Of a stretch of DNA of 64,000 bases, positions 1 to 64,000 are shown one piece after another. The stretch is from the NCBI GenBank assembly GCA_024403455.1, contig JAKSRR010000007.1, positions 44,495 to 108,494 of the forward strand. Reading direction: 5' to 3'. Both the position numbers and the translations under genes were made by a program. The notes beneath the pieces are model-generated. The model was not told the origin of the DNA, did no database searches, and worked only from the letters and a program-made list of their open reading frames with translations. Source of the DNA: Lachnospiraceae bacterium (GTDB taxonomy: Bacteria; Bacillota; Clostridia; Lachnospirales; Lachnospiraceae). Position 1 is the first letter of the stretch. Every line of letters starts with the position of its first letter.

Positions 1-51
1 GGAGAGTATGCATCGGGAAAGAAACAGTTCCATTTTGTCGATAGAATGTAG
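1..51 (+). CDS. possible C-terminal tail of an upstream gene (partial)
   Basis: Frame 1 is open from the window edge to a TAG at 49-51 and would encode a short tail ending in FHFVDRM. The other two forward frames also stop early, so coding cannot be shown from this fragment. An intrinsic terminator follows at 107-136, which fits the end of a plus-strand transcription unit here. No function can be inferred. Confidence 0.25.
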   Translation, partial: GEYASGKKQFHFVDRM

Positions 52-106
52 GTGGAAAAGATAGGAATAGTCCATCAATAGATTTGTCCAAAGGTTAAGA
101 AAGAGG

Positions 107-136
107 GAGCACTTTACAGCGTAGAGTGCTCTTTTT
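107..136 (+). terminator. intrinsic terminator ahead of clpB
   Basis: A 7-bp stem (GAGCACT at 107-113 with AGTGCTC at 125-131) is followed by five T. It closes the transcription unit entering from the left edge and insulates the heat-shock promoter of clpB. Confidence 0.75.
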
Positions 137-152
137 AATTATTTGAAAATAA

Positions 153-179
153 TTAGCACTCACCTCTTGACAGTGCTAA
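153..179 (+). promoter_or_regulatory. CIRCE operator of clpB (HrcA site)
   Basis: TTAGCACTC, nine spacer bases, then CAGTGCTAA: the CIRCE inverted repeat with one mismatch in the right arm. CIRCE is the binding site of the heat-shock repressor HrcA. It overlaps the -35 box at 167-172, so bound HrcA should block RNA polymerase. No CtsR heptad repeats were seen, suggesting HrcA control of clpB rather than the CtsR control common in Bacillus. Confidence 0.88.
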
Positions 180-195
180 CAACGAGGAGTATTTT
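167..195 (+). promoter_or_regulatory. sigma-A-type promoter of clpB
   Basis: TTGACA at 167-172, 17 bases, then TATTTT at 190-195. The -35 hexamer lies within the CIRCE repeat. The predicted start near 202 leaves a leader of about 50 bases with a good ribosome binding site (AAAGGAG, 238-244). Confidence 0.75.
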
Positions 196-251
196 ATATG
201 AAATGAACAAAAAATAGGGCGCAAAATGTATTTTGCAGAAAGGAGACGCCT

Positions 252-2834
252 ATGAAATTAGATCAGTTTACACAAAATTCCATGAAAGCAATACAGGATT
301 GCGAAAAGCTAGCCTATGAGTATGGAAATCAGGAAATGGAGCAGGAACATCTACTCGTTGCGCTCCTTCGTCAGGAAGACAGCCTGATTAAAAAACTTAT
401 AGAGCGTATGGAAATCAATGTGGATCACTTTGTTTCCAAAGCAGAAGAGGCACTAGGGAAACGAGTGAAAGTACAGGGCGGACAGCTGCTGGTAGGAGAG
501 TATTTAAATAAAACGCTCATCACGGCGGAAGATGAAGCGAAGAAAATGGGAGATTCCTACGTCTCCGTGGAGCATTTATTTTTGTCTATGTTGAAACACC
601 CCAGTAAGACCATGAAGGCCATCTGGGAGGAGTATGGTATTACCAGAGATAGATTTCTTAAGGCATTAGCCTCCGTCAGAGGTAATCATAGCGTAACTAG
701 CGATAATCCGGAGGCAACCTACGATACACTAGCCAAATATGGACAGGAATTAGTAGAAAAGGCAAAGAAACAGAAGCTGGATCCTGTCATTGGCAGAGAC
801 AGTGAGATTCGTAATGTGATTCGAATCTTAAGCCGTAAAACGAAAAATAATCCAGTTTTGATTGGAGAACCTGGTGTCGGAAAGACGGCAGTTGTTGAGG
901 GACTTGCGCAGCGTATTGTAGCGGGGGACGTTCCAGAAAATTTGAAGAACAAAAAGATATTTGCATTAGATATGGGGGCATTGGTTGCTGGAGCAAAATA
1001 TCGTGGTGAATTTGAAGAACGACTAAAAGCTGTTTTGGATGACGTGAAGAATTCTGATGGGGAGATTATTCTTTTTATTGATGAACTGCATACGATTGTT
1101 GGAGCAGGAAAGACAGATGGGGCATTAGATGCAGGCAATATGCTAAAACCCATGCTGGCTCGAGGGGAACTACACTGCATTGGTGCTACAACCCTAGATG
1201 AGTATCGAAAATATATTGAGAAGGATCCGGCACTAGAAAGACGATTCCAGCCAGTACTTGTGGAAGAACCAACCGTTGAAGATACCATATCCATTCTTAG
1301 AGGACTGAAAGAACGCTATGAAGTATTCCATGGTGTAAAGATTATGGACAATGCACTGGTATCGGCAGCAATGCTATCCAATCGTTATATCTCTGATAGG
1401 TTTCTGCCAGATAAGGCTATCGATTTAATTGATGAAGCCTGTGCACTTATTAAGACAGAATTAGATTCTATGCCAACTGAATTAGATGAACAGAGGAGAA
1501 AAATACTACAGGCAGAAATCGAGGCAGCAGCGCTTCGAAAAGAAGATGATGACTTATCCAAAGAGCGTTTGCAAGTTTTAGAGAAGGAAATTGCTGAAGA
1601 GAAGGAAGCCTTTGAAAAGCAGAAAGCTGATTGGGAAAATGAGAAGAATTTAGTCGGTGGCTTGTCTGCTCTAAGAGAGCAGATAGAATCTGTAAACAGT
1701 CAGATTCAGATTGCTCAAAGAGAAGGCAATTTAGAAAAAGCAGCAGAATTGTCCTATAGTACATTGCCAAGTCTCAAAAAGGAATTGGCAGACAGAGAAG
1801 AGGATATTAAAAAACGCGGTACAAGTTTGGTACATGAATCAGTGTCTGACGAAGAGATTGCAAGAATCATCAGCCGTTGGACCGGTATTCCTGTTGCGAA
1901 GTTAACCGAGTCAGAAAGAAATAAAACACTGCATCTCGCAGAGGAACTGATGCAGTCTGTCATCGGACAGGAAGAAGGTGTAGTAAAGGTATCGGAAGCT
2001 ATTATGCGTAGTAAGGCTGGCATCAAGGATCCCAGCAAACCCATTGGTTCCTTCCTGTTCTTAGGACCTACCGGTGTTGGCAAAACGGAACTTGCGAAGA
2101 CTTTAGCCCGCAGCCTTTTTGATGACGAAAATGCCATGGTGCGTATCGATATGAGCGAGTATATGGAGAAACATGCCGTATCCCGACTTATCGGAGCGCC
2201 TCCCGGATATGTGGGCTACGATGAAGGCGGACAGCTGACGGAAGCAGTTCGAAGAAAGCCTTATGCGGTAGTTCTTTTTGATGAGGTGGAGAAGGCACAT
2301 CCGGATGTGTTCAACATACTCTTGCAGGTACTGGATGATGGTCGTATCACAGACTCGCAAGGAAAGACGGTAGACTTTAAGAATACCATTCTGATTATGA
2401 CCAGTAACATTGGGGCGCAGATGCTGCTAGATGGTATTGATGAGAAAGGGAATCTGTCTGAGACCGTGCAGAATGCAGTACTTTCCGAGTTAAGACTGCA
2501 CTTTAAACCAGAGTTTTTAAACAGACTGGATGAAATCATTCTCTTTAAGCCACTTTCAAAAGACAGTATTACTTCTATTGTGGATCTGATTATGAAAGAG
2601 CTTAATAAGCGCTTAGCAGAGAAGGAAATTCAGGTGGAACTTTCACCGGAAGCGAAGCAATTTATTGTGGATGAGGGATATGATCCATCTTATGGTGCAA
2701 GACCCTTAAAGCGATACATTCAGAAGACGGTGGAAACTCTCTCCGCAAAGATTATTTTAGCGGGAGATCTGCAGAAGAAAGATACCATATATATTAAGGT
2801 GCAGGATGGCACTTTGGTAGCGGTAAAGAAATAA
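252..2834 (+). CDS. clpB: ATP-dependent disaggregase ClpB
   Basis: Hexameric AAA+ chaperone that threads aggregated proteins through its pore, normally together with DnaK. At 860 residues it is full length. The N-terminal Clp repeat domain covers about 1-145. AAA domain 1 has a Walker A GEPGVGKT near residue 205 and a Walker B ILFIDE. A charged coiled-coil M domain lies at about 405-525, which separates ClpB from ClpC/ClpA. AAA domain 2 has Walker A GPTGVGKT near 605 and Walker B VVLFDE. No IGF/L-type ClpP-docking loop was noticed, as expected for ClpB. It is a single-gene unit between two terminators, with AAAGGAG 8 bases before the ATG and a CIRCE operator over its promoter. Confidence 0.97.
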
Positions 2835-2840
2835 TGGCAG

Positions 2841-2873
2841 CAGGCTAAGGACGCGTTCCTTGGCCTGTTTTTT
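2841..2873 (+). terminator. clpB terminator
   Basis: An 11-bp stem (CAGGCTAAGGA with TCCTTGGCCTG, one G-T pair) has a 5-base loop and is followed by a run of T. It starts a few bases after the clpB stop. Confidence 0.85.
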
Positions 2874-2905
2874 ATAGAAAGCATTTATGAAAATTTGAAC
2901 ATTTT

Positions 2906-2993
2906 TACCGGGGGCAAGCGGTCCCCAAATGGATAATCGAGGTTGCGGGAATTAGAGAAACGCACCAGAAGGCTCAGGAAGAGCCTTCTTTTT
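2906..2993 (+). ncRNA. possible structured RNA of three consecutive hairpins
   Basis: Between clpB and the lipoprotein gene there are three hairpins in series. The first is GGGG/CCCC at 2911-2926, with an alternative ACCG/CGGT pairing over the same bases. The second is GGTTGCG at 2941-2947 with CGCACC at 2961-2966, one bulge. The third is a 9-bp stem, AGAAGGCTC at 2967-2975 with GAGCCTTCT at 2981-2989, ending in a T run as in a rho-independent terminator. An eight-G run follows at 2996-3003. I do not recognise the fold as a known riboswitch, and no clear dedicated promoter is visible. It could be a small RNA, a processed clpB 3' end, or only a second terminator. Confidence 0.35.
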
Positions 2994-3106
2994 GTGGGGG
3001 GGGAAAAGTTGAGGCTAAGAAGTTGAAAAGACGTTGATATACTGCATATCAAGTGCTGCGGCCACTTGACTGTGCCCACAGCACAATAATGTTTAGGAGA
3101 AATGTG

Positions 3107-4204
3107 ATGAAGAAAAAAGCAGTCTTGTGGTTACTTGTAATGTCTGTATTTATGGGAACTACAGCATGTGGAGCAAGTGATGGTAGCGATTCTGGTAGGG
3201 AACTAGAAGGGAAAAACGCGTTCGAGTTGGATATTACTGATGTGGCTGACAGTGATGAAAGCAGTTCCGTTTTTGAAATCCCAGACATTACTGTTGAAAA
3301 GAGTGGAATCTGTGGAACGAATGCGACATGGGAATATGGCGGCGGCATCCTTATCATAAGGGGAACAGGAGAGATGAGTGATTATGAGGTGGATGATCTC
3401 TATATTGCTAATACTCCTTGGAAAGAATTTAGGGACTCCATAGTTCATATATATATCGAAAATGGAATTACAACAATCGGTCAACGAGCTTTTTCTAAAT
3501 GCAGTAATCTTGGAAAGGTTTTCATTCCGGAATCTGTTGAATGTATAAAATACAAAGCGTTTTCCGAGTGCAAGAAACTTGAAACCATAGATTTATCTAA
3601 GGTAAAAAATTTAGGTCCATATGTATTTGAGGTTTGCGAAAAATTAGAAGATGTTAATCTGGCAAATCTCGTAAAAATTTATCCGAATGTTTTTGAAGGA
3701 TGCATAAACTTAAAGAGTGTGATATTACCAAACAGTTTATTGTATTCAGGTTTGCAACTTTCCTATAAAAATGAAGATGAAATCAAATTCTGCGAGATTA
3801 TTACGGTACCAGACAGTTTGATGCCAAAAAGAACGGCCGATTTTTATGTTGGAATTTTTTATGGGGATGCCTATGAAAAACAAACGCATTATGATGCTTT
3901 AACAGAGATTAGGAATGTAGATGGAAGAAGCCTCGATATGAGTAAGTATTATATTCTTTTTGATGATAGTTATGCATGTTATTATTATGATGAATATGTA
4001 AATGATGATGATGTGCTGCCAGAGGGAACTGTGTACACTTCTGCAGATTGTCCTATTCAAAATAATTTTCCGGGACTTTTTGATTGCACAGACGACTGTT
4101 TTTATTGTAATTCTGAGTATCGTCATTCTAGAGATGATGAGGATGAAGTGGATCCGTCAAGCGAAGAATATACAGGGGAATTCGGAACTGCTGAGGAAGA
4201 CTAA
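3107..4204 (+). CDS. lipoprotein with BspA-type leucine-rich repeats
   Basis: Predicted surface lipoprotein of 365 residues. The start chosen is the ATG at 3107, which has an AGGAG site 7 bases upstream and opens directly into a lysine-rich signal peptide; an upstream in-frame start at 3053 lacks these. The hydrophobic segment ends at GTTAC, with Cys21 as the likely lipid-modified residue, though the lipobox is not ideal. A segment around the GTGEMSDY motif (about 70-95) resembles the beta-rich region that often precedes such repeats. Residues about 112-212 hold about four LRR_5/BspA-type repeats, for example ITTIGQRAFSKCSNL. The C-terminal end is very acidic and Tyr/Cys-rich. These repeats usually mediate binding; the ligand is unknown. 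It is a single-gene unit. Confidence 0.75.
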   Translation: MKKKAVLWLLVMSVFMGTTACGASDGSDSGRELEGKNAFELDITDVADSDESSSVFEIPDITVEKSGICGTNATWEYGGGILIIRGTGEMSDYEVDDLYIANTPWKEFRDSIVHIYIENGITTIGQRAFSKCSNLGKVFIPESVECIKYKAFSECKKLETIDLSKVKNLGPYVFEVCEKLEDVNLANLVKIYPNVFEGCINLKSVILPNSLLYSGLQLSYKNEDEIKFCEIITVPDSLMPKRTADFYVGIFYGDAYEKQTHYDALTEIRNVDGRSLDMSKYYILFDDSYACYYYDEYVNDDDVLPEGTVYTSADCPIQNNFPGLFDCTDDCFYCNSEYRHSRDDEDEVDPSSEEYTGEFGTAEED

Positions 4205-4235
4205 TTGACCAATTGTATCCGGTACAAATGGTCCC

Positions 4236-4272
4236 AATAGGGAAACACAAAAGAGGCGCATAAGGCGCCTCT
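4236..4272 (+). repeat. left copy of a flanking direct repeat (contains a terminator hairpin)
   Basis: Runs from AATAGG through the hairpin GAGGCGCATAAGGCGCCTCT at 4253-4272. The last 20 bases are identical to those at 5454-5473, and the preceding 17 align with few mismatches and one indel. The two copies bracket the Rpn-family gene. The stem (AGAGGCGC with GCGCCTCT) also acts as a terminator for the lipoprotein gene, although its T tract is weak (ATTTTC). Confidence 0.75.
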
Positions 4273-4308
4273 ATTTTCTAGCGTAGCGGAGTATTTACTT
4301 GTAGTATA

Positions 4309-4337
4309 TTGAGCGAGCAGAAAGGGTGTGCTATAAT
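4309..4337 (+). promoter_or_regulatory. strong promoter upstream of the Rpn-family gene
   Basis: TTGAGC at 4309-4314, 17 bases, then a perfect TATAAT at 4332-4337 preceded by an extended -10 TG at 4329-4330. The predicted start is near 4344, about 170 bases before the coding start, and an intrinsic terminator lies in between. Confidence 0.75.
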
Positions 4338-4368
4338 CGTCGCATCAAGCTAAGTTTTCATATTCACC

Positions 4369-4440
4369 ATGGCCAGTAGGGTTGCATGTGTTCTATTTAA
4401 TCTAATTTTTAATCGTATATCACGAAAATTTCAGCTTTGA
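4369..4440 (+). CDS. possible 23-codon leader peptide
   Basis: An ATG at 4369 opens a 23-codon frame (MASRVACVLFNLIFNRISRK, then FQL) whose stop at 4438-4440 falls in the loop region of the terminator hairpin at 4423-4462. Translation to the stop would place a ribosome on the 5' arm of that hairpin, which is the geometry of a leader-peptide attenuator. No Shine-Dalgarno sequence precedes the ATG, and there is no codon run for one amino acid, so this may be chance. Confidence 0.25.
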   Translation: MASRVACVLFNLIFNRISRKFQL

Positions 4441-4469
4441 GAATTTAAAGCAGAAGTTTTCGTTTTTTT
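4423..4469 (+). terminator. intrinsic terminator inside the leader of the Rpn-family gene
   Basis: A long imperfect stem joins CGAAAA (4423-4428) with TTTTCG (4457-4462), inner GCTTT with AAAGC, and is followed by seven T. It sits between the strong promoter at 4309-4337 and the gene at 4514. It would therefore stop most transcripts as an RNA of about 125 bases unless it is bypassed. Confidence 0.8.
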
Positions 4470-4513
4470 ATTTACAGAGACTTCTGCAAGAAAAAAGGAC
4501 AGGAGATTTGTAA

Positions 4514-5401
4514 ATGAAAGAAAAGAAAGAAGGTAACAGAGAGTATCGAAGTGATGTATTCAGTATGCTTATGGCTGATAAGAAGAACGCACTTCAAGTG
4601 TACAATGCGTTAAATGGAACGCAGTATGATGATCCGGAGCTTGTTGAGATTCATACTATGGATAAAGGTGTATCATTGTCCATAAGAAATGATTCTGCCA
4701 TTGTAGTGGATTCTAGTTTAAGTCTGTATGAACATCAATCAACAGTGTGCCCCAATATGCCATTGCGTAGTTTGTTTTATGTATCGAATATACTACGTAG
4801 AATGACCAAGGATGAGGATATATTTGGTTCTGGTAGGATTCCGATTCCGCTTCCAAAGTTTGCGGTGTTTTATAATGGAACCAAAGATATGCCTTGTGAA
4901 TGGGAAGAACGTTTATCCGATGCATTTCTTAAGAAAACGGATAAACCAGAGCTTGAGCTAGTATGTAAGGTGTATAATATTAACCAAGATAAAGGGAAGA
5001 AACTTCTTGATAGTTGTTCAATCCTGCATGATTATATGATGTTTGTAGATTATGTAAGGTTGTATTTACAGGAAAAAGAACTTAAGGATGCAATTAATGC
5101 AGCCATTGATAGATGCATTCAAGAAGAAATACAGCCGGATTTCTTTAAAGAGAACAGGGAGGAAATACTTAGAATGGCAGAACTAGATTTTACATTTGAA
5201 CGTCGTTTAGAATTAGGTGTTAAATCCGCCTTGAAACAAGGAAAAGAAGAAGGTTGGGCAGAGGCAAGTGAGATAATCAATAAGAAAGATGAGCAACTTA
5301 AAGAAATGGATGTTCAGTTAAATGAGAAAGAATATTTGCTAAACGAGAAGGATGAAGAGATAAAACGATTAAAGGCACAGCTTGAATGCATGACAGTTTA
5401 A
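4514..5401 (+). CDS. Rpn-family PD-(D/E)XK nuclease / transposase-like protein
   Basis: Member of the Rpn group (PDDEXK_2, often labelled putative transposase), whose studied members are DNA nucleases that promote RecA-independent recombination. The diagnostic block is present near residues 60-95: an aspartate in NDSAIVVD, then EHQS followed by NMPLRSLFYV. The glutamates and Gln of EHQ match the metal-binding E-x-Q of this family. The C-terminus (about 250-295) is a Lys/Glu-rich coiled coil with repeated NEK-type heptads. At 295 residues it is of usual length. An AGGAG site lies 8 bases before the ATG. It is flanked by near-identical terminator repeats and expressed, if at all, through a leader terminator, which suggests an acquired, mobile or tightly limited gene. 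Confidence 0.8.
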   Translation: MKEKKEGNREYRSDVFSMLMADKKNALQVYNALNGTQYDDPELVEIHTMDKGVSLSIRNDSAIVVDSSLSLYEHQSTVCPNMPLRSLFYVSNILRRMTKDEDIFGSGRIPIPLPKFAVFYNGTKDMPCEWEERLSDAFLKKTDKPELELVCKVYNINQDKGKKLLDSCSILHDYMMFVDYVRLYLQEKELKDAINAAIDRCIQEEIQPDFFKENREEILRMAELDFTFERRLELGVKSALKQGKEEGWAEASEIINKKDEQLKEMDVQLNEKEYLLNEKDEEIKRLKAQLECMTV

Positions 5402-5435
5402 ATCGGGTCCAATGTACAGGGGATATATGATTTGA

Positions 5436-5473
5436 AATAGGATAAACACACAGGAGGCGCATAAGGCGCCTCT
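5436..5473 (+). repeat. right copy of the flanking direct repeat (terminator of the Rpn-family gene)
   Basis: Second copy of the repeat at 4236-4272, with the hairpin at 5454-5473 followed by five T in all, making it a better terminator than the left copy. An extended -10 (TGCTATAAT) follows both copies: directly after this one, and about 55 bases after the left one. Confidence 0.75.
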
Positions 5474-5478
5474 TTTTG

Positions 5479-5487
5479 TGCTATAAT
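5479..5487 (+). promoter_or_regulatory. extended -10 promoter of the foldase gene
   Basis: TGCTATAAT at 5479-5487 is an extended -10; the -35 region falls inside the terminator hairpin and is poor. The predicted transcription start coincides with the ATG at 5494, implying a leaderless message. Confidence 0.55.
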
Positions 5488-5493
5488 AAAATT

Positions 5494-6555
5494 ATGTTAA
5501 CCAATTGTTTCAAGGCAAAGTGCAAAAAGATAATAGCAGTCATTGGTGTGTGGGTTCTGGCAACCTGTTGTTTGGTTGCCTGCGGAAAAGGGGAACGTAG
5601 AGAGATTGTCCTTTCTACTGGTTTCTACGAGAATGAGATCTTTCGTTTGGAAGGGGAACGTACCAATCGTGGTGAGGTTATGGTATACCTGACCAACATT
5701 ATGAATCAGTATGGACAAGTGTATGGTGATGAAATTTGGAACACAGAGATTGGAAGCGGAAGCCTGCAGTCTGAAGTGAAGGATACCGTGCTTGCCAGAA
5801 TCGTGAAGATAAAGATTATGAATCGCATGGCAGAGGCGTACAGTATTACCTTATCAGAGGCTGATATTAATGCGGCAGCCCAGGCAGCAAATGCCTATTA
5901 TACATCTCTTTCTGAACAGGAAAAGGCGGCCTTTGAACAGATTACAGAAGAAGAACTTGCCAGAATGTATGAAGAGTATGCTTTGGCAGCCAGACTCTAT
6001 AATTATATTACCAAGGATGTCAGTACAGAAATTAGTGACGATGAAGCGAGAAGCGTCTTAGTGGAGCAGATTGTTCTATATAAAGATGATAATCGCAACA
6101 CATCAGAGAACCAGGCAGATGCTGATGCAGTTCGCATGGCAGAGTTTGCAAGACAGGCAAGAGAAGAGGGAACCGATTTTGCAGAACTTGCATCTTTATA
6201 TAATGAGGCTGAAAAAGACAAAGTGTCTGTATTAAGGGGACAGTGGGAAAAACGACTCGAGGATGTCATCTTCAATTTGGAACGCGACCAAATTAGTGAA
6301 ATCGTAGAGACAGAAGATGCTTTTTATTTATTTCACTGCATCAGTCCGGTAGATTACAGCCGTATTGATAGTGCAAAACAGGAAATTATCGATCTCCGAA
6401 AACAAAAATTGTTTAATGACACTTATGCAGCCTATGCCGATTCCGTTAAGATTTATCTAAATGAGGAAGTGTGGGACAATTTAGCGCCACAGTATGGCGG
6501 CGGAATTGATACAGCTGATTTCTTCCAAATCTACGATCAATACTTTCCTGAATAG
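5494..6555 (+). CDS. PrsA-like peptidyl-prolyl isomerase lipoprotein
   Basis: Predicted extracytoplasmic folding factor of 353 residues, anchored in the membrane by a lipidated cysteine. The signal peptide ends in a good lipobox, LVAC, with Cys30 as the acceptor. A helical SurA/PrsA-like N-terminal part (about 50-185, rich in AYSITLSEADINAAAQAAN-type helices) is followed by a parvulin-like region (about 190-290, including FAELASLYNEAEKDK and DQISEIVETEDAFYLF). The ATG at 5494 was chosen because it begins the signal peptide; the in-frame TTG at 5476 lies upstream of the -10 box and would not be transcribed. There is no Shine-Dalgarno site before this ATG. The gene is followed directly by the CIRCE-controlled htpG, so two folding factors are adjacent. 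Confidence 0.8.
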   Translation: MLTNCFKAKCKKIIAVIGVWVLATCCLVACGKGERREIVLSTGFYENEIFRLEGERTNRGEVMVYLTNIMNQYGQVYGDEIWNTEIGSGSLQSEVKDTVLARIVKIKIMNRMAEAYSITLSEADINAAAQAANAYYTSLSEQEKAAFEQITEEELARMYEEYALAARLYNYITKDVSTEISDDEARSVLVEQIVLYKDDNRNTSENQADADAVRMAEFARQAREEGTDFAELASLYNEAEKDKVSVLRGQWEKRLEDVIFNLERDQISEIVETEDAFYLFHCISPVDYSRIDSAKQEIIDLRKQKLFNDTYAAYADSVKIYLNEEVWDNLAPQYGGGIDTADFFQIYDQYFPE

Positions 6556-6580
6556 GAGAAAACAGACTTATTACTTTTTG

Positions 6581-6607
6581 TTAGCACTCACGCAATGTGA
6601 GTGCTAA
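6581..6607 (+). promoter_or_regulatory. CIRCE operator of htpG (HrcA site)
   Basis: TTAGCACTC at 6581-6589, nine spacer bases, then GAGTGCTAA at 6599-6607: a perfect CIRCE consensus. It ends 7 bases before the -35 box of the best promoter, so HrcA would act just upstream of, or overlapping, RNA polymerase. In Bacillus subtilis htpG is not in the HrcA regulon, so this placement differs from the model. Confidence 0.93.
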
Positions 6608-6614
6608 ATTTTTC

Positions 6615-6643
6615 TTGACTTTTTGTTTGACGGGTTTTATCAT
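6615..6643 (+). promoter_or_regulatory. promoter of htpG
   Basis: TTGACT at 6615-6620, 17 bases, TATCAT at 6638-6643. The start would be near 6650, leaving a 49-base leader with the site GAAAGGAAG at 6681-6689. Confidence 0.7.
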
Positions 6644-6698
6644 TGTTTTAATGGCGTATATAGACGCCCATACTATATGTGAAAGGAAGCGATTTATT

Positions 6699-8774
6699 AT
6701 GGCAAAACACGGTTCTTTATCCATTTCCAGCGAAAATATTTTCCCTATTATTAAGAAGTGGATGTATTCTGACCACGACATTTTTTTCAGAGAGTTAGTA
6801 TCCAATGGTTGTGATGCTATTACTAAGTTAAAGAAGCTTGACATGATGGGAGAGTATACTCTTCCTAACGATTATAAGGGCAAGATTCAGGTCATCTGTA
6901 GCCCCGAGAATAAGACCTTAACATTCATTGATAATGGTCTTGGTATGACCGCAGACGAAGTAGAAGAATATATCAATCAGATTGCATTTTCTGGTGCGAC
7001 TGATTTTATTGAGAAGTATAAGGATAAGGCAAATGAAGATCAGATTATTGGTCACTTTGGTCTTGGTTTTTACTCTGCATTCATGGTAGCTGATCAGGTA
7101 CAGATTAACACTCTTTCCTATAAGGAAGGTGCAAAACCTGTACACTGGACCTGCGATGGTGGTACAGAGTTTGATATGGAAGAGGGTGACCGCACAGAAG
7201 TTGGTACGGAGATTATTCTTTCTGTCAATGAAGACTGCCTTAAGTTTGCGAACAAGTATGAAGCAGAAGAAGTATTAAAGAAATACTGCTCCTTTATGCC
7301 CTCTGAGATTTATCTTTCTACCCTGGGTGAAGAACTTACGGAGATGATTAATCCCGACGAGAAGTTAGATACCGATGTGGTATTAGAGACGATAAAAGAT
7401 GAGCCTAAGGAAGGAGAGAAGGAAGGCAGAGAACGCCTTAAGATTAAGAAGCGCCCTGTTCCCTTAAATGATACGACTCCTCTGTGGGCAAAGCATCCAA
7501 ATGAGTGCTCTAAGGAAGAATACTTAGACTTCTATCGCAAGGTATTCCATGACTATAAGGAGCCTTTATTCTGGATTCACTTAAATATGGATTATCCTTT
7601 CAACTTAAAGGGTATTCTTTACTTCCCTAAGATTAATATGGAGTTTGAATCCATTGAAGGTGTTATTAAGCTTTACAACAATCAGGTATTCATTGCAGAT
7701 AATATCAAGGAAGTTATCCCTGAGTATTTGATGTTATTAAAGGGTGTGATTGATTGTCCTGACCTTCCGCTGAATGTTTCCAGATCAGCGCTACAGAATG
7801 ACGGTTTTGTTAAGAAGATTTCTGAGTATATCAGCAAGAAGGTTGCAGACAAGCTTTCCGGTCTTTGCAAGACAGAAAAAGACGAGTACATCAAGTATTG
7901 GGATGATATTGCTCCTTTTATTAAGTATGGTTGCTTAAAGGACGACAAGTTCTGTGAGAAGATGACAGATTATATCCTTTTCAAGGATATTGATGGAAAG
8001 TACCTTACCCTTCCTGAGTGCTTGGAAGTAAAGCCTATTGATACGGAAGAGGCACAGGCAACAGATGCGGATGGCAATAAGGTTGAAGCGGAAGTTGTAG
8101 AAGATGCAGAGAAGGAAGATCTTAAAGAGGTGGCAGATTCTGATGCTGAGCCGAAGAAGGAGAAGGTGATTTATTATGTCACTGATGAACAGCAGCAGAG
8201 CCAGTATATCAATATGTTTAAGAAAGCAAAGAAGACTGCAGTGGTACTTCCAGAACGTATTGATCAGCCCTTCGTAAGTCAGTTAGAACAGAAGAACGAA
8301 GGTATCAAGTTCATGCGTATAGATGCTGATCTTACGGATGAGTTTAAGGCAAAGACCAGCAAGAAGGACTTAGAAGAATTAGAGAGTCAGCAGAAGGAAT
8401 TAGATTCCATCTTTAAGAAGGCAATTAAGAAAGAAAGCCTCACTGTGAAACTGGAGAAGTTAAAGAATAAGGATATTTCTTCCATGCTTACGGTATCTGA
8501 AGAATCTCGTCGTATGCAGGATATGATGAAGATGTATGCCTTAAATGGTGTGGACATGGGTGCTATGGCTAGAGAGGGTCAGACCCTGGTACTCAATGCG
8601 AACAATAAGCTTGTACAGAAGATTCTGGAGAAGAAGTCAGGTAGTGATGTACAGATTCTTTGTGAGCAGTTATACGATCTTGCACTCTTACAGAATGCAC
8701 CTCTTCCCGCAGACGCTATGACGAAGTTTGTGGAGAGATCTAATAAGATTATGATGATGCTTGCAGATAAGTAA
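6699..8774 (+). CDS. htpG: molecular chaperone HtpG (Hsp90)
   Basis: Dimeric cytoplasmic Hsp90-type ATPase. The N-terminal GHKL domain shows the ATP-binding motifs ELVSNGCDA, DNGLGMT and GHFGLGFYSAF. The middle domain (about 230-440) includes LNVSRSALQND with the catalytic-loop arginine. The C-terminal dimerisation part ends near QNAPLPADAMTKFVERSN. The start is the ATG at 6699, preceded by GAAAGGAAG; an in-frame start at 6597 lies inside the CIRCE repeat and ahead of the promoter. At 691 residues it is longer than the usual 610-640, mostly through an acidic Glu/Asp/Lys insertion at about 445-490. It forms a single-gene unit under HrcA-type control. Confidence 0.96.
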   Translation: MAKHGSLSISSENIFPIIKKWMYSDHDIFFRELVSNGCDAITKLKKLDMMGEYTLPNDYKGKIQVICSPENKTLTFIDNGLGMTADEVEEYINQIAFSGATDFIEKYKDKANEDQIIGHFGLGFYSAFMVADQVQINTLSYKEGAKPVHWTCDGGTEFDMEEGDRTEVGTEIILSVNEDCLKFANKYEAEEVLKKYCSFMPSEIYLSTLGEELTEMINPDEKLDTDVVLETIKDEPKEGEKEGRERLKIKKRPVPLNDTTPLWAKHPNECSKEEYLDFYRKVFHDYKEPLFWIHLNMDYPFNLKGILYFPKINMEFESIEGVIKLYNNQVFIADNIKEVIPEYLMLLKGVIDCPDLPLNVSRSALQNDGFVKKISEYISKKVADKLSGLCKTEKDEYIKYWDDIAPFIKYGCLKDDKFCEKMTDYILFKDIDGKYLTLPECLEVKPIDTEEAQATDADGNKVEAEVVEDAEKEDLKEVADSDAEPKKEKVIYYVTDEQQQSQYINMFKKAKKTAVVLPERIDQPFVSQLEQKNEGIKFMRIDADLTDEFKAKTSKKDLEELESQQKELDSIFKKAIKKESLTVKLEKLKNKDISSMLTVSEESRRMQDMMKMYALNGVDMGAMAREGQTLVLNANNKLVQKILEKKSGSDVQILCEQLYDLALLQNAPLPADAMTKFVERSNKIMMMLADK

Positions 8775-8788
8775 TTTGATGCAAGAGG

Positions 8789-8843
8789 AAAGCCATGAAG
8801 ATACGTTCGTATGCTTGTAAAGGGTTTCAAACGGCTTTATGAT
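8789..8843 (+). other. base-paired 3' region after htpG
   Basis: AAAGCC (8789-8794) can pair with GGCTTT (8833-8838). An inner ATACG-TT-CGTAT hairpin sits between them, and ATGATTTTT follows. It could be a first, weak terminator or a stabilising 3' untranslated structure ahead of the stronger terminator at 8872. Confidence 0.3.
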
Positions 8844-8871
8844 TTTTACAGCAGAATATGTATAGTATGAA

Positions 8872-8906
8872 AAGGGCCTTAAATGTATCTTTAGGGCCCT
8901 TTTTTC
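8872..8906 (+). terminator. htpG terminator
   Basis: AAGGGCC pairs with GGCCCTT across an inner TAAA/TTTA stem, followed by a run of T. It separates htpG from purC. Confidence 0.85.
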
Positions 8907-8952
8907 GTGAGAAATGAGTGCGATTGAAAATAATGAAACTACGGCTTAAAAC

Positions 8953-8961
8953 TGATATAAT
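8953..8961 (+). promoter_or_regulatory. extended -10 promoter of purC
   Basis: TGATATAAT is a perfect -10 with an upstream TG; the -35 at about 8933 is poor. No purine riboswitch or PurR box was recognised in the roughly 55-base leader. Confidence 0.55.
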
Positions 8962-9020
8962 AAAAATAACGTGCAGTGATTGCTGCAGACAAATTATGCA
9001 TATTTGAGAGGAGAAAGATT

Positions 9021-9890
9021 ATGCAGGAGTATAAGCCTTTTAAAGAAGGAAAAGTAAGAGAAGTTTATGATATTGGAGAGAATCTGATTCTGGTAGCTAC
9101 CGATCGTATCTCCGCCTTTGATGTCATTTTGAAAAATATTATTACAGACAAGGGTGCTGTTCTGACACAGATGAGTGCCTTCTGGTTTGATTTTACAAAG
9201 GATATTATCAAGAACCATTTGATTTCTACAGATGTAAAGGATATGCCAGAGTTCTTCCAGAATGAAAAGTATGCTGGAAAGAGTACCCTTTGCAAGAAAC
9301 TGAATATGCTTCCTATTGAGTGTATTGTACGTGGCTATATTACTGGCTCTGGTTGGGCAAGCTATCAGAAGACTGGTGAAGTTTGCGGTATCAAATTACC
9401 TGAAGGATTAAAGGAATCTGATAAGCTTCCTGAGCCTATTTATACCCCTTCTACCAAGGCTGAAATTGGTGAGCACGATGAGAATATCTCTTTCGAGAAG
9501 AGTATTGAGATTCTTGAAAAGCAGTATCCTGGTAAGGGTAAAGAGTATGCTACCAAGATTAAGGATGCAACCATTAATATTTATAAGAAGTGTGCTGATT
9601 ATGCACTCACCAGAGGAATCATTATCGCAGATACTAAGTTTGAATTTGGCTTGGATGAGAATGGTGAGGTTGTACTTGCAGATGAGATGCTTACACCGGA
9701 TTCTTCCAGATTCTGGCCAGTAGAAGGATATGAACCTGGACATGGTCAGCCGTCCTTTGATAAGCAGTTTATTCGTGACTGGTTAAAGGCCAATCCTGAC
9801 AGTGATTATCACTTGCCGGATGATGTTATTGATAAGAGTATTGCGAAGTATAAGGAAGCCTTTAAACTTTTAACAGGAAAAGACTTCTAA
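9021..9890 (+). CDS. purC: SAICAR synthase (phosphoribosylaminoimidazole-succinocarboxamide synthase)
   Basis: Joins aspartate to CAIR in step seven of purine synthesis. The 289-residue protein has the hallmarks near its start: [20 protein letters not shown], then RISAFDVIL. Later come the [13 protein letters not shown] segment and the DTKFEFG block that binds substrate. The length matches the longer branch of the family. The start is the ATG at 9021 with GAGAGGAGAAAG ahead of it; an in-frame upstream start (8976) lacks a site. It stands alone rather than in a pur operon. The lipoprotein gene begins 23 bases downstream with its own ribosome site and may be co-transcribed. Confidence 0.95.
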
Positions 9891-9913
9891 AGGCAAGCTG
9901 GAGGAGTGAGAGT

Positions 9914-11497
9914 ATGAAACGGAAGGTCTTTACGCTGGGCACCTGTGTGGCGGCTGCTATAGCCATGACTGCCTGTGGAAAAAAAGGACCAACGATAGAG
10001 GAAGTTGCAGAGGGGTTACTGGGAAAGCCAGTAGCCTCTGCTTCTTATACTATAGATATTGACATTGATGCGGATGCAAATTACAACATGGAAGATCTTT
10101 CTGTTTCTACTGGAATGACCATAAATGTCGATGCAGAGAATATCGGTGAGCCTGAAAATATGCGTATGAATATCCATGACATGGCAATGGATAAGATTAA
10201 GGTAAACAGTGCCTTAAAGACTCTTTTTGGCGCGGATGCAGTTGCGGCTATTGATACAGTTAATAGCTTTTTGCCCTCTTCCGTAAAAGATATGGAAATG
10301 TACGCACTGTTTGATGATATGAAAGTATATCTGAACTATAATGGCTGGTACTTCCTAGATTTTTCTGTTTTAACACCCGGGGCTTCACCGCTGTCGAATG
10401 CTGCTATGGATCAGGAGATGATTAGTAAACTATCGCAGGATATTTTAGTGAAGTATGGGACGTTGGGAAATGATCTTGTGCAGACGGAAGGTGAAAAGTG
10501 CTATACCATTACGATGCAGCTGCAGGGAGATTCCTTGGAGGAGTATGTAGAAAGTATCTATGAAACTGCAGGAACAATGGACGCTTATGAAGTAGCATTT
10601 GAACAGCTAGAGACAGTGGGACTTTCCGCTAAAACCTTATGGAATGCCATTGACGTTGAGATGATTTATTATGCTGCAGAAGAAGACTATCATATGGTTA
10701 AGACAGAAGGCACTGTAAAAATTGATGTTCTTTCTCTGGCAATGGCTTTTGAAGATGAAATCAGAGCCAGCGGGTTTGATTTAGATGCAGCGAAGCGTGC
10801 AGAGCTAACCTTCGCTTATGCCTCTGTAGTGAAGAATATTGGAAAAACTACGGTGGAAGTGCCTGGCACTGTTGTAAAGACAGCACAGGATTTGAATATG
10901 GCATTGGGAACAACAACGATAACGCCTGTGGATGATTGGGATGACTGGGATGATTGGGATGACTATGATGATTACTCAGATGATGAGGAAGATCCCTATT
11001 TGAATCCAGATGGCTCTTATAGTTTGCATGACTATAGTGGGAAGGAATTGTTTACCGTATATCCTGTGGACGGTTTTGTGTTTGATGACGGAGACTACAG
11101 GAGCGGCAGCTTTGTATATTATCTGCAGGATGTGTATTATGAGTACTATTATGCCTGCGCCAGAGCAGAGTCGCAAATCACCGATTTGTTTAATGGCGAA
11201 GACCCCTATATAGATCCATATTTTATTGATTATGCAGTGGACTTTACCGATCTTGGCGAAGTTGCAGGGCAGGAGGTTTATTTGGCTCACGTGACCTATG
11301 GGGCAGACTTTGACGAAGATGGCAAGCCAGATTATGATGCCAGTGATTTGATGTATCTCATCCCTTATTACGCAACGAAAGATGATGAGACGAATGGAAA
11401 GGTTACGTTCGCTAAGATTCAATATTATGGATTAGATGTAGCAAATTGGACAGATAAAGAGCATTTGGAATTTTTAGAGCAGGTTTTAGGTAAATAA
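9914..11497 (+). CDS. large lipoprotein of unknown function with Asp/Trp repeat
   Basis: Predicted secreted lipoprotein of 527 residues. The signal peptide ends at MTAC (Cys21 lipid-modified), and GGAGGAGTGAG precedes the ATG. I do not recognise the domains. Residues about 30-310 are a soluble region with helix-sheet alternation resembling other clostridial solute-independent lipoproteins. Near residue 340 a run of DDW/DDY units, encoded by 9-base tandem repeats at 10931-10975, forms an acidic linker. The C-terminal part (365-527) is Tyr/Asp-rich. The gene heads a run of tightly spaced envelope and redox genes (27 bases to the thioredoxin gene), so a role at the membrane surface is likely, but its job is unknown. 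Confidence 0.7.
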   Translation: MKRKVFTLGTCVAAAIAMTACGKKGPTIEEVAEGLLGKPVASASYTIDIDIDADANYNMEDLSVSTGMTINVDAENIGEPENMRMNIHDMAMDKIKVNSALKTLFGADAVAAIDTVNSFLPSSVKDMEMYALFDDMKVYLNYNGWYFLDFSVLTPGASPLSNAAMDQEMISKLSQDILVKYGTLGNDLVQTEGEKCYTITMQLQGDSLEEYVESIYETAGTMDAYEVAFEQLETVGLSAKTLWNAIDVEMIYYAAEEDYHMVKTEGTVKIDVLSLAMAFEDEIRASGFDLDAAKRAELTFAYASVVKNIGKTTVEVPGTVVKTAQDLNMALGTTTITPVDDWDDWDDWDDYDDYSDDEEDPYLNPDGSYSLHDYSGKELFTVYPVDGFVFDDGDYRSGSFVYYLQDVYYEYYYACARAESQITDLFNGEDPYIDPYFIDYAVDFTDLGEVAGQEVYLAHVTYGADFDEDGKPDYDASDLMYLIPYYATKDDETNGKVTFAKIQYYGLDVANWTDKEHLEFLEQVLGK

Positions 11498-11523
11498 ATC
11501 GCATCTACGAGGGAGGCGGTGTC

Positions 11524-12279
11524 ATGGAAAAAAAGAAGGTTGTGGCAATTGTTTCAATCGCCGTGTTGGGCATTGCATTTGTAGCGCTTCTCGTATTTAT
11601 TTTGCTACATAATCAATCAGTGAAGAATCAGCCAGTAGCGGAAGGGGAAGAGAGCCAGGTGGTTGATCCTCAAGTTGTTTTGCAGCCCGAAGGAGAGGAG
11701 AGTAATATAGAGAGCACCAGTCCGGAAGAGAATCCAGCAGATGGGGAAAACTATTCTGGGGAGGTGGTTCCCGAAGCGGATGAACTTGAGGCCTCGGTGG
11801 AAGAAATAGATTATGCCAAAGTGCGAGAAGACTTAGGAAAGAAATATGGCTATGGCTTAGCAGAGGGAAAGGTGCTTCCAGATGATGTTATTCTTACCGA
11901 TATGGAAGGAAAGAAACATCCTGTGACAGAATACCTTGGAAAGCCACTTTATATAAATTTGTTTACGACCTGGTGTGGCCCCTGTAATGCAGAAATGCCG
12001 GATCTAGCAGCAACGGCAAAAGAATATGCAGAGGAAATGAATTTCATTTTGGTTGATCTTGGTGACTCCAAAAGGGAGATAGAGTCTTTTGTAAAACAGC
12101 ATGGACTGACAATCCCTATGTATTATACTGATGGCACCTTTGGTTCAGAGTATATTGAGTCCATTCCGAGACAGGTTGTATTAGACTGCTACGGACGCGT
12201 CGTATCTTATAAAGTTGGTGGTATGAGTCGTGCAGATATGCAGATTTTATGTGGTCTTGCAATCAGCGCCTCGGAGTAA
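11524..12279 (+). CDS. membrane-anchored extracytoplasmic thioredoxin (TlpA/ResA-like)
   Basis: A 251-residue protein with one N-terminal membrane helix (about 6-28), a Glu/Pro-rich spacer (about 35-95) and a thioredoxin fold. The active site is TTWCGPCNAEMPDL. The cis-proline region is SIPRQVVLD, and the strand YINLFTTW is typical of TlpA/ResA proteins. It faces the outside and should exchange thiols or disulfides with envelope proteins. GGGAGGCGG precedes the ATG. The next genes encode a CXXC peptide and a membrane iron-sulfur protein, which probably supply its electrons; no CcdA gene is present in the window. Function of the fold is well supported, the partner assignment is inference. Confidence 0.88.
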   Translation: MEKKKVVAIVSIAVLGIAFVALLVFILLHNQSVKNQPVAEGEESQVVDPQVVLQPEGEESNIESTSPEENPADGENYSGEVVPEADELEASVEEIDYAKVREDLGKKYGYGLAEGKVLPDDVILTDMEGKKHPVTEYLGKPLYINLFTTWCGPCNAEMPDLAATAKEYAEEMNFILVDLGDSKREIESFVKQHGLTIPMYYTDGTFGSEYIESIPRQVVLDCYGRVVSYKVGGMSRADMQILCGLAISASE

Positions 12280-12285
12280 GCGAAT

Positions 12286-12435
12286 ATGAAGAATTTCTTG
12301 AAGAATAACTATATAGCCTTGGGGATACTATTTTTTGCGGTACTGTTTGTTGTCCTTGGACTTTTGCAGAATGATTTTCAGACAGTGAGACAAAAGGGAA
12401 GTATGATCTGCACCCAGTGCGTGGGATTCAAATGA
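12286..12435 (+). CDS. 49-residue CXXC membrane peptide (CD1871A-like)
   Basis: An ATG at 12286, six bases after the thioredoxin stop, opens a 49-codon frame ending at TGA 12433-12435. The peptide has a single hydrophobic helix (about 9-27) and a C-terminal CTQC just before GFK, matching the CD1871A family of CXXC mini-proteins as I recall it. Its stop overlaps the start of the next gene (ATGA), so the two are translationally coupled. The position between a thioredoxin and a polyferredoxin-like membrane protein suggests it relays electrons or organises the complex. Too short for most gene finders; support comes from the overlap, the CXXC motif and the context. Confidence 0.75.
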   Translation: MKNFLKNNYIALGILFFAVLFVVLGLLQNDFQTVRQKGSMICTQCVGFK

Positions 12436-13316
12436 AAAATAAACAGACACAAAAACAACAGAGAAAGAAGGGGTGGTTTCGCCCCTTTCTTCAACTAATC
12501 ACCCTAGGATTATATAATCTTAACTTCAAGGGCTTTCGTTCAGGAAAGATATATAATGGAACTCTTAAGGGAATCTGTACGCCAGGCTTGCATTGCTATT
12601 CCTGCCCAGCGTCGGCAGGCTCTTGTCCTCTGGGCACTTTGCAGAATACTCTTTCTAACCTAAGAGGGAAAATTAATCTATATGGAACAGGTCTTCTTCT
12701 CTTGTTTGGAGCAGCACTGGGAAGAGTAGTGTGCGGCTTCCTCTGTCCTTTTGGATTTTTACAGGATTTGCTATATAAGATTCCAACGAAGAAGTTTACA
12801 CCAGCATTTAAACGACTGCGATTTATGAAGTATGCGGTACTGGTTGGACTTGTTGTAGTGTTCCCTATTGTTACGATGCTTACTAAATATGCAGGAGAAC
12901 CAGGATTCTGTAAGTTTCTTTGTCCTATGGGAACCATCGCAGGTATTGAACTGACGGCGGCAAATAGTGAAATGCGTAGTCTGATTGGTGTGCTGTTCTG
13001 GCTAAAATTAGGCTTTTTATTAACGATTATTCTGTGCTCAATTTTTATATACAGACCTTTCTGCAGACTGCTTTGTCCTCTGGGCGCATTTTATGGACTG
13101 TTTAATAAAATAGCACTCCTTAGATATCACGTGGACGAGACGGCGTGCACTCATTGCGGTGCCTGTGAGAAAGCATGTCCTGTACGAATTGATCCTGTAG
13201 CGGAATGTAACTCTGCGGAATGTGTACGTTGCGGGAAATGTAAAAATATATGCCCAGCCAGTGCTATCAGCTATAGGAGTAAGCCGAAAAAATGTACTTC
13301 GGGGAAAGACGAATAA
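12432..13316 (+). CDS. 4Fe-4S membrane protein (NapH/YccM-like polyferredoxin)
   Basis: A 294-residue inner-membrane iron-sulfur protein. Several membrane segments carry repeated Cys-Pro motifs (CPASAGSCPLG, VCGFLCPFG, FCKFLCPMG, FCRLLCPLG). The C-terminus holds two classical [4Fe-4S] sets, CTHCGACEKACP and CVRCGKCKNICP. Such proteins pass electrons between cytoplasmic donors and membrane or external acceptors. The start at 12432 is favoured over an upstream in-frame ATG (12417) because it overlaps the preceding stop as ATGA. In this context I infer that it feeds reductant through the CXXC peptide to the extracytoplasmic thioredoxin, in place of CcdA. Confidence 0.85.
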   Translation: MKNKQTQKQQRKKGWFRPFLQLITLGLYNLNFKGFRSGKIYNGTLKGICTPGLHCYSCPASAGSCPLGTLQNTLSNLRGKINLYGTGLLLLFGAALGRVVCGFLCPFGFLQDLLYKIPTKKFTPAFKRLRFMKYAVLVGLVVVFPIVTMLTKYAGEPGFCKFLCPMGTIAGIELTAANSEMRSLIGVLFWLKLGFLLTIILCSIFIYRPFCRLLCPLGAFYGLFNKIALLRYHVDETACTHCGACEKACPVRIDPVAECNSAECVRCGKCKNICPASAISYRSKPKKCTSGKDE

Positions 13317-13326
13317 GGAAAGAAAC

Positions 13327-14517
13327 ATGTTACTTAGTATTGCGTTAATTATTTTTAGCGGACTGATTTTTGGATTTTTTTGCAAGCAGATGCATCTTCC
13401 TGCATTGGTAGGAATGATTATTGGGGGGATTTTGATAGGACCTAATGGACTGGGACTGCTGGACGAGAGTATCCTAAATTGTTCTGCCGCAATTCGAAAG
13501 ATTGCCCTTATTATTATTTTGCTACGGGCAGGAATTACCTTGCAGATGAGCGACTTAAAAAAGATGGGAAGACCAGCTATTTTAATGTGCTTTTTACCGG
13601 CATGTTTTGAAATTGTTGGAATGATTATTTTGGCCCCTATCTTTTTGGGAGTCACCAGATTGGAAGCAGCCATTATGGGCGCTGTGGTGGGGGCAGTATC
13701 TCCGGCTGTGATTGTTCCTAGAATGATTTCTCTCATAGAGAAAAAGGAGGGAACTGCCAAAGGCATACCGCAGCTTGTTTTGGCTGGAGCCTCTGTAGAT
13801 GATGTATTTGTGATTGTATTGTTTACCGCATTTACTGGGAAGGCTACGGGAGATGGATCGAGTATTCTTTCTTTTGTTAATGTGCCAGTAAGTATTATTT
13901 GCGGTATTGGCGTGGGAATTTTAGTTGGCATCTTACTATCGCTGTATTTTACTAAATTCCATGTGCGAGATACTGTGAAACTGATGGTGCTGTTAGGACT
14001 GGCCATGCTGTTATGCGTGGGAGAAGACGCTTTGACAGAACGTATTCCATTTACTTTTTCGGCGCTACTGTCCATCATGACCATGGGTATGGTAATAAAA
14101 ATGAAAAAGGGAGAGACAGCGGCACGTTTATCGGTTCGTCTGAATAAAATTTGGGTTCTGGCAGAAATATTCTTATTTGTTCTGGTAGGAGCCTTGGTAA
14201 AAGTGGAAAATGCAGCAGACTATGGTATAGAAGCATTGCTATTAGTTTTAGCGGTTCTTGTTTTCCGGGCCTTAGGTGTATTTCTTTGTGTCCTTAAAAC
14301 GAAACTGAATGGAAAAGAAAAGCTTTTTTGTATCTTTGCTTATCTTCCTAAAGCTACTGTGCAGGCAGCCATAGGTGGTATTCCACTGGCTATGGGACTT
14401 GCCTGTGGCGATATGGTGTTAACGGTCTCGGTACTAGCCATTTTGATTACTGCGCCGCTGGGGGCGATTTTAATAGACAGCCTGCATAAAAAACTATTAC
14501 AGAAAGATATGGAATAA
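13327..14517 (+). CDS. cation:proton antiporter (CPA family)
   Basis: Integral membrane protein of 396 residues with about 11-12 hydrophobic helices. It matches the Na+/H+ exchanger fold: an N-terminal GMIIGGILIGPNGLGLL, a middle AVSPAVIVPRM segment and a QLVLAGASVDDVFVIVLF helix carrying the paired aspartates of the transport site. It should exchange Na+ or K+ for protons. The start is the ATG at 13327 (AAGGAAAG ahead, 10 bases after the previous stop); a 35-residue upstream extension overlapping the ferredoxin gene is not credible. It ends the envelope operon. The ion specificity cannot be told from sequence. Confidence 0.85.
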   Translation: MLLSIALIIFSGLIFGFFCKQMHLPALVGMIIGGILIGPNGLGLLDESILNCSAAIRKIALIIILLRAGITLQMSDLKKMGRPAILMCFLPACFEIVGMIILAPIFLGVTRLEAAIMGAVVGAVSPAVIVPRMISLIEKKEGTAKGIPQLVLAGASVDDVFVIVLFTAFTGKATGDGSSILSFVNVPVSIICGIGVGILVGILLSLYFTKFHVRDTVKLMVLLGLAMLLCVGEDALTERIPFTFSALLSIMTMGMVIKMKKGETAARLSVRLNKIWVLAEIFLFVLVGALVKVENAADYGIEALLLVLAVLVFRALGVFLCVLKTKLNGKEKLFCIFAYLPKATVQAAIGGIPLAMGLACGDMVLTVSVLAILITAPLGAILIDSLHKKLLQKDME

Positions 14518-14535
14518 GCCCGTGAGGGGCTTTTT
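14516..14535 (+). terminator. terminator of the envelope/redox operon
   Basis: AAGCCC and GGGCTT form a 6-bp stem with loop GTGAG, then TTTTTC. The stem begins within the stop codon of the antiporter gene. Confidence 0.75.
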
Positions 14536-14538
14536 CAT

Positions 14539-14567
14539 TTGTTTATTTTGGGTATAAATGATAAAAT
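14539..14567 (+). promoter_or_regulatory. promoter of the der operon
   Basis: TTGTTT at 14539-14544, 17 bases, TAAAAT at 14562-14567 with an extended -10 TG. The leader is about 65 bases. Confidence 0.65.
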
Positions 14568-14637
14568 ACAATAGATGAATTATGTAAATCAGAGGATGTA
14601 TTCTTTTGGTTAGGAAGAAAGAAATGGAAGTACAAGT

Positions 14638-15972
14638 ATGAGCAGAAAGAGTAAGCCCATTGTTGCTGTAGTGGGCCGTCCCAATGTAGGAAAATCAACA
14701 TTGTTTAATGCGCTGGCAGGTTCAAAGCTTGCCATTGTTAAAGATATTCCGGGTGTCACCAGAGATCGTTTATATCAGGACGTAACGTGGTTAGATAAGG
14801 CGTTTACGATTATTGATACAGGCGGTATTGAACCAGACAGCAATGATATCATTCTTTCACAGATGCGTGAGCAGGCACAGATTGCTATTGATACTGCAGA
14901 TGTGATTTTATTTATGACGGACGTAAGACAGGGCTTAGTAGATGCAGATGCGAAGGTGGCAGATATGCTTCGCAGATCAAAAAAGCCGGTAGTTCTTTGT
15001 GTTAACAAGGTGGATGATTTCAATAAGCTGATGCCAGATGTATATGAGTTTTATAATCTTGGCATTGGGGAACCTTATCCCATTAGTGCAGAGGGAAAGC
15101 TTGGTCTTGGTGAAATGCTCGATCAGGTCATTTCTTACTTCCCAGAGGATGCAGGGGATGAGGAAGAAGATGAGCGTCCCAGAATTGCCATCGTAGGAAA
15201 ACCGAATGTAGGAAAGTCATCCATCATCAATAAACTTCTCGGAGAAAATCGTATGATTGTATCAGATATTGCTGGTACTACCAGAGATGCGATTGATGCT
15301 ACGGCAGTTTATAACCATAAAGAATACGTATTCATAGATACTGCAGGACTTCGTAAGAAAAATAAGATTAAAGAAGAACTGGAAAAATATATGATTGTCC
15401 GCACCGTTTCTGCTGTGGAAAGAGCAGATATAGTTGTTCTTGTCATTGATGCAGCAGAAGGCGTGACAGAACAGGATGCAAAGATTGCTGGTATTGCTCA
15501 TGAGCGCGGTAAGGGCATGATTATCTGTGTAAACAAGTGGGATGCCATTGAAAAGAATGATAAGACCCAGAAGGAGTTTACGGAAAAGGTTCGCCAGACT
15601 CTTTCCTTCATGCCGTATGCACAAATGCTCTTTGTGTCAGCATTAACAGGACAGCGACTTATCAAACTATATGAGACCATTGATGCGGTTACGGAGAATT
15701 GCAGCCTTCGTGTGAAGACGGGTACGCTCAATGAGATTATGACGGAAGCAGTTGCTCTGCAGCAGCCTCCGACAGATAAGGGTAAGAGATTAAAGCTCTA
15801 CTATATCACCCAGGTTGGTGTGAAGCCCCCAACCTTTGTTATCTTTGTAAATGATAAGGAACTTATGCATTTCTCCTATACAAGATACATTGAAAACAAA
15901 ATACGTGATGCTTTCGGATTCCAGGGAACCAGCCTTAAATTCATTATCCGCGAGAGAAAGGATGATGAATAA
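14638..15972 (+). CDS. der: ribosome assembly GTPase Der (EngA)
   Basis: Double GTPase needed for 50S ribosomal subunit maturation. Two tandem G domains are visible: GRPNVGKSTLFN near residue 12 with NKVD near 122, and GKPNVGKSSIIN near 185 with NKWD near 300. A KH-like C-terminal domain follows (about 355-444). At 444 residues it is standard for the family. The stop overlaps the plsY start (TAATG). The der-plsY-gpsA order is common in Clostridia and links ribosome assembly with phospholipid synthesis. Confidence 0.97.
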   Translation: MSRKSKPIVAVVGRPNVGKSTLFNALAGSKLAIVKDIPGVTRDRLYQDVTWLDKAFTIIDTGGIEPDSNDIILSQMREQAQIAIDTADVILFMTDVRQGLVDADAKVADMLRRSKKPVVLCVNKVDDFNKLMPDVYEFYNLGIGEPYPISAEGKLGLGEMLDQVISYFPEDAGDEEEDERPRIAIVGKPNVGKSSIINKLLGENRMIVSDIAGTTRDAIDATAVYNHKEYVFIDTAGLRKKNKIKEELEKYMIVRTVSAVERADIVVLVIDAAEGVTEQDAKIAGIAHERGKGMIICVNKWDAIEKNDKTQKEFTEKVRQTLSFMPYAQMLFVSALTGQRLIKLYETIDAVTENCSLRVKTGTLNEIMTEAVALQQPPTDKGKRLKLYYITQVGVKPPTFVIFVNDKELMHFSYTRYIENKIRDAFGFQGTSLKFIIRERKDDE

Positions 15973-16646
15973 TGAATACAATTCTATTAAGAGTATTTTG
16001 CGTGCTGGGAGGATATCTGTTAGGTTGTATCCAGACATCCTATATCATTGGACGAATGAAGGGTATCGACATTAGGGAGCATGGCAGTGGAAATGCTGGA
16101 ACGACCAATACCCTTCGTGTCCTGGGGAAAAAATATGGTGCTATTGTATTTTTAGTAGACTTACTAAAGTGTGTGGCAGCTTCCCTCATTGCCTATTTTG
16201 TATTTAGAAATTCCCACCCGGACATGGTTTATTTATTTAAACTGTATGCCGGTTTTGGATGTGTGTTAGGACACAATTTCCCCTTTTTCCTTGGCTTTCG
16301 CGGAGGAAAGGGAATTGCGGCAACGGGCGGTCTGATTGCTTCCTTCTACTGGCCATTTATCCCGGTAGCAGCAGTATCCTTCTTCCTAACATTTGTACTG
16401 ACAAACTATGTTTCTTTAGGTTCACTCATTATGTGTTTTAATTTCTTTGTACAGATGGTGATTTTTGTACTGTTGCATCCGCTAGGATTTGTACAGAATT
16501 CTGCATCTGCAGTACAGGTAGAGATGATTATTATTGCATTTATTATCACAACCTTAGCGTTCGTGAGACATAGAGCGAATATTGGAAGACTTGTGCGTCA
16601 TGAAGAACGCAAAACTTATTTAAGCAAGAAGAATAAAGCAGAGTAA
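15972..16646 (+). CDS. plsY: glycerol-3-phosphate acyltransferase PlsY
   Basis: Membrane enzyme that moves an acyl group from acyl-phosphate to glycerol-3-phosphate, the first step of phosphatidic acid synthesis. It has 224 residues with about five membrane helices and the conserved motifs SGNAGTTNTLR, GHNFPFFLGFRGGKGIAA and a C-terminal RHRANIGRL. It starts one base inside the der stop codon, so it is translationally coupled. gpsA, which makes its substrate, is next. Confidence 0.95.
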   Translation: MNTILLRVFCVLGGYLLGCIQTSYIIGRMKGIDIREHGSGNAGTTNTLRVLGKKYGAIVFLVDLLKCVAASLIAYFVFRNSHPDMVYLFKLYAGFGCVLGHNFPFFLGFRGGKGIAATGGLIASFYWPFIPVAAVSFFLTFVLTNYVSLGSLIMCFNFFVQMVIFVLLHPLGFVQNSASAVQVEMIIIAFIITTLAFVRHRANIGRLVRHEERKTYLSKKNKAE

Positions 16647-16660
16647 GGGGTATAAACATT

Positions 16661-17677
16661 ATGGCAAAGATTGGTGTTGTTGGTGCAGGCAGCTGGGGTA
16701 TTGCTTTGGCCGTACATTTGGCAGATAAAAAAGGACATGCAGTAAAGGTATGGTCCTGTATCGGTGCAGAAATCGATATGTTAAATGAAAAGCGGGAGCA
16801 TGTAGATAAACTCCCTGGCGTTAAGCTTTCGGAAAATATTTCCTTTACTAAGGATTTGGCAGAGTCCATTATGGGTATGGACTTAGTCATTCTCGCTGTT
16901 CCCAGTGTGTTTACCAGAAGCACAGCAAAGCAGATGAAGGAGTTTGTGGAAGCAGGACAGATTATTCTTTCTGTTGGTAAAGGAATTGAAGAGAATAGCT
17001 TAAAGATCCTTACGGAAGTGATTAAGGATGAGATTCCACAGTGTGAGACAGCAGTTTTGTGTGGGCCGTCTCATGCAGAAGAGGTTGGACGTGGATTACC
17101 GACAACCATTGTTGCTGGATCTACCAAGAAAGCAGTAGCAGAGAAAGTTCAGATGCTGTTTCATGCAGATACGCTGCGTGTATATATTTCTCCGGATGTT
17201 CTCGGCATGGAACTTGGCGGAGCACTAAAGAATGTTATTGCTTTAGCCGCAGGAATCAGTGACGGACTGGGCTTTGGAGACAATACGAAGGCAGGACTGA
17301 TTACCAGAGGAATCGCAGAGATTACCAGATTAGGAATCGCCATGGGCGGTAAGGCTGAAACTTTTTATGGCCTGACCGGTATTGGGGATTTGATTGTTAC
17401 CTGTGATAGTTTGCACTCCAGAAACCGTAAGGCAGGCTTTTTGATGGGACAGGGAAAAACCATGCAGGAAGCAATGGATGAAGTTAAAATGGTGGTTGAA
17501 GGCGTTTACAGTGCAAAGGCAGCGAAAGCCCTGGCGGATAAGTATGGGGTTGAGATGCCGTTGGTTGATTGTGTAAATAGTGTGCTTTTTGGCGGTGTTT
17601 CCGCGAAAGAGGCAGCCACGGCACTAGTAAGAAGAGATTCAAAACCAGAACATGAAGTATTAGAGTGGACCGAATAA
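16661..17677 (+). CDS. gpsA: NAD(P)H-dependent glycerol-3-phosphate dehydrogenase
   Basis: Reduces dihydroxyacetone phosphate to sn-glycerol-3-phosphate for phospholipids. The 338-residue protein opens with the dinucleotide-binding motif GVVGAGSWGIALAVHLA and carries the catalytic lysine region ELGGALKNVIALAAGISDGLG. The TGIGDLIVTCDSLHSRNRKAG block is also diagnostic. It lies 14 bases after plsY with an AAGGGG site. Confidence 0.97.
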   Translation: MAKIGVVGAGSWGIALAVHLADKKGHAVKVWSCIGAEIDMLNEKREHVDKLPGVKLSENISFTKDLAESIMGMDLVILAVPSVFTRSTAKQMKEFVEAGQIILSVGKGIEENSLKILTEVIKDEIPQCETAVLCGPSHAEEVGRGLPTTIVAGSTKKAVAEKVQMLFHADTLRVYISPDVLGMELGGALKNVIALAAGISDGLGFGDNTKAGLITRGIAEITRLGIAMGGKAETFYGLTGIGDLIVTCDSLHSRNRKAGFLMGQGKTMQEAMDEVKMVVEGVYSAKAAKALADKYGVEMPLVDCVNSVLFGGVSAKEAATALVRRDSKPEHEVLEWTE

Positions 17678-17711
17678 AAGATTTTTTCTCAAAAAGTAAG
17701 GAGAGAATTGG

Positions 17712-18524
17712 ATGAGTCAGGCATTTGAAAGTACAAACGAATATGTGGCTAGCAAGGAATTAATGGATAGTGTAAATATCGCTATGGCATTAAAAAAGCC
17801 GCTATTGATTAAAGGAGAACCTGGTACAGGAAAAACCATGCTTGCAGAGGCAGTTGCGAAGAGTCTTGGAAAGCAGCTGTTAATCTGGAATATCAAATCA
17901 ACCACAAAAGCCCAGGATGGTCTTTACATGTATGATACCATTCAGCGTCTGTATGATGGTCAGTTTGGCGAGTCGGGTGTAGACGACATTGCACACTACA
18001 TTAAACTTGGAAAGCTTGGCGAAGCATTTGATAGTGAGGAGCAGGTTGTTCTCCTGATAGACGAGATTGATAAAGCGGATCTGGAATTCCCCAATGACCT
18101 ATTGTGGGAATTAGACCAGATGGAGTTCTATATTCATGAGACGAAACGTACTGTAAAGGCAAAGCAGCGTCCTATTGTGATCATTACATCTAATGCAGAA
18201 AAGGAACTGCCGGATGCTTTCCTTCGCAGATGCATTTTCCATTATATTGAATTCCCCGATGCTCCTTTAATGGAGGAGATTGTTAAGACGCACTTCCCTA
18301 ATTTGGAAGAGAATTTGATGAAGAGCGCCATGGATGCATTTTATAAGATCCGTGGAATTCGTGATGTACGTAAGAAACCAAGCACCTCGGAATTAATCGA
18401 TTGGATTAATGCATTGCAGATTGGAGGAATCTCTGCAGAAACATTAACCAAGGAGTTGCCCTTCTTAGGTGTTATGGTGAAGAAGGATGAAGATTTAGAG
18501 GCAGTAAAGAAGAGTCAGTATTAA
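17712..18524 (+). CDS. MoxR-family AAA+ ATPase
   Basis: A 270-residue AAA+ ATPase with Walker A GEPGTGKTMLAEA (about 36-48), Walker B VLLIDEIDKAD (about 115-125) and sensor-1 IITSNAEKELPDAF, followed by an arginine-rich RRCIFHYIEFP. MoxR proteins work with VWA-domain partners to remodel or insert metal centres in other proteins. Its stop overlaps the VWA gene start (TAATG), making an obligate pair. The start has AAGGAGAG ahead. The client protein is unknown. Confidence 0.9.
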   Translation: MSQAFESTNEYVASKELMDSVNIAMALKKPLLIKGEPGTGKTMLAEAVAKSLGKQLLIWNIKSTTKAQDGLYMYDTIQRLYDGQFGESGVDDIAHYIKLGKLGEAFDSEEQVVLLIDEIDKADLEFPNDLLWELDQMEFYIHETKRTVKAKQRPIVIITSNAEKELPDAFLRRCIFHYIEFPDAPLMEEIVKTHFPNLEENLMKSAMDAFYKIRGIRDVRKKPSTSELIDWINALQIGGISAETLTKELPFLGVMVKKDEDLEAVKKSQY

Positions 18525-19723
18525 TGTTTACGAAATTTTTTGACAAGTGCAAAGCCTACGGATTAAAGGTTACCTTAAGTGAATGGCTAACTTTGCAGCA
18601 GGCATTATCAATGGGACTTTGTGAGGATTCTATCACAAAGTTCTATTATGTTGCTCGTAGTATTTTGGTAAAGTCGGAAACAGATTTTGATAAGTACGAT
18701 ATGGCTTTTGAAGACTGCTTTAAAGGGATTCGCAATGAGGACGGCTTAACGAAGCGAATGTTAGAGTGGCTAGATAAGCCAGAAATGAATGAAATGCTCC
18801 ACGAAATGGATAAGGAGTACTTGAATTCCGTGGAGTCTTTTAATATTGATAAGGACGATGTTGAGAAGAAATATAAGCAGCGAATGAAGGAGCAGGATTC
18901 AGAGCACAATGGCGGTTGCTATTGGATTGGAACCATGGGAAAGACCTCCTTTGGAAACACCGGTGGTAATATCGGTGGTATTCGTGTTGGTGGCGGTACG
19001 GGCTATCAGAGCGCCTTTCAGGTGGTAGGTGCAAGAAAGTATCGTGATTTTCGCGATGACAGAATGCTGGACAATCGCCAGTTTATGCAGGCACTTCGTA
19101 AACTGCGGGATTTTTCTTCCAGACTGGATGTTCCTAAAACGGAACTGGATATTGATGGAACCATCGACGAGACCTGTAACAATGGTGGATGCTTACAAAT
19201 TGTTATGGAAAAGCCGCGAAAGAATACGGTGAAACTCCTTCTGCTGATGGATAGTGGTGGAACCATGATTCCCTATGTGAAGCTATTAAATGAACTGTTT
19301 CAGGCAGTGAATAAGTCAAACCACTATAAGGATGTTAAGGCATACTATTTTCACAATTGTATCTATTCTCATGTATATAATACTCCAGAGTGTGAGAATG
19401 GTGATTGGGTCGAAACAGAATGGATGTTTAGAAATTTAGATAAAGATTATAAGGTACTGATTGTTGGCGATGCAGCGATGGCACCAGAAGAACTGTATGC
19501 CAAGGACGGTAATTATAGAGGACCGAATGGCGGTTATTCTGGGGAAGAGTGGCTCCTGCGTATGAAGCAGAAGTACAAGAAGATTGCCTGGATGAATCCC
19601 AAAATGAGTTTGACGCATGCGCCCTGGCGTGAAGCAGAAACACGTATTAAACAGATCTTTCCGATGCTTCCGTTGACGGTAGAAGGGCTGAATGATGCCA
19701 TGGCAGTACTGATGAAAAAATAG
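18524..19723 (+). CDS. VWA-domain protein (CoxE-like) partner of MoxR
   Basis: A 399-residue cytoplasmic protein. The N-terminal half is helical with a Gly-rich loop (GGNIGGIRVGGG, about 148-165). The C-terminal half is a von Willebrand A fold with a MIDAS-like LLLLMDSGGTM. Compared with DxSxS the site reads D-S-G-G-T, the variant I recall as usual for this CoxE-type branch. It is translationally coupled to the MoxR ATPase. Together they probably act as a chaperone or metal-insertion module; no substrate is encoded next to them. Confidence 0.85.
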   Translation: MFTKFFDKCKAYGLKVTLSEWLTLQQALSMGLCEDSITKFYYVARSILVKSETDFDKYDMAFEDCFKGIRNEDGLTKRMLEWLDKPEMNEMLHEMDKEYLNSVESFNIDKDDVEKKYKQRMKEQDSEHNGGCYWIGTMGKTSFGNTGGNIGGIRVGGGTGYQSAFQVVGARKYRDFRDDRMLDNRQFMQALRKLRDFSSRLDVPKTELDIDGTIDETCNNGGCLQIVMEKPRKNTVKLLLLMDSGGTMIPYVKLLNELFQAVNKSNHYKDVKAYYFHNCIYSHVYNTPECENGDWVETEWMFRNLDKDYKVLIVGDAAMAPEELYAKDGNYRGPNGGYSGEEWLLRMKQKYKKIAWMNPKMSLTHAPWREAETRIKQIFPMLPLTVEGLNDAMAVLMKK

Positions 19724-19732
19724 CAAAAAATA

Positions 19733-19787
19733 AAAAACTCCGATGGTTGTCTTTTAAGACTGAGATGACACCATGGGAGTTTTTTTA
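19733..19787. terminator. bidirectional terminator between convergent operons
   Basis: AAAAACTCC-ATGG...CCATGGGAGTTTTTTT forms a long stem with T runs on both strands. It ends the der-VWA unit on the plus strand and the ABC export unit on the minus strand. Confidence 0.85.
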
Positions 19788-19796
19788 TTGGCCATA

Positions 19797-20828
19797 TTAA
19801 AAGATTCTTAAATAGTAGCCCGGAATAAATAAATAGGATGCATAGCGAAGTACAGGGAGCCATAGTGTTAAATCAAAGAACACCGGCGTTAGTAGCAGGG
19901 AGAATAGAAGATATAGTGGTAAAACAGCTGTATAAAGAAGACTGTTTTTAATAATTGCTGTAAGTAGTAACGTAAACAGAATTACCATGATTGTGTAGAC
20001 AAGAAGTCCTAGTCCAGCAAAAAGAAGTCGTTTTTCTTTTCCACTGATGACAAGGCACAGAAATGCCATGCATGCAGAAGACAAAGTGGGAATGCAAACA
20101 CTGAAAAGACGAATCTTCATCTGACGATAGCCATAGTGATTGGGATCCTTATAAAAGGCAAGGCCGCCAGCTAGTCCTGCTAAAAGAACTAAATGTGCCA
20201 GAATTCCTTTTAATGGGGAGAAAAGAATATCAGAGGCACGCAGGGGCGCGCTGTCAGGTTCTTTTTCATAGTGAATGGAAAAGGCTGTTTCGGTTAATGA
20301 GTAGCGCTCATAGGCTGCTTCAATATCGTCCCTTGTGTACAGGACATCATTATAGGTCGCAATATCACTCTGGGTTGTTAAATAATCTATGATGGCCAGG
20401 CGTTCTGCATGATTAAAGAGTAAAGAGAACACTGTTTCGTCGGTCACCTGAGACATGGTGGAAGATGCGCTGGTATACCTAGTAATGAGCTGTTTTCTTT
20501 CATGAGCCATGATTTTTTCATAGTAGTCGCCGGGGAATTCATAGGCGCATTCCAATTTTCCGTTGATGACATCGTCTTGCATGAAGGAGACGTCATCATA
20601 GCAGATAAAAGAAAAAAGTCCGTCTGCATTTTGCAGTGCTTCCTGAATGATTTCGCCACTTTCGCCGTCGTCGTGAATGTAATAGCCTATGGGGATTGTG
20701 TCACTGCCCTTACTGGAACCAAGGCTCAGTAGAAAGGTAAAGAGAGGCATCAGCAAAAGAACCAGGTAAAAACCAGGCTTCTTTAAATTCTGTTTGAATA
20801 ATAGACGGAAAGTTCTAAATGTTTTCAT
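19797..20828 (-). CDS. ABC-2-type transporter permease
   Basis: A 343-residue membrane subunit of an ABC exporter. One N-terminal helix (about 16-36) precedes a large extracytoplasmic domain of about 150 residues, then about five helices at the C-terminus, ending in a YLFIPGYYLRIF tail. This is the ABC-2/YhgE-like layout. The start was placed at the ATG ending at 20828, two bases after the stop of the preceding permease; an in-frame extension into that gene is unlikely. Last gene of the operon. The exported molecule is unknown. Confidence 0.78.
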   Translation of the reverse strand: MKTFRTFRLLFKQNLKKPGFYLVLLLMPLFTFLLSLGSSKGSDTIPIGYYIHDDGESGEIIQEALQNADGLFSFICYDDVSFMQDDVINGKLECAYEFPGDYYEKIMAHERKQLITRYTSASSTMSQVTDETVFSLLFNHAERLAIIDYLTTQSDIATYNDVLYTRDDIEAAYERYSLTETAFSIHYEKEPDSAPLRASDILFSPLKGILAHLVLLAGLAGGLAFYKDPNHYGYRQMKIRLFSVCIPTLSSACMAFLCLVISGKEKRLLFAGLGLLVYTIMVILFTLLLTAIIKNSLLYTAVLPLYLLFSLLLTPVFFDLTLWLPVLRYASYLFIPGYYLRIF

Positions 20829-20830
20829 AA

Positions 20831-22060
20831 CTATTGCACATCTCTTCGTTTCTGTTTCCAAACAAACAGGATACCTGCTGCGAGGAAAACGACGATCCAT
20901 AAAAGGGTTGTTTTAAACATAAATGTATTTTTGCCTGAAAGCAGAGCGGTAATGTTCTGCTGTAGTTCATAGCAGGGAATCCACTTTCCATAGGTTCTGA
21001 CGGCGGCAGGGAAGAAGGAAAGGGGCAATATATTGCCGCTGGCAAAGGACATAATGGCACCTACAGAAAACAGAAGCAGTGTCGCCTTTTCAGCTTCGCC
21101 TGTTGCATATAGAAGCATCTGGTTGTAAACAGCCAGAAACAAGGAGAGCGTAAGCAGGAAGAGGAGAGAAGAGGTGGAAAAATGATAGGTGATTTCTTCT
21201 GCGCTTAATAAGGGATAAATCCTTGTTCCAGCAAATAGTACCCCAAAACTAAATAGGAACATTACTAAAGTAAGAACGCAGACTCTGATAAAATAGGTAA
21301 CCAGAGGATGAACGCCTTTCATCATTTTAATGCGGGCAATCTGAGAACTATCCAATTTTAAGGCTGGCATAAGTCCAAAACCGATGAAGAGGAGCAGTAA
21401 TAAAATGCCAGAAGACAGATAGAAAGAAAGGTAATTAATGACTCCGGTATTTCCTTCTTCTGGTTCAGTGAAAACACCCAGGCGGGGGAGAACAAAAGAA
21501 AAATTCATAGCATCGATGGTGTCATAGGTTTTGCCCATCGGTGTGTTACACATCTTAAATATCTCTGCGGCGGTGAGAGAACCTGCCTGCGCTGTGGTAA
21601 GTAATCGTCCGCCGGCTTTGGTAAACTCGGTTAAGAATATGGCAGAAAGATCTTTATCACCGGGGAAAATGACCTCCACCTGTACATCTCCCAGATACAT
21701 AATCTGGTCTATTGCACCTTCTGGAAGATAAATGATCGCCATGATTTTTCTTTTTGTAAGGTTGTCCATGGCGGTATTGTAATCCATCTCAAGGAAGGAG
21801 AGTCTTCCTTCTAAACTTTCCATGCTTGAAAGGAGATCCAAGGCATAGGATATATAGTAGTTGTCGCTGTCACTGCAGACAATGGCCACCTGTTTAGCAT
21901 CCATCTGCCCCGCATCATCGCTTTGGGTGGATTTGTATGCTCCCATAATGAAGAGACCAATGAATGCAAAAAGAACCACCGTTGCCAGCAGAGCATAGGG
22001 AAGTGCACGAAGATATTTTTTTATCTCAATGCCAAACAGGCGTGGAATGATTCTTTTCAT
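20831..22060 (-). CDS. ABC-2-type transporter permease
   Basis: A 409-residue partner of the next permease with the same design: N-terminal helix (about 21-42), large external domain (about 45-215), then about six helices including LSFYLSSGILLLLLFIGFGL. The two permeases are similar in layout but not closely alike, suggesting a heterodimeric exporter powered by the ATPase at 23959. It starts 6 bases after the stop of the 631-residue protein. Confidence 0.8.
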   Translation of the reverse strand: MKRIIPRLFGIEIKKYLRALPYALLATVVLFAFIGLFIMGAYKSTQSDDAGQMDAKQVAIVCSDSDNYYISYALDLLSSMESLEGRLSFLEMDYNTAMDNLTKRKIMAIIYLPEGAIDQIMYLGDVQVEVIFPGDKDLSAIFLTEFTKAGGRLLTTAQAGSLTAAEIFKMCNTPMGKTYDTIDAMNFSFVLPRLGVFTEPEEGNTGVINYLSFYLSSGILLLLLFIGFGLMPALKLDSSQIARIKMMKGVHPLVTYFIRVCVLTLVMFLFSFGVLFAGTRIYPLLSAEEITYHFSTSSLLFLLTLSLFLAVYNQMLLYATGEAEKATLLLFSVGAIMSFASGNILPLSFFPAAVRTYGKWIPCYELQQNITALLSGKNTFMFKTTLLWIVVFLAAGILFVWKQKRRDVQ

Positions 22061-22066
22061 TAAGGA

Positions 22067-23962
22067 TTACCAGATTAGGTCATAGTATAAATCGTAAAGG
22101 AAATCGCCGGCATCCATACCGATTTCTTCAAACTTCTCTTTGGTCATATCAAAAATTCGGTATTCTGTTCCGTGTAACTGCTTCAGGTCGTCCTCCAGTT
22201 TCGAAATGGATGCATTAATTCCAAGTTCAATGGTGAAGTTGTCATCATAGTCATCTGCGTAGGAAATTGCAAGGGAATTAATGTCAAGCGTACATTTATC
22301 CGTGCCAATGCTGGTGGAACCATCCATGACATAGGAGAGGGTGTATTCATCGTAACCATCGGAAAGATACTGCGTCATTTCGTCATGGAAATGCTTGGAG
22401 GATAAATCATATTCAGCATTCAAATCTATACGAAGATAATCTGTTCCGTTTTCTTTCACAATGAGAGAGGCAAGATCAGAACGGATATTGTTCGTGGTTG
22501 AACCATTGTTTGTGAATGCAATACTGTAGGTGCTACCTGCATAGTCTACAGCAACAGAAGCGGTAAGAGCATCGCACAGGTAGTCTTTTCCTGCAAATTG
22601 AACATCCGCAGAAATACCGTAGGTCTCATCGTCATAATTGATAGTAGTTTCAGTGGTAAAGGAGATGAGTCGGTTATCACTATCGATGAGCATGGTAGAG
22701 GTCAGATTGTCTTCAAAAGCAGAGAAGATTTCACTCATGGTGTCCTCGGAAAGATTCTCGTCTAAATATGCCATGAGGTCACCGACAATATCTTCGGAGT
22801 CGATATTGGAATAATCCAGGGAAAGTAAAAGGACTGTTGCGATACCCTTATTGTCTCTAAAGTAACGCTCTAAGGAATCTAAATACCATACTCTATAGGC
22901 ATTTCCAAAGGTCTGCAGATCATCCTTTGCAATATTCATGTGAAAGACTTCGCAGCGAAGAGGCTCGCCACCTACGGTAACATCCTTCTTGGTTTCGTCC
23001 TTTGTTACTTCAATGCTATTGTAGAAGGTCAGCAAAGATTCAGCGGCGCTTTCAGAAGTAATAAACGCGTGCGTGGACAAATCAGGGAAATTGGCAAGCT
23101 GCAGAGGACTTATAGAAAGCGCCTCTGCAATGGCATCTGGAAGTAACTCTCCGCCATTGATAAAATCTGTTTCGTTATATTTACGGCCAAAATGTAATAA
23201 GTCTATCGTGAAAAATCCATCCAACAGTTCTGGTACAGCAACAGACATGGAAGTTTCATTGAGCAGTATTTCGGAGGAAAAAATCTTAAAACCAATAAAG
23301 GTGAGTTTTAATTCTTCATAAATTTGTCCCATCTTAGGGGCGTACTGGCCATTGGCTGTTAAGGCGAGACCTGAAAGGGAAGTGAAAAAGCTACCCATAG
23401 ACTGGTCATCAAATACAAGATCCTGGAGCTTTACAACAACCTGGGTGCTGGCACCTTGTTCCATAATGGCATCAATGTTGGTTTTTGCCTGGCGGCAGTC
23501 ATCGATGTATCCGGGAAGAAGCATGCCGTTTCCAGCCTCATCTTCAAAATTACCCATGACGGCGAAGATACTCTGGTCACCTAATGTTTTTGCAGTGGCT
23601 AAGAAAACACGTTCTTTATCAGAAAGCGCTTTGCCCTTAAAAAAGTGAATACAAAGGAAAACAATGAGACCAATAATTACAGCACCTACGCCAATCAGAA
23701 TAAAGGGAAGCGGAGAGCGTTTCTTTTCTTCACCATAAGTGGGGGCAACCACGGTACTCATGTTAGAAAGTGCAGGGATGTACTGATGCGTATCAGGAAC
23801 CTGCTCTTCTCTAATATCAGCCAGCGTGGAAATGGTATCCGGTGCAGAATTATTCTCTGTGACTGCATTAGAACCTTGGAGCATATCACTGGTGATGGGC
23901 TCCATCAGTGTAGGTTCTAAATCATTCATATTGTTAGGAATATTATTTTCAGGACTTGTCAT
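22067..23962 (-). CDS. single-pass membrane protein of unknown function in ABC operon
   Basis: A 631-residue protein. About 85 cytoplasmic residues rich in Asn/Pro/Glu lead to one membrane helix (about 86-109: FILIGVGAVIIGLIVFLCIH), then about 520 external residues with alternating strands and acidic surface. I do not recognise a family with confidence. Its ATG overlaps the stop of the ATPase gene (ATGA), and both permeases follow. It may therefore be an accessory subunit, a substrate-capture domain or a regulator of the exporter. The external part resembles in style the lipoprotein at 9914 (long, acidic, repeat-like strands). Confidence 0.65.
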   Translation of the reverse strand: MTSPENNIPNNMNDLEPTLMEPITSDMLQGSNAVTENNSAPDTISTLADIREEQVPDTHQYIPALSNMSTVVAPTYGEEKKRSPLPFILIGVGAVIIGLIVFLCIHFFKGKALSDKERVFLATAKTLGDQSIFAVMGNFEDEAGNGMLLPGYIDDCRQAKTNIDAIMEQGASTQVVVKLQDLVFDDQSMGSFFTSLSGLALTANGQYAPKMGQIYEELKLTFIGFKIFSSEILLNETSMSVAVPELLDGFFTIDLLHFGRKYNETDFINGGELLPDAIAEALSISPLQLANFPDLSTHAFITSESAAESLLTFYNSIEVTKDETKKDVTVGGEPLRCEVFHMNIAKDDLQTFGNAYRVWYLDSLERYFRDNKGIATVLLLSLDYSNIDSEDIVGDLMAYLDENLSEDTMSEIFSAFEDNLTSTMLIDSDNRLISFTTETTINYDDETYGISADVQFAGKDYLCDALTASVAVDYAGSTYSIAFTNNGSTTNNIRSDLASLIVKENGTDYLRIDLNAEYDLSSKHFHDEMTQYLSDGYDEYTLSYVMDGSTSIGTDKCTLDINSLAISYADDYDDNFTIELGINASISKLEDDLKQLHGTEYRIFDMTKEKFEEIGMDAGDFLYDLYYDLIW

Positions 23963-24621
23963 ACAGTTAACTCCTTTACCAGGGCTTCTCCTCGTATCGC
24001 AGGATCGGTGGGTACGAGACGACCATCTTTGAGAATAAATACTTTGGTACAGATATTTAATTCTGCTTCTTCGTGGGTTACCAAAATGATACTTCCGCCG
24101 TCATCATGGTATGCCTTTAGGTAACGGGCAATATCAGCTTTGCAGGGAAGATCTAATGCTGCAGAGGGCTCGTCTAATATGAGTAAGGACGGATGATTGA
24201 TTAGTGCAATGGCGATGGATAATCGCTTCTTCATACCGCCGGATAGTTTCTCGACATCCTTCTTTAAGAAACTATCGATACCAAGCATTTTGATAGCGGG
24301 GCTTTCCAGTTCCTTTTTCAAATCCTTCTTTTTACCTTTATACCAAAGTAGAAGATTATCATAGCCAGAAAGACCGGGAATGAGCGGATTATCCTGTGGA
24401 ACATATCCCATGAAGTCCTTAATGGTTTTTCCGGGGATTGTGGAAGAGATGGTTCCTTGATGTGGTTTTCTTGCACCTACCAGAAGAGATAGAAGTGTAC
24501 TCTTTCCACAGCCATTTCCACCAATGATTCCGATGCATTCGTGTTCACCGACGGAGAGGCTAACATCCTTTAAGATATTTTGCTTTTTATAATGAAAGGC
24601 CAAATGGCTGATTTCGAGCAT
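23959..24621 (-). CDS. ABC transporter ATP-binding protein
   Basis: A 220-residue nucleotide-binding subunit with all motifs: Walker A GGNGCGKST (about 35-43), Q-loop VPQDNP, signature LSGGMKKR, Walker B LLILDEPSAALD and the H-loop VTHEE. It powers the two ABC-2 permeases encoded downstream. AAGGAG lies 5 bases before the ATG and overlaps the tmcAL stop. Confidence 0.93.
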   Translation of the reverse strand: MLEISHLAFHYKKQNILKDVSLSVGEHECIGIIGGNGCGKSTLLSLLVGARKPHQGTISSTIPGKTIKDFMGYVPQDNPLIPGLSGYDNLLLWYKGKKKDLKKELESPAIKMLGIDSFLKKDVEKLSGGMKKRLSIAIALINHPSLLILDEPSAALDLPCKADIARYLKAYHDDGGSIILVTHEEAELNICTKVFILKDGRLVPTDPAIRGEALVKELTV

Positions 24622-24631
24622 TACATTCTCC

Positions 24632-25732
24632 TTATAGCACTATGGGGCTGATGGTTTCTTCGGATACTATTTTACCATAGGAAAGAAGGGAATATATATG
24701 GGATGCCGCAAAATCCTTTTGTAGTAAGGAGAGGGCATCTGTGGGTAATTCCTTTCCGGCCTTGGCTGGTTTATTGATGAGAGGTAGAGAAGCACTTTTT
24801 TTAATTTGGTGTAGAAGTCCCTTGGCTGACTTGCGCATACCTAAAATTCGTGCGTAAGGTGCATAGTCGTAGTGCATAGCGATTTCAGCATCCTCTTTGG
24901 TATAGCCTAGAACCATGTGCAGGAGTGCACGCTGCAGGTGGCTGTGGGCAATATCTTTGCTTTTTAAACACGTAACAAACTGCGAAGCATCCATATATAG
25001 CCGTTGGTTCTTGTAGATTTTATCTGCGAGATTTGGGTAAATATCAAAAATGGATGCAAGATTTTCGTAGGAAATTCCCTGCAGATGACAACCGATGAGT
25101 GAATCAAAGGAGGTAAGAGAGAGAAATGTTGTTTGGGGGTTACTGAGGATATCTTTTACATGGTCAGGTAAACCGGGTAAGGAAGAAATGACCCCTGGGT
25201 TACTTAAACATGCCTTGCGAATGGCAGAGGCAGAAGGATAGGATGCATTTTCCTCTAAATCATGGTAGCCTGCACCTTCTCGCTTTATGGTTAGGGGCTC
25301 CATGGAACTTTGGAAATGAGAGAGCGCTTTTAAGTAAGCAATGCCTAAAATATTATTGGGACTGTCTTTCGCTAGTTCTTCAGCATTCGCTTTCTCACGA
25401 AGGAGTGACAGAGAACCATCTTCGGAGCCAAAGCATAGCGTATCCACACAGCCCAAGTGATGGAGAATGGATACACCACAGCGGGCAAAATATTCTGCAC
25501 TGCCGGTAGCAAAGATGGTAGGCATCTCTAATACAAGGTCTACCCCGCTTTTTAATAGCATCTCGCATCGCTTGTGTTTAGGAAGAAGGGCAGGCTCTCC
25601 ACGCTGCACAAAGTCGCCAGAAAGAACGACCACAAGATAGTCCGCACCAGCCAGTTCCCTTGCTTTGGAAAACAGGTATGTATGTCCATTGTGAAGCGGA
25701 TTACATTCCGCAATAATTCCGACGGTTTTCAT
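24632..25732 (-). CDS. tmcAL: tRNA(Met) cytidine acetate ligase TmcAL (YlbM family)
   Basis: Makes N4-acetylcytidine at the wobble base of elongator tRNA-Met using acetate and ATP. The 366-residue protein starts with the nucleotidyltransferase motif GIIAECNPLHNGH and then SGDFVQRGEPALL. It carries the ISSLPGLPDHV-type middle and the helical C-terminus. The start is fixed by this N-terminal motif. The ATG has no Shine-Dalgarno site, and a -10 box lies 6 bases upstream, so the message is probably leaderless. It heads the minus-strand operon that includes the ABC exporter, with no obvious functional link. Confidence 0.9.
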   Translation of the reverse strand: MKTVGIIAECNPLHNGHTYLFSKARELAGADYLVVVLSGDFVQRGEPALLPKHKRCEMLLKSGVDLVLEMPTIFATGSAEYFARCGVSILHHLGCVDTLCFGSEDGSLSLLREKANAEELAKDSPNNILGIAYLKALSHFQSSMEPLTIKREGAGYHDLEENASYPSASAIRKACLSNPGVISSLPGLPDHVKDILSNPQTTFLSLTSFDSLIGCHLQGISYENLASIFDIYPNLADKIYKNQRLYMDASQFVTCLKSKDIAHSHLQRALLHMVLGYTKEDAEIAMHYDYAPYARILGMRKSAKGLLHQIKKSASLPLINKPAKAGKELPTDALSLLQKDFAASHIYSLLSYGKIVSEETISPIVL

Positions 25733-25738
25733 AGAGTA

Positions 25739-25767
25739 AATGTACCATTTTTAGCTATTTCTGGCAA
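25739..25767 (-). promoter_or_regulatory. promoter of the tmcAL operon
   Basis: Read on the minus strand: TTGCCA (25767-25762), 17 bases, TACATT (25744-25739). The predicted start falls on the A of the tmcAL ATG at 25732. Confidence 0.6.
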
Positions 25768-25805
25768 TGCGATGGGAGATGCAGGCAGGGGGCTGAGAGA
25801 GATTC

Positions 25806-25834
25806 TTGCAAGCAGGGCTTTTCTATGTTTTAAT
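25806..25834 (+). promoter_or_regulatory. promoter of the DUF1292 gene
   Basis: TTGCAA at 25806-25811, 17 bases, TTTAAT at 25829-25834; AAAGGGGTG precedes the start codon. It lies back to back with the tmcAL promoter. Confidence 0.55.
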
Positions 25835-25866
25835 GGAAATGAAATACTACATAAAAGGGGTGACTT

Positions 25867-26190
25867 ATGGCAAAAGCAAATAATCCTGTGGAAGATGAAG
25901 AAATCTATATGGATGTGGAAACTGATGAAGGTACGGTAACCTGTTCTATTATCGCCATTTTCTCCAAAATGGGAAAAGATTATATTGCATTACTTCCTTT
26001 AGATGAAAAGGAAGAGAATAAAGATGGTGAAGTGTGGCTATATGGTTATGAGGAAGACAGCAAAGGAAATAGTACACTCATTAACCTAGTAGATGACGAA
26101 GAATATGAAATTGCTTCCGATGCCTTTGATGAGTATTTAGATGCCCAGGAGTTTGACGAACTAGTGGGAGAGGATGACGAAGAAGAATAA
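25867..26190 (+). CDS. DUF1292 (YrzB-like) protein
   Basis: Small acidic protein of 107 residues with the DUF1292 pattern: an N-terminal strand rich in Asp/Glu, then CSIIAIFSKMGKDYIALLP, VWLYGYEED and LVDDEEYEIASDAFDEYL. The family is common in Bacillota, often near ruvX and alaS, and its role is unknown. Here it is monocistronic, divergent from tmcAL and convergent with a helicase gene. Confidence 0.85.
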   Translation: MAKANNPVEDEEIYMDVETDEGTVTCSIIAIFSKMGKDYIALLPLDEKEENKDGEVWLYGYEEDSKGNSTLINLVDDEEYEIASDAFDEYLDAQEFDELVGEDDEEE

Positions 26191-26200
26191 TAATTTTTTG

Positions 26201-26229
26201 GGGATGACTAGATTTTAGTCATCCCTTTT
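26201..26229. terminator. bidirectional terminator between DUF1292 and helicase genes
   Basis: GGGATGACTA (26201-26210) pairs with TAGTCATCCC (26216-26225), a perfect 10-bp stem with T runs on each side. The helicase stop codon lies inside the stem. Confidence 0.88.
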
Positions 26230-28064
26230 GTCTCTAGAAGAAATCTACTTTTCTCTTTTCTATTTTCTGGTGTTTTACTGATATAAAATAAAAACAGTAG
26301 TTCTTTGGCCCTTGTCATAGCGACATAGAAAATTCGTCGTTCTTCTTCAATCGTTTCTTTGGAAGCATTTTTTCCCTGCGGAACATTTCCCTCATTGCAA
26401 TCAGGGAGGATGACAATTTTATATTCTAGCCCCTTGCTTCCATGCATCGTTTGTAGGGTAAGGTAGTCCCCTTCTGGCTTTTCTGCGCAGGCCTGTGTCA
26501 TCTCTGCGTATTCTTCTGTTTTTCGTTTCCATACATCATAGGAGGAGAATCCACTTGCAGATTGTTGCACGAGATCCAAATTTTCTAGGATTTCTGTTTC
26601 ATCTCGGCCGGTATTTTTAGCATCCGCAAGAAGCGCTGTATCTAACCCCATTACTTTTCGAATGTAGGAGATCGCAGGATAGGGTTCCATGGATTTGATT
26701 CTGGTAAGATCCGTTAGCAGTATTCGCAGGTTGTTTTTGCAATACAGAGGAATGTCTTTATTGTTTAACAAGTCTTTGATTAGAATGACCGGCGTGGTTA
26801 GGTAACTCCGTTTTATGTAGCGAACTGGTTTGTTCATAAAGCGAAGCAAGTGACTGCGAAAGCATTCTCCGTGGGCATAGGCTAACAAGGATAGGAGAAC
26901 CAGAATTTCAGGCTTTTTCCAAATGCTATCGATTTTTTCTTTGTAATAGAATGGGATGGAGTGCTCCGTAAGCTTCTGTAAAATGCGCTTGGCACCTGTA
27001 TTGGTGCGAAATAGGATGGCGATATCTTTGAATACACCGACTTTTTGATAGGAAAGAATTAATTTTATAATCTCTTCTGTTTGTAGGTCGGAGGATGGGA
27101 ACCCTTTTTCGTAGACGCAGCATTTTCCCGGAGTAGCAGCGGAAAGTGATTTCTGATATCTGCTTTGATTATGTCCAATCAGTGAAATGGCACTGTCTAC
27201 AATGGAAGCCTTGGAACGATAGTTTTTGGGAAGACAGATGGTCTTTGTGGCGGGATAATCTTTTGGAAAGTGGAGCATAATACCAGGCTTTGAGCCGCGG
27301 AATCCATAAATTGACTGGTCGTCGTCACCAACAATGAAAAGATTGTTTTCAGGATGCGCTAAAAGTTTGATGACTTCATATTGCATGGGATTAATATCCT
27401 GGAATTCATCCACCAGAATATATTGGTATCTTTGTTGCCAGCTTTTTAGGATGTCAGGATGAGCAGTCAATGTACGATAGCACAGGAGAACCATATCATC
27501 AAAGTCGACCTTATGCCGCAGATTACACTGGGTTTCATAGGCTTTGTAGATTTGTCCGAAGTCTTCTCCTGCAAGATAGGCAGGGTGGTAGGATTCTGGG
27601 GAGGTACCATCATTTTTGATTTTGCTGATATCTGCTAGAATCTGTGGAAGAAAGGGATGTTCAGGGGTGGTATCAAAGCCGAGCTGTGCGTTCCCTGCGG
27701 AGGGATAAAGTTCGGAAAGAACGTCTTTTAAATAAGCGTGTTTTTCCTTCTCCGTCAGGATATCTTTCCCGGAGTAGTGCATGGTTTCTTTAACAATATG
27801 AAAATATATACTGTGAAATGTACCAAAGGTGACGGGCATGAAATCATCCTTCATGAGGGACTGAAAACGTTCTTGCATTTCTTCGGCGGCAGTTTTGGTG
27901 AAGGTAATGACCAAAATGCCAGACGGGTCGATGTCCATTTCGGTGGTCATGGCCTGAAGTCTTCTAGTTAATACAAAAGTTTTGCCACTGCCAGGACCGG
28001 CAAGGACCATCATAGGACCATCCTTATGGTGAATGGCAATATTTTGTTGTTCATTAACGGACAT
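26208..28064 (-). CDS. UvrD/PcrA-like superfamily 1 DNA helicase
   Basis: A 618-residue SF1A helicase. Motif I is AGPGSGKTFVLTRRL (about 22-36), motif II ILVDEFQDINPMQYE, motif III GDDDQSIYGFRGS, motif V LQTMHGSKGLEYKIVIL and motif VI VAMTRAKELL. It is shorter than PcrA (about 720) because the C-terminal tail is missing, as in many clostridial paralogues of uncertain role. It probably unwinds DNA 3' to 5' in repair. The ATG has no clear Shine-Dalgarno site, and a TATAAG box lies 5 bases upstream, so this message too may be nearly leaderless. Confidence 0.88.
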   Translation of the reverse strand: MSVNEQQNIAIHHKDGPMMVLAGPGSGKTFVLTRRLQAMTTEMDIDPSGILVITFTKTAAEEMQERFQSLMKDDFMPVTFGTFHSIYFHIVKETMHYSGKDILTEKEKHAYLKDVLSELYPSAGNAQLGFDTTPEHPFLPQILADISKIKNDGTSPESYHPAYLAGEDFGQIYKAYETQCNLRHKVDFDDMVLLCYRTLTAHPDILKSWQQRYQYILVDEFQDINPMQYEVIKLLAHPENNLFIVGDDDQSIYGFRGSKPGIMLHFPKDYPATKTICLPKNYRSKASIVDSAISLIGHNQSRYQKSLSAATPGKCCVYEKGFPSSDLQTEEIIKLILSYQKVGVFKDIAILFRTNTGAKRILQKLTEHSIPFYYKEKIDSIWKKPEILVLLSLLAYAHGECFRSHLLRFMNKPVRYIKRSYLTTPVILIKDLLNNKDIPLYCKNNLRILLTDLTRIKSMEPYPAISYIRKVMGLDTALLADAKNTGRDETEILENLDLVQQSASGFSSYDVWKRKTEEYAEMTQACAEKPEGDYLTLQTMHGSKGLEYKIVILPDCNEGNVPQGKNASKETIEEERRIFYVAMTRAKELLFLFYISKTPENRKEKSRFLLETKGMTKI

Positions 28065-28256
28065 GGGAACTTATAAAAGAAATTCACAGAAGGATTTTTA
28101 CTAAATTAAGACAGAGATATTTAAGCATAGAGTGAATTAAAAAGCAAATTCTTTCCCTTTTGAGGTGCAATATGCTAAAATATATAACAGTTTTTTGTAA
28201 ACTATTCCTAAAGGCCCTGTAAAGAGCCTTATTTGTGTATAGAAAAGCAGGTAGTT
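28065..28256. other. divergent intergenic region
   Basis: AT-rich spacer between the helicase and DUF5662 genes. It holds the plus-strand promoter below and a short AAGGC/GCCTT hairpin near 28210-28230. No RNA gene is seen. Confidence 0.4.
28160..28188 (+). promoter_or_regulatory. promoter of the DUF5662-trpS unit
   Basis: TTGAGG at 28160-28165, 17 bases, TATAAC at 28183-28188. Confidence 0.55.
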
Positions 28257-28874
28257 ATGAAATTATTACAGTATCTAAAAGGTGGTAAAAATCATTTTGT
28301 GACCATAACCACCCATAAAATTGAAGTTATGAAGGGGTGCTTTCGTGTTGGGCTTTATAAGCAGGGGCTGTTACATGATTTATCTAAGTACACTCCAACT
28401 GAATTTTTGATGGGAATGGTATATTACCAGGGAACTCGAAGCCCTAACAATGCAGAACGTGAAGCAAAGGGATATTCCTCTGCCTGGCTGCATCACAAAG
28501 GAAGAAACAAGCACCATTATGAATACTGGATTGATTATCTTTCTGATGTAAAGAATTCTGACAAACCGGTCATCTGTGGATGCAAGATGCCTGTAAAATA
28601 TGTTGTAGAGATGTTTGAAGACCGTGTTGCGGCTTGCAAGATATACAATAAGGAAAAGTTTAAAGTGACGGACCCCTGGCAGTACTATAACAGTGGGAGA
28701 ACCAGAGAACTTTTGCATCCTGATACGAGAAAACTGTTAGAGCATCTTTTAAAGATGTATGCAAAGTGTGGGCAAGATTATACGGAGGCATACATCCGAA
28801 AGAAGATACTACATAATGATAAAAATGTATTCGTAAAACTGTTTACATCCGGTAAAAGGAGAAATAAAAAATGA
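28257..28874 (+). CDS. DUF5662 family protein
   Basis: A 205-residue cytoplasmic protein of the family I know as DUF5662, function unknown. Conserved His/Asp clusters are visible: THKIEV near the start, LLHDLSKYTPTEF (about 40-52) and WLHHKGRNKHHYEYW (about 80-95). These recall metal-binding HD-type sites, so an enzymatic role is possible. The ATG at 28257 was chosen over a TTG eight codons upstream. Its stop overlaps the trpS start (ATGA), so the two are coupled. Confidence 0.75.
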   Translation: MKLLQYLKGGKNHFVTITTHKIEVMKGCFRVGLYKQGLLHDLSKYTPTEFLMGMVYYQGTRSPNNAEREAKGYSSAWLHHKGRNKHHYEYWIDYLSDVKNSDKPVICGCKMPVKYVVEMFEDRVAACKIYNKEKFKVTDPWQYYNSGRTRELLHPDTRKLLEHLLKMYAKCGQDYTEAYIRKKILHNDKNVFVKLFTSGKRRNKK

Positions 28875-29875
28875 TAGGCGATAAGAAAGTATTATTTAGT
28901 GGCATGCAGGCAACCGGAAATTTAACTCTGGGTAATTACTTAGGAGCCTTACAGAACTGGGTAAAACTGAGTGATGAATATGAATGCTTCTACTCTGTGG
29001 TAGATCTTCATTCGATTACAGTTAGACAGGATCCAGCAGAACTTCGAAGCCGTGCAAGAAAGTTACTTACTTTATACATTGCAGCCGGACTGGATCCGGA
29101 AAAGAACTGTATTTATTATCAGTCCCATGTTTCTGGACATTGCGAGCTTGCATGGATTTTGAATTGCTTTACATATATGGGTGAGTTGAATCGAATGACC
29201 CAGTTTAAGGATAAGAGTGCAAAACATGCAGATAATATCAATGCTGGCCTCTTTACTTATCCTGTGTTAATGGCAGCAGATATTCTTCTTTATCAGGCAG
29301 ATGTGGTACCGGTAGGAAAAGATCAGTTGCAGCATCTGGAGATTACGAGAGATATCGCACAGCGTTTTAATGCGATTTATGGGGATGTATTTACGATTCC
29401 GGAGCCTTACCTTGGAAAGAGTGGTGCAAAAATTATGTCCCTCCAGGATCCGGCTAAGAAGATGAGTAAGTCAGATGAAAATGTAAATGCTTCCATTTAT
29501 CTTATGGATGACCCCGATACCATTATGCGTAAGTTCAAACGTGCCGTGACAGATTCTGAAGGCTGTGTAAGATACAGTGAAAGTCAGCCGGGAATTATGA
29601 ATTTAATGGATATCTATTCTGCATGTACCGGTAAGTCGGCAGCAGAAATCGAGAAGGAATTCGATGGTAAGGGCTATGGCGATTTTAAGATGGCTGTTGG
29701 CGAGTCTGTTGTTTCTGTATTAAAGCCTTTGCAGGATCGCTTTGAAGATTTACAGAAAGATAAGGCGTACATTGATGGCATTATCAAGAACAATGCTGAG
29801 AAGGCTGAGTACTACTCATTAAAGACCTTACGCAAGGTACAGAAGAAAGTTGGTTTCCCGGAAAGAATCCGTTAA
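28871..29875 (+). CDS. trpS: tryptophanyl-tRNA synthetase
   Basis: Class I synthetase that charges tRNA-Trp. The 334-residue protein shows the HIGH-like TGNLTLGNYLGAL at the start, the GKDQLQHLEITRDIAQRFN segment and the KMSKS loop (AKKMSKSDEN). No T-box leader is present; the gene is instead coupled to the DUF5662 gene by a 4-base overlap. Confidence 0.97.
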   Translation: MIGDKKVLFSGMQATGNLTLGNYLGALQNWVKLSDEYECFYSVVDLHSITVRQDPAELRSRARKLLTLYIAAGLDPEKNCIYYQSHVSGHCELAWILNCFTYMGELNRMTQFKDKSAKHADNINAGLFTYPVLMAADILLYQADVVPVGKDQLQHLEITRDIAQRFNAIYGDVFTIPEPYLGKSGAKIMSLQDPAKKMSKSDENVNASIYLMDDPDTIMRKFKRAVTDSEGCVRYSESQPGIMNLMDIYSACTGKSAAEIEKEFDGKGYGDFKMAVGESVVSVLKPLQDRFEDLQKDKAYIDGIIKNNAEKAEYYSLKTLRKVQKKVGFPERIR

Positions 29876-29960
29876 GGAACTATTAGGAATATAAATGGGA
29901 ACACGCATAAAGTGAACCATAGACGAAGCACACTCGTTGTGCAGGAAAGGTGGGAATACA

Positions 29961-31340
29961 ATGGAAAGAGATTCTATGATGAAACTTTCGAAGGAACGTC
30001 AGGAGATGTTCAATGAGATGGTTGAATTCTGTATGGCATCCGGTGCAATTGACCAAAATTTATATATTGAATATGACGTAAAAAGAGGATTGAGAGATGC
30101 ATCTGGTAAGGGTGTATTAACTGGTCTGACAGAAATTTCCGATGTTGTGGGATCCAAGATTGTGGATGGTGTAAAGGAGCCTGCGGAAGGTAATCTTTAC
30201 TATCAGGGATATAATGTTAAGGACATTATCAAGGCGATAGGCAACAGAAGATTTGCGTTTGAAGAAGTAACCTATCTTCTAATGTTTGGTGAACTTCCCA
30301 ATAAGCAACAGTTTGAGAACTTCTGTGGTATTTTATCAGACTTACAGGAACTTTCCAGTGACTTTGTACGTGATGTACTGCTACATAATCCTTCTGTCAA
30401 TGTCATGAACTCTTTGCAGAAGGCGACTTTAAGTCTTTACTCTTATGATGAGGATCCGGAAGAAATCTCTGTAAGCAATGTTCTTCGTCAGTGTTTGCAG
30501 ATTATTGCAAAACTTCCACTAATGAGTGTGTATGGTTATCACGGATACAGACATTTCTCCTTAAATGAGAATCTGGTGATTCGTAATCCCATTAAGGAAT
30601 ATTCTACTGCTGAAAACATTTTGAATATGCTTCGTCCAGATGGTAAGTTTACTCCATTAGAGGCACAGGTATTAGATGTTGCATTAGTGCTTCATGCAGA
30701 GCATGGCGGTGGTAATAACTCCACCTTTACAACCCATGTCGTTACTTCTACAGGTACGGATACCTATTCTGCTATGGCGGCTTCCATTGCTTCTTTAAAG
30801 GGACCTAAGCATGGTGGTGCGAACTTAAAGGTGCAGAAGATGTTTGATGACATCAAAGCGAATGTACCTGATTGGTCTGATAAGAAGGCGTTGAAGGTAT
30901 ATCTTGCTAAAATCCTGGATAAGGCAGCTTTTGATAATGCTGGTCTTGTATATGGTATGGGACATGCTGTATATACGGAGTCAGATCCCCGTGAAGTAAT
31001 TTTAAAAGAGTGCACCAGAAAGCTGGCTAAAGAAAAAGGCAGAATGGATGAATTCGATCTTTATGAGTCAGTAGAAAAGATTTCTGCAAAATTAATTGCT
31101 GAAAGAAGAAAACTGCATAAGCCAGTATGTGCAAACGTGGATTTCTATTCTGGATTTATGTATTCCATGTTAGGCATTCCCGAAGAACTCTTCACACCGA
31201 TCTTTGCTATTGCGCGTGTCAGTGGATGGAGTGCACACCGCTTGGAAGAGTTAGTAAATAAGGGAAAGATTATTCGTCCTGCCTATAAGTATGTAGGAAC
31301 CCACAAGGAAGTTTTAGCAATGGATGAAAGATTTTGGTAA
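29961..31340 (+). CDS. citrate synthase
   Basis: Condenses acetyl-CoA and oxaloacetate to citrate, supplying 2-oxoglutarate for glutamate. It has 459 residues, with catalytic histidines in LHAEHGGGNNSTFTTHV and YGMGHAVYTESDPR and the catalytic aspartate in ANVDFYSGFMYSMLGI. The N-terminal extension of about 50 residues places it with the longer bacterial type. The start is the ATG at 29961 with AGGAAAGGTGGG upstream. A small GCACA/TGTGC hairpin lies just before the ribosome site. No aconitase or isocitrate dehydrogenase gene is in the window. Confidence 0.93.
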   Translation: MERDSMMKLSKERQEMFNEMVEFCMASGAIDQNLYIEYDVKRGLRDASGKGVLTGLTEISDVVGSKIVDGVKEPAEGNLYYQGYNVKDIIKAIGNRRFAFEEVTYLLMFGELPNKQQFENFCGILSDLQELSSDFVRDVLLHNPSVNVMNSLQKATLSLYSYDEDPEEISVSNVLRQCLQIIAKLPLMSVYGYHGYRHFSLNENLVIRNPIKEYSTAENILNMLRPDGKFTPLEAQVLDVALVLHAEHGGGNNSTFTTHVVTSTGTDTYSAMAASIASLKGPKHGGANLKVQKMFDDIKANVPDWSDKKALKVYLAKILDKAAFDNAGLVYGMGHAVYTESDPREVILKECTRKLAKEKGRMDEFDLYESVEKISAKLIAERRKLHKPVCANVDFYSGFMYSMLGIPEELFTPIFAIARVSGWSAHRLEELVNKGKIIRPAYKYVGTHKEVLAMDERFW

Positions 31341-31404
31341 GTTTTCACCCAAAGGTAGCTTAGTCTGTAAATGTTGGTAGTCAGTATATAAAAAGGGAAG
31401 ATCT

Positions 31405-32460
31405 ATGAAAGACAAATATGTGGCATATGTTTCCTGCTATACCCAGGAAACCAAAGATGGTATTAAGATTTTTGATGTAGATATGAAGAATGGCACATTC
31501 CAACCAAAGAGCAGTGTGCAGATTACCAATTCCTCCTACATTACCATTTCGCATGACAGAAAGAATCTGTATTCCATTACAGACCACGGTGTAGAAGAGT
31601 ATAAAATCGCACCGGATGGAAGCCTCACGTTAGAGAGCGCAGCCTCTATCAATGGTATGAGAGGATGTTATCTGTCCACTGACTATGAGGAAAAGTTCTT
31701 ATTTGTGGCAGGATACCATGATGGAAAAATCACCGTTCTTTCCTTGGAGGAAAATGGTGCTATCGGACATATTTGTGACGAAATTTATCACAAGGGATTA
31801 GGAAGCATTGTAGATAGAAACTTCCGCCCCCATGTTAACTGCGTCAAAATGACCAGAGATAATAAGTTCCTTTTGGCAGCAGACCTCGGTATGGATCATA
31901 CCAAGGTATATGAGCTGGACCATCACACTGGAAAATTAAAATTAGTAGATATCTTACATTCTGAGCAGTATTCTGGACCACGTCATATTAAGATTACAAA
32001 GGATGGAAAGTTCATCTATATCATTCATGAAGCATCCTGCATGATTGATATTTATTCTTATAGTGTAGAAAACAATGTGCCAAAGTTTGATAAGATTGAT
32101 TCTGTTCCTACAATCAATGATTATCACGCAGGGGACTCTGCAGCAAGCGCACTTAATTTGTCAGATGATTTTAAATATCTCATCTGCTCCAATGTAGGAG
32201 ACAACTCCGTAGTGCTTTACAAAATGAATGCAAAGAATGGAAGCTTAGAGAAGAAACTTTGCCTTCCCATCAGCGGAAGTTATCCTAAGGATGCGGCATT
32301 ATTCCCGGATAATAAACATATTGTTTCCTTGAATCATGAGTCCAATACCATGACTTTCTTCAAGGTGGATCCTGATGCAGGAACCTTGGTTATGAGCAGT
32401 AAGGAAATCAAGATTGATATGCCAAACTGTATTGTATTTCATAAATTAGAGGAAGCATAA
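31405..32460 (+). CDS. lactonase family beta-propeller protein (6-phosphogluconolactonase-like)
   Basis: A 351-residue seven-bladed beta-propeller of the YbhE/Pgl lactonase family. Typical pieces are YVSCYTQE at the start, FRPHVNCVKMTRDNKFLLAADLG, GPRHIKITKDGKFIYIIHE and HVVSLNHESNTMTFF-like ends. E. coli Pgl hydrolyses 6-phosphogluconolactone; many homologues have unknown substrates, so specificity is uncertain. Its stop overlaps the tgt start (TAATG). Confidence 0.83.
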   Translation: MKDKYVAYVSCYTQETKDGIKIFDVDMKNGTFQPKSSVQITNSSYITISHDRKNLYSITDHGVEEYKIAPDGSLTLESAASINGMRGCYLSTDYEEKFLFVAGYHDGKITVLSLEENGAIGHICDEIYHKGLGSIVDRNFRPHVNCVKMTRDNKFLLAADLGMDHTKVYELDHHTGKLKLVDILHSEQYSGPRHIKITKDGKFIYIIHEASCMIDIYSYSVENNVPKFDKIDSVPTINDYHAGDSAASALNLSDDFKYLICSNVGDNSVVLYKMNAKNGSLEKKLCLPISGSYPKDAALFPDNKHIVSLNHESNTMTFFKVDPDAGTLVMSSKEIKIDMPNCIVFHKLEEA

Positions 32461-33590
32461 TGGCAAAATATACGTTAATCAAAACGATAGGAAGAGCCAA
32501 AAGAGGTCGCTTTGAGACTGTTCATGGAACCATTGAGACACCTGTGTTTATGAATGTTGGTACAGTGGGAGCCATTAAAGGTGCTGTGTCTACAGAAGAT
32601 TTGGAGACCATTCATACCCAGGTTGAACTCAGTAATACCTATCACCTTCATGTTCGCCCTGGGGACAGACTGATTCATGATTTGGGTGGATTGCACAAGT
32701 TCATGAGCTGGAATAAACCAATTCTGACGGATTCTGGTGGATTTCAGGTTTTTTCCCTGGCAGGTCTTAGAAAAATCAAAGAGGAAGGTGTTACCTTCCG
32801 AAGTCACATCGATGGTCATAAGATCTTTATGGGACCAGAGGAAAGTATGCAGATTCAGTCCAATCTTGCTTCTACCATCGCTATGGCATTTGATGAATGT
32901 CCTCCTGCGCTAGAAAAGATGGAATATGTTCGTCCCTCTGTGGAACGTACGACCAGATGGTTAAAACGCTGTAAAGCGGAGATGGATAGATTAAATGCAC
33001 TTCCAGATACCATTAATAAAGAGCAACTTTTATTTGGTATTAATCAGGGGGCGGTATTTGAAAAATTACGCATTGAACATGCGAAAGAAATTGCGGAACT
33101 GGATTTGCCAGGATATGCAATCGGTGGACTGGCAGTTGGAGAAACCCATGAGCAGATGTATTACATTCTGGATGAAACGGTTCCTTACCTTCCACAGAAT
33201 AAGCCGACGTACTTAATGGGTGTAGGAACACCTGCGAATATTTTAGAGGGTGTAGACAGGGGCGTAGATTTCTTTGACTGTGTATATCCGTCTAGAAATG
33301 GTCGTCATGGTCAGGTATACACAAACCATGGCAAAATGAATTTAAAGAATGCCCAGTATGAGCGGGATATGCGCCCGATAGAAGAAGGCTGTGAGTGTCC
33401 GGCCTGCAAGAGATATAGCAGAGCGTATATCAGACACCTTCTAAAGGCAGAAGAAATGTTAGGACTTCGTCTCTGCGTAACGCACAATCTGTATTTCTAT
33501 AACAAGATGATGGAAGAAATCAGAGAAGCGCTGGACACGGATACATGGCAGCAGTACAAGCGAGAAAAACTTGAAAAAGTTGGAAAGTAG
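32460..33590 (+). CDS. tgt: queuine/preQ1 tRNA-guanine transglycosylase
   Basis: Swaps guanine-34 for preQ1 in GUN-anticodon tRNAs. The 376-residue protein has the active-site DSGGFQVFSL, the nucleophile region FDCVYPSRNGRHGQ and the zinc site CECPACKRYSRAYIRHLL with a later THNLYF histidine. It begins one base inside the lactonase stop. yajC, its usual neighbour, is separated from it here by aroC. Confidence 0.96.
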   Translation: MAKYTLIKTIGRAKRGRFETVHGTIETPVFMNVGTVGAIKGAVSTEDLETIHTQVELSNTYHLHVRPGDRLIHDLGGLHKFMSWNKPILTDSGGFQVFSLAGLRKIKEEGVTFRSHIDGHKIFMGPEESMQIQSNLASTIAMAFDECPPALEKMEYVRPSVERTTRWLKRCKAEMDRLNALPDTINKEQLLFGINQGAVFEKLRIEHAKEIAELDLPGYAIGGLAVGETHEQMYYILDETVPYLPQNKPTYLMGVGTPANILEGVDRGVDFFDCVYPSRNGRHGQVYTNHGKMNLKNAQYERDMRPIEEGCECPACKRYSRAYIRHLLKAEEMLGLRLCVTHNLYFYNKMMEEIREALDTDTWQQYKREKLEKVGK

Positions 33591-33617
33591 AAAAGACGAA
33601 CTACAGGAGAATGCTTT

Positions 33618-34715
33618 ATGGCAGGATCTACATTTGGAAATCATTTTAGAGTAACAACCTTCGGTGAATCCCATGGTGTGGCATTAGGTTGCATTGTGGA
33701 TGGGTGTCCAGCGGGGCTTCCGATTTGTGAAGAGGATATTCAGGGATATTTGGATCGGAGAAAGCCGGGGACCAGTGCTATGACTACCCAGAGAGCGGAA
33801 GCAGATAAGGTTAAAATCCTATCAGGCGTGTTTGAGGGGAAAACAACGGGAACACCGATTGCAATGATGATTGAGAATACGTCCCAGCACTCGGGGGACT
33901 ACGGCAATATTGCGGTGAGTTATCGTCCTGGCCATGCCGACTATGGATTTGATGCTAAGTATGGCTTTAGGGATTATCGCGGCGGCGGAAGAAGCAGTGG
34001 ACGGGAAACTGCAGCTCGTGTAGCGGCAGGTGCCATTGCATGTAAGATTTTGCAAGAGATGGGCATCGAGGTAACTGCTTACACCCATTCTATTGGGGAT
34101 GTGGTGGTTCCGGCGGATGGGCTGGATTATGCTTATGCATTAACTTCGCCAGTATGTATGCCAGATGCAGGTGCTTCTGAAAAAGCCTATGCGCTTGTGC
34201 AGAAGTGCAGAGATGAGAAGGATTCTATTGGCGGCAGTGTGCGTTGCATCGTTACAGGTGTTCCTGCTGGCGTAGGGGAGCCAGTTTTTGATAAATTAGA
34301 TGCAAAACTGTCTCAGGCACTCTTTTCTATAGGTGCCGTAAAGGCAGTGGAAATTGGTGACGGAATAAATGTTTCTAAAGCGAAGGGCTCTGAAAATAAT
34401 GATGCCTTTTGTATGAAAGATGGGAAGGTGTCTGTGGAAACCAATCATGCAGGTGGTATTTTGGGCGGCATTTCCACTGGAGCACCCATTGAAATGATGG
34501 CTTATTTCAAACCTACCCCCTCCATTTATCAGCCCCAGAAAACGGTGTCTAAAGAACATGAAGAGATGGTTCTTGAGATCGTTGGTCGTCATGACCCCGT
34601 AGTGGTTCCTAGAGCTGTGGTTGTTGTAGAGTGCATGGCAGCATTAACGGTACTGGATGAGATGCTTGCTGGGCTTGGTGCAAAGATGGAGAATCTTAAG
34701 AAAATCTATGGTTAA
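33618..34715 (+). CDS. aroC: chorismate synthase
   Basis: Last step of the shikimate pathway, converting EPSP to chorismate with reduced FMN. The 365-residue protein has the signature FRVTTFGESHGVALG, then RPGHADYGFDAKYGF, RGGGRSSGRETAARVAAG and the C-terminal GRHDPVVVPRAVVVVE. It lies 27 bases after tgt with an AGGAG site and is probably co-transcribed with it. No other aromatic genes are nearby. Confidence 0.96.
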   Translation: MAGSTFGNHFRVTTFGESHGVALGCIVDGCPAGLPICEEDIQGYLDRRKPGTSAMTTQRAEADKVKILSGVFEGKTTGTPIAMMIENTSQHSGDYGNIAVSYRPGHADYGFDAKYGFRDYRGGGRSSGRETAARVAAGAIACKILQEMGIEVTAYTHSIGDVVVPADGLDYAYALTSPVCMPDAGASEKAYALVQKCRDEKDSIGGSVRCIVTGVPAGVGEPVFDKLDAKLSQALFSIGAVKAVEIGDGINVSKAKGSENNDAFCMKDGKVSVETNHAGGILGGISTGAPIEMMAYFKPTPSIYQPQKTVSKEHEEMVLEIVGRHDPVVVPRAVVVVECMAALTVLDEMLAGLGAKMENLKKIYG

Positions 34716-34741
34716 GTCACCACGACACCGGGGTATTTTTC

Positions 34742-34770
34742 TTGTAAATACACACATTATTGTGTAAAAT
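34742..34770 (+). promoter_or_regulatory. promoter of yajC with a palindrome in the spacer
   Basis: TTGTAA at 34742-34747, 17 bases, TAAAAT at 34765-34770. The palindrome TACACA-6-TGTGTA (34749-34766) fills the spacer and could be an operator for an unidentified regulator. Confidence 0.55.
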
Positions 34771-34827
34771 ATAGGGTGCTTTGCCCGTTATAGGTAAAGC
34801 ATTTCTTGAAAGAAAGGATTATGAATT

Positions 34828-35202
34828 ATGTTTTTAAGTAGTGCAGTTCAAAAGCTTCTTGTAGGTTGTACTCCCCAGACGGGTGAAACCATGAGTACTA
34901 GTGCAAATGCAGCAGGTACTGGATCCGCTGGATACAGCATTGGTATGATTATTTTCTATATTGTACTGATGATTGCTCTTTTCTATTTTATGGCAATTCG
35001 TCCTCAGAAGAAGGAACAGAAGAAGATGCAGGCCATGATGAGCACATTAGAGACTGGTGATGTTGTTGTAACTACTAGTGGTTTTTATGGCGTAGTCATT
35101 GATATTACGGAAGAGGATGTTATTGTTGAGTTTGGTTCCAATAAGAACTGCCGTATCCCCATGCGTAAGAGTGCTATCGCCCAGGTTGAGAAGCCCGAAT
35201 AA
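34828..35202 (+). CDS. yajC: preprotein translocase subunit YajC
   Basis: Small single-pass membrane protein accessory to the Sec translocon. At 124 residues it has one helix (about 39-60: GMIIFYIVLMIALFYFM), then the hallmark IRPQKKEQKKMQAMMSTLETGDVVVTTSGF split over the membrane boundary, and an SH3-like basic tail. The N-terminus before the helix is longer than usual (about 38 residues). The secD/secF genes that often follow are absent; a terminator follows instead. Confidence 0.93.
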   Translation: MFLSSAVQKLLVGCTPQTGETMSTSANAAGTGSAGYSIGMIIFYIVLMIALFYFMAIRPQKKEQKKMQAMMSTLETGDVVVTTSGFYGVVIDITEEDVIVEFGSNKNCRIPMRKSAIAQVEKPE

Positions 35203-35219
35203 GGTTTCCCTAGGAATAC

Positions 35220-35233
35220 TATAGAATTCTATA
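35220..35233 (+). repeat. perfect 14-bp palindrome upstream of leuB
   Basis: TATAGAATTCTATA between yajC and leuB. It includes -10-like hexamers on both strands and could be an operator or part of a promoter for the leu-ilv genes. No clear -35 was found. Confidence 0.4.
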
Positions 35234-35244
35234 CGAAAAGCATG

Positions 35245-35278
35245 AAGGAAGGCGTGGAATTACCCTCGTCTTCCTTTT
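35245..35278 (+). terminator. terminator hairpin between yajC and leuB
   Basis: AAGGAAGGCGTGG pairs with the segment CCCTCGTCTTCCTT with one mismatch and one G-T pair, followed by TTTT. Only 39 bases remain before the leuB ATG, too few for a full promoter, so this hairpin may also act on transcripts reaching leuB. No T-box or leucine-codon leader was found. Confidence 0.7.
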
Positions 35279-35317
35279 GAATTTTACGACGATAAAAAGA
35301 ATGGAGCGTAAATTAAT

Positions 35318-36400
35318 ATGAAACTGAACATCGTATGTATCCCTGGTGATGGAATTGGTCCTGAAATCGTTGACCAGGCAAAGAAAGTATTAAACAAAGT
35401 GGCAGAGAAGTTTGGTCACGAAATGAATTTTGAAGACATTTTAATGGGTGGTGCATCCATCGATGTGCATGGTATTCCGTTAACGGATGAGGCAATTGCT
35501 ACTGCTAAGGCGGCAGATGCAGTACTCATGGGTTCCATTGGTGGTGATACCAATACGTCCCCTTGGTATAAGTTAGAGCCCAGTAAGCGCCCCGAAGCAG
35601 GTTTACTAAAGATTCGTAAGGCATTAAATTTATTTGCAAATCTTCGTCCTGCATATCTCTATCCTGAGTTAGCGGCAGCTTGTCCTTTAAAGGAAGCAAC
35701 TGCAGAAGCTGGTTTTGATATGTTAATTATGCGTGAGTTAACGGGTGGTCTTTATTTTGGTGAGAGACATACTACGGAAGAAAATGGTGTTCGTAAGGCA
35801 GTAGACACCCTTACCTATGATGAGAATGAAATTCGTCGTATTGCTATCAAGGGCTTTGATATTGCCATGAAGCGCAGAAAGAAAGTAACCAGCGTGGATA
35901 AGGCCAATGTGCTAGATTCCAGTCGTCTTTGGAGAGCAGTTGTCAATGAAGTTGCAAAAGACTATCCGGAAGTAACGGTAGAGCACATGTTGGTTGATAA
36001 CTGTGCAATGCAGTTAGTTAAGGATCCTGCACAGTTCGATGTTATTCTGACAGAGAATATGTTCGGTGACATCTTATCCGATGAGGCTTCTATGGTAACT
36101 GGTTCTATCGGAATGCTCAGCAGTGCATCCTTAAATGATACAAAGTTTGGTTTGTATGAGCCTTCCCACGGTTCTGCTCCTGATATTGCAGGAAAGAACT
36201 TGGCAAATCCTATTGCAACTGTACTTTCAGCAGCAATGATGCTTCGTTATACTTTTGATTTAGACAAGGAAGCTGATGCTATTGAAGACGCAGTGAAGAA
36301 GGTATTAGCAGACGGTATTCGTACCGGGGATATTTATTCCGAAGGATGCACCAAGGTTGGCTGCAAAGAGATGGGCGATGCCATTGTAGAAAGAATTTAA
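35318..36400 (+). CDS. leuB: 3-isopropylmalate dehydrogenase
   Basis: Third step of leucine synthesis, oxidative decarboxylation of 3-isopropylmalate with NAD. The 360-residue protein has the N-terminal [11 protein letters not shown], the substrate loop [17 protein letters not shown] and the NAD-binding [14 protein letters not shown]. It is the first of three branched-chain amino acid genes; leuA and leuCD are not in the window. Confidence 0.95.
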
Positions 36401-36439
36401 TCTGTTCACACAGAATACTTGATAGAAAGGTGTAGAAAG

Positions 36440-38110
36440 ATGAGAAGTGATAACGTTAAGACTGGTGCACAGCAGGCACCTCACAGAAGTTTGTTTAATG
36501 CGCTTGGGTTCACCCAGGAAGAGATGAAAAAACCTATGGTAGGTATTGTCAGCTCTTATAATGAGATTGTTCCCGGCCATATGAATCTTGATAAGATTGT
36601 AAATGCTGTAAAGCTTGGCGTAGCAGAAGCCGGTGGTGTTCCCGTTGTTTTCCCTGCTATTGCTGTATGTGATGGTATTGCCATGGGACATGTTGGCATG
36701 AAGTATTCTTTGGTAACAAGAGACTTGATTGCGGATTCTACGGAGTGTATGGCTTTGGCACATCAGTTTGATGCGCTTGTTATGGTACCGAACTGTGATA
36801 AGAATGTTCCTGGTCTTTTGATGGCAGCTGCCAGATTAAATTTACCCACTGTATTTGTTTCTGGTGGTCCTATGCTTGCAGGTCATGTGAAAGGACACAA
36901 GACCAGTCTTTCTTCTATGTTTGAGGCTGTTGGAGCCCAGGCTGCAGGAAAGATGAGCGATGAGGATGTTCTTGAATTTGAGCAGAAGGCATGCCCTACC
37001 TGTGGTTCCTGCTCTGGTATGTATACGGCAAACTCCATGAACTGCTTAACAGAAGCATTAGGTATGGGGCTTCGTGGTAACGGAACCATCCCTGCTGTAT
37101 ATTCCGACAGAATTCGTCTTGCAAAGCATGCAGGTATGGCTGTTATGGATATGCTGAACAAGGGTATTACCGCGAGAGATATCTTAACCAAGGAAGCAAT
37201 TATCAATGCACTTACGGTGGATATGGCATTAGGATGTTCTACGAACTCTATGCTTCATTTACCTGCTATTGCACATGAAATCGGTTTTGATTTTGATATT
37301 GCATTTGCAAATGAAATCAGTGAGAAGACCCCCAACCTTTGCCATCTTGCACCTGCTGGTCCTACCTACATGGAGGATCTGAACGAAGCTGGTGGTGTAT
37401 ATGCAGTCATGAAACAGTTAGCAGATGCTGGGCTCATCAATACAGAACTGATGACCGTTTCCGGTAAGACTGTGGGTGAGAATATTAAGGACGCTAAGAA
37501 TCTTGATCCAGAAGTTATTCGTCCTATGGATAACCCTTATACCAAGACTGGCGGTCTTGCGGTTCTGAAGGGTAACCTTGCACCTGATGGTTCTGTAGTA
37601 AAGCGTTCTGCAGTTGTGCCTGAAATGCTTGTACATGAAGGACCTGCTAGAGTATTTAACTCTGAAGAGGATGCGATTGCTGCTATTAAGGGTGGAAAGA
37701 TTGTCGCTGGTGATGTTGTTGTTATTCGTTATGAAGGCCCTAAGGGTGGCCCTGGTATGAGAGAGATGCTGAATCCTACCTCTGCTATTGCAGGTATGGG
37801 ACTTGGATCCTCTGTAGCATTGATTACAGATGGTAGATTTTCTGGCGCAAGCCGTGGTGCTTCTATTGGTCATATTTCTCCAGAAGCTGCTGTTGGCGGA
37901 CCTATTGCATTCGTAGAAGAGGGAGATATCATTTCTATCGATATTCCTAACTATAAGTTGGATGTTAAGGTTTCTGAGGAAGTTCTTGCAGAGCGTAAAG
38001 CTAATTGGAAGCCTGTAGAGAAGGAAGTAAGCGGCTACCTTGCAAGATACCGTGAAATGACCACCTCCGGAAACAGAGGTGCTGTTATGAAAAGACCTGG
38101 TGAAAACTAA
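36440..38110 (+). CDS. ilvD: dihydroxy-acid dehydratase
   Basis: Iron-sulfur dehydratase in isoleucine, valine and leucine synthesis. The 556-residue protein has cluster-ligand cysteines in [10 protein letters not shown] and [18 protein letters not shown], plus the conserved [19 protein letters not shown]. The start is the ATG at 36440 after GAAAGGTG, 39 bases after leuB. Oxygen-labile clusters suit an anaerobe. Confidence 0.96.
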
Positions 38111-38157
38111 GTAGAAGGCGCGAAGAAGCATAATTTTTATGTAAGGAGTTATTGATC

Positions 38158-39843
38158 ATGCAGTTAACAGGATCACAGATTGTAATCGAATGTTTAAAGG
38201 AGCAGGGCGTAGATACTGTATTTGGCTACCCTGGAGGAACCATTTTAAATATTTATGATGAATTATATAAGCATGCGGATGAGATTAACCATGTACTAAC
38301 TAGCCATGAGCAGGGCGCAGCACATGCGGCAGACGGTTATGCAAGAGCCACTGGTAAGGTGGGGGTATGTATGGCGACTTCCGGACCTGGTGCAACCAAT
38401 TTAGTTACTGGTATTGCTACAGCATTTATGGATAGTACCCCCTTGGTTGCAATCACTGCAAACCAGATTCTGCCTCTGATTGGTAAGGATTCCTTCCAGG
38501 AGGTAGATATTGCGGGCGTTGTGATGCCAATTACCAAGCACAGCTTTATGGTAAAGGATATTAATGAACTGGCAGATACCATTCGTAAGGCATTTTATAT
38601 TGCTAAGTCTGGTCGTCCTGGTCCAGTCCTTGTAGATATTACTAAGGATGTAACCGCAGCTTCCTGTGAATTTGAAGCGATAAAGCCCCAGGAAGTTCCT
38701 GTGGTTCAGGAATACACAAAGGAAGATATTGCAGAAGTCGCAAAGATTATTGAAGCATCTAAAATGCCCTTCATCTTTGTTGGTGGTGGTGCAGTTCTTT
38801 CCGGTGCTTCTGAGGAAGTTAGAGCTCTTGCAAAGAAAATCGATGCGCCTGTATGTGATACCCTTATGGGAAAAGGTGCATTTGATGCCTACGATGATTT
38901 ATATACTGGTATGCTTGGTATGCACGGTACAAAGACATCCAACCTTGGTGTGTCAAAGTGTGATCTTTTAATTGCTCTTGGTGCAAGATTTTCGGACCGT
39001 GTTATTTCTAATGCAGCCACCTTTGCAAAGAATGCTAAAGTGGTGCATATTGATATTGATGCGGCAGAAATCAATAAGAATATCAAAGCGGATAAGTCTG
39101 TAGTAGGTGATTTAAAGGTCGTATTAAAAGACTTGATTGCGGCTGTATCTGAGCAGAAGCATGAAGCTTGGATTAACGAAATCAAAACTATGAAAGAAGA
39201 AAAGCCTCTTGCTTACGAACAGGATAAGCTAACTTGTCCTTATATCATTGAGACTTTGGACAAGGTAACGGAAGGAAAGGCCATTGTAACCACAGACGTT
39301 GGACAGCATCAGATGTGGGCATCCCAGTTCTACAGATATACGGAGCCTCGTACCTTCTTATCTTCCGGTGGCCTTGGAACCATGGGATTTGGTCTTGGGG
39401 CATGTATCGGTGCAAAGTATGGTCGTCCTGATAAGGTTTGCGTTAATATCACTGGTGATGGCTGCTTCCGTATGAATATGCAGGAACTAGCTACCGCGTC
39501 CAGATATAATGTTCCGATTATTGAAATTATCATCAATAATCACGTTCTTGGTATGGTTCGTCAGTGGCAGACTCTTTTCTATGATAAGAGATACAGTAAC
39601 ACAGTATTGAACGATAAGGCTGATTTCGTGAAGGTAGCAGAAGGTCTTGGATGTAAGGCAATTCGAGTTACGAAAAAGGAAGAGGTTGAACCAGCTCTTC
39701 GTGAGGCACTTGCTGCAGGTTGCCCTGTAGTGCTAGATTGCTTCATCGAAGAAGATGACAAGGTATTCCCTATGGTACCTGGTGGAAAGCCGATTTCCGA
39801 TGCCTTTGATGCTAAGGATTTGGCGGCAAAGGGGCAGAACTAA
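38158..39843 (+). CDS. ilvB: acetolactate synthase, large (catalytic) subunit
   Basis: Thiamine-diphosphate enzyme that makes acetolactate or acetohydroxybutyrate. The 561-residue protein has the catalytic glutamate region HEQGAAHAADGYARATGK, the FAD-binding middle domain and the ThDP motif beginning GDGCFRMN and ending NNHVLG. AAGGAG precedes the ATG at 38158. The small regulatory subunit (ilvN) does not follow, so feedback control must come from a gene elsewhere or be absent. The biosynthetic role is supported by the neighbours leuB and ilvD. Confidence 0.93.
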   Translation: MQLTGSQIVIECLKEQGVDTVFGYPGGTILNIYDELYKHADEINHVLTSHEQGAAHAADGYARATGKVGVCMATSGPGATNLVTGIATAFMDSTPLVAITANQILPLIGKDSFQEVDIAGVVMPITKHSFMVKDINELADTIRKAFYIAKSGRPGPVLVDITKDVTAASCEFEAIKPQEVPVVQEYTKEDIAEVAKIIEASKMPFIFVGGGAVLSGASEEVRALAKKIDAPVCDTLMGKGAFDAYDDLYTGMLGMHGTKTSNLGVSKCDLLIALGARFSDRVISNAATFAKNAKVVHIDIDAAEINKNIKADKSVVGDLKVVLKDLIAAVSEQKHEAWINEIKTMKEEKPLAYEQDKLTCPYIIETLDKVTEGKAIVTTDVGQHQMWASQFYRYTEPRTFLSSGGLGTMGFGLGACIGAKYGRPDKVCVNITGDGCFRMNMQELATASRYNVPIIEIIINNHVLGMVRQWQTLFYDKRYSNTVLNDKADFVKVAEGLGCKAIRVTKKEEVEPALREALAAGCPVVLDCFIEEDDKVFPMVPGGKPISDAFDAKDLAAKGQN

Positions 39844-39853
39844 CTACCCTTAG

Positions 39854-39882
39854 TTGCAGAAAATGAGTAACTCGTGTAACAT
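39854..39882 (+). promoter_or_regulatory. probable promoter of serC-serA
   Basis: TTGCAG at 39854-39859, 17 bases, TAACAT at 39877-39882. The rest of the 107-base gap is AT-rich with an ATTC-type short repeat. Confidence 0.45.
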
Positions 39883-39950
39883 TATAGATTGAGTGAAACA
39901 TTCATTCATTGAAATGATTATTATGTGCGATGCACAAAAGGAGGATAAAA

Positions 39951-41033
39951 ATGGGAAGAGTTTATAATTTCTCAGCAGGTCCTGCGGTTTTACCGGAGGA
40001 AGTATTACAGGAAGCAGCAGCAGAAATGATGGATTACAAGGGATCTGGTCAGTCCGTAATGGAAATGAGCCACAGATCCAAAGTTTACGATACCATTATT
40101 AAGGAAGCAGAAGCAGATCTTCGCGACCTTATGAATATCCCTGACAACTATAAGGTACTTTTCTTACAGGGTGGTGCTTCTCAGTTCTTTGCTGAAGTTC
40201 CCATGAATATGATGAAGAATAAGAAGGCTGGTTATATTGTAACTGGTCAGTGGGCTAAGAAGGCTTATCAGGAAGCAAAGATTTATGGTGAAGCTGTAGA
40301 GCTTGCTTCTTCCGCAGACAAGACTTTCTCCTATATTCCTGATTGTAGTGATCTTCCTATCACCGATGATATGGATTATGTATACATCTGTGAGAACAAT
40401 ACTATCTATGGTACAAAATATAAGACTCTGCCCAATACCAAGGGTAAGGTTTTAGTATCTGATGTTTCTTCTTGCTTCTTATCTGAGCCTGTAGATGTAA
40501 CTAAGTATGGCGTAATCTATGGTGGTGTTCAGAAGAACGTTGGTCCTGCTGGTTGCGTTATTGCAATTATTAGAGAGGATTTAATTACAGACGAGTGCTT
40601 ACCTGGCACACCTACCATGCTTAAGTGGAAGACCCAGGCAGACAACGATTCCCTCTATAACACTCCTCCTTGCTACACAATCTACATCTGCGGTAAGGTA
40701 TTCAAGTGGCTCAAGAAGATGGGCGGCTTAGAGGCTATGAAGAAGTTAAACGAAGAGAAGGCAAAGATTCTCTATGATTTCCTTGATTCTTCTGAAATGT
40801 TTAAGGGTACTGTTGTTAAGGAAGATCGTTCCTTAATGAACGTTCCTTTTGTAACTGGCAACGATGAGTTAGATGCTAAGTTCGTAAAGGCTGCTACCGA
40901 GGCTGGATTTGTAAACTTAAAGGGTCACAGATCCGTTGGTGGTATGAGAGCATCCATTTACAATGCAATGCCTATTGAAGGTGTAAAGGCTCTTGTTGAG
41001 TTCATGAAGAAGTTTGAAGAGGAGAACAAATAA
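39951..41033 (+). CDS. serC: phosphoserine aminotransferase
   Basis: PLP enzyme converting 3-phosphohydroxypyruvate to phosphoserine, using glutamate as amino donor. The 360-residue protein begins with the family signature YNFSAGPAVLPEEVL, and GGVQKNVGPAG carries the PLP lysine. MSHRSKVYD is also typical. The ATG at 39951 follows AAAAGGAGG. Its stop overlaps the serA start (TAATG). Confidence 0.96.
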   Translation: MGRVYNFSAGPAVLPEEVLQEAAAEMMDYKGSGQSVMEMSHRSKVYDTIIKEAEADLRDLMNIPDNYKVLFLQGGASQFFAEVPMNMMKNKKAGYIVTGQWAKKAYQEAKIYGEAVELASSADKTFSYIPDCSDLPITDDMDYVYICENNTIYGTKYKTLPNTKGKVLVSDVSSCFLSEPVDVTKYGVIYGGVQKNVGPAGCVIAIIREDLITDECLPGTPTMLKWKTQADNDSLYNTPPCYTIYICGKVFKWLKKMGGLEAMKKLNEEKAKILYDFLDSSEMFKGTVVKEDRSLMNVPFVTGNDELDAKFVKAATEAGFVNLKGHRSVGGMRASIYNAMPIEGVKALVEFMKKFEEENK

Positions 41034-42196
41034 TGTATAAGTATCATTGCCTTAATCCTATTTCCAATGTAGGTCTTGTGAATTTTACAAACGCTTATGC
41101 AAAGACTGAGAATGTTGCAGAAGCAGATGGTATTTTGGTTCGTAGTGCAGCAATGCATGATATGGAACTCCCTAAGGATCTTCTCTGCGTAGCTAGAGCA
41201 GGTGCTGGAGTAAATAATATTCCTTTAGACAAGTGTGCAGAGCAGGGTGTTGTAGTATTCAATACTCCTGGTGCTAATGCAAATGCAGTAAAGGAACTTG
41301 TACTTGCAGGTATGCTTCTTGCCGCACGTGATATCGTAGGTGGTATTGAATGGGTGAAGGGTGCCGCTGCAGATGAGAATATTGCAAAGACTGCAGAAAA
41401 GGAAAAGAAGAATTTTGCTGGTGGTGAAATCGCTGGTAAGAAGCTTGGTGTTATTGGTCTTGGTGCTATTGGTGTAAAGGTAGCGAATGCGGCATTAGAG
41501 CTTGGTATGGAAGTATATGGTTACGACCCTTATCTTTCTGTAAAGGCAGCATGGAGTCTTGATTCCAAGGTAAAGAATGTAGCAGATGTAAATGATATCT
41601 ATAAAGCTTGCGACTATATTACTATTCATGTTCCTGCAATGGATGCAACCAAGGGTATGATTAACGCAGATGCTATTGCACAGATGAAGAACGGCGTCGT
41701 TCTGTTAAACTTTGCGCGTGATCTTCTTTGCAATGAAAAGGATATCTTAGATGGCATTGGTACTGGTAAGGTTGCAAAGTATGTGACTGACTTCCCGAAT
41801 CCTACCACTGCTGGTAAGGCTGGATGTATTGTTATTCCTCATCTTGGTGCTTCTACCGAAGAGGCAGAAGATAACTGTGCAAAGATGGCTGTTGCAGAGA
41901 TGATGGATTATATTGAGAATGGTAACATTGTTAACTCTGTAAACTATCCTGCAGTGGATATGGGTGTATGCTCTACCGCAGCGCGTATTACCATCTGCCA
42001 CAAGAATACAGAGAATATGCTGACCAAGTTTACTGGGGCATTTGGTGATAAGGGTATCAATATTTCTAATATCCTCAGCAAGTCCCGTGGAGATTATGCA
42101 TATACCATGATTGATGCTGATCAGGCTGCTACGGATGATATTGTAAATACCGTTAAGGCAATTGATGGTGTGATTAAGGTACGTGTTGTAAAGTAA
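41033..42196 (+). CDS. serA: D-3-phosphoglycerate dehydrogenase with ACT domain
   Basis: First enzyme of serine synthesis. The 387-residue protein has the NAD-binding motif GVIGLGAIGVKVANAA, the catalytic arginine region (LLNFARD), the acidic residue and the VIPHLGASTEEAE histidine. The C-terminal ACT domain (about 318-387) begins RITICHKN and is the usual serine-sensing module. It is coupled to serC by a one-base overlap. Confidence 0.95.
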   Translation: MYKYHCLNPISNVGLVNFTNAYAKTENVAEADGILVRSAAMHDMELPKDLLCVARAGAGVNNIPLDKCAEQGVVVFNTPGANANAVKELVLAGMLLAARDIVGGIEWVKGAAADENIAKTAEKEKKNFAGGEIAGKKLGVIGLGAIGVKVANAALELGMEVYGYDPYLSVKAAWSLDSKVKNVADVNDIYKACDYITIHVPAMDATKGMINADAIAQMKNGVVLLNFARDLLCNEKDILDGIGTGKVAKYVTDFPNPTTAGKAGCIVIPHLGASTEEAEDNCAKMAVAEMMDYIENGNIVNSVNYPAVDMGVCSTAARITICHKNTENMLTKFTGAFGDKGINISNILSKSRGDYAYTMIDADQAATDDIVNTVKAIDGVIKVRVVK

Positions 42197-42213
42197 TTCT
42201 ATTTATAAATGTT

Positions 42214-42254
42214 GGGCGTCCAAAGGAGAGTACTTCTTATGGACGCCTGTTTTA
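42214..42254 (+). terminator. serCA terminator, ahead of glmS
   Basis: GGGCGTCC (42214-42221) pairs with GGACGCCT (42241-42248), loop 19 bases, followed by GTTTTA. It lies 17 bases before the glmS start. No glmS ribozyme core was found in the 74-base gap. Confidence 0.7.
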
Positions 42255-42270
42255 GAAAAAGGAGCCGTTT

Positions 42271-44109
42271 ATGTGTGGTATTGTAGGCTATATTGGAGAT
42301 AAAAATGCAGCCCCTATCTTATTGGAGAGTCTTGCGAAGTTAGAGTATCGCGGATATGATTCTGCTGGTATTGCAGTTCGCAATGACAGTGAGATTCCTA
42401 CTATCGTAAAAGCAAAGGGAAGATTAAAAGAGTTATCTGATAAGACCGATGGAGGCAATGCTGTTCTTGGAACCTGCGGTATCGGACATACTAGATGGGC
42501 AACCCATGGAGAGCCCTCGGAGATTAATGCACATCCCCATGCCAGTGATGACATGAATGTTGTAGGTGTGCACAATGGTATTATTGAATCTTACAATGAG
42601 ATTAAAGAAAAGCTATCTAAGAAGGGATACAAGTTCTATTCTCAGACAGATACTGAGGCATTAATCAAGTATATTGATTATTACTACAAGAAATACCAGA
42701 TGGGACCCATTGATGCAATCGCAAAGACGCTTGTACGTATTCGTGGTTCCTATGCCCTTGCGGTTATGTTTAAGGATTATCCTGGTGAGATTTATGTAGC
42801 TCGTAAGGATAGCCCTATGATTTTAGGAACCCAGAATGGTGAGTCCTTCATTGCTTCTGATGTTCCGGCTATTCTGAAATACAGTAGAACCGTTTACTAT
42901 ATTGATAATATGGAAATGGCCTGCGTAAAGGGCGGCGATATTACCTTCTACAACTTAGATGGTGATACAGTTAAGAAAGATCCTGTGGAGATTGACTGGA
43001 ATGCAGAGGCTGCAGAAAAAGGCGGTTATGAGCATTTCATGATGAAGGAAATCCATGAACAGCCCAAGTCCATTAAGGACACCATGAATTCCGTACTAAC
43101 GGATGGAAAGATTGATTTAAGCGCTCTCAATATTACGGATGAAGAGTTAAAGAAGATTAATTCTATTCATATTGTAGCCTGTGGATCAGCTTACCATGTT
43201 GGTGTGGTATTGCAGTATGTGATTGAGGATCTGGCAAGAGTACATGTCAGAGTGGAACTGGCATCGGAATTCCGTTATAGAAAACCTATTTTATATCCAG
43301 ATGATTTAGTGATTGTAATCAGTCAGTCTGGGGAGACAGCAGACACACTGGCAGCACTTCGTGAAGCCAAGTCACAAGGCATTAAAACGATGGGTATCGT
43401 TAATGTCGTAGGAAGTTCTATAGCCCGTGAGGCGGACAGTGTATTTTATACTGTGGCAGGACCGGAAATTGCGGTTGCAACGACCAAGGCCTATAGTGCG
43501 CAGTTAATTGCTGGATATATGTTAGCACTGCATCTTGCAGAAGTTCGTGGTACATTAACGAAAGAGCAAATCGATAGCTATCTTGCTGAAATCCAGGCGA
43601 TTCCGGAAAAGATAGAAAGTATTCTGGAGAATAAGGAAAGATTACAGTGGTTCGCATCTAAGTTTGCCAGTGCCAATGATATTTTCTTCCTTGGCCGAGG
43701 GATTGATTATGCAATCAGTCTGGAAGGTAGCCTTAAGATGAAGGAGATTAGCTATATTCATAGTGAGGCATATGCAGCAGGTGAGCTTAAGCATGGAACC
43801 ATCAGTTTGATTGAGGATGGAACTATTGTGATTAGTGTACTTACCCAGGATGACTTATTTGAAAAGATGATTAGCAACATGGTAGAGGTTAAGAGTCGCG
43901 GTGCCTACCTTATGGGCTTAACCGATAATGGTCATTTCACCATTGAGGATACGGCAGACTTTACATTCTATATTCCTAGAATTGATGACCATTTTGCAGC
44001 AAGTCTTGCAGTTGTTCCGCTTCAGATTCTTGGATATTATGTCAGCGTTGCAAGAGGTTTGGATGTAGATAAGCCAAGAAATCTAGCAAAGAGTGTTACG
44101 GTGGAGTAG
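42271..44109 (+). CDS. glmS: glutamine-fructose-6-phosphate aminotransferase
   Basis: Makes glucosamine-6-phosphate from fructose-6-phosphate and glutamine, entering cell-wall precursor synthesis. The 612-residue protein has a class II amidotransferase domain with nucleophile Cys2 (MCGIVGYIG). Two SIS sugar-isomerase domains follow (about 285-420 and 455-600), with GSAYHVG, SQSGETADTLAAL and the C-terminal KPRNLAKSVTVE. AAAAAGGAG lies upstream. First member of the glutamine-using gene island. Confidence 0.97.
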   Translation: MCGIVGYIGDKNAAPILLESLAKLEYRGYDSAGIAVRNDSEIPTIVKAKGRLKELSDKTDGGNAVLGTCGIGHTRWATHGEPSEINAHPHASDDMNVVGVHNGIIESYNEIKEKLSKKGYKFYSQTDTEALIKYIDYYYKKYQMGPIDAIAKTLVRIRGSYALAVMFKDYPGEIYVARKDSPMILGTQNGESFIASDVPAILKYSRTVYYIDNMEMACVKGGDITFYNLDGDTVKKDPVEIDWNAEAAEKGGYEHFMMKEIHEQPKSIKDTMNSVLTDGKIDLSALNITDEELKKINSIHIVACGSAYHVGVVLQYVIEDLARVHVRVELASEFRYRKPILYPDDLVIVISQSGETADTLAALREAKSQGIKTMGIVNVVGSSIAREADSVFYTVAGPEIAVATTKAYSAQLIAGYMLALHLAEVRGTLTKEQIDSYLAEIQAIPEKIESILENKERLQWFASKFASANDIFFLGRGIDYAISLEGSLKMKEISYIHSEAYAAGELKHGTISLIEDGTIVISVLTQDDLFEKMISNMVEVKSRGAYLMGLTDNGHFTIEDTADFTFYIPRIDDHFAASLAVVPLQILGYYVSVARGLDVDKPRNLAKSVTVE

Positions 44110-44119
44110 TCCCTGGTGC

Positions 44120-44148
44120 TTTACAAAAATGGGCGTAAGGTTTAGAAT
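44120..44148 (+). promoter_or_regulatory. promoter of carAB
   Basis: TTTACA at 44120-44125, 17 bases, TAGAAT at 44143-44148. The predicted start near 44155 is about 10 bases before the ANTAR-like hairpin. Confidence 0.65.
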
Positions 44149-44164
44149 ATCTCTAATATATGGA

Positions 44165-44213
44165 AAGACAAAGGCGTCTTGAAGAAAGCTTTCTTCAAGA
44201 CGCGATTTTTTTT
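44165..44213 (+). promoter_or_regulatory. ANTAR-type hairpin overlapping a terminator, carA leader
   Basis: AAGAC (44165-44169), loop AAAGGC, GTCTT (44176-44180): a 5-bp stem with a hexaloop having A1 and G4. The last loop bases and the 3' arm are also the start of the terminator's 5' arm, GCGTCTTGAAGAAAG (44174-44188), which pairs perfectly with 44189-44203 and is followed by eight T. The two folds exclude each other. Stabilising the small hairpin would allow read-through into carA at 44230. Confidence 0.75.
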
Positions 44214-44229
44214 CTGAAAGGTGACAAAC

Positions 44230-45336
44230 ATGAGCGAAAAAAAGCGAAAAAAAATCATTTTGGAAGATGGTACCGAGTTTGTAGGAACTGGATTTGGCGC
44301 GGACAAAGAGATTATTACGGAGTTCGTTTTTAATACATCCATGGTAGGATACCAGGAAATATTGTCGGATCCATCCTATACTGACCAAATGGTAGTGATG
44401 ACCTATCCGCTAATTGGTAATTATGGTATGAACGATGATGATTATGAATGCAAGCATCCGTCCATTTCTGGAATGATTGTCAGAGATTATAATGATGAAC
44501 CAAGTAACTGCCGATGCACTGAGTCTTTAGATAGTGTTATGAAAAGATTTGGCATTGTGGGTATTGAGGGTATTGATACAAGAAAAATGACAAGACACCT
44601 TCGCGATATTGGTAGCTGTCTTGGAATCATTACAGAGGAAAACTGCAAAGTAGAGGAGGCTTTAGAAAAAATAAAAGCTTATCAGGTACCTCATGATGCA
44701 GTGCAGAGAGTGAGTACAAAAGAAATCTATACCATGGGAAAGAAAGAAGAAAGTTCTTACCATGTTGTTGCCATTGACTGTGGCATGAAGGAAAATATTC
44801 CCCGTATGATGGTGCAGAAGGGATGCTTTGTTACGATTGTTCCCTGGGACACTAGTGCAGAAGCTATACTGAACATGAAACCGGATGGAGTCTTTGTTTC
44901 CAATGGACCTGGAGATCCTCAGGATGTGACTGCGACTATAAAAACATTGAAAGATCTGCAGGGTAAAATCCCTGTTTTTGGCATTTGCCTAGGACATCAG
45001 ATGATTTCCCTTTCCTATGGAGCGGAAACCTATAAATTAAAATTTGGTCATCGTGGTGGTAATCATCCAGTAAAGAATCTTCTATCAGATAAGATTGAAA
45101 TTACTTCTCAGAATCATTCCTATGCTGTAAAAGACGAGAGTGTTCTGAATACAGCACTTGAAGTTACCCATGTAAATTTATTAGATAACACAATAGAAGG
45201 TGTACGATGCCAGAAAGACTATGTGGCTTCCGTGCAGTATCATCCAGAAAGCGCACCTGGTCCGCAGGACAGTGCTTATCTTTTTGATGTGTTTACAGAA
45301 TTAATGAATAGCTGGAAGGAGAAGAAAAATGCCTAA
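44230..45336 (+). CDS. carA: carbamoyl-phosphate synthase, small (glutaminase) subunit
   Basis: Supplies ammonia from glutamine to CarB for pyrimidine and arginine synthesis. The 368-residue protein has the N-terminal CarA domain ([13 protein letters not shown]) and a class I amidotransferase domain with nucleophile in FGICLGHQM and HPESAPGP. The ATG at 44230 is preferred over a GTG three codons upstream because AAAGGTG then sits at the right distance. The last 8 bases overlap carB. A terminator and small hairpin in the leader suggest nitrogen-dependent attenuation. Confidence 0.95.
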
Positions 45337-48300
45337 ACGTACAGACATTCATAAAATCCTTGTTATTGGATCTGGCCCCATTGTCATTGGTCAGGCCGCA
45401 GAATTTGACTATGCAGGAACCCAGGCATGTCTTGCTCTGAGAGAAGAGGGATATGAGGTTATTTTGTGTAATAGTAACCCTGCGACCATTATGACAGATG
45501 AGACCATTGCAGATAAAGTGTATATGGAACCATTGACGCTTGAGTTCATCGCGAAAATTATTCGTATGGAAAGACCGGATGCCATTCTGCCCGGTATCGG
45601 TGGTCAGACAGGTCTTAACCTTGCCATGCAGTTAGAGAGAAAGGGCGTTCTTAAGGAATGTGGCGTGGAACTTCTTGGTACAGATATAGAGAGTATCGAC
45701 CAGGCAGAAGATAGAGAACTGTTCAAAGAACTGTGCCAGTCTTTGGGAGAGCCAGTACTTCCTTCTCTAATCGCAGAGAGCATGGAAGAAGGCGTACAGG
45801 CAGCTACCGAAATCGGTTATCCTGTAGTGGTTCGTCCGGCATTTACCTTAGGCGGAACCGGTGGTGGTTTTGCTGATGATGAAAAAGAATTAAAAGAAAT
45901 CCTAAAGAATGCCCTGGTACTTTCTCCGGTGCATCAGGTATTAATTGAGAAAAGTGTAAAGGGCTATAAGGAAATAGAGTATGAAGTAATGCGTGATGCT
46001 AATGATACAGCAATCACCATTTGTAATATGGAGAACTTAGATCCTGTTGGTATTCATACGGGTGACTCCATCGTAGTCTGCCCTTCCCAGACAATTACCA
46101 ACAAGGCATATCATATGCTTCGAGATAGTGCACTGAAGATTATTCGCGCATTAAAAATTAAGGGTGGTTGCAATGTGCAGTTTGCACTTGATCCGAAGTC
46201 CTTCCAGTATTATTTGATTGAGGTAAACCCTAGAGTTTCCCGTTCTTCTGCGCTTGCATCCAAAGCCAGTGGCTATCCTATAGCCAGAGTTTCTGCAAAG
46301 ATTGCAGTCGGTCTTAGACTAGATGAGATTTCACTTGCTAATACTTTGGCAAGTTTTGAGCCCGCGCTAGACTATGTCGTTACCAAGATGCCTAGATTCC
46401 CCTTTGATAAGTTCTATGATGCCAACAATTCTCTTGGCACCCAGATGAAGGCTACTGGTGAATGTATGAGCGTCGGTCGTACATTTGAAGAGAGTTTGTT
46501 AAAGGCGATTCGTTCCTTGGAAATTGGTGTTTATCACCTTTATAGCGCTAAGTTTGATGAATATTCCAATGAACAGCTCATGGACTACATAAAGATTGGA
46601 ACGGATGACCGAATCTATGCTATTGCGGCTCTTCTTCGAGAGAAGGTTTCGGTAGATGAGATTTCTTTAGTTACGGGAATTGATTTATTCTTCCTGCGTA
46701 AACTGAGAAATATTATTGATATGGAAGAAGTCATTAAGGCAAATCCCGAGAATCAGGAGATTTTGGCAAAAGCAAAGAAAATGGGATTCTCCGACAAAGA
46801 GATTGCTTATCTGTGGAATAGGACCCAGAGAGAAATTTTTGATCTTAGAAAGGAATTAAATTTATTCCCTGTATACAAGATGATTGACACCTGCGCGTCT
46901 GAGTTTGAGAGTTATATTCCATACTTCTACTCTACTTATGAAGAGGAGAACGAAAGCATTATCGGTGATAAAAAGAAGATTATTGTATTAGGCTCAGGTC
47001 CTATTCGTATCGGACAGGGTGTTGAGTTTGACTATTCCACCGTCCATGCAGTAAAGACTATCAAAGAAGCCGGCTATGAGGCAATCATTATCAATAACAA
47101 TCCGGAGACAGTATCCACGGATTATACAACCTCAGATAAGCTGTACTTCGAACCACTTTGCGTGGAAGATGTTATGAATATCATTGAGATGGAAAAGCCG
47201 GAAGGTGTAATTGCCATTTTAGGTGGTCAGACTGCCATCAATTTGGCAAAACCGTTAAAAGAGTATGGTGTAACCATCATTGGTACAGACTGCGATGCTA
47301 TTGACAGAGCGGAAGACAGAGACCAGTTTGAACATCTTTTGGAAGAACTAGAGATTCCGCAGCCTAAGGGTGTGGCGGTTACCAATATCGAGGATGGCGT
47401 GAAAGCCGGTAATGATATAGGATATCCTGTTCTTGTTCGTCCCAGCTTCGTACTTGGTGGTAGAGCGATGCAGATTGTTTCGAAGGAAGCAGATATGCGT
47501 CATTATTTGAAAACGGCGGTAGAAGTAGATGCGGATAAGCCAGTACTTGTAGATCGTTATATTAAGGGTAAAGAAGTAGAAGTGGATGCCATCTGTGATG
47601 GTCACAATGTATTTGTTCCTGGCATCATGGAACTGGTTGAAAGAACGGGCGTACACTCTGGTGACTCCATTAGCGTATATCCGCCCTTCAGTATCTCCAA
47701 CAAGGTGAAAGGAACCATCCTTCGATATGCAAAGAAGTTAGGCCTTGGTATTGGTATTGTGGGACTCTTTAACATTCAGTTCATTGTGGATGAAAAGGAA
47801 AATGTTTATATCATTGAGGTAAATCCCAGATCCTCCAGAACGGTACCATTCCTTTCTAAAGCTACAGGTTATCCTCTGGCAGATATTGCGACGCTGGCAA
47901 TCCTTGGCGTATCGCTGAAGGAGCAGGGCATTATGGAATTGTATCCTGATGAGAGAGACAGCTGGTATGTAAAGGCACCTGCTTTCTCATTCTCCAAATT
48001 AAAGGGTATGGATGCCTATCTTTCTCCGGAGATGAAGTCTACCGGTGAAGCCATCGGTTATGATAAGACTTTCCCCAGAGCGATGTTTAAGGCGCTTACG
48101 GCAAGTGGAATGAAACTGCAGAATTATGGAACGGTTTTAGTTACCCTTGCAGATGAGGATAAGGATGAGGCGCTTCCGCTTGTAAGAAGATTCTACAACA
48201 TGGGATTTAATATTGAAGCGACCATTGGTACAGCGGAGCATTTAAAAGAGCATGGCATTCGATGCCGTATTCGTAGAAAACTCAGTGAAGGTAGTGAGGA

Positions 48301-48508
48301 AGTACTGGAAGCCATTCGCGCAGGCTATGTAAGCTATGTGATTAATACCAGAGCAATCCTTTCCGGTATTCATTATGGTGATGGTGTAGCCATCAGAAGA
48401 TGTGCTATGGAAAATAATGTAACGACATTTACTTCCTTAGATACAGTAAAAGTATTGCTTGATGTGTTAGAAGAACAGACCATTCGTGTTGCCCCCATTT
48501 TTAACTAA
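45329..48508 (+). CDS. carB: carbamoyl-phosphate synthase, large subunit
   Basis: Makes carbamoyl phosphate from bicarbonate, ammonia and two ATP. The 1059-residue protein has the expected duplicated ATP-grasp halves: [17 protein letters not shown] near the start and [16 protein letters not shown] near 553, each with VRPAFTLGG or VRPSFVLGG. The C-terminal MGS-like allosteric domain starts near 935. It is translationally coupled to carA by an 8-base overlap. No other pyr biosynthetic gene is adjacent. Confidence 0.97.
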
Positions 48509-48522
48509 AGGAGTGAATTCTT

Positions 48523-49941
48523 ATGAGTATTCATGAAGAGTGTGGCGTATTTGGTGTCATGAGCAAAGAACCCTGCAACTTAGCTAGTATGATGTACTAT
48601 GGTTTGTATGCTCTGCAGCATAGAGGGCAGGAGAGCTGTGGCATTGTCGTAAATGATGATGGTGTATTTCATTCCTACAAGGATATGGGGCTTGTTAGTG
48701 AAGTCTTTACAGGAGACAGATTAAAGACATTTCCAGAGGGAAAGATTGCAGTTGGTCATGTGCGTTATGGAACCACGGGAGCAACCACCAGAAATAACTG
48801 TCAGCCCATCGAGGTGAATCATAAAAAAGGAAAGATGGCATTAGCCCACAATGGAAACTTAAGTAATGCCCTAGAACTTAGGGATACTTTAGAATCCTCC
48901 GGTGCTATTTTTAGCTCCACCAGTGATACGGAGACCATTGCTTATATTATTACTAGAAGACGATTAGAAACCAGCAGTATTGAAGATGCTGTAAGTGCTG
49001 CGCTTCCTTCTTTAGAGGGTGCATACTCCTTAGTATTGATGTCCTCTACGAAAATGATTGCAGTACGTGACCCCAGAGGCTTCAGACCACTATGCTATGG
49101 CATTACCCAGGACGGTAGCTACGTGGTTGCTTCCGAAAGTTGTGCCCTAACTGCTGTTGGAGCAGAGTTTGTAAGAGATGTGGAACCGGGAGAAATCATT
49201 ATCTTTTCAGAGCATGGCGTGGAGACCAGAAAAGAGCATTGTAAGACAAAAGATAAGCGCACCTGTATTTTTGAACATATCTATTTTGCTAGACCAGATT
49301 CTGTGATTGATGGTGTGTCCGTACATGAAGCTAGAGTGCAGGCGGGAAAGATTTTGGCAAGGACCTATCCCGTGGAAGCAGATGTGGTCATCGGTGTTCC
49401 TGACAGCGGACTAGATGCAGCGCTTGGTTATGCTATGGAATCCGGTATTCCTTATGAAATCGGATTGATTAAAAATAAATATATTGGGCGAACCTTTATT
49501 GCGCCGGGACAGGATAAACGTTTCGATCAGGTGAAGATTAAACTGAGTCCGGTAAATCCGGTGCTGGCGGGCAAAAGAGTGGTACTCATTGATGATTCCA
49601 TTGTTAGAGGAACTACCAGTAAGCGAATTGTAAAACTGCTGCGAGATGCTGGTGCGAAGGAGATACATATCCGTATTTCAGCCCCTGCGTTCTTACATCC
49701 TTGCTACTATGGAACGGATATTGATTCTGAGGAGAATCTGATTGCGAACCACCACAGTACTCCAGAGATTGCAGAAATCCTTGGAGCAGATTCCTTAGGA
49801 TTTCTCCCGTTAGAAGATTTGCCAGAACTGCTTGGCGGATCTGATAAGTACTGTAGTGCCTGCTTTGATGGAAAGTATCCTACGACGATTCCTACGGATA
49901 CGAGAAAAGATCGTTTTGAAGGAAAAATTAAAAAATCATAA
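48523..49941 (+). CDS. purF: amidophosphoribosyltransferase
   Basis: First committed step of purine synthesis, using glutamine and PRPP. The 472-residue protein has its class II amidotransferase cysteine in EECGVFGV (Cys7, after a six-residue leader that is probably removed) and a PRPP loop VVLIDDSIVRGTTSKR. Cysteines in RTCIFEHIYFARPDS, HPCYYGTD and CSACFDG match the four [4Fe-4S] ligands of the Bacillus-type enzyme, which is oxygen-sensitive. It follows carB by 14 bases with AAAGGAGTG and is probably co-transcribed. Confidence 0.96.
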   Translation: MSIHEECGVFGVMSKEPCNLASMMYYGLYALQHRGQESCGIVVNDDGVFHSYKDMGLVSEVFTGDRLKTFPEGKIAVGHVRYGTTGATTRNNCQPIEVNHKKGKMALAHNGNLSNALELRDTLESSGAIFSSTSDTETIAYIITRRRLETSSIEDAVSAALPSLEGAYSLVLMSSTKMIAVRDPRGFRPLCYGITQDGSYVVASESCALTAVGAEFVRDVEPGEIIIFSEHGVETRKEHCKTKDKRTCIFEHIYFARPDSVIDGVSVHEARVQAGKILARTYPVEADVVIGVPDSGLDAALGYAMESGIPYEIGLIKNKYIGRTFIAPGQDKRFDQVKIKLSPVNPVLAGKRVVLIDDSIVRGTTSKRIVKLLRDAGAKEIHIRISAPAFLHPCYYGTDIDSEENLIANHHSTPEIAEILGADSLGFLPLEDLPELLGGSDKYCSACFDGKYPTTIPTDTRKDRFEGKIKKS

Positions 49942-49949
49942 AAAAGTTG

Positions 49950-49978
49950 TTGACAAAACAAAAAGAAGTGATTATTAT
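49950..49978 (+). promoter_or_regulatory. promoter of glnN
   Basis: TTGACA at 49950-49955, 17 bases, TATTAT at 49973-49978; start near 49985. The transcript has a leader of about 195 bases. Confidence 0.8.
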
Positions 49979-49998
49979 ATTTGCATATGAGGCAAAGG

Positions 49999-50036
49999 CG
50001 CCGCAGGAATGATTGTTTCTGTGGCGTATTTTTTTT
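49999..50036 (+). terminator. first terminator in the glnN leader
   Basis: An 11-bp stem (49999-50009 with 50016-50026, several G-T pairs) has loop TGATTG and is followed by TATTTTTTTT. It lies directly after the glnN promoter start, so it acts on the leader as well as on purF read-through. Confidence 0.75.
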
Positions 50037-50057
50037 GAAAAGTAGATCAGATGGCGG

Positions 50058-50143
50058 TTCTGCAATGGTGCAGGAATCTGAGAATAATATTTTTTGCACA
50101 ATGGCGTGTATGTTCAAACAGGGACATACACGTTTTTATTTTT
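50058..50143 (+). promoter_or_regulatory. two-hairpin ANTAR antitermination element, glnN leader
   Basis: Hairpin P1: TTCTGC (50058-50063), loop AATGGT, GCAGGA (50070-50075). Hairpin P2: TGCAC (50095-50099), loop AATGGC, GTGTA (50106-50110). Both hexaloops have A1 and G4, the signature of ANTAR RNA targets. The terminator CGTGTATGT (50105-50113) with ACATACACG (50124-50132) and TTTTTATTTTT shares the whole 3' arm of P2. This is the full textbook layout: P1, linker, P2 overlapping the terminator. Confidence 0.88.
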
Positions 50144-50181
50144 AAAACATTTTATTAACACATAAACAGGAGGTAGTTGTT

Positions 50182-52278
50182 ATGACAATGAATGTACCGG
50201 AACTTTTCGGATGCAAGGTATTCAACGATGCTGTTATGAAAGAGCGTCTTCCTAAGGATACCTACAAGGCATTAAAGAAGACCATTGATGAAGGTACCCA
50301 TTTACAACTCGATGTTGCTAACGTTGTTGCACATGCAATGAAGGATTGGGCAACAGAGCAGGGTGCTACCCACTTTACCCACTGGTTCCAGCCTATGACC
50401 GGTATCACTGCAGAGAAGCATGATTCCTTCATCAGCCCTGAAGCAGGTGGAAAGGTAATCATGAGCTTTTCCGGTAAGGAACTTGTAAAAGGTGAGCCTG
50501 ATGCATCTTCCTTCCCTTCTGGTGGACTTCGTGCTACCTTCGAAGCAAGAGGATATACAGCATGGGATCCTACTTCTTATGCATTCATCAAGGATGACAC
50601 CTTATGCATTCCTACAGCATTTTGCTCTTACTCTGGTGAAGCACTGGATAAGAAGACTCCACTTCTTCGTTCTATGCAGACTCTTGATAAGTCCGCAGTA
50701 AGAGTTCTTAAACTTTTTGGAAATAATGATGTTAAGAGAGTTATTACCACTGTTGGTCCTGAGCAGGAATACTTCTTGGTAGATCAGGAAGTTTATAACA
50801 AGCGTCCTGACTTGATTTATACAGGAAGAACCTTATTTGGAGCAAAGCCTCCTAAGGGACAGGAACTGGAAGATCACTATTTTGGAACCATTAAGGCAAG
50901 AGTTTCCGCTTATATGAAGGAACTTGATGAGGAACTTTGGAAGCTTGGTATTCTTGCTAAAACCAAACATAATGAGGTGGCACCGGCACAGCATGAGTTA
51001 GCACCCATTTTCTCAACAACCAATATTGCAACAGATCATAACCAGCTGACCATGGAGCTGATGAAGACCATCGCTGCTCGTCATGGTATGGCTTGCCTCC
51101 TACATGAAAAGCCGTTTGCCGGTGTTAATGGTTCTGGTAAGCACAATAACTGGTCCATTTCCACGGACACAGGCATGAACCTGTTAGAGCCAGGTGATAC
51201 TCCTTCCAGAAATGCACAGTTCTTATTATTCCTTACTGCAGTTATTAAGGCAGTAGATGATTATCAGGAACTTCTTCGTGTATCTGTTGCCTCTGCAGGT
51301 AATGATCACAGACTTGGTGCAAATGAGGCACCTCCGGCAATTATCTCTGTATTCTTAGGAGACGAATTAGAGGGCGTTGTAGAGTCCATCGTAAATGGTA
51401 CCGATTATCATGATAAGGAAAAGAAACTCATGAGCATTGGTGCAACGGTACTTCCTCACATTCCTCAGGATACCACCGATAGAAACAGAACTTCACCTTT
51501 TGCATTTACTGGTAATAAGTTCGAGTTTAGATCTCTTGGTTCCTCCGCATCTATTTCAGGACCGAACATTGTATTAAATACAATTGTTGCAGAAGTACTT
51601 GATCAGTTTGCTGATGAATTAGAGAAGGCAAGTGATTTCGATAAGTCCTTAAATGAACTTGTTAGAAGAGAGCTTACTGCACATCAGAGAATTATCTTCA
51701 ATGGTAATGGATATGCAGGCGAATGGGTAGCAGAAGCAGAAAAGAGAGGCTTATCAAATCTTAAGTCTACTGTAGATGCACTTCCCGCATTCATTTCTGA
51801 GAAAGCAATTGATGTATTTACGAAGCATGAAGTTTTCTCAAAGACCGAGCTTCATAGCCGTTATGAGATTATGTTAGAGAACTACTCTAAGGTAATTAAT
51901 ATTGAAGCGCTTACCTTAATTTCTATGGTTAAGAAAGATATTATGGCTGCAGCATGCTGCTATGAATATAAGCTTGCTAAGACCTTAAATGAGAAGAAGG
52001 CAACAGGACTTCTTCCTATCAATAAGGTAGAAGAGAACCAGTTCAAGAATGCTGATAAGCTGGTGGATAGCTTGGCAGACAAGTTAGAGAAGCTTGAGAG
52101 TGCAGTAGAGAAGGCTTCTGAGATTGAAGATGTTTGTGAACTTGCTAAATATCACAGAGAAGTCATCTTCGAAGATATGAATGCACTTAGAGAGGTTGTA
52201 GATGCATTAGAGGTTATTGTACCTAGCAAGCTCTGGCCTTATCCTACTTACGGAGAGATTCTTTACTCTGTTAAGTAA
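50182..52278 (+). CDS. glnN: glutamine synthetase type III
   Basis: Makes glutamine from glutamate, ammonia and ATP. At 698 residues it belongs to the large GSIII class rather than GSI (about 440-470). It begins [12 protein letters not shown], has the GSIII block THWFQPMTG, and shares catalytic core pieces: [37 protein letters not shown] and [22 protein letters not shown] precedes the ATG. Its expression is predicted to depend on antitermination in a long leader carrying two terminators. Confidence 0.96.
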
Positions 52279-52346
52279 TTTATAGAATAATTATCATGAT
52301 ACACAAAGGGGTGTATGTTTCTAGAAAAGAAGCATACACCCCTTTT
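52276..52346 (+). promoter_or_regulatory. ANTAR-type hairpin overlapping a terminator, amt leader
   Basis: P2-like hairpin ATACAC (52299-52304), loop AAAGGG, GTGTAT (52311-52316). The terminator AAAGGGGTGTATG (52305-52317) pairs with CATACACCCCTTTT (52333-52346) and so shares loop and 3' arm. A weaker P1 candidate, TAATT (52276-52280) with AATTA (52289-52293), has ATAGAA in its loop with a T-T mismatch. No separate promoter is evident, so it may gate read-through from glnN into the ammonium channel gene. Confidence 0.65.
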
Positions 52347-52372
52347 GTAATAAATCGAAAGGAGAAACGATT

Positions 52373-54151
52373 ATGGAAGAGATTTTTGAGTTTATGCAAA
52401 ATCAGACATTCGGCGTATGGTTCTTAATCGGTGCCGCGCTGGTATTCTGGATGCAGGCAGGTTTTGCTATGGTGGAGGCTGGTTTTACCAGAGCAAAGAA
52501 TACCGGTAACATCATCATGAAGAACCTCATGGACTTCTGTATCGGTACGGTAACATTCATTGTGATTGGTTTTTCACTTTTACTTGGTGAGGACTTAATC
52601 GGATTTATTGGAAAACCTGGTTTTGATATTTTCACAGCATATCCTCAGTTTGCAGAGGATGGAATGCTTAGCCAGTTTGTATTTAACTTAGTATTCTGTG
52701 CAACCACAGCAACCATCGTATCTGGTGCTATGGCAGAGCGTACAAAGTTCTTATCTTATTGTATTTATTCTGCTATTATTTCTGGTCTCATCTATCCTAT
52801 TGAAGCACATTGGATTTGGGGTGGTGGTTGGCTTAGCCAGCTTGGCTTCCATGATTTTGCTGGTTCCTGCGCAATCCATATGGTTGGTGGTACCTGCGCA
52901 TTAATCGGTGCAAAGATGTTAGGTGCTCGTATTGGTAAGTTCAGCAAAGACAAGAATGGCAAAGTTGTAAAAGTTAACGCAATTCCTGGACACAACATTA
53001 CTATCGGTGCACTTGGATGCTTTATCTTATGGTTTGGCTGGTATGGATTTAATGGTGCAGCTTGTACTTCCGTAGAATCCTTAGGATCTGTATTCTTAAC
53101 CACTACGGTTGCTCCTGCAATTGCAACAGTTGTATGTATGATCTTTACCTGGATCAAATATGGTAAGCCTGATGTATCTATGTGTTTGAACGCATCTCTT
53201 GCAGGTCTTGTAGCAATTACTGCACCTTGTGATGTTGTAGATGGTGTTGGTGCAATCGTAATCGGTGCTGTAGCTGGTTTACTGGTATGCTTCGGTGTAT
53301 GGTTCCTTGATTATGTACTTCATATTGATGACCCTGTTGGTGCAGTTGCAGTACATTTCATGAATGGTATCTGGGGTACCTTGGCAGTTGGTTTATTTGC
53401 TACCGGAACCACTCCTGACTATGCAATTGCTGATGCAAACGGCGTTACCATGACTGGTCTTTTCTATGGCGGTGGTGCAAAGCTTCTTGGCCTTCAGGCA
53501 CTTGGTCTTGTTACGGTAATGGCATGGGCAGCTGTAGCAATTATCATTACCTTCGCAATTATCAAAGCAACGGCTGGACTTAGAGTTTCTGAAGAGGAAG
53601 AAATTACTGGTCTTGATTCTACAGAACATGGTTTAGCTTCTGCTTACGCAGGCTTCTCCATCATGGATATCTCTGATAACACCATGTCAGTTAATGAAAA
53701 TACGGATCTTGGTGTAGTTGATTTTGAAAGTGCTAGCCAGAAGGTGAAGGAAGCAGCGGTACCTGTGGTAAATGCAACTACGGTAGCAACAGCAACAGGT
53801 ATTTACAAGGTTGTTATTATTGCTAAACTATCTCGCTATGATAAACTTCGTAAGGCTATGAACGAGCTTGGTGTAACCGGTATGACCGTAACACAGGTTA
53901 TGGGCTGCGGTGTGCAGAAGGGTGCCGGCGAGAAGTACCGTGGTGTCGAGATGGATGCTACCTTACTTCCTAAGATTAAGGTTGAGGTTGTTGTAAGCAA
54001 GATTCCTGTAGAGGAAGTAATCGAAGCAGCTAAGAAGACTCTTTATACTGGTCACATCGGCGATGGAAAGATTTTCGTATACGATGTAGCTAAGGTTGTA
54101 AAGGTAAGAACCGGCGAAGAGAACTTCGAGGCATTACAGGACGTAGAATAA
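52373..54151 (+). CDS. ammonium transporter fused to a PII (GlnK-like) domain
   Basis: A 592-residue membrane protein. Residues about 1-410 are an Amt channel: WFLIGAALVFWMQAGFAMVEAG, GGWLSQLGFHDFAGSCAIHMVGG and HFMNGIWGTLAVGLFATG carry the conserved pore histidines and aspartate. After a linker, residues about 476-592 form a PII domain: YDKLRKAMNELGVTGMTV, CGVQKGAGEKYRG (T-loop with the conserved Gln) and TGHIGDGKIFVY, the B-loop. In free GlnK this domain plugs the channel according to ATP, ADP and 2-oxoglutarate; here it is tethered. The tyrosine uridylylated in E. coli GlnB/GlnK (AEY) is replaced (VEM). GAAAGGAG precedes the ATG. Confidence 0.93.
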   Translation: MEEIFEFMQNQTFGVWFLIGAALVFWMQAGFAMVEAGFTRAKNTGNIIMKNLMDFCIGTVTFIVIGFSLLLGEDLIGFIGKPGFDIFTAYPQFAEDGMLSQFVFNLVFCATTATIVSGAMAERTKFLSYCIYSAIISGLIYPIEAHWIWGGGWLSQLGFHDFAGSCAIHMVGGTCALIGAKMLGARIGKFSKDKNGKVVKVNAIPGHNITIGALGCFILWFGWYGFNGAACTSVESLGSVFLTTTVAPAIATVVCMIFTWIKYGKPDVSMCLNASLAGLVAITAPCDVVDGVGAIVIGAVAGLLVCFGVWFLDYVLHIDDPVGAVAVHFMNGIWGTLAVGLFATGTTPDYAIADANGVTMTGLFYGGGAKLLGLQALGLVTVMAWAAVAIIITFAIIKATAGLRVSEEEEITGLDSTEHGLASAYAGFSIMDISDNTMSVNENTDLGVVDFESASQKVKEAAVPVVNATTVATATGIYKVVIIAKLSRYDKLRKAMNELGVTGMTVTQVMGCGVQKGAGEKYRGVEMDATLLPKIKVEVVVSKIPVEEVIEAAKKTLYTGHIGDGKIFVYDVAKVVKVRTGEENFEALQDVE

Positions 54152-54215
54152 AATCTAAATACAGACTTTACAAAATAGTGTCGTTGTAGTATCCTATCTA
54201 TATTATATTTGTAGA

Positions 54216-54272
54216 GAACAATGGCGTTCGAAGACTTGGGGGAATACCCGAGGGCTTCGGACGCCAATTTTT
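54216..54272 (+). promoter_or_regulatory. ANTAR-type hairpin overlapping a terminator, glnA leader
   Basis: GAAC (54216-54219), loop AATGGC, GTTC (54226-54229). The terminator TGGCGTTCGAAG (54222-54233) pairs with CTTCGGACGCCA (54255-54266), inner CTTGGG with CCCGAG, then TTTTT. Four loop bases and the 3' arm are shared, so the folds exclude each other. The loop is identical to that of glnN P2. A P1 candidate around 54169-54188 (loop AGTGTC) needs a bulge and is uncertain. Confidence 0.75.
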
Positions 54273-54290
54273 ATGACAAGGGAGTCATTC

Positions 54291-55541
54291 ATGGAGAATT
54301 ACACGATTGAAGAAGTTTTATCTTTTGTAGAGGAAAATGATGTCAAGTTTATTCGCTTGGCATTTTGTGATATTTTTGGAAATCAGAAAAATATATCCAT
54401 TATGCCCCAGGAGTTACGTGTGGCATTAACGGAAGGAATTAATTTTGCTCCCTTCTTAATTCTTGGATATGATGATCCGGCTTATCAGGATTTATATTTA
54501 AAGCCCGATCCGGGTACATTATCTGTGCTCCCTTGGAGACCTCAGCAGGGTAGAGTAATTCGTTTCTACTGCGATGTTGTTACCCCAGAGGGAGAGCCAT
54601 TTCCCTATGATGCAAGAAAGTTTTTACAGGATACTCTGCAGGAATGTGCAGACTTGGGATTTTCCTGCCGTATTGGATTAAAGAGTGAGTTTTACTTATT
54701 TAAGACGGATGAAGAGGGAAGACCCACCAACATCCCCTGGGATGAAGGAAGTTACATGGATATTTCGCCTTTAGACCGTGGTGAAAATATTCGAAGAGAA
54801 ATCTGTCTATGTCTGGAAGAAATGGGAATTCAGCCTAAGGAATCTCACCATGAAATCGGACCAGGACAGAATGAGATTGATTTTAAAACCTCAGATGCAT
54901 TAGGAACGGCAGATAATTATATTACCTATAAGAATGTTGTTGGTGCGATTGCCAGCCGAAATGGTGTGTTCGCATCCTTTGCACCAAAGCCGTTAAAAGG
55001 AAAGAGCGGAAACGGACTGCATATGGAAATCTCTACCTGGAAGGGTGGCGTAAATATGGATGATATTGATCCAAAGTTTACGGAGAGTTTCATGGCAGGT
55101 GTATTCCACCGTATGAAAGACATTACGCTTTTCCTAAATACACAGGTGGAATCCTATGAAAGATTTGGAGAGAATGAAGCTCCTAAATATATCACCTGGT
55201 CGGCACAGAACAGATCGAGATTGCTTAGGGTTCCCATTGTGCATGGAAAGAGAACCTGCTTCATCCTCAGATCTCCAGATTCGGGAATTAATCCGTATCT
55301 TGCCTTTGCCATGGTTATTCAGGCAGGACTTGCTGGTGTAAGAGGAAAAGAAACACTTCCAGAACCTTTGGATGTATCCAGCAGACGCGCTTCGGCAGAA
55401 GCTATGAGTAAGTTTGAAAAACTTCCAGAATCACTCAAAGCAGCGGTGGAGTATGCAAAGAATAGTGCATTCATAAACAGTGATCCCATTAAGGATATTG
55501 CAAGTCATTTCATTGAAGTAATTGAGCAGAACAGACTATAA
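54291..55541 (+). CDS. glnA: glutamine synthetase type I
   Basis: A 416-residue GSI-family enzyme, somewhat shorter than usual. It has the N-terminal FIRLAFCDIFGNQKNISI, the ATP/glutamate-site blocks GLKSEFYLFK, HHEIGPGQNEIDFKTSDAL and GNGLHMEIS, and ITWSAQNRSRLLRVP followed by RSPDSGINPYLAFAM. The ATG at 54291 has AAGGGAG at good distance; an in-frame ATG at 54273 directly abuts the terminator T tract. Second glutamine synthetase in the cluster. The ANTAR regulator gene follows 35 bases later, probably in the same message. Confidence 0.9.
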   Translation: MENYTIEEVLSFVEENDVKFIRLAFCDIFGNQKNISIMPQELRVALTEGINFAPFLILGYDDPAYQDLYLKPDPGTLSVLPWRPQQGRVIRFYCDVVTPEGEPFPYDARKFLQDTLQECADLGFSCRIGLKSEFYLFKTDEEGRPTNIPWDEGSYMDISPLDRGENIRREICLCLEEMGIQPKESHHEIGPGQNEIDFKTSDALGTADNYITYKNVVGAIASRNGVFASFAPKPLKGKSGNGLHMEISTWKGGVNMDDIDPKFTESFMAGVFHRMKDITLFLNTQVESYERFGENEAPKYITWSAQNRSRLLRVPIVHGKRTCFILRSPDSGINPYLAFAMVIQAGLAGVRGKETLPEPLDVSSRRASAEAMSKFEKLPESLKAAVEYAKNSAFINSDPIKDIASHFIEVIEQNRL

Positions 55542-55576
55542 GTTCTATCAATATGTGCAGTGAAAGGGGCTTGACT

Positions 55577-56143
55577 ATGAGCAAAGCATTATTAGTATGT
55601 GATACGCCAAAAGGCGTTGAGTACTACAGGGATTTCCTAATGCAAAGTGAATACGAAGAGATAACGGTAGCGGATAATGCAGAGGAAGCAAAACGTAAAG
55701 TTGCAGAATTTGATTTTGATGTTTGCCTTATCAACTCCCCCATTAGAAACAGCAGTGGTGAGCATCTGGCAATAGATATTGCAGAGAAAAATATTTGTCA
55801 GGTAATTCTGTTTGTTAAAGCAGAGTACCAGGATGAGATAACAGAGCGAGTAGAAGATTTTGGTGTCATCACCGTTGGAAAACCAATTAACAAGCAGCTG
55901 TTCTGGGGAGCGTTAAAGTTAGCAAAGGTAACCCAAAGACGAATGGCGATGGTGCAGAAGGAAACAAGAAAACTGCAGACAAAGCTAGAAGATTTAAAAC
56001 AGGTTTCAAGAGCAAAATGCTTACTAATCTCTTATGAAGGGATGAGTGAGGAAGAAGCTCACAAATATATAGAAAAAAAGGCCATGGATGAAAGATTAAG
56101 TAGAATCGACGTGGCAAAGGATATTATCAATCAGTATGGTTAA
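55577..56143 (+). CDS. ANTAR-domain RNA-binding antiterminator with degenerate receiver
   Basis: A 188-residue regulator of the AmiR/NasR/EutV type. Residues 1-115 are a receiver-like fold, a coiled-coil linker spans about 118-142, and 143-188 are the ANTAR three-helix domain (RAKCLLISYEGMSEEEAHKY, then IEKKAMDERL). ANTAR proteins bind paired hairpins with A1/G4 hexaloops and prevent terminator formation. In the receiver Asp9 and Lys102 are kept, but the phospho-acceptor position is Asn53 (DFDVCLINSP) and the usual Thr/Ser near 81 is missing, so classic phosphorylation is unlikely. No kinase gene is nearby. It sits in the middle of five candidate target leaders. The start is the ATG at 55577 after GAAAGGGG. 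Confidence 0.9.
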   Translation: MSKALLVCDTPKGVEYYRDFLMQSEYEEITVADNAEEAKRKVAEFDFDVCLINSPIRNSSGEHLAIDIAEKNICQVILFVKAEYQDEITERVEDFGVITVGKPINKQLFWGALKLAKVTQRRMAMVQKETRKLQTKLEDLKQVSRAKCLLISYEGMSEEEAHKYIEKKAMDERLSRIDVAKDIINQYG

Positions 56144-56167
56144 TGCTTAGGCAGAATAGAGGATAAC

Positions 56168-57763
56168 ATGATAAAGCATGTATTTGTAACAGGCGGTGTA
56201 GTATCAGGCCTTGGAAAAGGAATTACAGCAGCATCTTTAGGAAGACTTCTTAAGCAGAAGGGCTATAAGGTTGCGTCTCAGAAACTGGATCCCTATATGA
56301 ATGTTGATCCTGGCACCATGAGCCCCTACCAGCATGGAGAAGTTTTCGTTACCGAGGATGGTGCTGAAACAGACCTTGACCTTGGTCACTATGAGAGATT
56401 CATCGATGAGAATCTGAATAAGTACTCTAACCTTACCAGCGGAAAGGTGTACTGGAATGTATTAAACAGAGAAAGACAAGGTGAGTATTTAGGACAGACG
56501 GTACAGGTTATTCCGCATATCACAGAAGAAATCAAACATTTCATCAATATGGGGGCTGAAAGCTCTGGAGCAGATGTTCTGATTACGGAAATCGGTGGAA
56601 CCATTGGTGATATTGAAAGTCAGCCGTTCATTGAGGCTATTAGACAGATTGCTATTGAAAAGGGCAGGGAAAACTGTTGCTTCATCCATGTTACCTTGGT
56701 ACCATGGCTATCGGGTTCGGATGAACATAAGAGTAAGCCTACCCAGCATTCCGTGAAGGAACTGCAGTCCTTAGGAATTGCGCCCAATGTGATTGTATGT
56801 CGTGTAGACAGACCATTAGAGCGTGGAATCATGGATAAGATTTCGCTGTTCTGCAATGTTCCGAAGGATTGTGTTATTGAAAACAGCACCATGGAATGTC
56901 TGTATGAAGCACCATTAATGCTTCATCAGAATGGTTTGGATAAGGTAGTATGCAGACATCTTGGATTAAAAGATGATGAACCGGATATCAGAGACTGGGA
57001 GAGCATGATTTCCAAGATTCAGGGATTATCCAAGCAGGTAACCATCGGTATTGTTGGAAAATATGTAGCATTACATGATGCGTACTTGTCCGTGCGAGAG
57101 TCCCTTCTCCATGGTGGCTATGACTGTGGTGCCCATGTAGAGATTGCTTGGATTGACAGTGAGGAAATCACAAAGGATAATGTAGAAGAAAAGTTACAGA
57201 ACTTAGATGGTATTTTGGTTCCTGGCGGCTTTGGCGATAGAGGTGTGGAAGGAAAGATTCTTGCCTGTGAATATGCAAGAACAAAGAATATTCCTTACCT
57301 TGGAATCTGTCTAGGTATGCAAGTGGCAGCCATTGAATTTGCTAGAAATGTTTGTGGTTATGCGGATGCAAATTCAGGTGAGTTCCTGCCAGAGGGTGAG
57401 CATCTTGTCATAGACCTCATGGAAGAACAAATGAAGGTACACAGAAAAGGTGGTACCATGCGTCTTGGAGCTTATCCCTGCAAAATCAAGGAGGGTACAC
57501 AGTTAGCTAGTGCCTATGGGAATTTGGAAATTTCTGAAAGACATAGACATAGATATGAGTTTAATAACGAATATCGTGATATAATGGTAGAGAAAGGGCT
57601 TACCATTTGCGGTACCAGTCCTGATGAAAGTATTGTGGAAGCGGTGGAAGTATCTGGAAACAGATTCCATGTTGGCGTACAGTTCCATCCAGAATTTAAG
57701 TCTAGACCCAATAAGCCACATCCACTGTTTGCAGCATTTGTAAAAGCAAGCGCAAACGTATAG
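56168..57763 (+). CDS. pyrG: CTP synthase
   Basis: Makes CTP from UTP, ATP and glutamine. The 531-residue protein has the synthase domain ([34 protein letters not shown]) and a class I amidotransferase domain with the nucleophile in [10 protein letters not shown] and [11 protein letters not shown]. It begins 24 bases after the ANTAR gene. It shares the cluster's common substrate, glutamine. Confidence 0.97.
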
Positions 57764-57782
57764 AAAAGTAATTTAATATCGT

Positions 57783-57842
57783 AATGCAATGGGGCATTTT
57801 GATTCTTCACCTGTGGTGAGGTTTCAAAATGCCCCATTTTTA
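57783..57842 (+). promoter_or_regulatory. ANTAR-type hairpin overlapping a terminator, gltB leader
   Basis: AATGC (57783-57787), loop AATGGG, GCATT (57794-57798). The terminator ATGGGGCATTTTG (57789-57801) pairs perfectly with CAAAATGCCCCAT (57825-57837), followed by TTTTT. Five of six loop bases and the 3' arm are shared. No clear P1 was found, and no separate promoter was seen in the 128-base gap, so it may gate read-through from pyrG into gltB. Confidence 0.75.
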
Positions 57843-57891
57843 TAAAACAGAATGCATGAAAATGCAGGATGAAGAAAGCGAGGAAGAAATT

Positions 57892-60800
57892 ATGCAAAGT
57901 CAGCAAACAAAGAACTTAGGCCTTTACAGACCGGAATTTGAACATGATAACTGCGGTATCGGTGCCGTTGTTAGCATGAAGGGCATAAAGACACATCAGA
58001 CCGTTTCTGACGCTCTTAGTATTGTAGAGAACTTGGAGCATAGAGCCGGTAAGGATGCAGAAGGAAAGACTGGTGATGGTGTTGGTATTCTTCTGCAAAT
58101 TTCCCATAAGTTTTTTGCTGCTGTTACAAAGGAACTTGGAATTAAGATTGGTAAGGAAAGAGAGTATGGTATTGGTATGTTCTTCTTTCCACAGGATGAG
58201 ATAAAGAGAACTCAGGCTAAGAAGATGTTTGAAATCATTACCCAGAAGGAAGGTCTTGAATTCCTTGGCTGGAGAGAAGTACCCATTAAACCAGAGGTAC
58301 TTGGTAAGAAAGCTGTAGACTGCATGCCTTGCATCATGCAGGGGTTTGTTAAGAAGCCGGCTAATATTGAAAAGGGTCTCTCTTTTGACAGAAGATTATA
58401 TGTTGTAAGACGAGTTTTTGAACAGACCTGTGATAATACCTATGTATGCTCTTTATCCAGCCGTACCATCGTATATAAGGGTATGTTCTTGGTTGGACAG
58501 CTTCGTACCTTCTTTGCTGATCTTCATAATGAATCCTATGAATCTGCCATTGCTATCGTGCATTCCAGATTCTCCACCAATACGAACCCTTCCTGGGAGA
58601 GAGCGCATCCGAACCGCTTTATTGTTCATAACGGTGAGATTAACACCATTAAGGGTAATGCAGACCGTATGCTTTCCCGTGAAGAAACCATGTACTCTGA
58701 CTTCTTAAAGGATGAGTTATCTAAGATTACCCCTGTGGTAAATACCAATGGTTCTGACTCGTCCATGCTTGATAATACCTTAGAGTTCTTAGTAATGAAT
58801 GGACTTCCTCTGCCTCTTGCAGTAATGTTAACCATTCCTGAACCTTGGGCAAACAATACAGCTATGAGCCAGGAGAGAAGAGACTTTTATCAGTATCATG
58901 CAACGATGATGGAGCCTTGGGACGGCCCTGCATCCATCCTCTTCTCGGATGGTGATATTATGGGTGCGGTTCTTGACCGTAATGGTCTTCGTCCATCCAG
59001 ATACTATGTAACCAATGATGATTATTTAATCTTATCTTCTGAAGTTGGTGTACTTCCTATTGCAGAAGAAAGAATTAAGTTAAAGGATCGTTTAAAACCC
59101 GGTAAGATGCTTTTAGTTGACCTTGTAAAGGGGCGTCTCATTGAGGATGAAGAATTAAAGACAGAATATGCAACCAAGCAGCCTTATGGTGAGTGGCTTG
59201 ATAAGAATCTGATTCACTTAAAGGATTTAAAGATTCCTAACAAGCGTGTGCCTTCTCATAGTAAGGAAGAACGTGCAAAGCTGCAGAAGGCTTTTGGTTA
59301 TTCCTATGAAGATCTCACCACATCCATCCTTCCCATGGCATTAAATGGTGTAGAGGGAACAGATGCAATGGGTATCGATGTGCCTTTAGCAGTACTTTCT
59401 AATGAACATCAGCCGCTATTTAACTACTTTAAGCAGTTGTTTGCACAGGTTACCAACCCGCCTATCGACTCCATTCGAGAGAAGATTGTAACTGCTACTA
59501 CGATTTATCTTGGTAAGAGCGGAAACGTGTTGGAGGAAAAAGAAGAGAATTGTAAGATGCTTCGCATCAACAATCCTATTCTGACCACCACGGACCTTAT
59601 GAAGATTCGTAACATGAATGTGGAAGGCTTCAAGGTGGAAACCATTCCCATTACCTACTACAAGAATACTTCTTTAGAGAAGGCAATTGATCATCTGTTT
59701 GTTGAGGCAGACAGAGCACACAGAGATGGCGCAAATATTCTAATTCTTTCCGATAGAGGACTAGATGAGAATCATGTAGCGATTCCTTCCCTGCTTGCAG
59801 TATCTGCGCTTCAGCAGTATTTGGTACAGACCAAGAAGAGAACCAGCCTTTCTGTTATTTTGGAAAGTGGTGAACCCAGAGAGGTACATCATTTTGCAAC
59901 CTTACTAGGTTATGGTGCGTCTGCTATTAACCCTTATCTTGCACAGGAAAGTATTCAGGAATTAATTGATCTGAATATGTTAGATAAGGATTATTATGCA
60001 GCTGTCAGCGATTACAATGAGGCCATTATCGGTGGCATTATTAAGATTGCTTCTAAAATGGGTATTTCAACGATTCAGTCATACCAGGGTGCAAAGATTT
60101 TTGAGGCCATTGGTATCAGTGAATCTGTTGTAAACAAGTATTTCAAGGGTACGGTAAGCCGCATTGGTGGTATTGGCCTAGAGGATATTCAGAAGGATGT
60201 TGAAATGCAGCACAGCAAGGCATTTGATCCTCTAGCACTGCATACAGATGAAACGTTAGATAGCCGTGGTCTTCATAAGATGCGTAGTGGTAAGGAAGAG
60301 CACTTGTATAATCCTGAAACCATCCATTTACTGCAGTTAGCTACCAGAACAGGGGATTATAAGACCTTCAAGGAGTATACGGCATTAGTTGATAAAGAAG
60401 AGGCAGTAAGAAATCTGCGTGGTCTGTTAACCTTTAAACCTTCTAAGAAGAGTGTTTCTATTGATGAAGTAGAGTCTGTTGATTCTATTGTAAAACGTTT
60501 CAAGACCGGTGCAATGTCCTATGGTTCCATTTCAAAGGAAGCCCATGAGACGATGGCCATTGCGATGAACATGATTCACGGAAAGAGCAACTCCGGTGAG
60601 GGTGGTGAAGAAGAGGAAAGACTAACTGTTGGACCCGATGGAAAGAATCGTTGCTCTGCTATTAAGCAGGTTGCTTCTGGACGTTTTGGTGTTACCAGTA
60701 AGTATCTGGTTAGCGCAAAAGAAATCCAGATTAAGATGGCGCAGGGTGCAAAGCCTGGTGAGGGTGGTCATCTTCCTGGAAAGAAGGTATATCCTTGGAT

Positions 60801-62433
60801 TGCGAAGACCAGACTTTCAACACCTGGTGTATCCTTAATTTCTCCTCCGCCTCATCACGATATTTATTCCATCGAAGATTTGGCGCAGTTAATCTATGAC
60901 TTAAAGAATGCTAACAAAGAAGCAAGAATTTCTGTAAAGCTTGTATCTGAAGCAGGTGTTGGTACCGTTGCTTCTGGTGTAGCAAAGGCAGGCGCACAGG
61001 TAATTCTTATTTCCGGTTATGATGGTGGTACCGGTGCAGCACCTAGAAGTTCTATTCATAATGCAGGTCTTCCTTGGGAACTTGGTCTTGCGGAAGCACA
61101 TCAGACGCTGTTAATGAATGGTCTTCGTAATAAGGTTGTTATTGAGACCGATGGTAAGCTCATGAGTGGACGTGACGTAGCTATTGCAGCAATGCTTGGT
61201 GCAGAAGAATTTGGTTTTGCAACTGCTCCCCTTGTAACCATGGGCTGTGTAATGATGAGAGTATGTAACTTAGATACCTGCCCTGTAGGTGTTGCAACCC
61301 AGAACCCTGAGCTTAGAAAGCGTTTTGCAGGAAAGCCTGAGTATGTAGTGAACTTCATGAAGTTTATTGCACAGGAACTTAGAGAGATTATGGCTTCCCT
61401 TGGTGTGAAGACGGTTGATGAACTTGTTGGACGTAGTGATCTTTTGGAAGTAAAGGAACTCGCAAAGGTAGGACGTCTTGGAAAGGTTGATGTTTCTGCA
61501 ATCCTCAATAATCCATTTGATCCTAAGAGTGAGAAGATTGCATACAACAAGAAGAATGTATATGACTTTGAACTGCAGAAGACTGTTGATGAAAAGAAAC
61601 TAGCAAAATTACTTTCTGATGACATTGTACTTGGCGCAACAAAGGAAATGGATCTTGATGTAACCAATACGGACCGTTCCGTGGGAACCCTGTTTGGTGC
61701 AGAGATTACTAGAAGATTTGGTGAGTCTCTTCCGGAAGGAACCTACAGTATTCACTGTCATGGTGCTGGTGGTCAGAGTTTTGGTGCATTCGTTCCGAAG
61801 GGTGTATCCATTAGCCTAGAGGGTGATAGTAATGACTACTTTGGTAAGGGCTTATCCGGCGGTACCCTTTCCGTATATCCTTCAAAGAATGCAAACTACA
61901 AGGAAGATGAGAATATCATCGTAGGTAACGTAGCGCTTTATGGTGCAACCAGTGGTAAGGCGTTTATCAATGGTGTTGCAGGTGAGCGTTTTGCAGTACG
62001 TAACTCTGGTGCAACAGCCGTTGTTGAAGGTGTCGGTGATCATGGTTGTGAATATATGACCGGTGGTCGCGCTGTTATCCTTGGACAGACTGGAAAGAAC
62101 TTTGCAGCAGGTATGAGTGGTGGTATTGCCTATGTTTTAGATGAGGATGATTCCCTGTATAGAAAGCTCAATAAATCCATGGTTTCCTTAGAGCAGGTAA
62201 TTAACAAGTATGATGTTTTGGAACTGAAAGAGATTATTTCCGAACATGTTGAAAAGACTGGATCTAAGAAGGGCAAGGCAATTATTGAGAACTTTAGTGA
62301 GTATCTCCATAAATTCAAGAAGATTGTACCTCATGACTACAAGAAGATGATGATGACCATTGTACAGATGGAAGAGAAAGGCTTAAGTAGCGAACAGGCA
62401 CAGATTGAAGCATTTAATGCACTTACGAAATAA
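57892..62433 (+). CDS. gltB: glutamate synthase, large subunit
   Basis: Converts glutamine and 2-oxoglutarate to two glutamates. The 1513-residue protein has its class II amidotransferase cysteine at Cys21 (EFEHDNCGIGAVV), preceded by a short propeptide normally cleaved. The FMN/2-oxoglutarate synthase domain includes GAMSYGSISKEAHE and the [3Fe-4S] cysteines in CVMMRVCNLDTCPVG. A C-terminal GXGXG helix domain (about 1230-1480) follows. The start is the ATG at 57892 with GAGGAAG upstream; the in-frame start at 57829 lies within the terminator. Confidence 0.96.
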   Translation: MQSQQTKNLGLYRPEFEHDNCGIGAVVSMKGIKTHQTVSDALSIVENLEHRAGKDAEGKTGDGVGILLQISHKFFAAVTKELGIKIGKEREYGIGMFFFPQDEIKRTQAKKMFEIITQKEGLEFLGWREVPIKPEVLGKKAVDCMPCIMQGFVKKPANIEKGLSFDRRLYVVRRVFEQTCDNTYVCSLSSRTIVYKGMFLVGQLRTFFADLHNESYESAIAIVHSRFSTNTNPSWERAHPNRFIVHNGEINTIKGNADRMLSREETMYSDFLKDELSKITPVVNTNGSDSSMLDNTLEFLVMNGLPLPLAVMLTIPEPWANNTAMSQERRDFYQYHATMMEPWDGPASILFSDGDIMGAVLDRNGLRPSRYYVTNDDYLILSSEVGVLPIAEERIKLKDRLKPGKMLLVDLVKGRLIEDEELKTEYATKQPYGEWLDKNLIHLKDLKIPNKRVPSHSKEERAKLQKAFGYSYEDLTTSILPMALNGVEGTDAMGIDVPLAVLSNEHQPLFNYFKQLFAQVTNPPIDSIREKIVTATTIYLGKSGNVLEEKEENCKMLRINNPILTTTDLMKIRNMNVEGFKVETIPITYYKNTSLEKAIDHLFVEADRAHRDGANILILSDRGLDENHVAIPSLLAVSALQQYLVQTKKRTSLSVILESGEPREVHHFATLLGYGASAINPYLAQESIQELIDLNMLDKDYYAAVSDYNEAIIGGIIKIASKMGISTIQSYQGAKIFEAIGISESVVNKYFKGTVSRIGGIGLEDIQKDVEMQHSKAFDPLALHTDETLDSRGLHKMRSGKEEHLYNPETIHLLQLATRTGDYKTFKEYTALVDKEEAVRNLRGLLTFKPSKKSVSIDEVESVDSIVKRFKTGAMSYGSISKEAHETMAIAMNMIHGKSNSGEGGEEEERLTVGPDGKNRCSAIKQVASGRFGVTSKYLVSAKEIQIKMAQGAKPGEGGHLPGKKVYPWIAKTRLSTPGVSLISPPPHHDIYSIEDLAQLIYDLKNANKEARISVKLVSEAGVGTVASGVAKAGAQVILISGYDGGTGAAPRSSIHNAGLPWELGLAEAHQTLLMNGLRNKVVIETDGKLMSGRDVAIAAMLGAEEFGFATAPLVTMGCVMMRVCNLDTCPVGVATQNPELRKRFAGKPEYVVNFMKFIAQELREIMASLGVKTVDELVGRSDLLEVKELAKVGRLGKVDVSAILNNPFDPKSEKIAYNKKNVYDFELQKTVDEKKLAKLLSDDIVLGATKEMDLDVTNTDRSVGTLFGAEITRRFGESLPEGTYSIHCHGAGGQSFGAFVPKGVSISLEGDSNDYFGKGLSGGTLSVYPSKNANYKEDENIIVGNVALYGATSGKAFINGVAGERFAVRNSGATAVVEGVGDHGCEYMTGGRAVILGQTGKNFAAGMSGGIAYVLDEDDSLYRKLNKSMVSLEQVINKYDVLELKEIISEHVEKTGSKKGKAIIENFSEYLHKFKKIVPHDYKKMMMTIVQMEEKGLSSEQAQIEAFNALTK

Positions 62434-62458
62434 AGTAAGCGAAAAGGAGTAAATGAAT

Positions 62459-63943
62459 ATGGGAAAAGCAACCGGTTTTTTAGAATATGAAAGAAAAGAA
62501 GCTAGAGCAGAAGCACCTCTTGAAAGAATCAAACATTTCAATGAGTTCCATGTACCTCTGTCAATGGAGGAACAGAAGAAGCAGGCATCCAGATGTATGG
62601 AGTGTGGTGTACCTTTTTGCCAGTCTGGTATGACTATTAAGGGAATGACCAGTGGTTGTCCTTTAAATAACCTGATTCCTGAGTGGAATGATTTGGTATA
62701 TCGTGGGAACTATGAGCAGGCATACCTTAGACTGCATAAGACCAGCAACTTTCCAGAGTTTACCTGCAGAGTTTGCCCTGGTCTTTGCGAGAAGGCATGT
62801 ACCTGTGGTTTAAATGGCGATGCGGTAGCAACCAAAGAAAATGAAATGTCTATTATCGAATATGCTTATGCCAACGGCTTAGCTGGTCCGAAGCCTCCTG
62901 TAAACCGTACCGGTAAAAAGGTAGCTGTCATTGGTTCCGGTCCTTCCGGATTAGCTGTAGCTGACCAGTTAAATACCCGTGGACATGAAGTAACTGTATT
63001 TGAAAGAAATGATCGCGTTGGCGGACTTCTTCGTTATGGAATTCCTAACATGAAGTTAGAGAAGCATTTCATTGACAGAAAGCTAGAAGTTATGGAAGCA
63101 GAGGGAATTACCTTTAAAACTTCCGTAAATGTTGGTAAGGATGTTAAGGCAAAGGATTTACTGAAAGATTTTGATGCAGTGGTTCTTGCCTGTGGTGCAT
63201 CCAATCCCAGAGATATCCAGGCTCCTGGAAGAGATGCAAAGGGCATTTACTTTGCTGTTGATTTCTTAACCTCTACTACAAAGAGTCTGTTAGATAATGG
63301 TCTTCAGGATGGTACCTATATCTCTGCAAAGGATAAGAATGTTATCGTCATTGGTGGTGGTGATACTGGTAATGACTGTGTAGGTACTAGCATTCGTCAT
63401 GGCTGCAAGTCTATTATGCAGCTTGAGATGATGCCTAAAGCACCGGACACCCGTGCAGAGAACAATCCTTGGCCGCAGTGGCCCTTAGTATGCAAGACAG
63501 ACTACGGTCAGCAGGAAGCTATCGCTGTCTTTGGCCATGATCCTAGAGTATATACCACAACGGTTAAAGAATTTAAGAAGGATAAGGCTGGTAACTTAAA
63601 GAGTGCAGTTCTTGTATCTTTAGAGTCTAAGTTGGATGAGAAGAGTGGACGCAAGATGATGGTTCCTGTAGAGGGAACAGAGAAGGAAGTTCCTTGCGAA
63701 CTCGTTCTGATTGCAGCAGGTTTCCTTGGCAGTGAATCCTATGTAACCGAAAACTTTGGCGTTGCTGTGGATGGCAGAACCAACGTATCCACCGCACCTG
63801 GAAAATTCATGACCTCTGTAAATAAGGTATTTACTGCTGGTGATATGCATACTGGCCAGTCCCTTGTTGTAAAAGCTATCCGTCAGGGTAGAGACTGCGC
63901 AAGAGAAGTGGACGAATTCCTCATGGGTTATACGAACCTGTAG
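62459..63943 (+). CDS. gltD: glutamate synthase, small subunit
   Basis: FAD/NADPH and iron-sulfur subunit that feeds electrons to GltB. The 494-residue protein begins MGKATGFLEYERKEA. Its N-terminal iron-sulfur cysteines lie in RCMECGVPFCQ and CRVCPGLCEKACTCG; the dinucleotide-binding motifs are VAVIGSGPSGLAVADQL and VIVIGGGDTGNDC. The second of two near ATGs (62453, 62459) fits the AAAAGGAG spacing better. It follows gltB by 25 bases. Confidence 0.95.
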   Translation: MGKATGFLEYERKEARAEAPLERIKHFNEFHVPLSMEEQKKQASRCMECGVPFCQSGMTIKGMTSGCPLNNLIPEWNDLVYRGNYEQAYLRLHKTSNFPEFTCRVCPGLCEKACTCGLNGDAVATKENEMSIIEYAYANGLAGPKPPVNRTGKKVAVIGSGPSGLAVADQLNTRGHEVTVFERNDRVGGLLRYGIPNMKLEKHFIDRKLEVMEAEGITFKTSVNVGKDVKAKDLLKDFDAVVLACGASNPRDIQAPGRDAKGIYFAVDFLTSTTKSLLDNGLQDGTYISAKDKNVIVIGGGDTGNDCVGTSIRHGCKSIMQLEMMPKAPDTRAENNPWPQWPLVCKTDYGQQEAIAVFGHDPRVYTTTVKEFKKDKAGNLKSAVLVSLESKLDEKSGRKMMVPVEGTEKEVPCELVLIAAGFLGSESYVTENFGVAVDGRTNVSTAPGKFMTSVNKVFTAGDMHTGQSLVVKAIRQGRDCAREVDEFLMGYTNL

Positions 63944-63963
63944 TGGGGACGGGGCAGATTTTC

Positions 63964-63985
63964 AACTAAGTGCAACACTTAAGTT
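63964..63985 (+). repeat. inverted repeat at the window edge
   Basis: AACTAAGTG and CACTTAAGTT can pair around a CAA loop with one bulge, preceded by a G-rich segment (TGGGGACGGGG at 63944-63954). It could be a mobile-element end or a hairpin after gltD. No T run follows, so it is not a standard terminator. The window stops too soon to decide. Confidence 0.3.
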
Positions 63986-64000
63986 AGGTGGTGCCAATAA

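Follow-up and report, generated by a model that had tools for sequence, protein, structure and literature searches.

Single hexaloop hairpins near message starts probably switch a NitR-type nitrogen regulon in a Lachnospiraceae bacterium and many relatives

The window analysed here is a stretch of 64,000 nucleotides from a Lachnospiraceae bacterium (GCA_024403455.1, contig JAKSRR010000007.1, positions 44,495 to 108,494 of the forward strand). Its plus strand carries glmS, carA, carB, purF, glnN, amt-P-II, glnA, a receiver-ANTAR gene, pyrG and gltB. Genes for which no family search is given were named from their translated open reading frames (ORFs). The genes that matter here are the following, in window coordinates.

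44230..45336, plus strand: carA, followed by carB and purF (ORF)
50182..52278, plus strand: glnN, type III glutamine synthetase (GSIII_N, E 8.9e-83)
52373..54151, plus strand: ammonium transporter fused to a P-II domain (Ammonium_transp and P-II matches)
54273..55541, plus strand: glnA, type I glutamine synthetase (Gln-synt_C, E 7.8e-77); the coordinates are those of the ORF, within which the glnA start codon is putative
55577..56143, plus strand: nitR-like gene, 188 residues with receiver-like and ANTAR domains (Response_reg and ANTAR matches), Asn in place of the phospho-acceptor Asp
56168..57763, plus strand: pyrG (CTP synthase), downstream of nitR (ORF)
57892..62433, plus strand: gltB, glutamate synthase large subunit, with a putative start at 57892

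The gltB ORF as listed runs from 57829 to 62433, and its start falls inside the terminator described below. The ANTAR gene, which the earlier note had placed at 55577 inside the cluster, was found there by profile search (ANTAR E 9.4e-16, Response_reg E 2.1e-7), and a search of the whole assembly, whose completeness is estimated at 82%, gave a single ANTAR match (E 4.5e-16).

Upstream of five of these genes lie seven hairpins that form six hairpin-terminator modules, in each of which a hairpin with a six-base loop, A at position 1 and G at position 4, lies over the 5' arm of an intrinsic terminator, so that the two folds exclude each other. All six modules served as seeds of a covariance model, and the E-values below are their matches to it.

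44165..44213, plus strand: carA module; hairpin 44165–44180, loop AAAGGC; terminator 44174–44203 and T-run; E 1.7e-6
49991..50036, plus strand: glnN module 1; hairpin 49991–50002, loop AAAGGC; terminator about 49998–50027 and T-run; E 6.3e-4
50058..50075, plus strand: second glnN hairpin, loop AATGGT, placed as P1 would be for module 2
50095..50143, plus strand: glnN module 2; hairpin 50095–50110, loop AATGGC; terminator 50104–50133 and T-run; E 2.7e-5
52299..52351, plus strand: amt module; hairpin 52299–52316, loop AAAGGG; terminator 52305–52345 and short T-run; E 3.4e-5
54216..54274, plus strand: glnA module; hairpin 54216–54229, loop AATGGC; terminator 54222–54266; E 3.4e-5
57783..57844, plus strand: gltB module; hairpin 57783–57798, loop AATGGG; terminator 57788–57838; E 8.5e-5

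The hairpins read AAGAC-AAAGGC-GTCTT (carA), GGC-AAAGGC-GCC (glnN module 1, a stem of three pairs), TTCTGC-AATGGT-GCAGGA (second glnN hairpin), TGCAC-AATGGC-GTGTA (glnN module 2), ATACAC-AAAGGG-GTGTAT (amt), GAAC-AATGGC-GTTC (glnA) and AATGC-AATGGG-GCATT (gltB). The earlier note had described six hairpins in five leaders, and on inspection of the sequence all six are present with the loops and the C-G closing pair it gave, as is the overlap with an intrinsic terminator in every one of the five leaders; its count missed the seventh, at 49991–50002, which has a terminator of its own. The glnN leader runs from a near-consensus promoter through this hairpin and its terminator (49991–50036) to a two-hairpin module (50058–50143), and in the latter RNAfold shrinks the AATGGT loop to four bases through an A-U pair. 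Among the six modules of the window, glnN module 2 alone fits the dual-hexaloop motif (P1-linker-P2); the others lack it.

Both strands of the window were scanned for A1/G4 hexaloop hairpins with a stem of at least four pairs overlapping a terminator. The scan returned 14 matches. Five of these, one per leader, reach a score of at least 30, and the best of the remainder has 15.5. Among 60 dinucleotide-shuffled windows the highest score was 26, and six other loop patterns run on the real window gave 0, 1, 0, 0, 0 and 0 matches at or above 30. The seventh hairpin is absent from the list because its three-pair stem is under the stem limit. An Rfam search of the window gave no match, and the leaders are therefore not explained by any curated riboswitch family. 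In the six modules the hairpins fold at -1.6 to -4.4 kcal/mol and the terminators at -16.8 to -34.9 kcal/mol (RNAfold), which makes termination the predicted default and means that without help the hairpin would lose out.

Relatives of the regulator were collected as 22 named loci and as matches in 41 of 60 genomes. The NitR-type arrangement, an ANTAR protein encoded beside glnA, occurs in 49 of 51 loci, with L017 and L040 as the exceptions; the contig of L017 begins about 650 bases upstream. When 54 ANTAR proteins, one per locus, were aligned to EutV (PDB 6wsh), the alignment from which the Asn of the window protein is read, the receiver Asp was kept in four, two of which are the same gene. 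In EutV numbering, as mapped by us, Lys149 and Glu160 are present in all 54 and Tyr164 is replaced by His in 51; Lys149 and Glu160 have been named as RNA contacts in EutV (Walshe, 2022; PMC8934654). A receiver without its phospho-acceptor makes control by a histidine kinase unlikely, and control by a partner protein or a ligand appears likelier. The position of glnA next to the regulator in nearly all loci suggests that glutamine synthetase itself may be the controller, and control by glutamine synthetase is known for TnrA of Bacillus (review PMC6316151). Both glutamine synthetase and the P-II domain are guesses at the signal partner that draw on gene neighbourhood.

In many relatives the same modules precede glnN, amt, glnA and gltB, among other genes. 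For covariation, 28 of 32 candidates were aligned (alignment A1; L004 6782, L013 8661, L030 3422 and L037 3470 were left out). The hairpin stem is paired in 91% of cells against 64% in shuffles and the terminator stem in 94% against 69%, percentages that are inflated because the aligned rows came from a scan demanding pairing; the compensatory changes in the stems stay informative despite this selection. The covariation score is 0.77 for the hairpin stem and 0.71 for the terminator stem, against 0.22 in shuffles for each, and slid controls in the same alignment lie far lower than the real stems. Two of the five measures of hairpin covariation, pairs with two-sided changes and further pair types, were not above shuffles. 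Columns 17–19 show two-sided changes in both stems, as is expected since one strand serves two helices of the switch. The check that the earlier note had called for, conservation and covariation in relatives, thus came out in its favour, both stem forms co-varying above shuffles.

Matches to the covariance model were filtered before counting. One search gave 67 matches, of which 40 were kept; mirror-strand matches, one L078 duplicate (L038) and weaker matches, including plausible glnA leaders of L012, L015 and L027, make up the other 27. The search of 60 genomes gave 75 matches beyond the own genome, of which 74 entered the set once a mirror match had been removed, and the class search contributed 82 of 89 listed rows (five own-genome and two mirror rows dropped). 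Including three own-genome sites, the relatives set went from 117 modules to 112 with a stem of at least three pairs and to 96 non-redundant ones after near-duplicates and modules with fewer than 60 bases upstream had been removed; the same filters took the class set from 82 to 78 to 71 modules. The two samples share a few genomes. With the own genome included, a model match was found in 34 of the 60 relatives' genomes at E 0.01 and in 60 of 293 genomes of the class sample at E 3e-4.

The modules accompany ANTAR genes. In the class sample a module occurs in 57 of the 156 genomes that have an ANTAR match and in 3 of the 137 that lack one (Fisher 5e-15), and among the relatives at E 0.001 in 26 of 44 with and 1 of 16 without (p 2.7e-4), where both p-values are too small because the genomes share ancestry; at E 0.01 the relatives' counts are 31 of 44 and 3 of 16. 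The genome lists for modules and ANTAR matches were compared by eye. The three class genomes with a module and without an ANTAR match are G092, G094 and G096, and one of these exceptions, L222, whose hairpin stem has a single pair, is probably spurious. At the cut-off, 99 of the 156 ANTAR genomes in the class sample are without a module, so that either not every ANTAR protein uses the site or the search missed it.

The best sigma-A-like site was sought in the 150 bases upstream of each non-redundant module, and three promoter-like sites were obtained in the window.

44120..44148, plus strand: carA promoter-like site; TTTACA (44120–44125), 17-base spacer, TAGAAT (44143–44148); score 10.5
49950..49978, plus strand: glnN promoter-like site; TTGACA, 17-base spacer, TATTAT; score 11.5
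54167..54195, plus strand: glnA promoter-like site; TTTACA, 17-base spacer, TATCCT; score 9.5, under the cut of 10

No convincing promoter was found for the amt and gltB modules in this sigma-A-like search, and both may be read from upstream. The distance from promoter to hairpin is 12 bases for glnN module 1, 16 for carA and 20 for glnA. In the window only glnN module 1 lies within 13 bases of a near-consensus promoter; at the spacings of carA and of glnA, the latter with a weaker promoter, an upstream hairpin would hardly fit. Across the relatives set a near-consensus promoter precedes 49 of 96 modules (4.6 in shuffles), and the hairpin starts 5–13 bases past the -10 box in 34 of 96 (0.44 in shuffles). 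That range was picked after viewing the relatives set, and the class set serves as replication: there the corresponding counts are 60 of 71 (4.3) and 33 of 71 (0.42). Pooled, 109 leaders have a near-consensus promoter, and in 67 of these the hairpin starts 5–13 bases past the -10 box. Transcription starts about seven bases after the -10 box. At this spacing, given the predicted starts, the hairpin would consist of the first bases of the RNA and leave no room for P1.

An ANTAR-controlled nitrogen regulon of NitR type is very likely, judged from sequence, and a single hairpin near the message start probably switches nitrogen genes both here and in many relatives. The fuller reading, to which we give a probability of about 0.8, is that one NitR-kind ANTAR protein runs the nitrogen regulon, with one hexaloop hairpin serving in most leaders as both landing site and antiterminator. 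Each leader can adopt a weak hairpin with a C-G-closed six-base loop (A1, G4), the loop together with the 3' arm doubling as the 5' arm of a far stronger intrinsic terminator. Unaided, the RNA would take the terminator fold and transcription would stop ahead of the gene; active NitR would hold the hexaloop hairpin, block the terminator and allow read-through. The predicted targets switched on in this way are carAB-purF, glnN, amt-PII, glnA-nitR-pyrG and gltB, and if glnA and nitR share one transcript, NitR would amplify itself. In most leaders the hexaloop hairpin at the 5' end would fill both roles, while a minority show the published two-hairpin form and some hold two modules in series. The single-protein nitrogen regulon proposed in the earlier note is supported to this extent by conservation, by covariation and by the company of modules and ANTAR genes.

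A less likely alternative, though one with some weight, is that the classical two-hexaloop model applies throughout and that the partner hairpin was overlooked because the start is further upstream, the loop is odd or the partner lies downstream. NasR prefers two hairpins in the published description, glnN module 2 of the window has the two-hairpin layout, and a C-G-closed P1 lies within 60 bases upstream more often than expected by chance, in 6 of 96 modules (1.0 in shuffles) and 5 of 71 (0.44), or 11 of 167 in all. With any Watson-Crick closure, however, P1 shows no clear excess over shuffles (15 of 96 modules, shuffles 10.6; 10 of 71, shuffles 7.7), and in the 67 leaders with a promoter close by there is no space for an upstream hairpin, given the predicted starts. 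Where a strong promoter lies more than 30 bases away (27 modules), the first C-G-closed hexaloop is within 14 bases of the -10 box in 16, at 20–41 bases in 6 and missing from 5; these first hairpins include P1s as well as the leading member of a pair of modules in series. In a further 15 modules the -10 box is 14–30 bases away and the interval contains no other hexaloop. As for a downstream partner, among 66 pooled leaders with the hairpin at 13 bases or less a further hexaloop occurs within 90 bases past the terminator in 13 (2.1 in shuffles) and inside the rest of the terminator in 3 (0.6), but 51 have neither kind; as a general rule a downstream partner was rejected, being above chance but a minority. 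In the 13 tandem leaders the first hairpin could act as a distant P1, which counts against the single-hairpin reading.

It is improbable that the leaders are ordinary attenuators run by the RNA alone, by a ribosome or by another protein, with an ANTAR gene nearby by chance. The three class genomes with a module and without an ANTAR match fit such an account, as do the 99 ANTAR genomes without a module; against it stand the strong link between modules and ANTAR genes, with one exception probably spurious, a loop that obeys the published ANTAR rule (A1, G4, C-G closure) and the lack of an Rfam match in the window. That the sites are terminators of the preceding genes, with hexaloop stems arising by chance, is very hard to credit. 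The amt and gltB modules do lie close behind the previous gene and have no obvious promoter, but the left arm of the hairpin is dispensable for a terminator and yet co-varies with the right arm, and a left arm varying freely in close relatives was not seen; near-consensus promoters directly before modules are far above chance, and no shuffled window reaches the score.

The NitR of Clostridium saccharobutylicum reportedly controls GS/GOGAT genes through antitermination when nitrogen is limiting (Stutz, 2007; as described in the review PMC6316151). By that description the present system resembles it in having an ANTAR protein with GS/GOGAT targets and differs in the additional presence of carAB-purF, amt-PII, glnN and pyrG within the regulon or close to it. 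The ANTAR target motif was defined and searched as two hairpins, P1 and P2, and deletion of P1 impaired eutP induction (Ramesh, 2012; PMC3369931). The modules here share with those regulons the A1/G4 hexaloops, the overlap with intrinsic terminators and the nitrogen targets, which include P-II, ammonium transporters and glutamate, glutamine and arginine synthases; unlike that two-hairpin motif, most have one hairpin, placed at the predicted 5' end of the transcript. The receiver-ANTAR layout is shared with EutV of Enterococcus faecalis, for which phosphorylation at Asp54 and a requirement for P1 in vivo are described, whereas the protein here has no phosphorylatable Asp. The minimal ANTAR binding motif has been argued to be one hexaloop, with single sites expected where a transcribing polymerase sets no time limit, and more bioinformatic and experimental work on single-hexaloop motifs has been called for (Walshe, 2022; PMC8934654); the single sites here, in contrast, overlap terminators. 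For NasR, a single hairpin was bound about 12-fold more weakly than the pair in the published account. AmiR (PDB 1qo0; PMC3369936) is likewise a pseudo-receiver ANTAR protein with His at the position of EutV Tyr164, but is controlled by AmiC and was reported with a P1 leader. NmPAL, a light-controlled ANTAR-type receptor, also binds single small RNA hairpins, although the uses described for it are engineered circuits (PMC11381354; ANTAR domain per PMC8934654).

ANTAR nitrogen regulons, antitermination by NitR and the loop consensus are already known from these publications. The AAWGGN consensus, which the earlier note had held to be less familiar, is not new because A1/G4 loops with C-G closure are the published ANTAR consensus; the hexaloops of its leader picture are real, and the point that one hexaloop stands where two have been published went unremarked there. 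The novelty lies in the predicted architecture, in which a single hexaloop at the 5' end is the usual arrangement of these modules, and in the series form; no report of single-hexaloop nitrogen leaders was found in searches of open-access literature. Earlier covariance searches, as described, were built on the two-hairpin motif, and a single-hairpin class could thus have been missed. On balance we favour, with less confidence than the reading for these leaders, a class-wide extension: the prevailing natural ANTAR antiterminator would be a single 5'-terminal hexaloop read by a glnA-linked, non-phosphorylatable ANTAR protein, its 5' position would replace the recruiting hairpin, and the first hexaloop, whether sole, tandem or P1, would lie at the start site. 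Many natural single-hexaloop terminator sites with clean promoters make the single-hexaloop question directly testable, and the arrangement suggests how a large group of anaerobes may control ammonium assimilation together with glutamine-consuming enzymes.

In the genomes searched, the first downstream ORF falls into nitrogen or glutamine classes in 108 of 142 cases and into others in 34, a tally in which tandem modules count one gene twice and weak matches are included. The ORFs were picked by a simple rule and classed by N-terminal signatures written by us: glnN 31, gltB-type amidotransferase 16, gltB 12, amt 11, glnK 7, glnA 7, asparagine-synthase-like 6, gdhA 5, purF 3, glmS 3, RidA 3, pyrG 2 and nifH 2. 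In the window a module lies upstream of carA, which the earlier note had proposed as a target; in the blast lists for the relatives' downstream genes no module preceding carA was met, and carA as a direct target may therefore be local. In relatives, carA and carB come directly after nitR (L018, L019, L027) or after purF (L022, L023), which supports a place for carAB in the regulon. Beyond the window, the covariance model matched three more leaders in the own genome, given here by contig and position.

C35:17408 (E 4e-5): circularly permuted ATP-grasp and Alpha-E, with citrate synthase further along the same strand
C2:92372 (E 0.0026): class-III aminotransferase
C2:89752 (E 0.031): family-3 solute-binding protein

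Five weaker own-genome matches (E 0.9 to 8.5) were not accepted as modules: C33:42188, C13:44706 and C6:28490, which on inspection have at most one hairpin pair each, and C33:19142 and C9:64856. The C35 leader has an additional upstream hairpin, with loop AAAGAG, ahead of an apparent second terminator.

The ANTAR protein of the window (55577-56143) shares 57-64% identity with the ANTAR proteins of Pseudobutyrivibrio, but only 32-34% with the better matches from genomes labelled as the same genus. The nitrogen island may have moved, or else the genus label is broad. Within the island, the ammonium transporter and a fused P-II domain form one protein of 592 residues (52373-54151).

In Pseudobutyrivibrio, predicted ANTAR modules, each a hexaloop hairpin overlapping the 5' arm of an intrinsic terminator, precede an asparagine-synthase-like gene at three fetched loci:

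L004, 2760-2819, module before the asparagine-synthase-like gene
L011, 2777-2834, module before the asparagine-synthase-like gene
L013, 2896-2954, module before the asparagine-synthase-like gene

The distance from the -10 box to the module is 23-25 bases in these three leaders, and a conserved CAATGGA, which does not fold into a hexaloop hairpin, lies 5' of each module.

Scanning of the window revealed another hairpin with an A1/G4 loop, ATGAC-AAGGGA-GTCAT (54273-54288), which is positioned directly past the glnA terminator, where it spans the sequence that probably serves as the glnA Shine-Dalgarno site. Because no counterpart was found in the two Pseudobutyrivibrio glnA leaders examined (L003 and L004), this hairpin may be a chance occurrence.

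Elsewhere in the same genome, a module on contig C35 (17408-17453; positions 8409-8454 of locus L068) lies upstream of an operon-like row encoding a circularly permuted ATP-grasp protein, an Alpha-E protein and citrate synthase, an unexpected target for a module. The first ORF downstream of the module at another fetched locus, L194, is similar by eye to the C35 citrate synthase. On contig C2 (locus L069), the leaders of the aminotransferase and solute-binding protein genes have GGTGAAATTTTTACAAT in common, 5' of both modules.
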